Source: Crambe crambe (taxonomy: Eukaryota > Porifera > Demospongiae > Poecilosclerida > Crambeidae). From it: a DNA stretch of 64,000 nucleotides. Every line of letters begins with the position of its first letter. The first letter of the stretch is position 1. Below the pieces are notes generated by a model. It saw nothing but the letters and a program-made list of their open reading frames with translations. It made no database searches and was not told the origin of the DNA. The stretch covers positions 5,456,001 to 5,520,000 of the forward strand of contig OZ004591.1 of NCBI GenBank assembly GCA_963924555.1, read 5' to 3'. The position numbers and the translations under genes were made by a program. Below, piece by piece: positions 1 to 64,000 of this stretch.

Positions 1-471
1 ACACTAATGAAGTAGGTATTTCAGTATGCTCTGGCAGACGTGATGCACTGACCATTGTAACTAGTTCAGTAAGTCCCATAGCTATAGTGCCACCACACTC
101 AGATAAGACAAGGTGAATATAATATCCAAGAATGGGAGGTCAAGTATATAAGATTATATGGCCACAACTATTATCATCAAATGATAGAAAAATTAATGTG
201 TCCATAACATACTTAATAATTTACTTGGGATATGAATTTTATAATAGTAATGATACTGTGCTTAGTAGGAGGTGAATGATCATGTTCTGCTGATTCTTTT
301 ACCACATGAATGATACTGAACCCTCCACCTCCTACTCTATTTCCATGTTATGAGGCTCTCATCACTCATGCATAATCATCAGACATTTTGGGGAGTTTAT
401 TCATTTATTTCAGCCTTTAAAATTGATCCCTGATGTATAGTGATCGTAATTGTAACCTTTTTCATTTCCAG

Positions 472-3400
472 CACTGGAGCAAACTGGTCCATAAGGAGGG
501 AGAACCCTGTCCAGTGGCTAGAGATAGCCATGCTTCTGTCTGTCTTAGTTATGGTGGAGATCACCCAGAACTCCTCATTACTGGTGGAATAGATGACAAT
601 CTCAAGGTTTTAAGTGATATGTGGATACTGAATCTGCAGTCAGGGAGGTGGAGGGAGGTGAGAATTATTTAATGGAGAATGAAAATTAATTGATTGGTGG
701 ACACTAAATCATTAGAATTGGAATCTCCCTCATCTTTTTCTAACTTCCTTGTAGTATTGTTGTTGCTATTTGTGTTGAGGACACTCTCTAGTTGCAATTA
801 CCAAGGGCACCTAGCCAACTCTTTCATATTCCTGTGTCTTCTTCCAATGCTAGATTACAGCATTTGTCCCTATCTCCATTAGGTATAGTACTGTACACAT
901 TATCCACCACATGCTGTGTACCTATCCATCTGCTAATAGGCAGGTGTTGCATGTATGGAGTGTTTCTAATGTTCAGCATCCATTAGAGTAATGTGGAAGA
1001 CCTATGGCTATGATTGAACCTAAGCTCTATTCACAGCTCTAATAGAGTGATACCCTGTAGTTATTAATAGTTACTGACACCTTGTAGTTTGGTGTTAGAG
1101 GTCAAAGTATTTATAAACTGGATGATTATTATTTGCAGTCAACTATCCAATTTATCACAATATGACCTCCTCACTCACTCTAGCTGTATTTGATTAATGA
1201 GTATTATAGAGGGTTTGAGTCATGTTTTGTGGAAACTAGTGATGACGTGGGTACTGAAATAGTAATTGTGAGAGGGATTATCCAATGTTATGTCTCCATG
1301 TGCAGATCAAAGTTCCAAGTCTCCAGTCAAGATCTTCCCACACTGCTGATGTGTTCCATTTCAGTACAAGACTGGCAGAGGTCATTCTATTTGGTGGGAT
1401 TCCTGAGGTGCCAAAGAATGCCAAGTCTGATGCTGACATTCCAATGATAGCCCAGACCACTGTGCTACGATTTGGTGAGTGTGATTTAACTGATGCTAGT
1501 CATACTATACTTCATTCCTCCATAATTATAAACACAATTATTGGCACTGGAGGTCATAATTATTTCCATGTGTTGTGCATACTTACATCTCAAGTGAACT
1601 TTCTTTATGTCGAGATCTCCATCACCTACTGCATTACTCAACATTTCTGTACAGTGGGGACCTCTAAATGTTTGTGTATACTGATCCACAAATACGGGTA
1701 TGAATTGCTGATCCTCAAATTTTTTGTCCCATAAAATATTTGAGAACTATGGTATATTTTAATGGTCTCTTTATTTGGAGACACAGTGACTTTATTAGAG
1801 GTTCTGTACTTGTTGTTTGTTGCACTTGTTAAAAAGTTGTATTTGTGGTTTGTGCATGTGCAAGTCCTCACAAGTCTAGAGTCTGTGATACAGATCATAA
1901 TTATTATGTTTTATCATATCCACCTATGACTATATCTTTTGAAATAATAATGTATTAATTACTTATGTCTTTGGCAATAACAATACGATATTACTGCTAA
2001 TCAGAATGTGTTGATGATCAGTGGACTCTGATTGATGTGTGCAAGTTTCCTGACCTCGGGAGTCCAGAGAGAGTGAAGATGAAGGAAGAACTGAAGCAGC
2101 AGTTTAGTAAGTGTGTGTTGTTGTAATAGCTAGATGGGAGTTGGAGGCATGGTTGTCTGATTATTTATATCCCATGCATGCGTGGGTGAGATCAAAGGGC
2201 TGCGGTGTTCTTAATAAGTCATAATGCCTGACAGGCATTATATATATTATATAAGCGTGGCCACTAATTTGTCACTTTTCCTAGTCTATACTCACCTTAG
2301 CTAGCTATGGATGACCATGGGTGGCCATGGATTATGGATAACCCAAGTCCCGATTAATTGCGCTGCCCGCTGAGGGTGGTGTATAAATCATGAATGATTC
2401 CATTTGATGTAATCACGTAACTATATCATGTAGTAACCCCTTGTTAGGCCTGCAAGTGGTCAGGTGTCCACTTAGATCACTGTGGTTCCCAATTAGAGAC
2501 TTATGGCTGTGGTTGTCATAAGACTATACACAGTTTATACTATTGTCTAAGTCAGTTAGATCACTCCAGTGGTGACTACTCAATACATAAAACCCTGGCA
2601 CCCATACTCATTACATAAGTGATGTATGAGTGATTCAAAATAAAAATAGACTGTTGTACTCAATACCTCCTGTTGATCAGTGATCTATATCTGCCAGCAC
2701 AATTATACTGACACTATAAATGTTAACATTTGCATTGTATGCACTCTTTAATAAAGGAATGAAAATATTTATTCTAAATAAAAAAGAAAAGTAGGGATGG
2801 CTGTGGGTGGTTCAAAAAAAGTGCAGCAACTTCAGTCATAACTCCTTACCCATCACAAACTACGAGCTAACTATTCCTACTTCACTCCCATGACAGGCCA
2901 ATGAAGTAGGAAGTTGTTTGGTGATATTGGTGATGGATAAGGGGTTACTTGACTGAAGTTCACTCTCTTGTTGCTGAACTTTTTTGAACCACACACAGCC
3001 ATCCTTACTTTTCTTTTTTAAATATTTTTTTCCTTTACTTCTTTTTTGATGTAATCCTCTATTATTTTATTATAGGCAACTGATGCTGTGATCCTGTTAG
3101 TTGTAGTTATGTAGTTCATTGGAGGTTTCATCATAATTATTGTATGAGCCAAAATGAATCAGATCTGGAATGATCGAGCTCAAATCTAAACAGTTTAATA
3201 AATTGCCATTGATCTATTTTGTGTATAATTTTTTGAAGGTCTTTACTGGTGTTATGCATGTACCTGATATACTTGTTTGGTATTGCATCAAGACTTCATT
3301 CATAACCAGACTAGTGCCTAGGGGTTACGCTCTGAGCATTGAGACCGACATCAAGAGAGAAAGCTAATGACTAGTCAGTTATGAGGTCAAGGTTCAAGAA

Positions 3401-6400
3401 TCATAAATGACTGCGTTGAAAGCTAACAAGTTGGAAAACGACGTGCTATTTTTTAACACGTCGAGTTAAAGATAAAGGATTATAGCGCAGCATAAAAATT
3501 ATGCCATTTGAATGAACCATTCCTGAAATTAGTTGTTTGATGATGATGATGATGAATGACCAGGTGAAAACAATTTTAGAAGTCACTGTAAAATGATACT
3601 GCTCTGTCTTCTGCTCTTTATACTTGAGTCCTAGCATACTGAAGGTATTCTGTCTTGAAGTTAGGAGTTGCTTACTGTAGGAGAGAAATATTCTGGAGTT
3701 ATGAAAGAAAATACTAAATGTGGCAATCTGTGCCATCCTGACTATCGTACTCTCTGATAGTTCCATTATGTGTGCACTGAGGGTTAGCATTTTTTATTAT
3801 CAGAGAGAGTGGTAGCTCTCTCTATGTAGAGATGACGTGGATGGCTGCATGTGCGCGCCATATATGGACTAATAATCCGGCCTATTAGAGCCTACTACAA
3901 AGTGCAGGCCAAGTTTCAGGGCCAGAAATTTTACCATTTCCAAAAATACGGCAAGCAGGTAAGTTGCTCTATAGTTGTTATTAGACAACCATGTCTCACG
4001 AACCACTCAAGCTACAGCGAGTACCATATAGCACTTAATTCTCAAGGGATTTATATTTCACGAAATTTTCTTTTCATGGAATCTAATTTCACGAACACCA
4101 GCAATAAAGACACACCAGTCTTGGCACTCTAGGCCTGGAACCATAAAGAGAAAAAAAAGACCAGGAACAAGTTCAGAAAATTTTTTTCCGTGAAATGAAA
4201 AGGGATGACCATTGCTCGAAATGTAAGGAAACAAGGGTAGGGATGAAGGGATCAATCTTTGTTCTGTTTATCCAGCCAACAATCCCTACATATACATCTG
4301 ACATATATGTAGAGATTTTTGGCTGGATATGCCGAACAAGATTGATCTCATTTCCATCCTTCATACCTACCCTTGTTTCCTTATTATTTTTTTGAGGAAT
4401 GTTCATCCCTACATTTCATTTTCTCATTTTCATGAATGTTTTTTCCTGATGGATGAGTGATGGAATCCTTCACTTTATATCTGGTCTATTGAATTTAGTG
4501 ATGGAGAAGTACCTGGAGGAAGGCATCCAACATGACTACATTCCATCACAGGTCGCCAACTTCCTGGCTTCAGGTGTTCCAGGCTCAGGGAAAACGTCTC
4601 TCCATTATTCCCTGTTCGATTTACTGCCACCACCACTAAGAATAAGCACCGCATGTATCGAGCAAGCACAGAGAGCAGTGCTGGTAACAAGAAGCGATGA
4701 AGACTCTTCCTCTGAAATCGTGGAGTTCAAGCCAGTTGAAGAGGCCGATTTAAAGCAGATGATCGCAAAGGAGATGACAGAAGAAAGAATAAGTGCAAAA
4801 GAAATAGAGCTATTCTCAGAAATGGAGAAGACACTCAAGGAGAATCCTCCAGTGGAAGATCGTTCAACTCGACCTTTGTTACCATCTTCTCAACCTCAAC
4901 TCTCTCCTCAGCTTGTTTCAAGTCCACAGTCTTCACCCACACCTAATGAAGCCTCTTCACACTTAGGCGTATCACCTCGAGTGAAATTACAAGAAATGGA
5001 CGAGATCATGTATCTCATGCTCCATCCCACCCCAGCCAACATACCACGACTGAGGAACCGCCTGGTGCAATTCATTGACAGTGGTGGACAGCCCAAGCTA
5101 TTGGAGATGTTACCTGCATACCTCCGAAATCTTTCCTCTTTACTGCTCGTCCATCGTCTCTTGGAGACTCTCTGTTCCACACCAATAGCCGAATATTGCG
5201 ACAAAGATGGCAAGCTTTTCGAATTGGGTCACTTCAACCTAACCAATCTGGAAATGTTGGTAAAGTGTGCACAGCTCTCTCGTTACCACCAGTCTCACCT
5301 GGCACTTCCTCACGTGGAATACGATGATTCTCCTCCCGACATAGTGGTGGTGGGCACCTTCAGAGACCAGGAAGGCAAGTGCAAGGAAACCAGGAAGGAG
5401 AAAAATGCCCAACTGGAGGTGGCATTTGAGCAGTTTGGTGAGAGCGTCATGAGGCGATCGAATGGGGAGATCATCTTTGGTGTGGATGCCACTTCTCGTA
5501 GCGATCCTGTAACCTCTGAGCTAAGAGCTGCCTTGAAGAATGGGAAATGCCTGCGCTACAGGTGCCCGAAACAATGGTACCTCCTTGAGTTGGAGTTGAG
5601 GAAGCTGGGGAAGAAAGTCATTTCCAAGGAGGAAGTCTTTTCGATTGCCAGAGCATTGCACATCAAAATCATGGAATCTGTAGAGGCTGCATTGCTGTTT
5701 TGGCACTACATCAACATTATCATGTACTTCCCCAGCATCCTTCCTGAAGTTGTCATATTCCAACCAGATGCTGTGATTGGAATCATCAGCCAACTCTACG
5801 AGCAGCACGTCAAGATCAGTGACACTGCCGAATCCGATGTCACGTGTGAAGAAGATTTGCGTTTTCGAGACCAAGCTGTCTTTAATGAAGATTATCTCTA
5901 CCGCATAAAGAATGATACTGTCTTGTCCGTGGATGAGCTCCTCCTTATTCTTCAGGACAGGAAGACCGTTGCCAAACTTCCTTCCATTGATGAGAGTTCA
6001 TCCCTGTACTTCGTGCCTAGCCTCTTGGAAGAGTTCACTGAAGAGCCAGGTGCTTCTCAAGCTCTGCCTACTTCTCTACATCCAGTAGCTTCGTCTCTGC
6101 TTGTCTCTTTCCCCACTCCTGAGGTTCCTTCGGGTCTCTTTTGCACTTTCATTTCTGATATAGTGTCTTCCAGTGAGTGCAAGATCCCTGACCTTGATAG
6201 TTCCACCAGGTTATATAGGAACTTCATCTCCGTCTCTCTTAGTTTTAGTCCAAGCTCTTTTGGTACTCTCACTCTGTCCAACAATGGAAAGGTTTTCTCC
6301 ATCACTCCTTACTCCCTCTCCTCTTCTTCTTTCTTGCCAAAAGTGAAGAAGCTTGTAGCTAAAGCTCTTGATGCTTCTTGTAGGGTGTTGTCTTACAGAA

Positions 6401-8515
6401 ATCTTCATCAGTTCTCCTTCCAGTGTGAGTGTGGTCAATCTCCTTCTCATATTGCTCACCTTTCACCAGACGAGAAAGTGACCACGTGCTCCATGAAGAC
6501 TGATAAAGGAGTCAGTGATCTAACCAAAAAGCAGCTGATGTGGACAGGTATAGGTTCTCTATTATTATGATCATTTCATTCACTAACCATCTTCTCTTTT
6601 TCCTTAGATCAGAGTATTGGAGTCACTCCAGAACCTCTCAGCAGCTCAGAAACTTCAATTCAAGGTAACAATGTACTGATGAATGTTTAATAAGGACCCC
6701 TCATAATAGCTAGAAGTAGAAGTAACCACCTCACCTACACTGAGTTTAGGATATTTTCATTCAATTAGATTATGATAGAGGAGTGGATGTGATTGGATCG
6801 ACTTCATTTATTTACAAAGGAAAAGCTTTCAGCTTCACTTGGAAGGACCATGGTTTCAAGCTACATTTGCCTGAAAATGCCTTACCTCCCAATGTTTCCG
6901 AGTGTTCTGTCCGAGTCAAGGCTGCTCTCTCTGGCCAGTTCCAGTTTCTGGATGGTGCTGAGCTGGTGAGTGGAATCTACTCCATTCACAGCTCTCACTC
7001 CTTCACTCGTCCAGTGACTGTGGAAATTGAGCACTTCAGCACCACTGACACTCCTGAAGAAGCTGAAGAGCTATTCTTTGTTGTCAATACTGGAGATAAT
7101 CTTCCTCACCAGTTTCATTCTCGAAATGGTGGGATTTTTTCTGTTAAAAACCGATTCGGGGCAATAGAATTGAAACATTTCTGCAAGTATGCCATTGTTA
7201 GAATTGCTGACTCAAAAGAAAGCAAGTCTCAAAATTCTTACAAAAGCTATTTGCTATTGAATGAAGAAAATTTGAATGATTGGGAAGTGTTTTTCAGTAT
7301 CACTCCAGACACAGAACTCCACTCTAATGTGAGACAACTTTTTGGTTGTTATTTTGTTATTGTTCTTACAATTCATTTATGATACACTATTAATAGCATC
7401 TTGTGGAGAAATACCCAAAAATTGCAGTTGAACAACCTATTCTATTCAAGGAAAAGAAAATAGAGTTGAAAATCCCCATAGACGGTCTTAATTTGGATGG
7501 CGGTTGGACTATTCTGCCATTAGCAGCTCCTGTTGTAAGTAAATATGGTGGCTAGCATTCTATTAGCTACTACAAACCATGACTTTTTGGTGAACTAATT
7601 CATGAAAACAATTCATTAAATCCCAATTCAGATTTTCAAGTCTCAGGTTGACAGCTACCAATCTCCTAAGCAGTTTTCACTTTGCAAGTTGAAAGTACGA
7701 TACAGAGGTGTGGCACTCACTGGATCTGACCTGACGCACAGGATTGAGTTTCTTGGTGCTGAAGAACCTTACACTTTTGTAATGCTATGCATTTCATCAC
7801 GAGGTATATAGTAACTTACTACCTCTCTAACTATCATGTGGATATATGATAATTTTGCAGTGCCTCCTCCAGTACTATCTTCATCATCTGCAGCTGGAAA
7901 TGAACCAGGGACTTCCGCAGCAACCGATGTAAGTCACTTAATACCCACTCCATAACTGATATTAATGAGAATTGTAGGGGAGAGCCAGCACTAGTCTACA
8001 AGTCCCCCCTTCAAAAAGACCGAAGACTTGTGAGTAGCTATGCAATAGTGGTGTATACAAGCCATCATTGATTACTTAAAACCTTTTGATTTTTTACAGA
8101 TCAAAATATACTGGCAACTGTGGATACTGCAGACCTTGGTAAATTTGGTTTTAACTGACCAACCATGCACATACTTAGCATGTTATAATTGGTCCTTAAT
8201 ATGTTCTTTTTCCTTTCTTTCCAAGATATTGATGATATTGGGGACGTATTTGATGAAGTGGAGGACTTGTCATCGAAATGGAACTTGCTAGCAATCAAAC
8301 TGCGTCTGAAAAATCATACAATTGAAAACATCCAGCAGAAGTACAATGATGGCTTGAGCAGCCTGAGCGAAACTCTGAAAGAATGGTTGAAGTTGAACTA
8401 CAATCACCAAAAATATGGACGACCAAGCTGGCAGAGGTTAGCAGAGGCAGTGCGGAGTCTTGATTATGGAATTTTTGAGGAGATAGCCAGGAATCATGGA
8501 GGTGAGATTGTGTAG
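472..8515 (+). CDS. Gene A: Kelch / Ras-like NTPase-COR / ZU5-UPA / Death protein, 5' exons off the left edge
   Basis: Exons: 472-657, 1306-1474, 2005-2106, 4499-6547, 6608-6664, 6769-7328, 7397-7534, 7632-7803, 7861-7928, 7978-8029, 8100-8138, 8226-8515. All junctions are GT-AG, the phases agree, and the sum is 1,293 codons plus stop. By comparison with gene B, only the first two Kelch exons are missing. The 472 and 1306 exons carry two Kelch blades (LLITGG, VILFGG). The 2,049-bp exon holds a P-loop (GVPGSGKT), a switch-II-like DSGGQP, a VGTFRD motif and a COR-like segment. Exons 6769-7803 are ZU5 plus UPA, with HFS and HFC motifs. The last exon is a Death domain containing YGRPSWQRLAEAVRSLDYG. 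Inferred role: intracellular receptor feeding a death-fold pathway. Oddity: the stop is a TAG where gene B and the Death fragments read CAG, so the C-terminus is several residues shorter. The NTPase exon is almost identical to that of gene B. Confidence 0.87.
2778..3021. mobile_element. Foldback MITE in the intron before the NTPase exon (gene A)
   Basis: A long imperfect inverted repeat. The left arm reads AAAAGTAGGGATGGCTGTG and runs on through GGTTCAAAAAAAG. The right arm is its complement (CTTTTTTGAACC, then CACAGCCATCCTTACTTTT). There is no coding capacity. The same element sits in the same intron of gene B at 24428-24671, so it predates the duplication. Confidence 0.75.
4225..4382. mobile_element. 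Foldback MITE just upstream of the NTPase exon (gene A)
   Basis: An inverted repeat spanning about 158 bp. AAGGAAACAAGGGTAGG at the left matches CCTACCCTTGTTTCCTT at the right, with inner arms ATCAATCTT / AAGATTGAT and ATCCAGCCAA / TTGGCTGGAT. A somewhat longer copy lies at the same place in gene B (26510-26688). Confidence 0.75.
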
Positions 8516-11116
8516 TTTCTCAATAGGAATTAACAGATTATCTGATTTACAGCTCAAAATTTGTAGCTGGACAGTGGATAAGGTCTGCTCAAGCTCAGTG
8601 AACATACACTTGACACTCACCATGCATTCACACTTTGTATCATCACAATGACATTCCATTATGTAAAAGCACATTCCATTGATATATTTAAAAAAAAAAT
8701 TTTTTTTTTGGTAACAGTGATTATAAAATTTTCACAAATTGATGACACTGACAGTAAATCAATGGTTTCTACAATGGTTCATGATGACTGTTTTGGTCTG
8801 CAGTGAATGAGTGTGACTTTCAAGAGACCACAAGAATGTCTTCACCACATTACATCATAGTTACCTGCAATGGACAATAATTTTGCAGGATGAATACTGA
8901 ACAGCTAGATACCAGCTTCCCCTATCAATAGTATAGTGAGAGTTAGGGAGATAGTAATTGTACACTTTATAGTCAAACCTCCTAGCAACAAGCTTCCAAA
9001 CAATTACTAAAGTGGAATGGATCGAAATTCCACTACACAGTTATTTTTTAATCCCCAACAGTTATTTTTCAACCCACAGTTATTTCTTAACCCCCAAAGG
9101 ATAAAGTGCCTGTGACTCCATCAACATGAAGCCTACCATCCACTAGTATCTGGGTACATGAATACTTTGTATCTGGGATACAGTACACGTCCATTTGGAT
9201 ACTTTTGTATCTATGCTAGTTAAAATGGCTGAGACTGCTGCATGTGGAATTGCTATTGCTATTGCTTTAAGAAAAGAGAGGCAAAGAGACATCATCAAAT
9301 ATGGGTCAAGTAATGGCTCATAAAAAGGGAAGAGCTAGGTCCATATAATCAATTTAATCAAAAAGCTAGAAATAGTAGTTAGGATCAAAGAGTGTTCACC
9401 AGGACACAAAGTTTAGAAAAATCAGTCCTGATGAAGGTGTCTATACCTTTGTAACTATAGCCCAGCTGACAGCTGCTAGTGAATTTCAATCTTGCAACAT
9501 GTATACAAGGAAAACAGTACTTTCTATAATAATACATGTGTACAAGGGGGGAAATCAGGGCTGGATACAGGGGTGGGATTGAGGGCACTCCTTTTTTGTT
9601 AAACTTTAAAATGGTGCACTTAAATGCAATTTGATCCCATGCCTACTTGCTTAGCCATGTCTATTTTTCTTTTTGACAATGTGAAGTAGTATAATTAGAG
9701 AGAACATGTATGCACATGGGCTAACTTAACTAGGAACTAATGTGGTTACTATGTCATCTAAGGCTACAGTCAAAAGAAACAGTCTATGTATACTTGATAC
9801 ATCCATTTTGGGTTTCACTTTCAAGGTCACACATTAGATTACTCAGTGTGATTTCCTTAACAATCCCACCTGTGACTTTGCAGGTGTCACTTTAAGATAT
9901 CTTAAAGAGCACTTTGGCTTACATTTTCAAGGTCACACATTACATAACTCAAAGAATAGCTAACTGTGATTTCAAAAAGTCATCACTACAACATATGCAT
10001 AAGGACCAGATAATGATAAGGTAACTCCCTTATAATGGGTAAAGGGTCAGCACCTAATACTAGAGCCATATGGTGGGTAAAGGGTCATCACCACAAAATA
10101 CACATGTACGTATGCACGTACATAGTATAGTTGTGGCAATTTGAGACTGATTTTTGACTATCTGATTTATGTATCATAGTCATGGGATGAGTTCTCCACA
10201 ACCTGTGGTGGATAATAAGATTGCACAGGCCTTGCTTCACACATGAAGGGTCTTTAAGTGGTAAGTGAGAGGAGAAATAAGGCTCTGATATACAATTCAA
10301 TCAAGATGGGGTTCTGAGTGTGAAGCACGAGTTACTATACCATACATGGCTTTCCCTTAGTGACCAATACTATCAGATCAAGTCTGACAAGTGCATGGAG
10401 TTATAGCACATGCTCTAAACGGTAACACCATCATAACATGTACAATCACTAGCAATGGATGATGTTGGAAGATTTCAGGACCAATTTCCTCTCTATGAAG
10501 TCACAAGGATGAAAGGAGAGGGAGATTGAGAGTTTTGGTTAAATACGCATTATAAAAATAAAAGGAGGAGAGGAGAGGAGAGATTATTAGGGTATTGGTT
10601 AATATTAAACACCATTCCATTATTAGGGACAAACTTCAGTGGTATTATAAAGGAGGTTCACAAAGATGGTTCACATTTTACAGAGTGTTCTTTATGGATG
10701 ACTCAACCATACAGCTATAGGGTACATATATCACTGACTGACCAAAGGGGGTTCACATGCAACCTGTGAACAATACTAGTTACATCACTGAACTTGTAAG
10801 GGATTGGTTGGTGGTTTAGGGAAACAGTGGATCACCAGAAGAGACACAATAGGATGGATAATTCACTCGTAATAAATATCAACTCACCAAGAGAATATGC
10901 AGTTATTGTCTCTACCACTTCTGCTTCATGAGATCTGGATATTGACATCTTGAGGTACAGCTGGTTCACACACTGCACACTAACCTTCATATAAAGAGAA
11001 AGTCATCATAAAGAGACAAAGAAACTACACACTCAAGTGTTGCATACTACAGTGGGACCTCTCCATGAAGTGCACTCACTGACTATGATAAATCTTTCTC
11101 TCATGAATGCACTGGG
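8516..11116. other. Spacer 1, left part: Death-gene 3' flank and dispersed repeats
   Basis: No gene is seen. 8516-8960 is the 3' flank of gene A and recurs after every Death exon (30869, 38776, 57355). 9000-10090 is AT-rich and largely unique to this copy, with repeats of the phrase 'aaggtcacacatta'. 10090-11040 recurs at about 31930-32640, 42520-43560 and 58700-59660. Open frames here are short, not conserved between copies, and not supported by splice sites. Confidence 0.6.
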
Positions 11117-12020
11117 ACAACCCCCAGTGACACTCTCATAGTGGGTAAAGGGAATCCACAGTGACGAACAACCCCTAGTGACACTCTCATAGTGGGTAAA
11201 GGGAATCCACAGTGGCGAACAACCCCCAGTGACACTCTCATAGTGGGTAAAGGGAATCCACAGTAACGAACAACCCCCAGTGACACTCTCATAGTGGGAA
11301 AAGAGAATCCACAGTGACGAACAACCCCTAGTGACACTCTCATAGTGGGTAAAGGGAATCCACAGTGACAAACAACCCCCAGTGACACTCTCATAGTGGG
11401 TAAAGGGAATCCACAGTGACGAACAACCCCCAGTGACACTCTCATAGTGGGTAAAGGGAATCCACAGTAACGAACAACCCCCAGTGACACTCTCATAGTG
11501 GGAAAAGGGAATCCACAGTGACGAACAACCCCTAGTGACACCCTCATAGTAGGTAAAGGGAATCCACAGTGACAAACAACCCCCAGTGACACTCTCATAG
11601 TGGGTAAAGGGAATCCACAGTGACAAACAACCCCCAGTGACACTCTCATAGTGGGTAAAGGGAATCCACAGTGACGAACAACCCCCAGTGACACTCTCAT
11701 AGTGGGTAAAGGGAATCCACAGTGACGAACAACCCCCAGTGACACTCTCATAGTGGGTAAAGGGAATCCACAGTGACGAACAACCCCCAGTGACACTCTC
11801 ATAGTGGGTAAAGGGAATCCACAGTGACGAACAACCCCCAGTGACACTCTCATAGTGGGTAAAGGGAATCCACAGTGACGAACAACCCCAGTGACACTCT
11901 CATAGTGGGTAAAGGGAATCCACAGTGACGAACAACCCCCAGTGACACTCTCATAGTGGGTAAAGGGAATCCACAGTAATGAACAACCCCCAGTGACACT
12001 CTCATAGTGGGTAAAGGGAA
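11117..12020. repeat. 51-bp minisatellite, about 18 copies
   Basis: Tandem repeat built on CAGTGACACTCTCATAGTGG, then GTAAAGGGAATCCACAGTGA and CGAACAACCC. The period is 51 bp, with scattered single-base variants and one unit missing a C near 11886. Because 51 is a multiple of three, frames stay open for hundreds of codons on the minus strand (17-residue repeats such as MRVSLGVV). This is a by-product of the period and not evidence for a protein. The array ends exactly where the transposon at 12048 is inserted. The core GTGGGTAAAGGG is the motif dispersed through all the spacers. Confidence 0.93.
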
Positions 12021-12047
12021 ATAACTACACAAAAGGGTCACTAATAA

Positions 12048-13600
12048 CATAGATACTATAAACTACGTGTACGGGATTGGAAACCCGCCCCCGCATCCGT
12101 ATATGGCAATATAATTCATCCTTGTCCGAGGTTTCCTAGACAAGTTAGTTTTCCTGTTTTGGCGAATTTCGCGTGTTCTACGCATCCCAAGTTCATCTCC
12201 AAATGTTGCATGTTAGTAACATTAACTTGCCTAGAACTCACAGTGAACAGCAATGACAATGAAAATTAGCTGGAGAATAGTTTCTTACATGTACTTAACC
12301 ATATTTTAAGTCATGTAACACTATTACATTCAGCAGAGTGAACAATTTGGATGAAAAAACCAGTTCAACTGTAGTAACACTTCCTACATTACTATTAGCT
12401 AAAATGCCTGCCACTCTACTGAAAGTGGTAGAGCAATGCTTACCATATGTACTTGTGACAAGCTTTTTATGCTAGAGAAAACAGTTAATTTGTTACACTT
12501 TTTTGAAAATGACTATTATTAAAATTGAATTATAGCTATGAGTCAAAGAAATGTATGTATTCCAATGCTAAAAGACAGCAACAGTCTCACAGTGCTAGTG
12601 ATGATTGGGTCGAATCTGCAGAGATATAAAAGAGGCAAAATTAGGGGAGACGATCATTCAGAACATCTTCAACAATATTATTAATGTGCATGGATTCCTG
12701 TTATATTAAAACGGTACCGTGTACTATATTCTATGGCACATAGGGTATAATAAAAGCTGTCATTAATACGGATTAAACCTCACATCCATTCCTCCGATTC
12801 AGATGGTTCCATGTTATTGTCACTGTTATGTAAGTTGTCAAGTCCAAGTAGCTAAAATTTTTTTGACTGTGCAGTCTTTGTGAATGGATTTGACTATGTA
12901 GCCTCCAATATACCTGATTGCACACTGTTCTTTGTATGTTAGCTCCGTTGTATCAGTGTGTACATCATCATCAACTGTCACAGGTAATGCTTTTCCTATC
13001 AGTGAGATGAATAAGTTAAGAGTAAGTTGCTGATAAAATAGGGGCTCAATGGTTATGCCACAATCAGTGAGGAATTTCACCATAAATGAAGATGAACTCC
13101 GGCACAAGTGAAACTCAATCCATAATTTTTCCTTAATAGCTACTTGAAAATTTTCGATACTTTTGGTTACTTTTTAAATGATTTTTGAGATAGAATCTAG
13201 AAGACTTTACTGAAATACCTCATATAACTTAGTAGCCATGTCAATTACAATCTTACAATTATCCACAGAGGTATCATAATTTGCATCCATGCTCATATTA
13301 TGGCAAGCAGCTTTTATATGATAGCCTCTAACTTAAATATCACCTAGCTACCTAATTTTCATTTTCTCCCTCCTTTTTTATACAATAATAAGTTGTCAGC
13401 TAACCTTTAACTTGCAAGTGGCCATAGGTAACTCAGAGAGAATCACAGAGACCAGTAGCTAGCTTAGCTCGATGCAGCGGCAATCTCCCGCGTTACGTTG
13501 CACGCGGATAAAGAGTTAAGCAAGGCCACGCCCTCGGACACGGATTCAACGGGTTAATGTGCCGTTTCCAATCCCGTACACGTAGTTTATAGTATCTATG
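12048..13600 (-). mobile_element. 1.55-kb DNA transposon with 7-bp target duplication and transposase remnant
   Basis: Terminal inverted repeats are CATAGATACTATAAACTACG (left) and its complement ending GTAGTTTATAGTATCTATG (right), continuing through GTGTACGGGATTGGAAAC. A 7-bp direct repeat CTAATAA flanks the element (12041-12047 and 13601-13607). The minus strand holds a transposase remnant at 12838-13280. The element is non-autonomous now. The 7-bp duplication and the CA-starting ends would suit a P-like superfamily, but that assignment is tentative. Confidence 0.85.
12838..13280 (-). pseudogene. Degenerate transposase C-terminal region
   Basis: On the minus strand an open stretch (13107 down to 12838) continues, through what looks like a short intron or a break near 13140-13210, into an upstream segment around 13210-13280. 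Visible motifs are KEKLWIEFHLCRSSSSF, PLFYQQLT and EQCAIRYIGGYIVKSIHKD. A string of the type 'A-I-R-Y-x-G-G-Y-V-V' is typical of C-terminal regions of several animal DNA-transposon proteins. No catalytic triad can be assigned, and no complete ORF remains. Its position between matched terminal repeats supports a former transposase. Alternative: a captured host fragment, less likely. Confidence 0.55.
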
Positions 13601-13607
13601 CTAATAA

Positions 13608-15361
13608 TCAATATGGGTAAAGGGTCATCATGGTAACATAACAGAAAGACTTGGCTCCTAACAACCAAGTGACTCTCTTATGGTGCATAACTACTGTGTC
13701 ACTGGTTATTTCCCACCAGACAGTGGATAATCAAATCTAGGATCCTAATAAACTTAGTCCAATGATAGAGCTCTAAAGGGTGTGCACTATAACATGACAC
13801 AGAGACTTTCTCCTCCCATGGTAGTAATGGAATAACTCCAATACTTTTTCATGGTGGAATAGTGACAACAAATGTATGAGATTTTAAGATAACACAGCGT
13901 CTGGTAAAGGGTATCTTATTATAACATCAATCTCCCAAACAGAAAGGGCCAACATCCATATAGCTAGTGTAGAGGTGTGATCACTTCACGTGACAGAAGA
14001 ACATGTGAGGAGGATTGATACTCCGTCATCAATCATGCTCTTTCCTAGACATGATCACTTTCATGTGATGGACAGTAAATCACTTCATGTGGGTCATAAC
14101 TATAACATAATACTTGTAGTGAACTAGCCCTGGGATTTGCTCCTCTTATGATAGTAATGGTGCTCCTCTTATGATAGTAATGAAGCAACTCCCTCATTGT
14201 GTGTAAAGGGTCATCTACATTCAGTGACTCCATGGGTAGAATAGAGATCATGAGAGATTGCTCACTAAAAAGTACACCATTACACAGACTCCTCCTCCCA
14301 TGACCTCTCTGATGGTGGTAAGGGTATTCACTATAACACACTATAATTTGCAGTGTGACTCCATCAATGCATGCATGACACAACTACTACATACACACAG
14401 GACCAGTCAACTACATAGTAGGTAAAGACTCAATTACACACACCACTCCAGTGCATATAAAAAAGGGACTATCAAAATCATGAGCTGTTTAACAAAGAGG
14501 CCTCCACAGAAGTGTGTTTTAAGAATGGGCATGGTGTAATGAATGCAGTAATGCATAGCTTCAGGTATCCTGGGAAAACATGAATGAAATCAGACCCTAC
14601 ACAAAAGATATTTACGTATTGGACTAATGGGACTATATTGTCATGAATATGTCTCACATACACACTATGACCTAGTAAACAATACCAAATAAGGTCATGT
14701 GACCTGTAGACACAAGTGTATTCATATGCCACATAAGAGGTTTGTGGTAGAAGGTTACATAATGTAACAAGACCATTGCAGAGAGTGTATTCACACAGTA
14801 CACAAGAATAGAGGAGATAATATAACAAGACCTAATCAACAGATAATGTGCTTTGCAAGTTAGTTGGCAGATTTCATGTCTTGGCTGCAGTTGTAAGTAT
14901 GTAAACTCTTATAGTGCACAATAGAGTATTACTAGGACATGAACTCTGCCAACCAACTCGCTAATGGTCACTCTCCTTCACATATTAAGGGTATTGATAG
15001 TGACACCTAATGACACTGAACCATAATTATGAGAGCTGATGGTGATTTCTCATTCGTAAACAATAACTTGTATATACCCACAGGGATTCCATTCAGATGA
15101 GAAGAGGTACTGGAATAGGTTTTTCAATTAATGAGAATGAGCATGAAGTTAGGAACTGAATTGTGACATACAAAGACACTCGTCTATAATGCACCATGTC
15201 CACGAGTGCAGAGGTCAAACAAGCTAAACTGCAGATGATGGCTAGGGATAGTTCCACTTAACTCATCTCAATTCTACACCAGTCAACACCTCAAGAATAG
15301 CAACATATATGTATCCATGTAATATTGAATTTTAGAACTGGTGCCTGAAGTTTGACTGAGT
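13608..15361. other. Spacer 1, right part
   Basis: No gene is seen. The segment carries degenerate GGTAAAGGGTCATCA repeats. 14050-14460 recurs at 33850-34200 and 41130-41520, and 14470-15060 recurs around 35740-36230, 41550-41830, 45540-46010 and 60840-61390. An approximately 100-bp foldback lies at 14858-14960. Confidence 0.55.
14858..14960. repeat. Foldback element, spacer 1 copy
   Basis: Arms TTAGTTGGCAGA...CATGTC and GACATGAACTCTGCCAACC pair imperfectly. Orthologous copies are at 36037-36140, 45812-45914 and 61184-61296. Confidence 0.6.
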
Positions 15362-16561
15362 GAAATGAGTTTTAGTGTTGTATCACAGGTCTATGGATCA
15401 CTAGGTTCATCCCTGGAGTGTGTCCTCTATGAATCTAGATGCCGTACTTACCTTAGAGCAAGTATTGTGGGTGGAGCTTGGAATCACACGTAACAAGTAT
15501 GAGATGAAGTCCCTCAGTGGCACCGAATGTGGTGTGGTCAGTGCTGCACATAGACATATGGTAATTATTCCAGCATACCCTAGCACCAGGGACTCTTTCT
15601 CTTGAGTATGGGGGAGAAGTTGTTAATTAAGGAGATGATTGCAGTCCCTTTTCAGTATACCAATGCCTGGTGGACTCAAATAACTCCACACTAAGCAGGA
15701 ACTAGCCTCTCCACACACTTTCAAGTAGCAATCTAGACTTACCTGATGTGGATCCTAGCCAGATTTCTCCGTCTGTCTATGGTCCAGACGACGATGATCA
15801 AGTTTCGTTCACAATAATTTCCCTATTTAGAGCGCAGGGACCGGGGATGGGTAGCACCGCCCACCGACTTGGGGGGTGATCGTGAGCGAGCGTGCCTAAT
15901 CCATCAATCCTAAGAAGAAAGCCTCTTTGGTATGGAGTTGATAGTTCTGAGATCAACCAAGTAGAACTGGAAAAGTCCTAAGTGTCAGATGGCTCCATCC
16001 ATAAAGTCCACGAAGAACTGCAGGACTGAGGTCCCTTGACTTTGAGTGATCTCTCTAAGAAGAGTTATGAAAGTAAATCTTCAAGGTCAGCAGTTTCAGA
16101 TCCTATTCAGACTACTAAATAATTTCATCTGGTGTGTTGTACTCTAGGTGTAATCAAGCCAAGGTATTGGCTCTCAGCAGGGTCAAAGGTCACTTGATAG
16201 CAGCAGACAGAAAGCTGCATTTTACCAGCAATGTTCCCCACACCCATTCTTCATTGTTTAGAGCTCTCAATGCTGCCCTGATTAAGTAGGTTTGTCTTAA
16301 TGATTGCAGTGATGTGTATGGATGCCAAACAGAAGGAGAGGTTGCCCATGCCATGCCATTGATAGTTCTCTATACATGAACACTATAGCCTGGATATCAT
16401 GGCATCAAAGGTCAAAGGAGTAGTGGCCATACCAGGCCAAGTAGCATTGCACCAGTTATAAAGCCAGTCAGTGTATAAGATAAATGTTCTTAGTGACTCT
16501 CCACTACATATTAGGAAAGACCTCACAAGTCAGATGGGGCCCATAACATTTTGTACTGTAG
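15362..16561 (+). other. 5' part of the SUCLA2-linked block, conserved but unassigned
   Basis: This piece heads each SUCLA2-like copy (also about 36560-37749, 46310-47980 and 61690-62825). A splice-acceptor-like 'atcacag' precedes a stretch that can be read VYGSLGSSLECVLYESRC, but each copy carries different frame breaks. A later SLEY/SLEH...EMI stretch might be a remnant of the amino-terminal ATP-grasp exon; that match is weak. A GC-richer patch (15830-15900, CACCGCCCACC) could be an old promoter. At 16310-16362 there is a cut-down duplicate of the exon encoding CMDAK. Confidence 0.35.
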
Positions 16562-19053
16562 GTGGTCCAGCTGTAATCAAGACAGGCATTCTCTGGCGGA
16601 GGGGCAAAGGTTACTTTGATAATGCTCTTCAAGGTAGAATTAAATTATTTGTGAAATTGTCGAGATGACCTGGTTAGTGATTCAACACTATTCATGTTTC
16701 ATTAGTGCTGAGGAAATAGAAAGTCTAGCATCTCAAATGTCGGGCCGAAAGCTCGTAACCAAACAGACGGGATCAAAAGGAAGAAAATGTGATAAGGTAA
16801 GTATGCAAGCCCCTCCCCCTTCCATAATGGATTAGCTATGGTCATTGCAGTACAAACTTGTGTTATTACCCATATTGCCTCTACATATTGTACTGTGAAC
16901 AACTGCCAAACTTAGCTATGGGTATTTTGTATGAATGTTTACAGGTGCTGATAGCTGAAAAAATGAAAGTTTTATCCGAGTACTATCGTAATGGACAGGG
17001 CATTCAGAGTGAGTTATTGAAAATATTTTCGTAGCTGAGAGAAAGAATCTTAGTACCCAGTTCCCTAAGCAGACTCTACGAGCTAGTGTATTGTGTCTGT
17101 AATGCAGAGTCTATGTATCATTGCCAGTCCCCATGGTGGTGTCGATATAGAAGAAGTCGCAAAAGACACTCCCTCAGAGATATTCAGATATTCAAGGAAG
17201 GAGTGGACATAGAAAATGGTAAGCAAATTTTTTTTCCATCCTTGTGGAGACAACTGCCATTCTTATTTTCCACTTTTAAAGTTTCATGTTTAGCTTCACA
17301 GTTATGAATGAACATAATTATGGCCATACTCAGGGTTTAATTCAGAATTTTGCTTGAGGGGGGTCAAGTGCCTAGTAAAAAAATAGGAGGAGGGGCAACT
17401 ATGTGAAATTCTCATTACGAAAGCTAGGGGGGGCAAGCCATCGTTCAGAGGGCCCCTTGAAATAAACCCTGGTACTTACTGTAACTTGCATACTGTTCCT
17501 TGTGTGAGAATATTTTCATATGTACTTATGCTGTAAAGGAATTGACCTGATACTTCATCTGATATACGATGTGGCAGTTTATAGCATAATGGTGTAAAAT
17601 TCATTCCTGATTTTATTTATGTGGATGTTAATGTGCAGGCATGTCCAGAGAGCAAGCATTGAACATGGTTAAGAAACTTGGCATTTCTAAAGAATGTATT
17701 AATGAAGTGAGTCAGAAATTCTCAAATTATGTAATGGAGATACTTTTGTTTTCCAGGCTGCAGAACAAATGCTGAGTCTGTATAGAATGATGTTGGAGAA
17801 GGATGCCACGATGATGGAGATCAATCCCATGGTGGAGGTGCTGGGCTTTTCAGGGCAGAAAAGAGGTGCATAAAAATGTCGTATATGAAACAGGGCAGAA
17901 GGTGGCATGATGATAAACCTATTTCTATACACGTCTGTCTGTGTAGTAGTCCTGAACAGGCTGCAATTGGGGCTAGAATTTGCTCCCCTTGTAAACTAGC
18001 TTTTGACCAGCAAAATAGCAATAATCCTTAGAAATTTCTGTCTATTCATCCCCCACCACGTTAATCTTCATGATTGCAGTGGTGTGTATGGATGCCAAAG
18101 TGAACTTTGATGACAATGCCGAGTACAGACAGAAGGACATCTCTTCTCTGAGAGACTGGTCTCAGGAAGATCCACGTGATGTAGAGGCTGCCCATGCTGG
18201 TATTAATTACATCGACCTCAATGGTTCCATAGGCTGTCTTGGTAAGTTCTTGTGTACAGTGGAACACCTCAATGTGGATAAACTTATGTGATCAGGACAC
18301 TTCTCTGTATCCTAGTATAATAAAAGCTGTTCCCACCTTTAAGTCAGGACATCTCTCTAATCTGGACACTCCTTCCTGCTCCCAAAAGCGTCTAATTTAT
18401 TTATGACCTGTATTGCAGTTAATGGTGCTGGACTAGCCATGGCTACAATGGACATCATCACACTGCATGGTGGGAACCCTGCAAACTTCCTCGATATTGG
18501 AGGTGGGGCCAGTGCAAAAGAGGTTATGGATGGTTTTCATATCTTCAACAGTGACCGTGATGTGAGTGTGTAATGTAACATCAGAACTAGCTGAGGTCCA
18601 TGTGACTTCAGTGACCTTTACCACACAAGCTTTTCTTAAGCCCAAGATAATGAATCTAGGCTAGCAAGTCTGAGAATAGTTATGTCTATATCAATACTTA
18701 TTCTACCCTTCCTTGCAGGTCAATGCTATATTTGTCAATATCTTTGGGGGAATTATTCGCTGTGATGAAATAGCAAAAGGGATTATCGCAGCAGCTCAAG
18801 AGAGCAACCTCAGAATACCCATAGTAGTCAGACTCCAAGATAAGGAAATCACTCTACCAGTCGCACTCAATCCCTGTGATAAGACCTCTAAGTAAAACTC
18901 TATGTATCCTGATTAGCTACACAGTTGAATCATGGTAACATATAGTCCTATTTTTATGTATGTATGTATGTATGTGTGCAGGTTGTGAATGTGTCAAAGA
19001 TTGCTGAACTAGCACAGGAGGCTTCCATTGGAGTCGACTTTTCTCCACTCTAA
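16562..19053 (+). pseudogene. SUCLA2: SUCLA2-like succinyl-CoA ligase beta, copy A (pseudogene)
   Basis: Exon-like segments: 16562-16650, 16706-16796, 16945-17008, 17108-17218, 17639-17706, 17757-17865, 18080-18241, 18419-18561, 18719-18839, 18982-19053. They encode family hallmarks in order: VIK..., RRGKG (ATP-grasp), [77 protein letters not shown] and the end VDFSPL. The family makes ATP or GTP from succinyl-CoA in the mitochondrial matrix; MEINPMVE and DWSQEDPRD favour the ATP-type SUCLA2 over SUCLG2. Damage: an 8-bp duplication (ATATTCAG) at 17186-17200 shifts the frame; the donor after 18839 is ATAAGG where copy C has GTAAGG; the penultimate exon (GLKIIGIDDF in copy C) is deleted. No mitochondrial leader can be placed. 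Confidence 0.82.
17331..17471. mobile_element. Short MITE with CAGGGTTTA ends in a SUCLA2 intron (copy A)
   Basis: Begins CAGGGTTTAATTCAG and ends with the complement AATAAACCCTG. The interior is G-rich (GCTAGGGGGGGCAAGCC). The copies at 48713-48852 and 63402-63535 are flanked by GTACT on both sides, a possible 5-bp target duplication. The copy near 38490-38622 has lost its right end. Confidence 0.7.
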
Positions 19054-19265
19054 AACTAGTAGCTAGCAAGACTGTCAAAATTATTATCAGAAATAGTTCA
19101 TTTTTAGTCTCTTTTGTCTACAGATTGTGCAGTTCACGTGTGCAATCATGATTTTATGAACTATTATTTATTTTGTACAGACAGTACAGTTCATGGGTGC
19201 AAGGTGCAATCATAATAATGCGTGGGTAGTGATTGTTAAGCATTCCAATTAAAGCACAGTGTGAT

Positions 19266-19274
19266 GGGCGTGGC
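19266..19274 (+). promoter_or_regulatory. KLF/Sp1-type box GGGCGTGGC upstream of gene B
   Basis: GGGCGTGGC lies 21 bp before the gene B start codon and is retained before gene C (50831-50839) in an otherwise AT-rich context. The whole interval between the SUCLA2 stop and the gene B ATG is 241 bp, so the core promoter must be here or inside the SUCLA2 copy. Binding is inferred. Confidence 0.4.
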
Positions 19275-19294
19275 TCGTTTTGTTTATCTCTGCT

Positions 19295-22200
19295 ATGTCA
19301 TATGAGCCTCTTCCTCGCTGGGGTCACTTCTCTTCCCTCGTAGAAGGAAAACTCTTTATTTTTGGAGGATTCGTTGAAGACTTCCATAACCATAATGAAC
19401 TGAAAACAACAATTAACTCTTACAATTCTTTTAATGAAACTTGGAGTTTGTTTCATGCAGGTGGATCTCCTCCACTTGGAATATATAATGGTGCAAGTAC
19501 ATCTCTCTCCAATAACTTTTATTGTTTTGGAGGATCCAATGGTACGTATTATCAGGGTTCCTTACACAAATGGGATTCCTCCACAATGTCATGGAATCAA
19601 CTAAAAGAACATGACAACAAAGGACCGATAAAGAAAATCGCTTGTGCGATGATCAGTCATAATGAAGAAATCCTAATGTTTGGTGGGTATGGGACCCCGA
19701 CTGGTCCCATCCAGCCAGGATCTCAGTTTATCGTTGATACGAGTGGTATTGATGGTGATGGATGGACCAACGAGTTGCACAGCTTTAACCTCCAAGAAGG
19801 TGAGGGAGAATGTTAGGGGTGTAGCTAGTAGGTTAATGAGGTGTGTGCACACCACTCTACTTCCATGACTTTAAATTTACCCAATAAATGTGGGAGTGGT
19901 TATGTCATAGCTACTGTACAGAGCACAGAATGAAAGTTGGTTGTTGGTCAAATGCTGATCAATTCCATCATTAATTTTAGCATGACAGTAACTTAATGAA
20001 TGGTCAAGTTCATGGGGCAAAAGCAAACATGAATGACCTAGGAAACTGGTATCATAACAGGTCAGACCAGTTTTTGATCTGACACTTGACTTACCATAAT
20101 GTGAGTGATATTTTGTGCTCTGACTGTCTACATATCACACGTACAAGCAGAGAAAGAGAAACTGAATGTTTCTTTATGCTTGAAGCAATGTTATAGCAGA
20201 TGTTATGGGAACTGTTGAAACAGGGTCTAAAGTGTAAAACTATAAAAGGTTTATGGTCTCACACTCTCTTTTCACCACCAGCCCTTATTCATGTATCTCA
20301 AAACAAGTCTGTTGCTGCCAAGAATAATGTAACCATTACTGATATGATCACTATGGGGAATAAGTCATAGGGTGACACTGGAACATGAGCAATTATAGTA
20401 CATACATCACATGGAGTAGTCAAACAAGAAAAGCATTGATTAGCACATGCCATATAGTAACATAATAATGTGAATCATCCCAAAGTGCATTTCATGAGAT
20501 TTCAGATTTATATTTATGGTTCAGTGTTGAGTGTGACAACTATACTATATGGAATTTGTGCAGGGCTCGTAATAACAGTCTGGACGTCATGTGACATTTT
20601 CTTGTCATTTTCATTTGTCCTGTCACTTTTTCTGACTAAAATTTCTATTATAACAACTGTTATTAGACAATCATATCCAGACAATGATGGAGTGTTATTG
20701 CATGCTCCATTTGTGTAGATGTCTATAGTATCAAAATGAACACTTTTCCCCATTTAATGTTATTGACTGAGTTGGAGATGACAGCATGGAGTTTCCATGT
20801 ACATGAACTACATGAAATAATGTAACTCTCATAATTACTTGTTTGTATACAGAACTTTGAGACTATACTTTATACAGTCACATGTAACTACACTGACATG
20901 CAACACATAATACACATCATTATGTACAGACTTACATTCCCATCACCTTCACAGGATTACCAATCTTTAATCATCTGACTCTTACTTCCCCCCAACTCCC
21001 TCAGGGACGTGGTCCTCCCCCACTGTCACTGGAACAAGACCTCCTCCATGTTCTCACTTCACACTAACAAAGATAAACGAGAATACAGCTGTGATGTTTG
21101 GAGGGGTCCTACCTGGACGTAAGAGAACCAATGATGTGTACATCCTTGACCTGACTAAAATGGTGAGATGCCAACATTAATTAATAGGGGTGAGTCTGAG
21201 AGACCCCCACACTAGTGAGTCAGTTGAGAGATTTCTACTATATAATTATTTATATATTTATATGTTTCGTACGTTCTAACATTAATGGTTTTTCTCTGTG
21301 ACGATCATCTGGTAACATTACATCACATTACATTGCACATGCACAAACTTTTACAACATAATTCCAAACACTTCAGACTGCACTGATCACAGATAACATC
21401 CTACACAGTAAAAAACAAACAAACCAAAAAACATAATAAACACATGCATAAAATTAAATGTCTATCACACCCAGAGCACATGATTTTTTTCTCATGGAAC
21501 CTTTGGTTCACATATCAAATTGAAGCAATCCACATCGATCTTGATCATCAGACTCACCCCAGAATACACTGCATTTCTCTAGTATATTACACTAATGAAG
21601 TAGGTATTTCAGTATGCTCTGGCAGATGTGATGCACTGACCATTGTAACTAGTTCAGTAAGTCCCATAGCTATAGTGCCACCACACTCAGATAAGACAAG
21701 GTGAATATAATATCCAAGAATGGGAGGTCAAGTATATAAGTGAATGGAAGATTATATGGCCACAACTATTATCATTATTAATTTTACATGTTTAGCAAAT
21801 GATAGAAAAATTAATGTGTCCATAACATACTTAATAATTTACTTGGGACATGAATTTTATAATAGTAATGATAACTGTGCTTAGTAGGAGGTGAATGATC
21901 ATGTTCTGCTGATTCTTTTACCACATGAATGATACTGAACCCTCCACCTCCTACTCTATTTCCATGTTATGAGGCTCTCATCACTCATGCATAATCATCA
22001 GACATTTTGGGGAGTTTGTTCATTTATTTCAGCGTTTAAAATTGATCCCTGATGTATAGTGATCGTAATTGTAACCTTTTTCATTTCCAGCACTGGAGCA
22101 AACTGGTCCATAAGGAAGGAGAACCCTGTCCAGTGGCTAGAAATTGTCATGCTTCTGTCTGCCTTGGTTATGGTGGAGATCACCCAGAACTCCTCATCAC

Positions 22201-25200
22201 TGGTGGACTAGATGACAATCTCAAGGTTTTAAGTGACATGTGGATACTGAATCTGCAGTCAGGGAGGTGGAGGGAGGTGAGTATTATTTAATGGAGATTG
22301 AAAATTAATTGCACTAAAATTGGAATCTCCCTCATCCTTTTCTAACTTCCTTGTAGTATTATTGTTGCTATTTGTGTTGAGGACACTCTCTAGTTGCAAT
22401 TACCAAGGGCACCTAGCCAACTCTTTCATTTTCCTGTGTGGAGTCAGAGTAAAAAGTGTGCATTGTTTAGTTGTAGCTACAAGAAAGTGATCTTCTTCCA
22501 ATGCTAGATTACAGCATTTGTCCCTATCTCCATTAGGTATAGTACTGTACACATTATCCACCACATGCTGTGTACCTATCCATCTGCTAATAGGCAGGTG
22601 CTGCATGTATGGAGTGTTTCTAATGTTCAGCATCCATTAGAGTAATGTGGAAGACCTATGGCTATGATTGAACTAAGCTCTATTCACAGCTCTAATAGAG
22701 TGATACCCTGTAGTTATTAATAGTTACTGACACCTTGTAGTTTGGTGTTAGAGGTCAAAGTATTTATAAACTGGATGATTATTATTTGCAGTCAACTATC
22801 CAATTTATCACAATATGACCTCCTCACTCACTCTAGCTGTATTTGATTAATGAGGGTTTGAGTCATGTTTTGAGGAAACTAGTGATGACGTGGGTACTGA
22901 AATAGTAATTGTGAGGGGGATTATCCAATGTTATGTCTCTATGTGCAGATCAAAGTTCCAAGTCTCCAGTCAAGATCTTCCCTCACTGCTGATGTGTTCC
23001 ATTTCAGTGCAAAACTGGCAGAGGTCATTCTATTTGGTGGGATTCCTGAGTGGCCAAAGAATGTCAAGTCTGGTGCTGACCTTCCAATGATAGCCCAGAC
23101 CACTGTGCTACGATTTGGTGAGTGTGATTTAACTGATGCTAGTCATACTATACTTCATTCCTCCATAATTATAAACACAATTATTGGTACTGGAGGTCAT
23201 AATTATTTCCATGTGTTGTGCATACTTACATCTCAAGTGAACTTTCTTTATGTCCAGTGGGGACCTCTAAATGTTTGTGTATACTGATCCACAAATATGG
23301 GTATGAATTGCTCATCCTCAAATGTTTTCTCCCATAAACTATTTGAGATGTATGGTATATTTTAATGGTCTCTTTATTTGGAGACACAGTGACTTTATTA
23401 GAGGTTCTGTACTTGTTGTTTGTTGCACTTGTTAAAAAGTCGTATTTGTGGTTTGTGCATGTGCAAGTCCTCACAAGTCTAGAGTCTGTGATACAGATCA
23501 TAATTATTATGTTTTATTATATCCACCTATGACTATATCTTTTGAAATAATAATGTATTAATTACTTATGTCTTTGGCAATAACAATACGATATTACTGC
23601 TAATCAGAATGTGTTGATGATGAGTGGACTCTGATTGACATGTGCAAGTTTCCTGACCTCGGGAGTCCAGAGAGAGTGAAGATGAAGGAAGAACTGAAGC
23701 AGCAGTTTAGTAAGTGTGTGTTGTTGTAATAGCTAGATGGGAGTAAGAGGCATGGTTGTCTGATTATTTATATCCCATGCATGCGTGGGTGAGATCAAAG
23801 GGTCGTGGTGTTCTTTATAAGTCGTAATACCTGACGGGCATTATTAGTCATATATTGCCCTTAGTTTATTGAAACAATAATTATGTATGTGAACAAGAAA
23901 GTGTGGCCACTAAAGTGTCACTTTTCCTAGTCTATACTCACCTTAGCTAGCTATGGGTTCCCATGGGTTTTATTGATTATGAATATAACCCAAGTCCTGA
24001 TTGTGCAGCCCTCTGAGGGTGGTTTATAATCCTTAGACGATAACATGAATGATTCCGATAATCAGGTAACTATATCATGTAGTAACCCCTTGCTAGGCCT
24101 GCAAGTGGTCAGGTGTCCACTTAGATCACTGTGGTTCCCAATTAGAGACTTATGGCTGTAGTTGTCATAAGACTATACACAGTTTACACTATTGTCTAAG
24201 TCAGTTAGATCACTCCAGTGGTGACTACTCAATACATAAAACCCTGGCACCCATACTCCATTACATAAGTGATGTATGAGTGATTCAAAATAAAAATAGA
24301 CTGTTGTACTCAATACCTCCTGTTGATCAGTGATCTATATCTGCCAGCACAATTATACTGACACTATAAATGTTAACATTTGCATTGTATGCACTCTTTA
24401 ATGAAGGAATGAAAATATTTATTCTAAATAAAAAAGAAAAGTAGGGATGGCTGTGGGTGGTTCAAAAAAAGTGCAGCAACTTCAGTCATAACTCCTTACC
24501 CATCACAAACTACGAGCTAACTATTCCTACTTCACTCCCATGACAGGCCAATGAAGTAGGAAGTTGTTTGGTGATATTGGTGATGGATAAAGGGTTACTT
24601 GACTGAAGTTCACTCTCTTGTTGCTGAACTTTTTTGAACCACACACAGCCATCCTTACTTTTCTTTTTTAAATATTTTTTTCCTTTACTTCTTTTTTGAT
24701 GTAATCCTCTATTATTTTATTATAGGCAACTGATGCTGTGATCCTGTTAGTTGTAGTTATGTAGTTCATTGGAGGTTTCATCATAATTATTGTATGAGCT
24801 GAAATGAATCAGATCTGGAATGATCGAGCTCAAATCTAAACAGTTTAATAAAATTGCCATTGACCTATTTTGTGTATAATTTCTTAAAGGTCTTTACTGG
24901 TGTTATGCATGTACCTGATATACTTGTTTGGTATTGCATCAAGACTTCATTCATAACCAGACTAGTGCCTAGGGGTTACGCTCTGAGCATTGAGACCAAC
25001 ATCAAGAGAGAAAGCTAATGACAGATTCACTAATCAGTTATGAGGTCAAGGTTCAAGAATCACAAATGTCTGCCATGTTGGAAAATTACGTGCTTTATTT
25101 AAACACGTCGAGTTAAAGGTAAAGGATTATAGCGCAGTCAACTTTGTGTAGTGTGGTATGAAAATTAAGGCATTTAAATGAACCATTTCTGAAATTAGTT

Positions 25201-28200
25201 GTTTGATGATGACGACCAGATGAAAACGCAATTTTAGAAGTCGATACTGCTTGTATATTGAATATACTGAGCGCTTGCATATTGAAGGTATTCTGTCTTA
25301 AAGTTAGGAGTTGCTGACTGTAGGAGGGAAGTATCTGGAGTTATGAAAGAAAATACTAAGTATAAGTCAAATGGGGTAATCTGTGCCATCCCTACGTAGA
25401 GAGTACTATTGTACTCTCTGATAGTGCCAAATGTGTGTGCTGAGGGTTAGCACTTTAGTGTTTATTATTATCAGAGAGAGTGGTAGTTCTCTCTATGTAG
25501 GGATGATGTGGATGGCAGCACGTGCCGTATATAGACTAATACAAAAGTGAAATTTTAGTTCACCCACTTGGACCTACTGTGAATGATAATCCAGCCTATT
25601 AGAGCCTACATACTACAAAGTACAGGCCAAGTTTCAGGACCAGGGATCTTACCATTTCGCAGGTAAGTCGCTCTATAGTTGTTATTAGACTACCATATCT
25701 CACGAACCACTCAAGCTACAGCAAGTACTGTATAGCACTTAATTCACGAGGGATTAAAATATTTTCTTTTCGTAGAATTTAATTTCACGAATGCCAGCAA
25801 TAAAGCCACACCATCAGTCAGGCTTTGCATTCTAGGTGTGGCCTGCCCTACCCTGCCCTCTTCCCTGCTATTCATCATCTAACAAGCTTGTAACTACTAG
25901 TATAGGCCTAGCTAGCTAGGGGATCAAGCTCTGACAGAGGTCCACTTAGGTTGAGATGTGTTAAACTTGCTTACAAAATGGAGTGGCATCACAAATCACT
26001 AACTAAATTAGCAACTAGTTTGCTAGCTAGGTGATCGTGTCAGAGTAGCTAGATAAATCAGGCTACGCCTCTCCACAGTCACATCACCCTAGTTAACTGG
26101 CCACACCTTCTCATACTGCAGATCTTTTTTTGAAGATTGTAATTTCATGAATGTACTCTCCTTTAATGTGCTCTCTAGTGTCATCTCCTTTTTGTTTGAC
26201 TTTTTAGAGGATCATCAATTTGGAGTGGATTTATCGCATACTTAATTTTCGAGGGATATATATTTCACGAATTTTGTGAAGCAAGTATATAGCTCAAGCC
26301 TTGACTCACTGATAAATAATCATTAGGCTGCTATGTTATTGGAGAACAAGAAACATTTATCCCTGCGTATACATAGAAGAATGAACTCTTACATTCTTGC
26401 ATTTATGCACACGAACATAAAACCATAAAAAGAGAAAAAAGACCAGGAACAAGTTAAGAAAAAAAAAATTTCCGTGAAATGAAAAGGGATGACCATTGCT
26501 CGAAAAAGTAAGGAAACAAAGGTAGGGATGAATCATGAAAATGGGATCAATCTTTATTTGCCAACAATCCCTACATATACATCCATTACTGCACTATAAT
26601 AATCTGATGTATATGTAGAGATTTTTGGCTGGATATACAGAACAAAGATTGATCCCATTTTCATTCTTCATACCTACCCTTGTTTCCTATTTTTTGAGCA
26701 ATGTCATTTTTTTCCTCATTTTCACGAATGTTTTTTCCTGATGGATGAGTGATGGAATCCTTCACTTTATGTCTGGTCTATTGAATTTAGTTATGGAGAA
26801 GTACCTGGAGGAAGGCATCCAACATGACTACATTCCATCACAGGTCGCCAACTTCCTGGCTTCAGGTGTTCCAGGCTCAGGGAAAACGTCTCTCCATTAT
26901 TCCCTGTTCGATTTACCGCCACCACCACTAAGAATCAGCACAGCATGTATCGAGCAAGCACAGAGGGCTGTGCTGGTAACAAGAAGCGGTGAAGACTCTT
27001 CCTCTGAAATCGTGGAGTTCAAGCCAGTCGAAGAAGCCGATTTGAAGCAGATGATTGCAAAGGAGATGACAGAAGAAAGAATAAGCGCAAAAGAAAAAGA
27101 AGTGTTCTCAGCAATGGAGAAGACACTCAAGGAGAATCCTCCAGTGGAAGATCGTTCAACTCGACCTTTGTTACCATCTTCTCAACCTCAGCTCTCTCCT
27201 CAGCTTGTTTCAAGTCCTCAGTCTTCACCCACACCTAATGAAGCCTCTTCACACTTAGTCATATCACCTCGAGTGAAATTACAAGAAATAGACGAGATCA
27301 TGTATCTCATGCTCCATCCCACCCCAGCCAACATTCCACGACTGAGGAACCGCCTGGTGCAATTCATTGACAGTGGTGGACAGCCCAAGCTATTGGAGAT
27401 GTTACCTGCATACCTCCGAAATCTTTCCTCTTTACTGCTTGTCCATCGTCTCTTGGAGACTCTCTGTTCCACACCAATGGCCGAATATTGTGACAAAGAT
27501 GGCAAGCTTTTCGAATTGGGTCACTTCAACCTAACCAATCTGGAAATGTTGGTCAAGTGTGCACAGCTCTCTCGTTATCACCAGTCTCACCTGGCACTTC
27601 CTCACGTGGAGTACGATGATTCTCCTCCCGACATAGTGGTGGTGGGCACCTTCAGAGACCAGGAAGGCAAGTGCAAGGAGACCAGGAAGGAGAAAAATGC
27701 CCAACTGGAGGTGGCATTTGAGCAGTTTGGTGAGAGCGTCATGAGGCGATCGAATGGGGAGATCATCTTCGGTGTGGATGCCACTTCTCGTAGCGATCCT
27801 GTAACCTCTGAGCTAAGAGCTGCCTTGAAGAATGGGAAATGCCTACGCTACAGGTGCCCGAAACAATGGTACCTCCTCGAGTTGGAGCTGAGGAAGCTGG
27901 GGAAGAAAGTCATTCCCAAAGAGGAAGTCTTTTCGATTGCCAGAGCATTACACATCAAAATCATGGAATCTGTAGAGGCTGCATTGCTGTTTTGGCACTA
28001 CATCAACATTATCATGTACTTCCCCAGCATCCTTCCTGAAGTCGTCATATTCCAACCAGATGCTGTGATTGGAATCATCAGCCAACTCTACGAGCAGCAC
28101 GTCAAGATCAGTGACGCTGCCGAATCCGCTATCACATGTGAAGAAGACTTGCGTTTTCGAGACCAAGCTGTCTTTAATGAAGATTATCTCTACCGCATAA

Positions 28201-30868
28201 AGAATGATACCGTCTTGTCCGTGGATGAGCTCCTCCTTATTCTTCAGGACAGGAAGACCATTGCCAAACTTCCTTCCTTTGATGAGAGTTCATCCCTGTA
28301 CTTCGTGCCTAGCCTCTTGGAAGAGTTCACTGAAGAGCCAGGTGCTTCTCAATCTCTGCCTACTCCTCAACTTCCAGTAGCTTCATCTCTGCTGGTCTCT
28401 TTCCCCACTCCTGAGGTTCCTTCAGGTCTCTTTTGCACTTTCATTTCTGATATAGTGTCTTCCAGTGAGTGCAAAGTCCCTGACCTTGATAGTTCCACCA
28501 GGTTATATAGGAACTTGATCTCCATCACTCTTAGTTTTAGTCCAAGCTCTTTTGGTACTCTCACTCTGTCCAACACTGGAAAGGTTTTCTCCATCACTCC
28601 TTACTCCCTCTCCTCTTCTTCTTTCTTGTCAAAAGTGAAGAAGCTTGTAGCTAAAGCTCTTGATGCTTCTTGTAGGGTGTTGTCTTACAGAAAGCTTCAC
28701 CAGTTCTCCTTCCAGTGTGAGTGTGGACAATCTCCTTCTCATATTGCTCACCTTTCACCAGACGAGAAAGTGACCACATGCTCCATGAAGGCTGATAAAG
28801 GAGTCAGTGATCTAACCAAAAAGCAGCTGATGTGGACAGGTATAGGTTCTCAATTATTATGATTTTTTCATTCACTAACCACCTCCTCTTTTTGCTTAGA
28901 TCAGAGTATTGGAGTCACTCCTGAACCTCTCAGGAGCTCAGAAACTTCAATTCAAGGTAACAATTTACTGATGAATGTTTAATAAGGACCCCTCATTATA
29001 GCTAAAAGTAGAAGTAACCACCTCACCTACAATGAGTTTAGGATATTTTCATTCAATTAGATTATGATAGAGGAGTGGATGTGATTGGATCAACTTCTTT
29101 CGTTTACAAAGGAAAAGCTTTCAGCTTCACTTGGAAGGACCATGGTTTCAAGCTCCACTTACCTGAGAAAGCCTTACCTCCCGATATCAACGAGTGTTCT
29201 GTTCGAGTCAGGGCAGCTCTCTCTGGCCAGTTCCAGTTTCCTGATGGTGCTGAGCTGGTGAGTGGAATCTACTCCGTTCGCAGCTCTCACTCCTTCACTC
29301 GGCCAGTGACTGTTGAAATTGAGCATTTCAGCACCACTGACACCCTCGAAGAAGCTGAAGAGCTATCCTTTGTTGTCAGCACTGGAGACCAACTGCCCTC
29401 TCAATTCCGCCCACTTAAGAATGGGATCTTCCCCATTTACAGTCGACATGGAGCAATTGAAGTACCACATTTTTGCAAGTATGGTGTCACAAGGACAAGA
29501 AAGTCAAAACGGTCTGCAAGACGTGAGCAAGTGAATCAGGAGCAGAGTTATAACCCTGAGTCTCGCAATTTATACAAAGGCTACCTTCTATTCAATGAGG
29601 CAAATCAGAGCCATGATTGGGAAGTCATGTTCAGTATTACTCCAGACACAGAAATCCACTCTAAAGTGAGTTAGCTATAACTTTCAAAATGGATACATGT
29701 ACTAATACTCTTTTTTTTTTTTTTAATTGTAGAATCTTCTTGAGAAATACCCCATGAACACAGTGATTGAGCAACCTGTTGTGTTCAAAGAGAACAAGAT
29801 ACAGTTGAAGATTCCTAAAGAAGGCCTCAATTTGGAAGGAGGTTGGAAGATTCAGCCACTGGCAGCACCCATTGTTAGTTATATCCAGTCACTGCAGTGT
29901 AACTATTCGGATTTCAAAGTTATTCACTACCATAATGTACTCTGCAGATTCTCAAGTCACATGTTGACACTTATCGACTTCATAAGCAGTTTTCACTTTG
30001 CAAGTTGAAAGTACGATACAGAGGTGTGGCATCCACAGGATCTGACCTGACATACAGCATCGACCTTCTCGGTGCTGAAGAACCTTACACTTATGTTGTG
30101 TTGTGCATTTCATCTCATGGTAAACTCCTGTTAGTTCACCATTAGCTATAGCTATCATCTGTATTGTAATGCAGTTTCTCCTTCGGTACAATCCCCATCA
30201 TCACCTGGAAACAAACCATGGGCTTCCCCAGCAGCATCAGCAACCAATGTAAGTTAATTAAAGACCTAATGATACCACACTTAATTCATAACTGACAACA
30301 TTGTGGTCATTGTAGGTGAGAGCCAGCACAAGTCCACAAGTTCCCTCTCCAGGAAAGACTTGTGAGTATTATTATGCAGTTAACATTACAATGTCAATGG
30401 TGGTGAATACCAGCTAATTGTAAAAATTTACTCTTCTTCTTCTTAACAGATCAGACCATACTTGCAACAGTAGATGATACAGTCCTTGGTGAGTTTAGTT
30501 TGCTAGCTATACACAAATATCTTGAGTTGTTGTTACTGAGCTCGTCCTTTCTTTTTCAAGGTATTGATGATATTGGGGACGTATTTGATGAAGTGGAGGA
30601 CTTGTCATCAAAATGGAACTTGCTAGCAATCAAACTGCGTCTGAAGAATCATACAATTGAAAACATCCAGCAGAAGTACAGTGATGGCTTGAGCAGCCTT
30701 AGCGAAGCTCTGAAAGAATGGTTGAAGTTGAACTACAATCACCAAAAATATGGACGACCAAGCTGGCGGAGGTTAGCAGAGGCAGTGCGGAGTCTTGATT
30801 ATGGACTCTTTGAGGAGATAGCCAGAAAACATGGAGGTGAGATTATGCAGGTTCTCAAAGGGAATTAA
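19295..30868 (+). CDS. Gene B: complete Kelch / Ras-like NTPase-COR / ZU5-UPA / Death protein
   Basis: Exons: 19295-19799, 21005-21162, 22091-22276, 22949-23117, 23608-23709, 26791-28839, 28900-28956, 29061-29665, 29733-29873, 29948-30119, 30175-30248, 30316-30361, 30450-30488, 30561-30868. All are GT-AG, phases match, 1,536 codons. Residues 1-373: six Kelch blades (LFIFGG, FYCFGG, ILMFGG, AVMFGG, LLITGG, VILFGG). 374-1056: P-loop GVPGSGKT near 399-406, DSGGQP near 567, VGTFRD near 658, COR-like WHYINIIMYFP near 775; no NACHT signature seen. About 1082-1216: ZU5 with HFS (1164-1166) and HFC (1212-1214). About 1230-1385: UPA-like. 1435-1536: Death domain. No signal peptide or membrane segment, so cytoplasmic. 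The start ATG is the first in frame with the Kelch motif and aligns with gene C, where the context is GCCATGG. Function (receptor-like adaptor for cell death or immunity) is inferred from architecture. Confidence 0.9.
24428..24671. mobile_element. Foldback MITE in the intron before the NTPase exon (gene B)
   Basis: Orthologous to 2778-3021, with the same arms (AGTAGGGATGGCTGTG / CACAGCCATCCTTACT). The rest of this 3-kb intron (23710-26790) shows no extra exon that fits the phase-1 junction. It also contains 'ttttcgagggatatatatttcacgaa' fragments of another dispersed repeat near 26240. Confidence 0.72.
26510..26688. mobile_element. Foldback MITE upstream of the NTPase exon (gene B)
   Basis: Same family and position as 4225-4382. 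Arms AAGGAAACAAAGGTAGG and CCTACCCTTGTTTCCT. The centre is longer by a segment that includes ATTACTGCACTATAATAATC. Confidence 0.72.
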
Positions 30869-31307
30869 CAGATTGTTATCTTATTTCCTCTAATCTGCAG
30901 CTCAAAATTTGTAGCTGGACGATAGATAAGGTCTGCTCAAGCTCAGCAAACGTACACTTGACACTCACCATCCATTCACACTTTATATCATCACAATGAT
31001 ATTCCATTATGTAAAAGCACATTCCATTGAATTTTTGTTAAAAAAATTTTTTTTGGTAAGAGTAGTTATATACATGAATTGATGACACTGACAGTAAGTC
31101 AATGGTTTCTACAATGGTTCATGATGACTGTCTTGGTCTGCAGTGAATGAGTGTGATTTTCAAGAGACCACAAGAATGTCTTCACCACATTACATCATAG
31201 TTACCTGCAATGGACAATAATTTTGCAGGATGAATACTGAACAGCTAGATACCAGCTTCCCCTATCAATAGTATAGTGAGAGTTAGGGGGAGAGTAATTG
31301 TACACTT

Positions 31308-31456
31308 TATAGTCAAACCTCCTAACAAGCTTCCAAATAGTGGCCAGACTCTCTACAATGACTAAACTGGAATTCAACTAGACAGTTATTTTTTAACCCC
31401 AAAGGCTAAAGTGTCTGTCCCCAATGGTGGTTGTTATTCGGAGGTTTTACTGTATA
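31308..31456. mobile_element. Mariner-type MITE, spacer 2
   Basis: Ends TATAGTCAAACCTCCTAA and GAGGTTTTACTGTATA are inverted copies, with TA at both edges as in Tc1/mariner elements. The flanking phrase 'CTTCCCCCTATCAATAGT' occurs on both sides. Further copies are at 39205-39356 and 57775-57914. Confidence 0.65.
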
Positions 31457-32828
31457 GCTTCCCTCTATCAATAGTGACAACTCACCAAGGAGAATAGGAC
31501 ATTGACATCTTGAGGTACAGTTGGTTCACTCAGCACAGCAACCTTTATGTAAAGAGAAAGTCATACACACTCAACAGTGTCACATACTACAGTGATCATT
31601 TGGTCATATCCATAACACAATACATGTACATAGTAGGACCATGATATCAATAATAGATAAAATCCTTATGGATGGTAAAGGGTCATCATTATAACATACA
31701 TGTGCTAGTAGGATAACTGGTAAAAAGTCATCATTGTAACATACACATGTACATAGTAGGACAATGATAGAATAATGGACAACACCCTGTGACTCCATCA
31801 TCATAACATACACAAGATCATGATAGACTCTGTATGGTGGGTAAAAGGTCATCACTATAACATACACATATGAGTAAGCACCAAACACATATTGGAGAGC
31901 CATATGGTGGGTAAAGAGTCACCACCATCAAATACACATATACGTACGTATGTACATAGTACAGTTGTGGCAAATTGAGACTGATTTTTGACTATCTAAT
32001 ATTCTGGGATGGCACATATGAAGGGTCTTTCAGAGAGGAGAAATGAGGCTCTGATATACAATTCTATCAAGATGGAGTGAGGGAGAGGTTACTATACCAT
32101 ACATGACCTTTTCCTTGTGACTGATCAAGTTTAACTAGTGCATGGAGTGTACACGCTCAAAATGGCAACACCATCACAACACATACAATCACTAGTAATG
32201 GAGCAATGAATGAAGGAGGTTCACAAAGATTGTTCACATTTTACAGTGTTCTTTATGGATGACTCAACCATACAGCTATAGGGTACATATATCACTGACT
32301 GACCGAAGGGGGTTCACATGCAACCTGTGAACAATACTAGTTACATCACTGAACTTGTAAGGGATTGGTTGGTGGTTTAGGGAAACAGTGGATCACCAGA
32401 AGAGACACAATAGGATGGATAATCCACTTGTGGTAAATATCAACTCACCAAGACAATCAAGAGAATATGCAGTTATGTAGTTTTGAAGACTCTATCACTT
32501 CTGCTTCATGAAATGGATATTGACATCTTGAGGTACAGCTGGTTCACACACTGCACACTAACCTTTATATAAAGAGAAAGTCATCATAAAGAGACAAAGA
32601 AACCACACACTCAACAGTGTCACATAGTACAGTGGTCATTACCATAACACACACAATCATGTACTTAACATATCGTATAGCTAAATATTGAATGGAATTA
32701 TATTATACGATTTCCTCATGAAAATACCAATGATGGTATATATTTTGACGGAATCTGAAAGCGCACTAAATAAATAATGCACATGCATGCTGTGTACAGC
32801 TCATCGATAGCGAGAGTTCTCCAGTTGT

Positions 32829-33015
32829 GTGAGGGGCCATCATGTCTACAAAAGCGTATGGACTCAGAGTGTAGAAGAGAATGACAGCAATCCTTATGCT
32901 GTTGCTGAAGAAATTCAGTCGCTTGTTCTCAGAGTGATGGATGGCTCTTCAATTCTTTGCACCATCACAGGTTCAGGATTGAATTCAGGATTCCCCTTCT
33001 TCATTCAGCAGACAT
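32829..33015 (+). pseudogene. HIRAN-like domain fragment, spacer 2 copy
   Basis: Translation starts VRGHHVYKSVWTQSVEEND, then SNPYAVAEE, the N-terminal half of a HIRAN-type motif (G-x-x-x-Y ... E-x-x-N-P-Y-A-V-A-V). An internal deletion relative to 59830-60050 removes the centre. HIRAN domains bind DNA ends in helicases and also occur on mobile-element proteins. With no start, flanking domain or intact frame, this is a relic. Confidence 0.5.
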
Positions 33016-33352
33016 AGTATGGCAGCTGCATGTAGTGGTGTGCAATAAATGGCACGCAATATGCGAATGCGTGAACTTGGCGATTTTTCGATGGTTTTAT
33101 TTTTGGCGATGCTTAAACAACCAACGTGTCATATTAACCAGCTATACAGCAGTAGGACCATGATGGTCACCCTTTGACTTCATTATGGTGGGTAAAAGTA
33201 ATAAAGGGTCATAACTATAGCATACAGTAACCATGATAGCCCTTATGGTGGGTAAAGGGTCATCATCATAACATGCCTACATAACATGCATAGGTGCATA
33301 CATGATAATAATGGACAACAACCTTATGACTGGTGGAGATACATGATTATTG

Positions 33353-33460
33353 TATAGTGCAAATTTAAGTGGGTCATTTTTTTTGTGGTTTTGCATGTGT
33401 GAACCATATAAATTCCCTTATTCTCGTATTTTCAAAACCAAGAAATCCACGCTATATATT
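33353..33460. repeat. Foldback repeat, spacer 2 copy
   Basis: Left TATAGTGCAAATTTAAGTGG and right arm near CAAAACCAAGAAATCCACGC are degenerate inverted copies. A better preserved relative is at 60403-60550. Confidence 0.5.
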
Positions 33461-36036
33461 GATTCAGTCACATGCACGTTAATCATGCCATGAGCTTTAT
33501 AATAAGAACCTTACTGTGTATCATCTAAAACAATCATGGAGTGAAAAGGTGACTTTTCCAACCTCAAAAATCTCTACCAGTAGATCATTTCCTCTAAACT
33601 CTATACATGTAAGGTGGTGGACCCTCACAGTGTTGTGGCTTTTATACTAGGGATCATTGTGGCAAGCAAAGCTTTAACCATCACACAAGACGAAACCAAA
33701 AGAACATACATACGTACAATATAAATATGTATTGTAGCACCCCTCATTGGCTCACTTCATATACCAATAAGGGTTAATACATAGTGAAACTTATAATGGG
33801 TAAAGGATCACCACAACAATAAGAGTACACACATGAACAAGTATGTGGGACTTGTTCCTCCCATGGTAGTGATGGACAGTGAATCATAGTGACACCTTCA
33901 TGTGGGTCATAACTATAACATAATACTTGTAGTGAACTAGCCCCGGGATTTGCTCCTCTTATGATAGTAATGGTGCTCCTCTTATGATAGTAATGAAGCA
34001 ACTCACTCATTGTGTGTAAAGGGTCATCTACATTCAGTGACTCCATGGGTAGAATAGAGATCATGAGAGATTGCTCACTAAAAAGTACACCATTACACAG
34101 ACTCCTCCTCCCATGACCTCTCTGATGGTGGTAAGGGTATTCACTATAACACACTATAATTTGCAGTGTGACTTCATCATGCATGACTACACACAGGACC
34201 AGTCAACTACATAGTAGGACACACTATGTAAGAGGGGGTGGGACATGGTGTGGCTAAAATACCTTAAACCATAAAGTTTTGATTACCTCGTACATCTCAG
34301 GAGCCGCTGGTTGGAATCAGCTCATTTTTTGTATGCAGCTTTCATAAGATCAATGTTTTTGAAATTCAGAAAACTCAATGTTATGTTGTAGAATACAGAT
34401 AAAAAGGTGTCGTAAATCAGGCATTTTTCATAGCACCCACGAAGATTAGGCAATTTTTTAAAATATTTGGTGTGTGTGGTAGTGAAATGGTACTGTATAG
34501 CTTGCTTATTGCTGCTCTAAAGAGCTCTGGAGTTATACTCCCCTAGCAACCATGTGTGGTCGTTAAAGGGGAAGTTCCCTTAAGGGGAGGGAGACCCTAT
34601 AACTCACTGAGGTGAATAGGTACAGCCAGTACACTAACCTTTGCATAAAGAATGTCATAAAGAGACAAAGAAACCACTCACTCAACAGTGTCACATAGAA
34701 CAGTTAGTGGTCTACTGGGATTTACTCATCTATCATGGTGGGTAAAGGGTTTTATGCTAACTTAACATGATAACAGAGTATGACTTAGTTCCTAACAACC
34801 AAGTGACTCTCTCACAGTGCAGGGCTACAGAAAACAAGTCATTTCCTACCAAATTTCAGACTTTTCCTTCATGGAAGATCTCTACTATAACATACACAAT
34901 CATGCCACACTCCCATGGTAATATGATAACTCTCTTATGATGGAATAGTGACTAAAGAACAATCTTTATAGTGGACAACACTGGGCATCTGGTAAAGGGT
35001 AATTACTATAACACACATATCAATCTCCAAAGCACACACGTGTGTGCAAGCAGAAAGGGCCTTGAATGGTAGGTAAAGGGTGGACATTATAATTATTACA
35101 GAGATGACTCAGATAACTCAGTGAATCCTTAACAATTACACCTGTGATTTCCTAATTTAACAATCACACCAGTGACCTTACATGTTTCAGAGCATCTTTC
35201 AAGGTCACACATTAGATAACTCTAACAATCACACCTGTGACCTTGCATGTGTCACTTCAGATATCTTTTAGAACATCCGTGTTTCACTGTAGCACTTTCA
35301 AGGTTACTATCTATTTTCTTAATGATCACACCTGAGACCTTGCATGTGTCACTTCGGAGTTTCAGTGTAATTGCTACAAGTTAAATAATTTTGTAGGTGC
35401 TTCACCCCTTTACCTACACTCATGCTGGGATATGACTGACCACACAGCACACCATTTAGGGGGATCTCGAAGCATGACCCAGCCCATAAAACTTTTTCTT
35501 CATGGATTCTTACAAATTAATTCAAGCAAGCTTTTTCCAATAACTAAATGCTCAAACACATAACCCAGCCAGTGTGTGTGCCAATAGTTTTGTAAACCAC
35601 CTATCAAAAAATCTTGGATCTGTGGCTCTGCCATTAAATATCGGGTAATTTACAATACTTTCATTCCATTGGTTGGTAAAGGGTGAAAAGCAAGCCGTTC
35701 CAAAATCTGAAAAATGGTGGGGCTGATAGTCAAGTCAAATGAAATAGCTGTCCAACGAAAAGGGTGTGTTTACCAATGGACATGGTGTACATGATTCAGG
35801 TGTTTGGGACAGTAGACTAGGGGAACTTATGTCTCCCCATGCACAAAACAAACAATAGAGTATACAATACCAAATAAGGTCATGTGACCTGTAGACACAA
35901 GTGTATTCATATGCCACATAAGAGGTTTGTGGTAGAAGGTTACATAATGTAACAAGACCATTGCAGAGACTTCTTTGAGTGTATTCACACAGTACACAAG
36001 GAACAAGACCTAATCAACAGATAATGTGCTTTGCAA

Positions 36037-36140
36037 GTTAGTTGGCAGATTTCATGTCTTGGCTGCAGTTGTAAGTATGTAAACTCTTATAGTGCACAAT
36101 AGAGTATTACTAGGACATGAACTCTGCCAACCAACTCACT
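36037..36140. repeat. Foldback element, spacer 2 copy
   Basis: Same arms as 14858-14960 (TTAGTTGGCAGA / CTGCCAACCAACT). Confidence 0.55.
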
Positions 36141-36560
36141 AATGGTCACTCTCCTTCACATATTAAGGGTATTGATAGTGACACCTAATGACACTGAACC
36201 ATAATTATGAGAGTTGATGATGATTTCTCATTCATAAACAATAACCTGTATATACCCACAGGGATTCCACTCAGATGAGAAGAGGTACTGGAATAGGTTT
36301 CAATTAATGGGAATGAGCCTGAAGTTAGAAACATACAATGAGCACAGAAGGAAAATGGAACTACGCACACTCGTCCATAATGCACCATGTCCACGAGTGC
36401 AGAGGTCAAACAAGCTATACCGCAGATGATGGCTAGGGAGAAAGCATGCATCTAGTTCAGCCACTACTCACTTAACTCATCTCAATTCTACACCAGTCAA
36501 CACCTCAAGAATAGCAACAGATATGTATCCATGTAATATTGAATTTTAGAACTGGTGCCT

Positions 36561-37749
36561 GAAGTTTGACTGAGTGAAATGAGTTTTAGTGTTGTATCAC
36601 AGGTCTATGGATCACTAGGTTCATCCCTGGAGTGTGCCCTCTATGAATCTAGATGCCGTACTTACCTTAGAGCAAGCATTGTGGGTGGAGCTTGGAATGA
36701 CACGTAACAAGTATGAGATGAAGTCCCTCAGTGGCACAGAATGTGGTGTGGTCAGTGCTGCACATAGACATATGGTAATTATTCCAGCATACCCTAGCAC
36801 CAGGGACTCTTTCTCTTGAGCATGGGGGAGAAGTTGTTAATTAAGGAGATGATTGCAGTCCCTTTTCAGTATACCAATGCCTGGTGGATCAAATAACTCC
36901 ACACTAAGCAGGAACTAGCCCCTCTACACACTTTCAAGTAGCAATCTAGACTTACCTGATGTGCGGTGGATCCTAGCCAGATTTCTCCGTCTGTCTACGG
37001 TTCAGACGACGATGACCAAGTTTTCGTTCACAATAATTTCCCTATTTAGAGCGCAGGGGCCGGGGATGGGTAGCACCGCCCACCGACTTGGGGGTGATCG
37101 TGAGCGAGCGTGGCCTAATCCATCAATCCTAAGAAGAAAGCTTCTTTGGTATGGAGTTGATAGTTCTGAGATCAACCAAGTAGAACTCCTAAGTGTCAGA
37201 TGGCTCCATCCATAAAGTCCACGAAGAACTGCAGGACTGAGGTCCCTTGACTTTGAGTGATCTCTCTAAGAAGAGTTATGAAAGTAAATCTTCAAGGTTA
37301 GCAGTTTCAGATCCTATTCAGACTACTAAATAATTTCATCCTGGTGTAATAAGTCTTATGTATTGGCTCTCAGCAGGGTCAAAGGTCACTTGATAGACAG
37401 AAAGCTGATTATCCCTGTTTGACTATGCTGCATTTTACCAGCAATGTTCCCCATCATTGTTTAGAGCTCTCAATGCTGCTTGTCTTAATGATTGCAGTGA
37501 TGTGTATGGATGCCAAACAGAAGGAGAGGTTGCCCATGCCATGTCATTGATAACTCTCTATACATGAACACTATAGCCTGGATATCATGGGGTCAAAGGT
37601 CAAAGGAGTAGTGGCCATACCAGGCCAAGTAGCATTGCACCAGTTATAAAGCCAGTCAGTGTATAAGATAAAAGTTCTTAGTGACTCTCCACTACATATT
37701 AGGAAAGACCTCACAAGTCAGATGGGGCCCATAACATTTTGTACTGTAG
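36561..37749 (+). other. 5' part of SUCLA2-linked block, copy B
   Basis: Homologous to 15362-16561. It carries the same GC-richer patch near 37060-37110 and the shortened CMDAK-exon duplicate at 37498-37545. No intact coding exon is seen. Confidence 0.4.
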
Positions 37750-38376
37750 GTGGTCCAGCTGTAATCAAGACAGGTATTCTCTGGCGGAGGGGCAAAGGTC
37801 ACTTTGATAGTGCTCTTCAAGGTAGAGTTAAATTATTCGAGATGACCTGGTTAGTGATTCGTGTTTCATTAGTGCTGAGGAAATAGAAAGTCTAGTATCT
37901 CAAATGTTGGGCTGAAAGCTCGTAACCAAACAGACTGGATCAAAAGGAAGAAAATGTGATAAGGTAAGTGTGCAAGCCCCTCCCCCTTCCATAATGGATT
38001 AGCTATGGTCATTGCAGTACAAACTTGTGTTATTACCCATATTGCCTCTACATATTGTACTGTGAACAACTGCCAAACTTAGCTATGGGTATTTTGTATG
38101 AATGTTTACAGGTGCTGATAGCTGAAAAAATGAAAGTTTTATCCAAGTACTATCGTAATGGACAGGGCATTCAGAGTGAGTTATTGAAGATATTTTCATA
38201 GCTGAGAGAAAGAATTAAGTACCCAGTTCCCTAAGCAGACTCTACGAGCTAGTGTATTGTGTCAGTAATGCAGGGTCCATGTATCATTGCCAGTCCCCAT
38301 GGTGGTGTCAGTATAGAAGAAGTTGCAAGAGACACTCCCTCAGAGATATTCAAGGAAGGAGTGGACATAGAAAATG
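37750..38376 (+). pseudogene. SUCLA2: SUCLA2-like copy B, truncated
   Basis: Exon-like segments 37750-37845, 37873-37963, 38112-38175 and 38274-38376 encode the ATP-grasp part (VIK, RRGKGHFDSALQG), KLVTKQTGSKGRKCDK, IAEKMKVLSEYYRNGQG and [12 protein letters not shown]...DIENG. An in-frame TGA interrupts the second segment (ATG TTG GGC TGA). All later exons are gone: the following intron runs directly into a Death-domain 3' end at about 38679. It is therefore a relic of the duplication breakpoint. Confidence 0.78.
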
Positions 38377-38489
38377 GTGAGCAAATTTTTTTTTTCATCC
38401 TTGTGGAGACAACTGCCATTCTTATTTTCCACTTTTAAAGTTTCATGTTTAGCTTCACAGTTATGAATGAACATAATTATGGCCGTACT

Positions 38490-38622
38490 CAGGGTTTAAT
38501 TTAGAATTTTGCTTGAGGGGGTCAATGCCTAGTAAAAAAAATTGGAGGAGGGGCAACTATGTGAAATTCTCATTACGAAAGCTAGGGGGGGCAAGCCATC
38601 GTTCAGAGGGCCCCTTGAAACT
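38490..38622. mobile_element. MITE with CAGGGTTTA end, right end lost
   Basis: Same insertion site as 17331-17471. The left end CAGGGTTTAATTTAG is present, but the right end AATAAACCCTG is missing after GGGCCCCTTGAAA. Confidence 0.6.
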
Positions 38623-38679
38623 TACTGTAACTTGCATACTGTTCCTTGTGTTCATATGTACTTATGCTGTAAAGGAATG

Positions 38680-38775
38680 AACAATCATGAGAGATATGGA
38701 AGACCAAGCTGGCAGAGGTTAGCAGAGGCAGTGCGGAGTCTTGATTATGGACTCTTTGAGGAGATGAGGTGAGAT
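38680..38775 (+). pseudogene. Orphan Death-domain 3' fragment fused to SUCLA2 copy B
   Basis: Reads NNHERYGRPSWQRLAEAVRS, then LDYGLFEE, the C-terminal half of the Death domain of genes A-C, starting abruptly after the SUCLA2 intron sequence GCTGTAAAGGAATG. The N-terminal half and all upstream exons are absent. After EE a 14-base-scale deletion relative to genes A and B removes IARNHG. The usual 3' flank follows. It shares the junction word AACAATCATGAGAGATATGG with 63829-63848, so the two chimeras have a common origin. Confidence 0.8.
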
Positions 38776-39204
38776 TGTGCAGCTTCTCAATAGGAATTAA
38801 CAGATTATCTGATTTTGTAGCTCAAAATTTGTAGCTGGACAGTGGATAAGGTCTGCTCAAGCTCAGTGAACATACACTTGACACTCACCATGCATTCACA
38901 CTTTGTATCATCACAATGACATTCCATTATGTAAAAGCACATTAAATTTTTGTTTGAAAAAATTTTGTGATTATAAAATTTTCATGAATTGATGACACTG
39001 ACAGTAAGTCAATGGTTTCTACAATGGGTCATGTCTGCAGTGAATGAGTGTGACTTTCAAGAGACCACAAGAATGTCTTCACCACATTACATCATAGTTA
39101 CCTGCAATTGACAATAATTTTGCAGGATGAATACTGAACAGCTAGATACCAGCTTCCCCTATCAATAGTATAGTGAGAGTTAGGGAGATAGTAACTGTAC
39201 ACTT

Positions 39205-39356
39205 TATAGTCAAACCTCCTAACAACGAGCTTCCAAATAGTGGCCAGACTCTCTACAATGACTAAACTGGAATTCAACTAGACAGTTATTTTTTAACCCC
39301 AAAGGCTGAAGTGCCTGACCCCAATGGTGGTTGTTATTCGGAGGTTTTACTGTATA
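39205..39356. mobile_element. Mariner-type MITE, spacer 3
   Basis: Ends TATAGTCAAACCTCC and GGAGGTTTTACTGTATA, as at 31308-31456. Confidence 0.62.
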
Positions 39357-39689
39357 GCTTCCCCCTATCAATAGTGACAACTCACCAAGGAGAATAGGAC
39401 ATTGACATCTTGAGGTACAGTTGGTTCACTCTGCACAGCAACCTTTATGTAAAGAGAAAGTCATACACACTCAACAGTGTCACATACTACAGTGATCATT
39501 TGGTCATATCCATAACACACACACAACACATGTACATGATATGATAGTGGGCAACACCCTTCGACTCTTTATGGTGGTTAAATGGTCATCACTATATTGG
39601 ACCAGATATTGATAATGAAGCGACTCCCTTATGGTGGGTAAAGGGTCAGCACCAAAATACACACGTACATACATACATAGTACAGTTGT

Positions 39690-40010
39690 GGATACTTGAG
39701 ACTGATTTTGACTATAAACTTGGGGTACAGAAAAAAGATGAAAGGAAAGTAGATCTTCACAAGTTAGACGACCAAATGGCTGTTAGGCCACAGCAAGGGG
39801 AAGAGTGCAGGAGGACGATGTGCCCTCGGCCACTCCCACAGAGCACTTGTTTTTGGAGGACTCATCATTGGCTAACAATTTTCAAGTAAATGGCAATTTT
39901 TGTGTATTGAGTTAATACTCACTGAGAGTGATCTGGAGGAATATGGCAGAGAAAGTCAAGAGCATCAGTTTGAAATTGATGATTCTCTATTAGCTGCTAG
40001 ATTATTAGGT
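39690..40010 (+). other. Unique insert with two acidic coding-like stretches
   Basis: One frame gives EDDVPSATPTEHLFLEDSS followed by LANNFQ. After about 55 bp another open stretch gives ESDLEEYGRESQEHQFEIDD and SLLAARLL. Both are acidic and lie in a segment absent from the other three spacers. It may be two exons of a captured gene or transposon. I do not recognise a family, and no start or stop can be set. Confidence 0.25.
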
Positions 40011-43000
40011 ATTGGCTAATATTAAATACCATTCCATTGTAGATAGAGTATTATAAAGGAGGTTCACAAAGATTGTTCACATTTTCTTTACGTATGCATG
40101 ACTCAACCATACAGATATACCACTGACTGACCAAAGAGGGTTCACATGCAACCTGTGAACAATACTAGTTACATCACTGAACTTGTAAGGGATTGGTTGG
40201 TGGTTTAGGGAAGCAGTGGATCACCAGAAGAGGATAATTCACTCAGGATAAATATCAACCCACCAAGACAATCAAGAGAATTTACATTATGTAGTTTTGA
40301 AGACTCTACCACTTCTGCTTCATGAGATGGATATTGACATCTTGAGGTACAGCTGGTTCACACACTGCACACTAACCTTTATATAAAGAGAAAGTCATCA
40401 TAAAGAGACAAAGAAACCACACACTCAACAGTGTCACATAGTACAGTAGTCATTACCATAACATACACAATCACATACATAATATAGTAGGACCATGATA
40501 GTAATGGACAACACCCTGTGACTCCATTAGGGTGGGTAAAGGGTCATAGCCATAACATACAAACTAGGACCACGTGACTCACTTATGGTGGGTAAAAAGT
40601 CACCATCTAATGTTGGGTAAAGGGTCATCAACATAATATACATTGGTGCATACATGATAGTAATGAACAACTTGTAACTCCCTTATAACTGGTAGAGATA
40701 CATGTAGTTAAGACTATGACGTGCACATTAATCATGCCATCATCATAATCATATTGAATTATAAGAATCTTACTGTGTATTATCTAAAATACATATGGTC
40801 ATTCTCTCTAAACTCCAATTCCTACCTACACCCATTCATACCTGTAAGGTGGTGGAGCTTCTAGTCCCTTACATTCAACCAAATTACAGTGTTGTGGCTT
40901 TTCTACTAGGGAAATGTAAAGCATTATGGGGAGCGAAACTTTAGCCAATGACGTCCATGATGGACGAAACCAGAACATACGTACATACATATGATATAGT
41001 AGCACCTCATTGGACACCCTCAGTGGATCACTTCACTCACCAATAAGGACATTATGCTAGTTAATACATAGTGGAACTTTAGCAGGTAAAGGGTCACCAC
41101 TATAATAAGAGCAAGCACATGAACATATATGTGGGACTTGTTCCTCCCATGGTAGTGATGGACAGTGAATCGTAGTGACACCTTCATGTGGGTCATAACT
41201 ATAACATAATACTTATAGTGAACTAGCCCCGGGATTTGCTCTTCTTATGAGAGTAATGAAGCAACTCCCTCATTGTGTGTAAAGGGTCATCTACATTCAG
41301 TGACTCCATGGGTAGAATAGAGATCATGAGAGATTGCTCACTAAAAAGTACACCATTACACAGACTCCTCCTCCCATGACCTCTCTGAGGGTGGTAAGGG
41401 TATTCACTATAACACACTATAATTTGCAGTGTGACTCCATCAATGCATGCATGACACAACTACTACATACACACAGGACCAGTCAACTACATAGTAGGTA
41501 AAGACTCAATTACACACACCACTCCAGTGCATATAAAAAAGGGACTATCAAATCATGAGCTGTTTAACAAAGAGGCCTCCACAGAAGTGTGTTTTAAGAA
41601 TGGGCATGGTGTAATGAATGCATTATGACTGCAGTAATGCATAACTTCAGGTGTCCTGGGACAACCTGAATGAAATCAGACCCTACACAAAAGATATTTA
41701 CGTATTGGACTATATTGTCATGAATATGTCACTATGACATACCAAATAAGGTCATGTGACCTGTAGACACAAGTGTATTCATATGCCACATAAGAGGTTT
41801 GTGGCATTGAGCAGATATTTTGGTATAAATGGATGCAGTGCCATGGTATCATGATGGGCGACACAATATGATATAATGACATTGAGACTTAGCTCCTAAC
41901 AACCAAGTTGCCCCACTGGTCATTTCCCGCCAGTGGACAACCAAATATTTGCATATCAGGGCATTGAAGATCCAAACCAATTTTTTCTCATACTAGTCTA
42001 AAGGTGTTCACTATAACATACACAATCATAGAGACTTCTCTCCTCCCATGGTAGTAATGGAATAACTCCAATACCTCTCTCATGGTGGAATAGTGACTAA
42101 AGAACAAACTTATAATTTGCAGTGGGACTTTATAATATTTAATATCTGGTAAAGGGTCAATCTCCAGAAAGTGTAGTGACTAAAGGGTGGTCATTATACG
42201 ACTCCAATTCATTATGGGCCATAAGCCACAGGTCTCCAAAACTGATTATGATTATGAGCATTTCGGTGGCTATACAGCCTGTACGGGAGTTGCATGCCCT
42301 CTCCCCACCTTCGGTGGGTCGATACGCCCTTGAATATACATAGTAGGACAATGCTAGTATAACCTATGACTCCATTGACATGACCATACACAAGACTATG
42401 ATAGACTCCATATGGCAGGAACTACAACATACAATGAGGCGACTCCCGTATGGTGGGTAAAGGGTCAGCACAAAACATACTAGAGCCATAATGGGCTCAT
42501 CAACATAAAATGCAGTATGTACATAGTATAGGTGTGGCAATTAGAGACTGATTTTTGACTATCTGATTTATGTATCATAGTCATGGGATGAGTTCTGCAC
42601 AACTTGTGGTGGATAATAAGATTGCATACTAACCGACATTCATGAAGGGTCTTTCAGTGATGAGTAAAAGGCTCTGATATACAATTCTATCAAGATGGAG
42701 TGAGGGAGGGGTCCTGAGTGTGAAGCACAGGTTACCATACCATACATGGCTTTCCCTTAGTGACCAGATCAAGTCGGACAAGTGCATGGAGTTATAGCAC
42801 ATGCTCTAAATGGTAACACCATCACAACATGTACAATCACTAGCAATGGATGATGTTGCAAGCATGTTGGAAGATTTCAGGATCACTTTCCTCTTTATGA
42901 AGTCACAAGGAGGAAAGGAGAGGGAGATTGAGAGTTTTAGTTAAAAACACATTATTAAAACAAAAGGAGGAAAGGAGAGGAGAGATTATTAGGGTATTGG

Positions 43001-43684
43001 CTAATATTAAACACCATTCCATTATTAGGAACAAACTTCAGTGGTGTTATAAAGGAGGTTCACAAAGGTTGTTCACATTTTACAAAGTGTTCTTTATGGA
43101 TGACTCAACCATACAGCTATAGGGTACATATATCACTGACTGACCAAAGAGGGTTCACATGCAACCTGTGAACAATACTAGTTACATCACTGAACTTGTA
43201 AGGGATTGGTTGGTGGTTTAGGGAAACAGTGGATCACCAGAAGAGACACAATAGGATGGATAATTCACTCGTGATAAATATCAACTCACCAAGACAATCA
43301 AGAGAATATGCAGTTATGTAGTTTTGAAGACTCTACCACTTCTTCTTCATGATTGACATCTTGAGGTACAGCTGGTTCACACACTGCACACTAACCTTCA
43401 TATAAAGAGAAAGTCATCATAAAGAGACAAAGAAACCACACACTCAACAGTGTCACATAGTACAGTGGTCATTACCATAACATACACAATCACGTACATA
43501 ATATAGTAGGACCATGATAGTAATGGATAACACCCTGTGACTCCATTAGGGTGGGTAAAGGGTCGTAAAGGGTCATACAAACTAGGACCGGCTATGTGAC
43601 TGGTAAAAAAATCATCATCATAATCTTATAGTGGGTAAAGGATCACCACTATTATAAGAGTACACACATGAACATATTACTGGC

Positions 43685-43900
43685 TGATATTTTCGAGGAA
43701 TTAAAACTTCATGAATATCAGTACCAAGTGAGATTATAAAATTTTTTAGGATTTTAATTTTGCTTTAGAGCCATCTGGAAAAGTAATGACTAATACGCAT
43801 GCGAAATTAATAGGCTATTGATTTTTTTCAAATGTTAAAAATTCCGTGAAAATGCAAAGTGACCACGAAATCACGAAATAAAAATCCCTCGAAAATTATC
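43685..43900. mobile_element. Foldback MITE unique to spacer 3
   Basis: Left end GATATTTTCGAGGAATTAAA; right end reads AATCACGAAATAAAAATCCC and then TCGAAAATTATC, an imperfect inverted match. Fragments of the same family (TTTTCGAGGGAT, TTTCACGAA) occur in introns near 4050 and 26240. Confidence 0.55.
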
Positions 43901-45296
43901 CTGCTGTAGGGTAGCGATGGGATTTGCTCCTCTTATGATAGTAATGGTGCTCCTCTTATGATAGTAATGAAGCAACTCCCTCATTGTGAGTAAAGGGTCA
44001 TCACACTATAATTTGCAGTGTGACTTCATCATGCATGACTACACACAGGACCAGTCAACTACATAGTAGGACACACTATGTAAGAGGGGGTGGGGCATGG
44101 TGTGGCTAAAATACCTTAAACCATAAAGTTTTGATTACCTCGTACATCTCAGGAGCCGCTGGTTGGAATCAGCTCATTTTTGTAGGTAAGATCAATGTAA
44201 TAGTTAGTTTTGGAAATTCAGAAAACTCAATGTTATGTTGTAGAATACAGATAAAAAGGTGTCGTAAATCAGGTATTTTTCAGAGCACCCACGAAAATTA
44301 GGCAATTTTTTTAAATATTTGGTGTGTGTGGTAGTGAAATGGTACTTTATTGCTGCTCTAAACAGCTCTGGAGTTATACTCCCCTAGCAACCATGTGTGG
44401 TCGTTAAAGGGGAAGTTCCCTTAAGGGGAGGGAGACCCTATAACTCACTGAGGTGAATAGGTACAGCCAGTACACTAACCTTTGTATAAAGAATGTCATA
44501 AAGAGACAAAGAAACCACTCACTCAACAGTGTCACATAGAACAGTTAGTGGTCTACTGGGATTTACTCATCTATCATGGTGGGTAAAGGGTTTTATGCTA
44601 ACTTAACATGATAACAGAGTGTGACTTAGTTCCTAACAACCAAGTGACTCTCTCACAGTGCAGGGCTACAGATAACAAGTCATTTCCTACCAAATTTCAG
44701 ACTTTTCCTTCATGGAAGATCTCTACTATAACATACACAATCATGCCACACTCCCATGGTAATATGATAACTCTCTTATGATGGAATAGTGACTAAAGAA
44801 CAATCTTTATAGTGGACAACACTGGGCATCTGGTAAAGGGTAATTACTATAACACACATATCAATCTCCCAAGCACGCACGTGTGTGCAAGCAGAAAGGG
44901 CCTTGAATGGTAGGTAAAGGGTGGACATTATAATTATTACAGAGATGACTCAGTGAATCCTTAACAATTACACCTGTGATTTCCTAATTTAACAATCACA
45001 CCAGTGACTTTACATGTTTCAGAGCATCTTTCAAGGTCACACATTAGATAACTCAGTGAATCCTTAAAAATCATACCTGAGACCTTGCACGTGTCACTTC
45101 AGAGTTTGAGTGTAATTGCTACAAGTCAAATAATTTTGTAGGTGCTTCACCCCTTTACCGACACTCATGCTGGCATATGACTGACCACACAGCACACCAT
45201 TTAGGGGGATCTCGAAGCATGACCCGGCCCATAAAAATTTTTCTTCATGGATTCTTACAAATTAATTCAAGTAAGCTTTTTCCAATAACTAAATGC

Positions 45297-45548
45297 TCAA
45301 ACACATAACCCAGCCAGTGTGTGTGCCAATAGTTTTGTAAACCACCTATCAAAAAATCTTGGATCTGTGGCTCTGCCATTAAATATCGGGTAATTTACAA
45401 TACTTTCATTCCATTGGTTGGTAAAGGGTTGAAAAGCAAACCGTTCCAACATCTGAAAAATGGTGGGGCCGATAGTCAAGTCAAATGAAATAGCTGTCCA
45501 ATGAAAAAGCGTCACAAAAGTGTGTTTACCAATGGACATGGTGTACAT
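45297..45548 (-). other. Open 83-codon stretch of unknown meaning
   Basis: A minus-strand open frame (motifs FQPFTNQWNESIVNYPIFNG, FDRWFTKLL) within the block shared with spacer 2. The matching region at 35575-35780 has the frame broken by small indels, and only part survives at 60840-60910. No family is recognised. It is probably non-coding or a relic. Confidence 0.2.
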
Positions 45549-45811
45549 GATTCAGGTGTTTGGGACAGTGGACTAGGGGAACTTATGTCTCCCATTCACA
45601 AAACAAACAATAATTATAGTATACAATACCAAATAAGGTCATGTGACCTGTAGACACAAGTGTATTCATATGCTACATAAGAGGTTTGTGGTAGAAGGTT
45701 ACATAATGTAACAAGACCATTGCAGAGACTTCTTTGAGTGTGTTCACACAGTACACAAGAATAGAGGAGATAATATAACAAGACCTAATCAACAGATACA
45801 GTGCTTTGCAA

Positions 45812-45914
45812 GTTAGTTGGCAGATTTCATGTCTTGGCTGCAGTTGTAAGTATGTAAACTCTTATAGTGCACAATAGAGTATTACTAGGACATGAACTCT
45901 GCCAACCAACTCAC
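45812..45914. repeat. Foldback element, spacer 3 copy
   Basis: Same arms as 14858-14960 (TTAGTTGGCAGA / CTGCCAACCAACT). Confidence 0.55.
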
Positions 45915-46309
45915 TAATGGTCACTCTCCTTCACATATTAAGGGTATTGATAGTGACACCTAATGACACTGAACCATAATTATGAGAGCTGATGGTGATT
46001 TCTCATTCATAAACGATAACTTGTATATACCCACAGGGATTCCACTCAGATGAGAAGAGGTACTGGAATAGGTTTCAATTAATGGGAATGAGCCTGAAGT
46101 TAGAAACATACAATGAGCACAGAAGGAAAATGGAACTACGCACACTCGTCCATAATCCACCATGTCCACGAGTGCAGAGGTCAAACAAGCTATACCGCAG
46201 ATGATGGCTAGGGAGAAAGCATGCATCTAGTTCAGCCACTACTCACTTAACTCATCTCAATTCTACACCAGTCAACACCTCAAGAATAGCAACAGATATG
46301 TAATATTGA

Positions 46310-47982
46310 ATTTTCGAACTGGTGCCTGAAGTTTGACCGAGTGAAATGAGTTTTAGTGTTGTATCATAGGTCTATGGATCACTAGGTTCATCCTTGGAGT
46401 GTTTCCTCTATGAATCTAGATGCCGTACATACCTTATAGCAAGCATTGTGGGTGGAGCTTGGGATGACACATGTAACAAGTGTGAGATGAAGTCCCTCAG
46501 TGGCAGAGAATGTGGTGTGGTCAGTGCTGCACATAGACATAGATATATGGTAGTTATTCCAGCATGCCTAGCACCAGGGACTCTTTCTCTTGAACATGGG
46601 GGAGGGGTTGTTAGACCTCACATAATCATAGAGATGATTGGATTCCCTATACCAATGCCTGGTGGATCAAATAACTCCACTCTAAGCAGGAACTAGCCTC
46701 TCTACACACTTTCAGTAGCAATCTAGACTTACCTGATGTGGGTCCCGCCAGACTTCTCTCTTCAGACGATCCAGATCAAAAAACGATTTCCCTATTTAGA
46801 GCACAGGGGATGGGGCACCGCCCACCGACTTGGGGGTGTGGTGATCGAGCGTCGCTCTTTTCTGCGTGGCCTTCCCTAATCCATCAATCCTAGGAAGCCT
46901 ATTTGGCATGGAGTTGATGGGTCTGAGATCAACCAAGTGGAACCTATTAAAGTTTCAGATGGTTCCATCCATCAATCCACAAAGAACTGCAGCTGAGGTC
47001 CCTTGACTTTGAGTGATCTCTCTAAAAAGAGTTAGGAAAGTAAACCTTCAAGGTCAGCAGTTTCAGATCCTATTCAGATCACTAAATAATTTCATCTGGT
47101 GTGTTATACTGTAGGTGTAATCAAGCCAACTCTCAGCAGGGTCAAAGGTCACTTGATAGCATGAGCAGACAGACAGCATTAGTTCAATACATTTCTCCCT
47201 TAAGATGGTCTTGATTATTTGCTTCCCTGTTTGACTATACTGCATTTTACCAGCAATGTTCCCCACACCCCTACTTAGCAACTTCTCTCAATACTTCCCT
47301 GATTAAGTATGTTTGTCTTCATGATTGCAGTGATGTGTATGGATGCCAAAGTGAACTTTGATGACAATGCCGAGTACAGACAGAAGGAGAGGTTGCCCAT
47401 GCTGGTATTAATTACATTGGTCTCACTGGTTCCATAGACTCTCTCGGTGAGTCCTCCTCATATCATTGTACATACTTGTGTATATATGGAACATCTCAAT
47501 GTGGACTCCCCGTGTGATCAAGACACTTCTAGACTCTCCTTAACCTATATTATAGTGATAACTCTGTGTCCACCCTAAATTAAGGACACCTCTCTAATCT
47601 GGACACTCCCTTCTGGTCTCAAAAGTGAGAGATTCACTGATTTATGACCTTATCTAGTTAACGGGGCTTGACTGGCCATGACTACAATGGACATCATCAA
47701 CTGCATGGTGGAAACCCTGCAAACTTCCTCGATATTTAAAGCACGCCATAACCGATGTCTCATTTCGGATGCAGTTACAACCTTATTGGTAGCTCTCTAT
47801 ACATGAACACTACAGCCTGGAGATCATGGCATCAAAGAAGTGGCCATACCAGGCCAAAGAGACTGCTATCAGACTAGGTAAGTAGCATTGCACCAGTTAT
47901 AAAGCCAGTTCTTAGTGACTCTCCACTACATATTCAGAAAGACCTCACAAGTCAGATGGGGCCATAAGGTTTTGTACTGTAG
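46310..47982 (+). other. 5' part of SUCLA2-linked block, copy C, with a second set of exon remnants
   Basis: 46370-46696 is open as one 100-codon frame here (SLECFLYESRC..., GVVSAAHRHRYMVVIPACL, FPIPMPGG) but is frame-broken in copies A, B and D. At 47331-47446 and 47658-47745 lie degraded duplicates of the exons encoding [17 protein letters not shown] and [12 protein letters not shown]. They have an internal deletion and altered codons (TTAACGGGGCTTGACTGGCC) and lie upstream of, and separate from, the better copies at 49455 and 49726. Confidence 0.45.
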
Positions 47983-50669
47983 GTGGTCCAGCTGTAATCA
48001 AGGCTCAGGTGGCAGGGGCAAAGGTCATTTTGATAGTTGTCTTCAAGGTGGAGTTAAATTGGCAGACAGGTCAGTGATTCAACAATATCATATTTCATTC
48101 ATTAGTGCAGAGGAGACAGAAAGTCTAGCATCTCAAATATTGGTCAGAAGTTCATAACCAAACAGACTGGATCAAAAGGAAGAAAATGTGATAAGGTAAG
48201 TATGCAAGCCCCTCCCCCTTCCATAATGGATTAGCTATGGTCATTGCAGTACAAACTTGTGTTATTACCCATATTGCCTCTATATATTGTACTGTGAACA
48301 ACTGCCAAACTTAGCTATGGGTATTTTGTATGAATGTTTACAGGTGCTGATAGCTGAAAAAATGAAAGTTTTATCCGAGTACTATCGTAATGGACAGGGC
48401 ATTCAGAGTGAGTTATTTTCGTAGCTGAGAGAAAGAATTAAGTACCCAGTTCCCTAAGCAGACTCTACGAGCTAGTGTATTGTGTCTGTAATGCAGGGTC
48501 CATGTATCATTGCCAGTCCCCATGGTGGTGTCAATATAGAAGAAGTCGCAAGAGACACTCCCTCAGAGATATTCAAGGAAGGAGTGGACATAGAAAATGG
48601 TGAGCAAATTTTTTTTTTCATCCTTGTGGAGACAACTGCCATTCTTATTTTCCACTTTTAAAGTTTCATGTTTAACTTCACAGTTATGAATGAACATAAT
48701 TATGGCCGTACTCAGGGTTTAATTCAGAATTTTGCTCAAGGGGGGTCAAATGCCTAGTAAAAAAATTGGAGGAGGGCAACTATGTGAAATTCTCATTACG
48801 AAAGCTAGGGGGGGCAAGCCATCGTTTAGAGGGCCCCTTGAAATAAACCCTGGTACTTACATACTGTTCCTTGTGTGAGAATATTTTCATATGTACTTAT
48901 GCTGTAAAGGAATTGACCTGATACTTCATCTGATATACGATGTGGCAGTTTATAGCATAGTGGTGTAAAATTCATTCCTGGTTTTATTTATGTGGATGTT
49001 AATGTGCAGGCATGTCCAGAGAGCAAGCATTGAACATGGTTAAGAAACTTGGCATTTCTAAAGAATGCATTAATGAAGTGAGTCAGAAATTCTCAAATTA
49101 TGTAATGGAGATACTTTTGTTTTCCAGGCTGCAGAACAAATACTGAGTCTGTATAGAATGATGTTGGAGAAGGATGCCACGATGATGGAGATCAATCCCA
49201 TGGTGGAGGTGCTGGGCTTTTCAGGGCAGAAAAGAGGTGCATAAAAATGTCGTATATGAAACAGGGCAGAAGGTGGCATGATGATAAACCTATTTCTATA
49301 CACGTCTGCCGGTCTGTGTACTCGTCCTGAACAGGCTGCAATTGGGGCTAGAATTTGCTCCCCTTGTAAACTAGCTTTTGACCAGCATAATAACAATAAT
49401 CCTTAGAAATTTCTGTCCATTCATCCCCCACTATGTTAATCTTCATGATTGCAGTGGTGTGTATGGATGCCAAAGTGAACTTTGATGACAATGCCGAGTA
49501 CAGACAGAAGGACATCTTTTCTGTGAGAGACTGGTCTCAGGAAGATCCACGTGATGTAGAGGCTGCCCATGCTGGTATTAATTACATCGGCCTCAATGGT
49601 TCCATAGGCTGTCTTGGTAAGTTCTTGTAAGCTGTGTTCCCACCTTTAAGTCAGGACATCTCTCTGATCTGGTCACTCCTTCCTGCTCCCAAAAGCGTCT
49701 AATTTATTTATGACCTGTATTGCAGTTAATGGTGCTGGACTAGCCATGGCTACAATGGACATCATCACACTGCATGGTGGGAACCCTGCAAACTTCCTCG
49801 ATATTGGAGGTGGGGCTAGTGCAAAAGAAGATGGTTTTCATATCTTCAACAGTGACCGTGATGTGAGTGTGTAATGTAACATCAGAACTAGCTAAGGCCC
49901 ATGTGACTTCAGTGACCTTTACCATACAAGCTTTTCTTAAGCCCAAGATAATGAATCTAGGCTAGCAAGTCTGAGAATAGTTATGTCTATATCAATACTT
50001 ATTCTACCCTTCCTTGCAGGTCAATGCTATATTTGTCAATATCTTTGGGGGAATTATTTGCTGTGATGAAATAGCAAAAGGGATTATCGCAGCAGCTCAA
50101 GAGAGCAACCTCAGAATACCCATAGTAGTCAGACTCCAAGGTAAGGGAATCACTCTACCAGTCATCCTCTGAAACACTCTATCTACTAACTTATGATTCT
50201 TCCTTACCACACTTATCCACACTGTATGACATAATTTTAGGTAATAACCAGAAGAAGGCCAATGCACTAATTGAAGGCAGTGGATTGAAAATAATCGGAA
50301 TTGATGATTTCGATAAAGCAGCAAACACTGTAAGCTGTTCAGCCTTTCAACAACCTGGACATATCTTCCTGTCCAAGGATGAGGGGGTGATTTAGGTTAG
50401 GGTTCCTGAGGGATGTTTACTGTAGGGGTGAATGAGAGAGAACCAGCTGCTCTAGATTTATTACCATGATTATCAACAGCAGCATTTACTTCTGTCTCCC
50501 TGTGATGAGACCTCTAAATGTATCCTGATTAACTACATAGTTGAATCATGGTAACATATAGTCCTATTTTTATGTATGTATGTATGTATGTGTGCAGGTT
50601 GTGAATGTGTCAAAGATTGCTGAACTAGCACAGGAGGCTTCCATTGGAGTTGACTTTTCTCCACTCTAA
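47983..50669 (+). pseudogene. SUCLA2: SUCLA2-like copy C, 3' half intact
   Basis: Exon-like segments: 47983-48069, 48106-48195, 48344-48407, 48497-48599, 49010-49077, 49128-49236, 49455-49616, 49726-49862, 50020-50140, 50241-50329, 50598-50669. From 48497 to the TAA the eight exons keep phase and encode the family's C-terminal two thirds, including [39 protein letters not shown] and GLKIIGIDDFDKAA, ending VDFSPL. This is the only copy with the penultimate exon. Upstream it is broken: the GGRGKG loop is altered by a small deletion and the KLVTKQTG exon is one base short. The exon at 48344 ends in phase 1 while the next must begin in phase 0, in all four copies. A truncated product from the 3' half cannot be excluded. 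Confidence 0.8.
48713..48852. mobile_element. MITE with CAGGGTTTA ends, copy C
   Basis: GTACT, CAGGGTTTAATTC ... AATAAACCCTG, then GTACT. Same family and site as 17331-17471. Confidence 0.7.
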
Positions 50670-50830
50670 AACTAGTAGCTAGCAAGACTATCAAAGAAAT
50701 AGTTCCTCTTTTGTGTACAGATTGTGCAGTTCATCATTATGATTTTATTTATTGTGTACAGTTCATGGGTGCATGGTGCATGATGAGTGGGTAGTGATTG
50801 TATTGCATTCTAATTAAAGCACAGTATGAT

Positions 50831-50839
50831 GGGCGTGGC
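50831..50839 (+). promoter_or_regulatory. KLF/Sp1-type box GGGCGTGGC upstream of gene C
   Basis: Same sequence and spacing (21 bp to the ATG) as at 19266-19274. Only 190 bp separate the SUCLA2 copy C stop from this start codon. Confidence 0.4.
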
Positions 50840-50859
50840 TCGTTTTGTTTATCTCTGCC

Positions 50860-53800
50860 ATGGCATATGAGCCTCTTCCTCGCTGGGGTCACTTCTCTTC
50901 CCTCGTAGAAGGAAAGCTATTTATGTTCGGAGGAAGAGTTGAAGACTTTCATAACCATAGAGATGAACTGAAAACAACTATAAACGGTTTTGATGTATTT
51001 CACGAAACGTGGAGTTCATTTCATGCAGGTGGATCTCCTCCACTTGGAATATATGTCGGTGCAAGTACAGCTCTCTCCAAAAACGTTTATTGTTACGGCG
51101 GAACTTATAGTGATTCAGGTTCCTTACACAAATGGGATTCCTCCACAATGTCATGGAATCAACTAAAGGAACATGACAATAAAGGACCAATAAAGAAACT
51201 CCGTTGTGCGATGATCAGTCATAATGAAGAAATCGTACTATTCGGTGGGCGTGGGATCCCAACTGGTCCCATCCAGCAAGGATCAAAGTTTATCGTTGAT
51301 AATAAGTTCACTGATGGTAGAGGATGGACCAACGAGTTGCACAGCTTTAACCTCCAAGAAGGTGAGGGAGAATGTTAGGGGTGTAGCTAGTAGGTTAATG
51401 AGGTGTGTGCACACCACTCTACTTCCATGACTTTAAATTAACCCAATAAATGTGGGAGTGGTTATGTCATACTGTACAGAGCACAGAATGAAAGTTGGTT
51501 GTTGGTCAAATGCTGATCAATTCCATCATTAATTTTAGCATGACAGTAACTTAAAGAATGGTCAAGTTCATGGGGCAAAAGCAAACATGAATGACTTAGG
51601 AAACTGGTATCATAACAGGTCAGACCAGTTTTTGATCTGACACTTGACTTATCATAATGTGAGTGATATTTTGTGCTCTGACTGTCTACATATCACACGT
51701 ACAAGCAGAGAAAGAGAAACTGCATGTTTCTTTATGCTTGAAGCAATGTTATAGCAGATGTTATGGGAACTGTTGAAACAGGGTCTAAAGTGTAAAACTA
51801 TAAAAGGTTTATGGTCACACCCTCTATTTTCACCACCAGCCCTTATTCATGTATCTCAAAACAAGTCTGTTGCTGCCAAGAATAATGTAACCATTACTGA
51901 TATGATCACTATGGGGAATAAGTCATAGGGTGACACTGGAACATGAGCAATTATAGTACATACATCACATGGAGTAGTCAAACAAGAAAAAGCATTGATT
52001 AGCACATGCCATATAGTAACATAATAATGTGAATCATCCCAAAGTGCATTTCATGAGATTTCAGATTTATATTTATGGTTCAGTGTTGAGTGTGACAACT
52101 ATACTATATGGAATTTGTGCAGGACTCGTAATAACAGTCTGGACGTCATGTGACATTTTCTTGTCATTTTCATTTGTCCTGTCACTTTCTCTGACTGAAA
52201 TTTCTACTAGGGCAATGTTCAACATTCAGTTGGCAGCGAGCGAGCAAGCAAATATTCTTTAGTGCTACAACTCTTTAGAAGATTTTGCTGTTTAGTTTAG
52301 ACAGTGAGCAAGTGAGCATGATAGGCTCCAGTGCTTGATATTGCGTCAGAGACAAGAGTCATATAAGTGGTAGTTCCAACCAGAAAGCTCCACCGCATCA
52401 AAAGCTGTAAATACTTACCACAAGCACTTAGATAAAGCCAAGCGCCTACAATTCACTTTGACTTGATACATTATTAATTTTGACAGCGAGCGAGCAAGCA
52501 AGTTAGTGCTACAACTCTTTAAAAGATTTTGCTGTTGAGTTTATATGTAACAAAGTACTTAAATAACCCTAGAGCCTCTACAACTACTACTATAGCAATT
52601 TGCAGCATTTGAGCAAGTGAGCAGCTGATAGGCTCCAGTGCTTCATATTGCTGTCAGAGACAAGAGTCATGTAAGTTGTGGTTCCAACCGGGTAGCTCCA
52701 TACATAGAAAGCTGTAAATACTTACCACAAGCACTTAGATATAAACAAGCGCCTACAATCCACTTAGATAAGCCTAGCGCCTCTATGATAAAAGGCTGTA
52801 GAAAACCATCTAGCTTGATTACAATTGGAGCATGCGCATTGTGCACACACAGAGCGCTACTATTGCACGACACATACCATACGTATGCCTGAGGCATTTT
52901 GGAGTGTAGACATAGATATATATATCTACAATTTCAATGAGTCATGACCTGAGAGTCACTTTCTCTGACTAAAATTTCTATTATAACAACTGTTATTAGA
53001 CAATCATATCCAGACAATGATGGAGTGTTATTGCATGCTCCATTTGTGTAGATGCCTATAGTATCAAAATGAACACTTTTCCCCATTTAATGTTATTGAC
53101 TGAGTTGGAGATGACAGCATGGAGTTCCCATGTACATGAACTACATGAAATAATGTAACTCTCATAATTACTTGTTTCAAGTTGTTTGTATACAGAACTT
53201 TGAGACTATACTTTATACAGTCACATGTAACTACACTGACATGCAACACATAATACACATCATTATGTACAGACTTACATTCCCACCACCTTCACAGGAT
53301 TACCAATCTTTAATCATCTGACTCTTACTTCCCCCCAACTCCCTCAGGGACGTGGTCCTCCCCCACTGTCACTGGAACAAGACCCCCTCCCTGTTCTGAA
53401 TTCACACTAACAAAGATAAACGAGAATACAGCTGTGATGTTTGGAGGGGCCCTACCTGGACATAAGAGAACCAATGGTGTATACATCCTTGACCTGATTG
53501 AAATGGTGAGATGCCAACATTAATTTATAGGGGTGAGTCTGAGTGACCTCCACACTAGTGAGTCGGTTGAGAGATTTCTACTGTATATATATTTTATGTT
53601 TCATACGTTCTAACATTAATGGTTTTTCTCTGTGAGGATCATCTGGTAACATTACATCACATTACATTGCACATGCACAAACTTTTACAACATAATTCCA
53701 AACACTTCAGACTGCACTGATCACAGATAACATCCTACACAGTAAAAAACAAACAAACCAAAAAACATAATAAACACATGCATAAAATTAAATGTCTATC

Positions 53801-56800
53801 ACACGTACCTGGAGCACATGATTTTCTTCTCATGGAATCTTTGGTTCACATATCCAATTGAAGCAATCCACATCGATCTTGATAATCAGGCTCACGCTAA
53901 TGAAGTAGGTATTTCAGTATGCTCTGGCAGACGTGATGCACTGACCATTGTAACTAGTTCAGTAAGTCCCATAGCTATAGTGCCACCACACTCAGATAAG
54001 ACAAGGTGAATATAATATCCAAGAATGGGAGGTCAAGTATATAAGTGAATGGAAGATTATATGGCCACAACTATTATCATTATTAATTTTACATGTTTAG
54101 CAAAATGATAGAAAAATTAATGTGTCCATAACAAACTTAATAATTTACTTGGGATATGAATTTTATAATAACTGTGCTTAGTAGGAGGTGAATGATCATG
54201 TTCTGCTGATTCTTTTACCACATGAATGATACTGAACCCTCCACCTCCTACTCTATTTCCATGTTATGAGGCTCTCATCACTCATGCATAATCATCAGAC
54301 ATTTTGGGGAGTTTATTTCATTTATTTCAGCCTTTAAAATTGATCCCTGATGTATAGTGATCGTAATTGTAACCTTTTTCATTTCCAGCACTGGAGCAAA
54401 CTGGTCCATAAGGAGGGAGAACCCTGTCCAGTGGCTAGAGCAGGCCATGATTCTGTCTGTCTTGGTTATGGTGGAGATCACCCAGAACTCCTCATCACTG
54501 GTGGAGGAGATGACAATCGCAAGGTTTTAAGTGACATGTGGATACTGAATCTGCAGTCAAAGAAGTGGAGGGAGGTGAGTATTATTGGTAGACACTGAAT
54601 CTCCCTCATCCTTTTCTAACTTCCTTGTAGTATTATTGTTGCTATTTGTGTTGAGGACACTCTCTAGTTGCAATTACCAAGGGCACTTAGCCAACTCTTT
54701 CATTTTCCTGTGTGGAGTCAGAGTAAAAAGTGTGCATTGTTTAGTTGTAGCTACAAGGAAGTGCTCTTCTTCCAATGCAATGTTTATAGATTACAGCATT
54801 TGTCCCTATCTCCATTAGGTATTAGTACTGTACACATTATCCACCACATGCTGTGTACCTATCCATCTGCTAATAGGCAGGTGCTGCATATGGAGTGTTC
54901 TAATGTTGGAATAATGTGGAAGACCTATGGCTATGATTGAACTAAGCTCTATTCAAAGCTCTAATAGAGTGATACCCTGTAGTTATTAATAGTTACTGAC
55001 ACCTTGTTAGAGGTCAAAGTATTTATAAACTGGATGATTATCATTTGCAGTCAACTATCCAATTTATCACAATATGACCTCACTCACTCTAACTGTATTT
55101 GATGTCATAGTCTTAATGAGTATTATGGAGGGTTTGAGTCATGTTTTGTGGAAACTAGTGATGACATGGGTACTGAAATAGTAATTGTGAGAGGGATTAT
55201 CCAATGTTATGTCTCCATGTGCAGATCAAAGTTCCAAGTCTCCAGTCAAGATATTACCACACTGCTGATGTGTTCCATTTCAATGCAAAACTAGCAGAGG
55301 TCATTCTATTTGGTGGAATTCCTGAGATTTATAAAAGTCATAAGATTGATGCTGACTTTCCAATGATAGCCCAGACCACTGTGCTACGATTTAGTGAGTG
55401 GATGCTAGTCATTCCTCCATAATTATAAACACAATTATTGGCACTGGAGGTCATAATTATTTCCATGTGTTGTGCATACTTACATCTCAAGTGAACTTTC
55501 TTTATATCGAGATCTCCATCACCTACTGCATTACTTAACATCTCTGTACAGTGGGGACCTCTAAATGTTTATGTGTATACTGATCCACAAATATGGGTAT
55601 GAATTGCTGATCCTCAAATTTTTCCTCCCATAAACTATTTGAGATGTATGGTAGATTTTAATGGTCTCTTTATTTGGAGACACAGTGACTCTATTAGAGG
55701 TTCTGTACTTGTTGTTTGTTGCACTTGTTAAAAAGTCGTATTTGTGGTTTGTGCATGTGCAAGTCCTCACAAGTCTAGAGTCTGTGATACAGATCATAAT
55801 TATTATGTTTTATCATATCCACCTATGACTATATCTTTTGAAATAATAATGTATTAATTACTAAGTCTTATGTCTTTGGCAATAACAATACGATATTACT
55901 GCTAATCAGAATGTGTTGATGATGAGTGGACTTTGATTGATGTGTGCAAGTTTCCTGACCTCGGGAGTCCAGAGAGAGTGAAGATGAAGGAAGAACTGAA
56001 GCAGCAGTTTAGTAAGTGTGTGTTGTTGTAATAGCTAGATGGGAGTTGGAGGCATGGTTGTCTGATTATTTATATCCCATGCATGCGTGGGTGAGATCAA
56101 AGGGTCGTGGTGTTCTTTATAAGTCGTAATACCTGACGGGCATTATTAGTCATATATTGCCCTTAGTTTATTGAAACAATATGTATGTGAACAAGAAAGT
56201 GTGGCCACTAAAGTGTCACTTTTACTAGTCCTTAGCTAGCTATGGATGACCATGGGTGCCATGTGTTTTATGGGTTATAAACAACCCAAGTCTCGATTGC
56301 GCAGCCCACTGAGGGTGATTTATAATCCTTAGACGATAACATGAATGACTCCATTTGATGTAATCAGGTAACTATATCATGTAGTAACCCCTTGCTAGGC
56401 CTGCAAGTGGTCGGGTATCTAAGTGTCCACTTAGATCACTGTGGTTCCAAATTAGAGACTTATGGCTGTGGTTGTCATAAGACTATACACAGTTTATACT
56501 ATTGTCTAAGTCAGTTAGATCACTCCTGTGGTGACTACTCAATACATAAAACCCTGGCACCCATACTCCATTACATAAGTGATGTATGAGTGATTCAAAA
56601 TAAAAATAGACTGTTGTACTCAATACCTCCTGTTGACATATATGTGTACATATCATAGTCAAGTCTAAGCTATCGTATCATTATGATTATTTTCCATCTC
56701 TTTCAGTGCAATCTCCATCATTATCTGGAAATGAACCAGGGACTTCCCTAGCAGCATCAACAACTAATGTAAGTTAATTAAGACCTATAATGATAATTAT

Positions 56801-57354
56801 CACACCTAATTCAGAAATATTTTGCTCGTTGTAGGTGGGAGCCAGTACCAGTCCACAAGTTCCCTCTCCAGGAAAGACTTGTAAGTATTATATTTACAAT
56901 GGTGGTGATTACCAACTGTCACTGATTCTTTTTGTCTTAACAGATCAGGAGATACTGGCAATGATAGATAATACAGACCTTGGTAAGTTTGGTTAGCTAA
57001 TTTTATGCAATAATATTTGCAGTGTTAGTAGGTTATGTTTTTCAAGGTATTGATGATATTGGGGAGGTATTTAATGAAGTGGAGGACTTGTCACCAGATT
57101 GGGACTTACTAGCAATCAAACTGCATCTGAGAAATCATACAATTGAAGACATCCAGAAAAATTGCTGTGATAGCAAGAGGAGACTGTGTGGAGCACTTAA
57201 AGAGTGGTTGAAGTTGAACTACAATCACCAAAAATATGGAAGACCAAGCTGGCAGAGGTTAGCAGAGGCAGTGCGGAGTCTTGATTATGGACTCTTTGAG
57301 GAGATAGCCCGAAATCATGAAAGTGAGATTGTGCAGCTTCTCTATGGGAATTAA
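50860..57354 (+). CDS. Gene C: short Kelch-Death paralogue lacking the NTPase-ZU5-UPA section
   Basis: Exons: 50860-51361, 53348-53505, 54389-54574, 55225-55393, 55910-56011, 56707-56768, 56835-56880, 56944-56982, 57047-57354. Sum 1,572 bp = 523 codons plus stop, all GT-AG with agreeing phases. Residues 1 to about 372 form the six-blade Kelch propeller (LFMFGG, VYCYGG, IVLFGG, AVMFGG, LLITGG, VILFGG). Three short linker exons (SPSLSGNEPGTS, SPQVPSPGKT) follow, then a Death domain of about 102 residues. Relative to gene B, five exons (NTPase through UPA) are gone. The last Kelch exon ends in phase 1 and the next retained exon starts in phase 1, so the reading frame survives. The Death-domain N-terminal half is clearly divergent (DLSPDWDLLAIKLHLRNHT), while the C-terminal half is nearly unchanged. 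It may act as a regulator of, or decoy for, the long forms (inference). Expression is unproven. Confidence 0.8.
52204..52965. repeat. Insertion in gene C intron 1, internally duplicated
   Basis: About 0.76 kb absent from the same intron of gene B. It is bounded by near-identical direct repeats CTTTCTCTGACTGAAATTTC and CTTTCTCTGACTAAAATTTC. Inside, two diverged copies of a module of about 260 bp follow each other (starts near 52228 and 52487; shared words CAGCGAGCGAGCAAGCAA, AGTGCTACAACTCTTTA, TAAATACTTACCACAAGCAC). No ORF of note. Confidence 0.65.
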
Positions 57355-57774
57355 CAGATTATCTTATTTCCTTTCATCTGCAGCTCAAGATTTGTAGCTG
57401 GATGATGGATAAGGTCTGCTCAAGCTCAGCAAACATATACTTAACACTCACCATGCATTCACACTTCGTATCATCACTATGACATTCCATTATGTAAAAG
57501 CACATTTTGTTACAAAAATCTTTTTTTTTAGTGATTATAAAAATTTCATAAATTGATGACACTGATAGTTGTAAGTCAATGGTTTCTACAGTGGTTCATG
57601 ATGACTGTCTTGGTCTGCTGTAACTTTCAAGAGACCACAAGAATGTCCTCACCAAATTACATCATAGTTACCTGCAATGGAGAATAATTTTGCAGGATGA
57701 ATACTGAACAGCTAGATACCAGCTTCCCCTATCAATAGTATAGTGAGAGTTAGGGGGAGAGTAATTGTACACTT

Positions 57775-57914
57775 TATAGTCAAACCTCCTAATAACGAGC
57801 TTCCAAATAGTGGCCAGACTCTCTACAATGAATGGATCGAAATTCATTTTTTAACCCCAAAGGCTAAAGTGCCTGTCCCCAATGGTGGTTGTTATTCGGA
57901 GGTTTTACTGTATA
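57775..57914. mobile_element. Mariner-type MITE, spacer 4
   Basis: Ends TATAGTCAAACCTCCTAATAAC and the complement GTTATTCGGAGGTTTTACTG then TATA. Same family as 31308-31456. Confidence 0.62.
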
Positions 57915-58327
57915 GCTTCCCCCTATCAATAGTGACAACTCACCAAGGAGAACAGGACATTGACATTTTGAGGTACAGTTGGTTCACTCTGCACAGCAAC
58001 CTTTATGTAAAGAGAAAGTCATACTCACTCAACAGTGTCACATACTACAGTGATCATTTGGTCATATCCATAACACACAAACAACACATGTACATAGTAG
58101 GACCATGATAGCACACCCTTATGGTCGGTAAAGGGTAATCATTATAACACACATGTGCTAGTAGGATAACCAGTAAAGGGTCATCATTATAACATACACA
58201 TGCACATAGTAGGACCGTGATAGTATAATGCAGAACACCATGAAACACTTTATGGTGGGTAAAAGGTCATCACTAAAGCATACACATAATTATGGACTAT
58301 AAAAATAGGGCAACTCCCTTGTGGTGG

Positions 58328-58694
58328 CCGGATAAAGGGTCAGCACCAAACATACTAGAGCCATAATTATGCATATGGTGGGTAAAGGGTCAGCACCAAA
58401 CATACTAGAGCCATAATTATGCATATGGTGGGTAAAGGGTCAGCACCAAACATACTATGTACTAGAGCCATAATTCTGCATATGGCGGGTAAAGGGTCAG
58501 CACCAAACATACTAGAGCCATAATTATGCATATGGTGGGTAAAGGGTCAGCACCAAACATACTAGAGCCATAATTATGCATATGGTGGGTAAAGGGTCAG
58601 CACCAAACATACTAGAGCCATAATTCTGCATATGGTGGGTAAAGGGTCAGCACCAAACATACTAGAGCCATAATTCTGCATATGGTGGGTAAAG
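58328..58694. repeat. 50-bp minisatellite, about 7 copies
   Basis: Unit CATATGGTGGGTAAAGGGTC, then AGCACCAAACATACTAGAGC and CATAATTATG. One unit (near 58455) has an insertion that repeats ACTA, and one has GGCGGG for GGTGGG. The core GGTAAAGGGTC is shared with the 51-bp array at 11117-12020, but the rest of the unit is different. Confidence 0.9.
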
Positions 58695-59829
58695 CACACA
58701 TGTATGTACATACATAGTACATTGCTATCTTGTTTATGTATCATAGCTAGTCATGGGGTGAGTTCTCCACAACCTATGGTGGATAATAAGATTGTGACTA
58801 ATAACAGGCCTTGTTTCTCACATGTAGGGTCTTTCAATGGTGAATAAGAGGCTCTGATATACAATTCTATCAAGATGGAGTGAGGGAGGGGTTCTGAGTG
58901 TGAAGCACAGGTTACTATACCATACATGGCTTCCCCTTAGTGACCAATATTATCAGATCAAGTCTGACAAGTGCATGGAGTTATAGCACATGGTCTAAAT
59001 GGTAACACCATCACAACATGTATAATCACTAGCATGTTGGAAGATTTCAGGACCACTTTCCTCTTTATGAAGTCACAAGGAGGAAAGAAGAGGGAGATTG
59101 AGAGTTTTGGTTAAAAACACATTAAAACAAAAGGAGGAAAGGAGAGGAGAGATTATTAGGGTATTGGCTAATATTAAACACCATTCCGACAAACTTTAGT
59201 GGTATTATAAAGGAGGTTCACAAAGATCGTTCACATTTTATAGAGTATTCTTTATGCATGACTCAACCATACAGCTATAGGGTACATATACCACTGACTG
59301 ACCGAAGGGGGTTCACATGCAACCTGTGAACAATACTAGTTACATCACTGAACTTGTAAGGGATTGGCTGGTGGTTTAGGGAAACAGTGGACCACCAGAA
59401 GAGACACAATAGGATGGATAATTCACTCGTGATAAATATCAACTCACCAAGACAATCAAGAGAATATGCAGTTATGTAGTTTTGAAGACTCTACCACTTC
59501 TACTTCATGAGATGGATATTGACATCTTGAGGTACAGCTGGTTCACACACTGCACACTAACCTTCATATAAAGAGAAAGTCATCATAAAGAGATAAAGAA
59601 ACCACACACTCAACAGTGTCACATAGTACAGTGGTCATTACCATAACATACACAATCATGTACATAATATACTGTATAGCTGGAAATATTGACAGAAATT
59701 ATATGATACGATTTCCTCATGAAAATACCAATGATGGTATATAATTTGACGGAATCTGAAAGCGCACTAAATAAATAATGCACATGCGTGCTGTGTACAG
59801 CTCATCGATAGCGAGAGTTCTCCAGTTGT

Positions 59830-60050
59830 GTGAGGGGCCATCACGTCTACAAAAGCATATGGACTCAGAGTGTAGAAGAGAGAATGATGGCAATCCTTAT
59901 GCCGTTGCTGTTCTTAAGACGGCTGCAATTGTTGGACACATCCCTTGAAGAAATTCAGCCACTTGTTCAATGGCTCTTCAATTCTTTGCGCTATCACAGG
60001 TTCAGGACTGTATTCAGGATTCCCCTTCTTCATTCAGCAGACATAGTGTG
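59830..60050 (+). pseudogene. HIRAN-like domain fragment, spacer 4 copy
   Basis: Reads VRGHHVYKSIWTQSVEE, then after a one-base frame change RENDGNPYAVAVLKTAAIVG and HIP, then a stop, then SATCSMALQFF. The order (GxxxY ... ENdxNPYAVAV ... IVGHIP) fits a HIRAN-type domain of about 90 residues. Frame break and stop make it a relic. The spacer 2 copy lacks the middle part. Family membership is by motif only. Confidence 0.55.
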
Positions 60051-60402
60051 GCAGCTGCATGTAGTGGTGTGCAATAAATGGCACGCAATATGCGAATGCT
60101 TACGTATCACAAACTTGGCTACATTTTGATGGTTTTATTTTGGTGATACTTAAACCACAAAAGCGTCAAATTAACCAGCTATACGGCAGTAGGACCATGA
60201 CAGTCACCCTTTGACTCCATTATGGCAGGTAAAGGGTAATAAAGAGTCATACATAGACCATGATAGCCCTTATGGTGGGTAAAGGGTCATCATCATAATA
60301 CGCTTCCTAATAATGGGGTCATCAACATAACACACAGGTGCATACATGATAATAATGGACGACTTGTGATTTCCTTATGACTGGTGGAGATACATGATTA
60401 CC

Positions 60403-60550
60403 ATATAGCACAAAATTTTCGTGGGTCAAAATGTTTCGTGGTTTTGCAAATATTGGTGTGAACCATATAAATTCCCTTATTCTCATGTATTATTTTTCAA
60501 AACCACAAAATTCACAAAAAATTTACCCACAAAAATATCGCACTATACAG
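60403..60550. mobile_element. Foldback MITE, spacer 4
   Basis: TATAGCACAAAATTTTCGTG...TTTCGTGGTTTTG at the left pairs with CAAAACCACAAAATTC...ACCCACAAAAATATCGC at the right. Confidence 0.6.
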
Positions 60551-61183
60551 TATCTGCATTTATTGATTCAGTCACGTGCACATTAATCATGCCATGTGCT
60601 TTACAATAAGAACCTTACTGTGTATCATCTAAATCAGGGGTGACTTTTCCAGCCTCAAAAACCTCTACCAGGTAGATCATTTCCTCTAAACTCCAATTCC
60701 TACCTACACCCATTCATTCATGTAAGGTGGTGGAGCTTCTAGTCCCTTACATTCAACCAAATTACAGTGTTGTGGCTTTTCTACTAGGGTTGGTAAAGGG
60801 AAAGCAAGACTATAATGGCTGTTCCCACATCTGAAAAATGGTGGGGCCGATAGTCAAGTCAAATGAAATAGCTGTCCAATGAAAAGGCCTCACAAAAGTG
60901 TGTTTACCAATGGACATGGTGTACATGATTCAGGTCTTTGGGACAGTGGACTAGGGGAACTTATGTCTCCCATTCACAAAACAAACAATAGAGTATACAA
61001 TACCAAATAAGGACATGTCACTTGTAGACACAAGTGTATTCATATGGCACATAAGAGGTTTGTGGTAGAAGGTTACATAATGTAACAAGACCATTGAAGA
61101 GACTTCTTTGAGTGTGTTCACAGTACACAAGAATAGAGGAGATAATATAACAAGACCTAATCAACAGATACAGTGCTTTGCAA

Positions 61184-61296
61184 GTTAGTTGGCAGATTTC
61201 ATGTCTTGGCTGCAGTTGTAAGTATGTAAACTCTTATAGTGCACAATAGAGTACTTACAACTGCAGCTAGGACATGAACTCTACCAACCAACTCAC
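61184..61296. repeat. Foldback element, spacer 4 copy with extended arms
   Basis: Arms as at 14858-14960, but the right arm here also contains ACTTACAACTGCAGCT, the exact complement of the left-arm word GCTGCAGTTGTAAGT plus one base. The other three copies lack it. Confidence 0.65.
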
Positions 61297-62221
61297 TAAT
61301 GGTCACTCTCCTTCACATATTAAGGGTATTGATAGTGACACCTAATGACACTGAACCATAATTATGAGAGCTGATGGTGATTTCTCATTCGTAAACGATA
61401 ACTTGTATATACCCACAGGGATTCCACTCAAATGAGAAGAGGTTCTGGAATAGGTTTCAATTAATGGGAATGAGCCTGAAGTTAGGAACTGAATTGTGAC
61501 ATACAAAGACACTCGTCCATAATGCACCATGTCCACGAGTGCAGAGGTCAAACAAGCTAAACTGCAGATGAAGAAAGCATGCATCTAGTTCCACTTAACT
61601 CATCTCAATTCTACACCAGTCAGCACCTCAAGAATAGCAACAGATATGTATCCATGTAATATTGAATTTTAGAACTGGTGCCTGAAGTTTGACTGAGTGA
61701 AATGAGTTTTAGTGTTGTATCACAGGTCTATGGATCACTAGGTTCGTCCCAGGAGTGTGTCCTCTATGAATCTAGATGCCGTATTTACCTTAGAGTAACC
61801 ATTGTGGGTGGATCTTGGGATGACACGTATTAAACAAGTATGAGATGAAGTCCCTCAGTGGCACAGAATGTGGTGTGGTCAGTGCTGCACATAGACATAT
61901 GGTAATTATTCCAGCATACCCTAGCACCAGGGACTCTTTCTCTTGAGCATGGGGGAGAAGTTGTTAATTAAGGAGATGATTGCAGTCCCTTTTCAGTATA
62001 CCAATGCCTGGTGGATCAAATAACTCCACACTAAGCAGGAACTAGCCTCTCTACACACTGCAATCTAGACTTACCTGATGTGGATCCTAGCCAGATTTCT
62101 CCGTCTGTCTACGGTTCAGACGACGACGATGATCAAGTTTTCGTTCACAATAATTTCCCTATTAGAGCGCAGGGGCCGGGGATGGGTACGGGTCCGGGTA
62201 CGTACCGGGCGCGGGTAGCAT

Positions 62222-62258
62222 CATAGATATACTAGACTACGTACTACGTATATCTATG
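62222..62258. mobile_element. 37-bp near-palindromic insertion with 7-bp target duplication
   Basis: CATAGATATAC...GTATATCTATG, flanked on both sides by GTAGCAT (62215-62221 and 62259-62265). The ends match the CATAGATA termini of the transposon at 12048-13600. Confidence 0.75.
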
Positions 62259-62268
62259 GTAGCATGCA

Positions 62269-62318
62269 CTAGTCTCGCGGGCCCGACCCTTTACCAAGGG
62301 TCTGGCCCGCGAGACTAG
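62269..62318. mobile_element. 50-bp GC-rich hairpin insertion
   Basis: CTAGTCTCGCGGGCC ... GGCCCGCGAGACTAG with inner arms GACCCTT / AAGGGTC and a loop of a few bases. It is absent from the other three copies of this block. Confidence 0.75.
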
Positions 62319-62334
62319 GGTAGCACCGCCCAAC

Positions 62335-62384
62335 CATAGATACTATAGACTACGTACACGTGTACGTAGTCTATAGTATCTATG
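62335..62384. mobile_element. 50-bp perfect palindrome insertion with 7-bp target duplication
   Basis: Begins CATAGATACTATAGACTACG and is its own reverse complement over all 50 bp, with centre ACACGTGT. Flanked by GCCCAAC on both sides (62328-62334 and 62385-62391). The uninterrupted site is seen in copies A-C (CACCGCCCACC). It looks like two terminal repeats of the 12048-13600 transposon joined head to head with nothing between them. Confidence 0.85.
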
Positions 62385-62826
62385 GCCCAACTTGGAGCGA
62401 GCGTGGCCTAATCAATCCTAAGAAGAAAGCCTCTTTGGTATGGAGTTGATAGTTCTGAGATCAACCAAGTAGAACTGGAAAAGTCCTAAATGTCAGATGG
62501 TTCCATCCATAAAGTCCACGAAGAACTGCAGGACTGAGGTTGAGTGATCTCTCTACGAAGAGTTATGAAAGTAAATCTTCAAGGTCAGCAGTTTCAGATC
62601 CTATTCAGACTACTAAATAATTTCATCTGGTGTGTTGTACTCGAACTCTAGGTGTAATCAAGCCAAGGTATTGGCTCTCAGCAGGGTCAAAGGTCACTTG
62701 ATAGCATGAGCAGACAGAAATAGCTCTCTAGCTCTATACATGAACACTATAGCCTGGATATCATGGGGTCAAAGGTCAAAGGAGTAGTGGCCATACTAGC
62801 ATTGCACCAGTTATAAAGCCAGTCAG

Positions 62827-63820
62827 TGTTGGGCCGAAAGCTCGTAACCAAACAGACGGGATCAAAAGGAAGAAAATGTGATAAGGTAAGTATGCAAGCC
62901 CCTCCCCCTTCCATAATGGATTAGCTATGGTCATTGCAGTACAAACTTGTGTTATTACCCATATTGCCTCTACATATTGTACTGTGAACAACTGCCACAC
63001 TTAGCTATGGGTATTTTGTATGAATGTTTACAGGTGCTGATAGCTGAAAAAATGAAAGTTTTATCCGAGTACTATCGTAATGGACAGGGCATTCAGAGTG
63101 AGTTATTGAAGATATTTTCATAGCTGAGAGAAAGAATTAAGTACCCAGTTCCCTAAGCAGACTCTACGAGCTAGTGTATTGTGTCTGTAATGCAGGGTCC
63201 ATGTATCATTGCCAGTCCCCATGGTGGTGTCAATATAGAAGAAGTCGCAAGAGACACTCCCTCAGAGATATTCAAGGAAGGAGTGGACATAGAAAATGGT
63301 GAGCAAATTTCTTTTTCATCCTTGTGGAGACAACTGCCATTCTTATTTTCCACTTTAAAAGTTTCATGTTTAGCTTCACTGAACATAATTATGGCCGTAC
63401 TCAGGGTTTAATTTTGCTCAAGGGGGGTCAAATGCCTAGTGAAGAAATTGGAGGAGGGGCAACTATGTGAAATTCTCATTACGAAAGCTAGGGGGGGCAA
63501 GCCATCGTTCAGAGGGCCCCTTGAAATAAACCCTGGTACTTACTGTAACTTGCATACTGTTCCTTGTGTGAGAATATTTTCATATGTACTTATGCTGTAA
63601 AGGAATTGACCTGATACTTCATCTGATATACGATGTGGCAGTTTATAGCATAGTGGTGTAAAATTCATTCCTGATTTTATTTATGTGGATGTTAATGTGC
63701 AGGCATATCCAGAGAGCAAGCATTGAACATGGTTAAGAAACTTGGCATTTCTAAAGAATGTATTAATGAAGTGAGTCAGAAATTCTCAAATTATGTAATG
63801 GAGATACTTTTGTTTTCCAG
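62827..63820 (+). pseudogene. SUCLA2: SUCLA2-like copy D, truncated at both ends
   Basis: Segments 62827-62885 (GRKLVTKQTGSKGRKCDK), 63034-63097 (IAEKMKVLSEYYRNGQG), 63196-63298 ([18 protein letters not shown]...) and 63703-63770 (REQALNMVKKLGISKECINE) remain. The exon after the acceptor at 63820 starts with the SUCLA2 codons for AAEQ and then changes into Death-domain sequence. Upstream, the ATP-grasp exon is deleted. It cannot make a ligase. Confidence 0.78.
63402..63535. mobile_element. MITE with CAGGGTTTA ends, copy D
   Basis: GTACT then CAGGGTTTAATTTTG ... AATAAACCCTG then GTACT, as at 48713-48852. Confidence 0.68.
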
Positions 63821-63962
63821 GCTGCAGAACAATCATGAGAGATATGGAAGACCAAGCTGGCAGAGGTTAGCAGAGGCAGTGCGGAGTCTTGATTATGGAC
63901 TCTTTTAGGAGATAGCCAGGAATCATGGAGGTGAGATTGTGCAGCTTCTCAATAGGAATTAA
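63821..63962 (+). pseudogene. SUCLA2/Death-domain chimeric exon
   Basis: Behind an intact splice acceptor the sequence reads GCTGCAGAACAA (SUCLA2 AAEQ) and then TCATGAGAGATATGGAAGACC, which in another frame is HERYGRPSWQRLAEAVRS. Spliced in the SUCLA2 frame it stops at TGA 63836-63838. If intron 63771-63820 is retained, an open frame runs from the SUCLA2 exon into the Death half and ends at TAG (63906-63908) where genes B and C have GAG. The sequence continues into the usual Death-gene 3' flank and runs off the window. It marks the edge of another duplication unit. Confidence 0.78.
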
Positions 63963-64000
63963 CAGATTATCTGATTTGCAGCTCAAAATTTGTAGCTGGA

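Follow-up and report, generated by a model that had tools for sequence, protein, structure and literature searches.

Intracellular receptors of animals are usually equated with NACHT-LRR proteins, and PIDD1 combines its domains in the order LRR-ZU5-ZU5-UPA-Death. The highest published count of genes with Roc-COR-type domains that we found is 47 per genome, for LRR-ROCO genes of a brown alga, and the accessible text of the same source mentions up to forty domain combinations for animal ROCOs without detail (PMC11378527). NACHT-Zu5 combinations are reported among animal NLR-type genes in the available part of PMC12909245, and TRADD-N is fused to UPA-Zu5 in some animals (PMC8195603, available part). 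In two other sponges, genes with Kelch motifs and genes with Death domains are among those that change upon exposure to microbial patterns; the accessible portion of the source does not give the gene architecture, and the result carries no weight here (PMC6208332). In the open-access literature searched, we recognised no description of a Kelch-Roc-COR-ZU5-Death family like the one analysed here in the sponge Crambe crambe. Since the forty animal ROCO combinations are mentioned without detail in the accessible text, this order may be among them (PMC11378527).

The window is a stretch of 64,000 nucleotides (contig OZ004591.1, positions 5,456,001 to 5,520,000). In it, gene B was rebuilt on the forward strand as 14 exons (19295-30868) with GT-AG borders at all introns, consistent phases and 1,536 codons plus a stop, exactly reproducing the model of an earlier note on this DNA. 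Exons 1-5 (19295-19799, 21005-21162, 22091-22276, 22949-23117 and 23608-23709) encode a Kelch propeller (Pfam E 8e-45). The six blades counted earlier agree with six blade-type GG doublets seen by eye in the translation and with the KLHDC2 structures, the closest solved propellers (E 4e-18). After an intron of about 3 kb, a single exon of 2,049 nt with phase 1 at both ends (exon 6, 26791..28839) carries a Roc-COR-like GTPase and the segment that follows it. Exon 7 (28900..28956) is a short phase 1-1 linker with a counterpart in gene A, exon 8 (29061..29665) a ZU5-type domain, and exons 9-10 (29733-29873 and 29948-30119) a region that we call UPA-like by position and pattern only. In the splice model, exons 11-13 (30175-30248, 30316-30361 and 30450-30488) form a Ser/Pro-rich linker and exon 14 (30561..30868) ends the gene with a Death domain and the stop. 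Exons 9-13 of an 82%-class paralogue (cluster 2) have lengths identical to those of gene B (141, 172, 74, 46 and 39) and GT-AG borders. The predicted order is Kelch, Roc-COR-type GTPase, ZU5-like, UPA-like and Death.

The P-loop and DSGGQP motif noted earlier in gene B were found again in exon 6 and, together with the COR-like segment, are kept in five paralogues at 26-81% identity. Across six exon-6 rows, the P-loop, D-[ST]-GGQP and GT-x-x-D are invariant. Pfam Roc matched three of these six rows (best 6e-4), gene B not being among them, and COR-A matched two (best 2.6e-5); AAA_16 also weakly matched three (best 0.0048). The COR-A score of gene B itself (2.6e-5, 24.6 bits) lies under the cut-off of 35.3; COR-A was above cut-off at 149 of 150 places listed elsewhere in the genome. 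The best alignment of a GTPase profile was to Rab6 at D-x-x-GQ, with an E of only 0.048. What had been called a Ras-like NTPase can be kept as Roc-COR/Ras-like. NACHT identity was rejected: the Pfam scan of gene B gave neither NACHT nor LRR matches, the motif is a Ras-type D-x-x-GQ, and clusters 1 and 2 contain not one of the 103 listed NACHT places, out of 232 candidates. The family is therefore NLR-like by analogy only, its predicted switch not being NACHT, and the earlier description as an NLR-like sensor holds in that restricted sense. An alignment-free structure prediction of exon 6 was discarded (pLDDT 36).

Pfam ZU5 scored 0.016 (15.9 bits) in gene B, under the cut-off of 21, but exon 8 matched C12:2142301-2142732 at 70.4 bits and this place scores ZU5 at 34.1 bits. 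Its ZU5 homology is thus suggested by an intermediate only. The HFC of exon 8 stands where PIDD/NLRP1 carry HF^S, their site of autoproteolysis. It is found in 9/9 main-type ZU5 rows reaching the site, with HFS instead in two other loci (L004 and L077); copy 5609901 has only a ZU5 that lacks the HF-C site and gave no Death match. No UPA profile match was obtained in gene B, the UPA Pfam scan of the genome was silent, as were its controls, and a ZU5-UPA profile returned no useful match from PDB. Of the earlier ZU5-UPA assignment, the ZU5 part depends on the intermediate and the UPA part has no profile match behind it. The Death domain of gene B, also proposed before, scored above the Pfam cut-off of 22.6 (6.8e-5, 23.4 bits), while those of a cluster 2 copy (21.1 bits) and L077 (17.1 bits) are under it. 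A PDB search with the C-terminal part of gene B (1,163 residues) returned only FADD (E 0.85), and an alignment-free structure prediction of exon 8 was discarded (pLDDT 32).

Two further family members lie on the forward strand of the window. Gene A (472..8533), whose 5' part is outside the window, was traced by blastn of the gene B exons and by translation: exons 3, 4 and 5 (472-657, 1306-1474 and 2005-2106), exon 6 (about 4499-6547), exon 7 (6608-6664), exon 8 (from 6769), parts of exons 9-12 and exon 14 (about 8227-8533), its stop being six codons before that of gene B. Gene B exon 13 had no blastn match in gene A. Gene C (50860..57354) is open across nine phase-matched exons (523 codons, Kelch-linker-Death) and lacks counterparts of gene B exons 6-10, the GTPase, ZU5 and UPA-like modules, as one block with the frame kept. 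Because it is open and in frame without this block, Kelch and Death exons are parts of a single gene. On chromosome C14, which holds the window, we found 25 exon-6 copies, each accompanied by Kelch exon 1, by exon 5 and by a ZU5 exon in constant order and strand, in agreement with the domain order and tandem family put forward earlier. This recurrence, like the matching exon lengths of the 82%-class paralogue, speaks against a chance assembly. A Death exon lies downstream of 21 of them at up to 12 kb, and of 19 at up to 6 kb. In the whole genome, Roc-COR-type exons number at least 244. Some Kelch genes (gene C, L047 and other C14 clusters, among the matches listed) had no GTPase match, so not every member needs a GTPase switch, and in some relatives Death-like exons seem to replace Kelch.

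The Kelch and GTPase exons have diverged differently. The nonsynonymous/synonymous ratio of Kelch exon 1 was 0.64 in cluster 1 and 1.04 in cluster 2, against 0.23 and 0.18 for the GTPase exon, counted after trimming frames. Six KEAP1-type rim positions, matched by motif to KEAP1 ligand contacts and tested after the pattern had been noticed, carried means of 6.1 and 5.0 nonsynonymous changes in the two clusters versus 0.69 and 0.79 elsewhere; one of them, position 26, is unchanged in cluster 2. Ten of 16 mapped KEAP1 contacts come immediately after GG or R. Four of the six most changed sites per cluster are common to both (p 8e-6), a pattern that common fold constraint alone could produce. None of the 14 most changed Kelch sites listed per set reached p<0.1 alone, and for this reason only pooled and replicated site patterns were used.

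Exon 1 pN exceeded intron 1 divergence in 44/55 and 56/78 pairs of the two clusters. Exon 1 pS was above intron 1 divergence too. Mean pN in cluster 2 (0.071) is close to mean intron 1 divergence (0.070), and upstream DNA there has diverged further than exon 1 (0.167). These pS, intron 1 and upstream values mean that homogenisation of the flanks or import of exons explains part of the pattern. Kelch and GTPase relatedness were uncorrelated (Spearman 0.01 and -0.08), as if sensor exons had been exchanged among copies. The earlier proposal that the propeller senses has thereby gained comparative support, from changes on the KEAP1-type ligand face and from apparent exon exchange, and ligand binding itself is a role that we infer.

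We consider it probable (about 0.6) that the product of gene B is a large receptor, probably located inside the cell, from a sponge family that is arranged in tandem and diversifies fast, with signals passing from Kelch through Roc-COR and ZU5-UPA-like to Death. The propeller would bind ligand via its pocket rim and, because the rim varies among copies, specificity probably differs from one copy to the next. Binding would act on the Roc-COR GTPase, whose changed nucleotide state or dimerisation would release the C-terminal half from inhibition. Possibly after being cut at HF-C, the ZU5-UPA-like unit would then free the Death domain to recruit Death-domain adaptors for cell death or inflammatory-type signalling. 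Tandem duplication, Kelch exon exchange and the addition or removal of entire modules at phase-1 introns, as in the Kelch-Death gene C, would have widened the repertoire. The sequences themselves show the gene structure, the order of domains, where the copies diversify, the separate histories of the exons and the loss of modules; ligand binding, switching, cleavage, Death signalling and a part in immunity or self-recognition are what the proposed model adds to them. More speculatively, sponges may possess a second intracellular receptor system of NLR scale, with hundreds of loci on a Roc-COR chassis. Its phase-1 modules (sensor, switch, ZU5-UPA, Death) would be swapped or dropped and its Kelch rim exons traded among paralogues, giving a germline combinatorial repertoire with PIDD-like autoproteolysis and Death assembly as output.

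These rows of highly similar genes look like immune or self-recognition sensors, and the tandem array, variable rim and exon exchange would fit allorecognition or self-recognition of colonies, instead of defence, equally well. Variable propellers would then read self or non-self labels, and where tissues touch the Death domain would trigger rejection or kill cells. As background, the available part of PMC8195603 describes cell death when colonial animals, sponges among them, are allo-incompatible. No finding speaks against this use, whose signature defence receptors share, though we consider it rather unlikely. Less likely again is that the genes code for a housekeeping scaffold or an adaptor for degradation and multiplied by neutral tandem duplication: the KLHDC2-like propeller, the plain recent duplicates and an identical tract common to two copies would suit it, but neutral duplication alone would not focus changes on the ligand rim in two clusters while the GTPase ratio stays at about 0.2.

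Least probable, and by our estimate very improbable, is that two adjoining genes (Kelch and Roc-COR-ZU5-Death) were duplicated jointly and that no joint protein exists. The long intron before exon 6 and an in-frame ATG near the start of that exon in 25/25 copies could be read in this way. However, exon 5 ends in a donor without a stop, the acceptor AG of exon 6 is conserved in 25/25 copies whereas the ATG sits at different places in the clusters, the corresponding exon 5 donor of gene C leads in frame into the linker and Death exons, and every exon-6 copy on C14 has upstream Kelch exons.

If the receptor reading holds, a family of this size with a Roc-COR switch, a Kelch sensor with a variable KEAP1-type rim and a Death output of the PIDD kind would mean that animals solved the task of NACHT-LRR proteins in another, independent way. 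It would be a parallel to the brown algal ROCO receptors and would tie LRRK2/DAPK-type GTPases to receptor signalling. Highly similar copies with strongly differing rim residues would open specificity to direct test by domain swaps.

With PIDD1, gene B shares ZU5-type unit(s), a UPA-like region, a C-terminal Death domain and an HF-C or HF-S ending the last ZU5, but Kelch and Roc-COR replace the LRRs and, in the gene B subfamily, Cys replaces Ser at the putative cleavage site. DAPK1 (kinase-Ank-Roc-COR-Death) also has Roc-COR followed by Death; gene B lacks its kinase and ankyrin repeats, begins with Kelch and places ZU5/UPA-like exons between COR and Death (PMC6320773, available part). Other Roco proteins likewise join Kelch or WD40 propellers to Roc-COR, but carry LRR and kinase, and the accessible text of PMC6320773 describes neither ZU5 nor Death for them. 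Animal NLRs, sponge NACHT genes included, resemble the family in large repertoire and sensor-switch-Death logic, whereas gene B has a Roc-COR-like switch in place of NACHT and an N-terminal Kelch sensor in place of LRR (PMC12909245, accessible part). The TRADD-N/Death-like expansions of the sponge Amphimedon also run to hundreds of members that have Death-like domains and partners changed by shuffling; they are built on TRADD-N, and the available part of PMC8195603 has no Kelch and names Roco only in a reference. Brown algal LRR-ROCO genes, proposed immune receptors, likewise join a Roc(-COR) GTPase to a repeat sensor, have multiplied into a large family, and show shuffled exons and a sensor under diversifying selection. 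As given in the accessible text of PMC11378527, they differ in their LRR sensor, in having neither ZU5 nor Death, in their unrelated lineage and in number, with at most 47 genes per genome against at least 244 Roc-COR-type exons in Crambe crambe.

We rebuilt gene B (19295-30868) from the DNA and obtained 14 exons, the number counted in the earlier note; all introns are GT-AG, phases match at every junction, and the spliced translation gives 1,536 codons with a single stop at the end. The domain order first proposed was recovered by a Pfam search, which returned a Kelch propeller (8e-45), an NTPase with P-loop and D-x-GGQ and a COR-A match under the curated cut-off (2.6e-5), a ZU5-like exon (0.016, under cut-off) and a terminal Death domain. 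The nearest solved propeller in a structure database was KLHDC2 (E 4e-18). Of the C-terminal domains for which profile searches had been suggested, Death was found directly (23.4 bits, cut-off 22.6) and ZU5 by an intermediate only, exon 8 matching C12:2142301-2142732 at 70.4 bits and the latter scoring as ZU5 at 34.1 bits. Exons 9-10 appear UPA-like by position and pattern. A paralogue of the 82% class matches gene B in the length of each of exons 9-13, and its spliced product is open to the Death stop. Gene A (472-8533) is a third family member in the window.

PIDD and NLRP1 self-cleave at HF^S. At the corresponding place the main-type ZU5 has HFC instead (9/9 rows reaching the site), which is a putative cleavage site. 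Relatives at two other loci (L004, L077) have HFS and one (L001) has HFC. The number of ZU5 exons per copy is one to three. Many copies have, immediately behind exon 6, a second type that reads KSF[GR]KF in 14/14, and copy 5609901 shows this type only. Autoproteolysis of ZU5/FIIND in such receptors is treated in excerpts of PMC8195603.

The tandem family described earlier was borne out on the chromosome carrying the window (C14). We found 25 copies of exon 6, 10 at 94-100% and 15 at 81-83% identity, one with an internal stop and one aligned over 435/440 residues. All 25 are preceded on the same strand by Kelch exon 1, at a distance of 6.4-12.8 kb, and by exon 5, at 0.4-4.3 kb; 2.3-2.5 kb downstream of each is a ZU5 exon. 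Fixed windows caught exon 5 for 23/25, the remaining two being just outside, and the copy at 6.35 Mb has exon 1 only as two partial pieces (35-38% identity). A Death exon follows in at least 21/25 copies within 12 kb and at least 19 within 6 kb; scoring covered the best 150 of 466 Death candidates, and a missing match therefore does not mean absence. Conversely, exon 6 was found downstream of 22/24 Kelch exon 1 loci looked at, the exceptions being gene C and L047.

The exon 6 acceptor is kept in 25/25 copies; the nearest ATG is not at the same place in clusters 1 and 2, the two groups of C14 copies. Gene C (50860-57354) consists of exons 1-5, then linker exons, then the Death exon: nine GT-AG exons with matching phases and 523 codons without an internal stop. 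Downstream of its exon 5, the first 626 bases match the beginning of gene B intron 5 at 91% identity, and exons 6-10 are gone as one block. The frame is kept because phase 1 is common to the end of exon 5 and the starts of exons 6, 7, 8, 11, 13 and 14, as read in gene B. On this sequence evidence the Kelch and downstream exons belong together in one gene, not two, with gene C as a natural test.

The exon 6 NTPase of gene B was compared with those of five paralogues, which are 26-81% identical. All six share the P-loop, D-[ST]-GGQP, GT-x-x-D and COR-like segments. Pfam Roc matched 3/6 rows (best 6e-4; gene B not among them), COR-A 2/6 (best 2.6e-5) and AAA_16 also 3/6 (best 0.0048), and the best alignment of a six-row profile was to Rab6 at D-x-x-GQ (weak, E 0.048). 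We read exon 6 as a divergent Roc-COR GTPase. The earlier description as a Ras-like NTPase with a COR-like segment agrees with this reading. The family is a probable Roco member, not formally proven, as gene B itself has COR under the cut-off and Roc unmatched.

Searching the genome with exon 6 (best 96 of 424 candidates scored) gave at least 95 places in 97 rows, three rows being overlapping pieces of one broken copy; 4/97 listed had a stop inside the match. COR-A (best 150 of 339) gave at least 150 places, 149 above the curated cut-off and none of those listed with a stop. The lists are disjoint: among the places compared numerically the nearest pair lies 3.6 kb apart, and those on C14 and on C1 above 8 Mb were checked by eye. 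The genome thus holds at least 244 distinct Roc-COR-type exons, some of them partial matches, and exons rather than proven genes.

Kelch exon 1 was more variable. Its nonsynonymous/synonymous ratio by parsimony was 0.64 in cluster 1 (n=11) and 1.04 in cluster 2 (n=13), against 0.23 (n=9) and 0.18 (n=13) for the trimmed GTPase exon; dN exceeded dS in 7/36 and 29/78 Kelch pairs and in 0/36 and 0/78 GTPase pairs. In each blade the changes gather at two spots: one is the x in R-x-G or the corresponding site (RWGH, IYNGA, KKIAC), the other the residue that follows GG. Six such positions had on average 6.1 and 5.0 nonsynonymous changes in clusters 1 and 2, compared with 0.69 and 0.79 elsewhere, a pattern seen before it was tested; one of them, position 26, was unchanged in cluster 2. 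Positions of this kind differ between genes A, B and C in exons 3-4 as well (VAR-DS/NC/AG-H, TGG-I/L/G). The clusters share four of their top six sites (65, 81, 84, 115; p 8e-6), four of the top ten (p 0.0014) and seven of the top fourteen (p 2e-5), and counts over 161 aligned sites correlate (Spearman 0.40, p 2e-7), to which shared fold constraint may contribute. None of the most changed sites listed was significant singly. Excerpts of PMC12266349 and PMC6891428 give 16 KEAP1 ligand contacts or pocket residues. With the register set by motif, not structure, five follow GG (Y334, R380, F478, Y525, Y572), five follow R (S363, N414, S508, S555, S602) and six lie elsewhere (N382, R415, R483, Q530, A556, F577), three of these a few residues past GG, like site 84. 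By this comparison the changes in the propeller fall on its probable ligand-binding face.

Relatedness of Kelch exon 1 and the GTPase exon was uncorrelated within clusters (Spearman 0.01, 36 pairs; -0.08, 78 pairs; GTPase alignments ended at 1,980 and 1,150 columns). One pair of copies, separated by 330 kb, has identical sequence throughout the 1.5 kb of upstream DNA compared, exon 1 and ~0.85 kb of intron 1, past which they diverge, their GTPase exons being 96.7% identical. Median exon 1 pN (0.081, 0.078) exceeded median intron 1 divergence (0.025, 0.018), as did pN in 44/55 and 56/78 pairs; means were closer (0.081 vs 0.064; 0.071 vs 0.070), and pN exceeded upstream divergence in only 34/55 and 27/78 pairs. 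The GTPase exon showed the reverse (mean pN 0.019, 0.020; intron 5 0.152, 0.322). Since exon 1 pS is likewise above median intron 1 divergence, part of the effect comes from flank conversion or from divergent exons having been imported.

Elsewhere, inspection by eye of the 7 kb ahead of GTPase exons on C11, C15, C1 and C10 showed no Kelch exon, and there was no Kelch_4 near them among the matches listed. Eight open frames upstream look Death-like by eye (Pfam Death above cut-off in 1/8, below in 2/8, absent in 5/8). At L070:3434-3769 and L072:763-1155, open frames upstream of Death-like frames contain DVELNPGP and DVETNPGP, which we take to be 2A-like peptides; these could be receptor leader peptides or retrotransposon remnants. 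Ahead of Death-like frames and a GTPase exon, L070:820-2674 contains a frame that weakly matches fibronectin III (fn3 0.0016, below cut-off) and a hydrophobic segment resembling a membrane span; it could be a gene of its own or a family member bound to the membrane. In the C3:7.48-7.83 Mb array a ZU5 exon lies ~2.6-3 kb ahead of the COR exon, reflecting either an order reverse to gene B or two alternating genes. C14 at 4.1-4.7 and 5.0-5.1 Mb has Kelch and ZU5 exons with no GTPase among the matches listed; C14:4.12-4.66 Mb holds at least 27 more Kelch exon 1 matches (37-44% identity) and at least three ZU5 exons (80-81%). Within the window, 38681-38800 and 63829-63962 are pieces that match the 3' end of gene B's Death exon at 82% and 90%, with no further gene B exon beside them by blastn, and the long overlapping repetitive open frames at 11033-12024 (minus strand, GGCSSLWIPFTHYESVT-type repeats) are apparently a tandem DNA repeat.

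Taken together, a propeller that varies, a switch that is conserved, a Death output, growth in tandem and the exchange of exons are best explained as a receptor family, for which defence and self-recognition would fit alike. The proposed NLR-like sensor would hold as to mode of action, by analogy only, but the family is not an NLR: clusters 1 and 2 hold none of 103 NACHT places listed (of 232 candidates). Dense NACHT arrays, mostly with open frames >1,000 codons, lie at C9:7.06-7.53 Mb and C21:1.29-1.64 Mb, and are a conventional repertoire alongside the Roc-COR one. Where gene B falls short in COR and Roc matches, at least 149 exons elsewhere in the genome score above the curated threshold for COR. 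Excerpts of a 2024 study of four brown algal genomes (PMC11378527) give up to 47 ROCO genes per genome and describe brown algal numbers as exceeding those so far reported in other organisms; at least 244 exons were found here, a rough comparison as methods differ.
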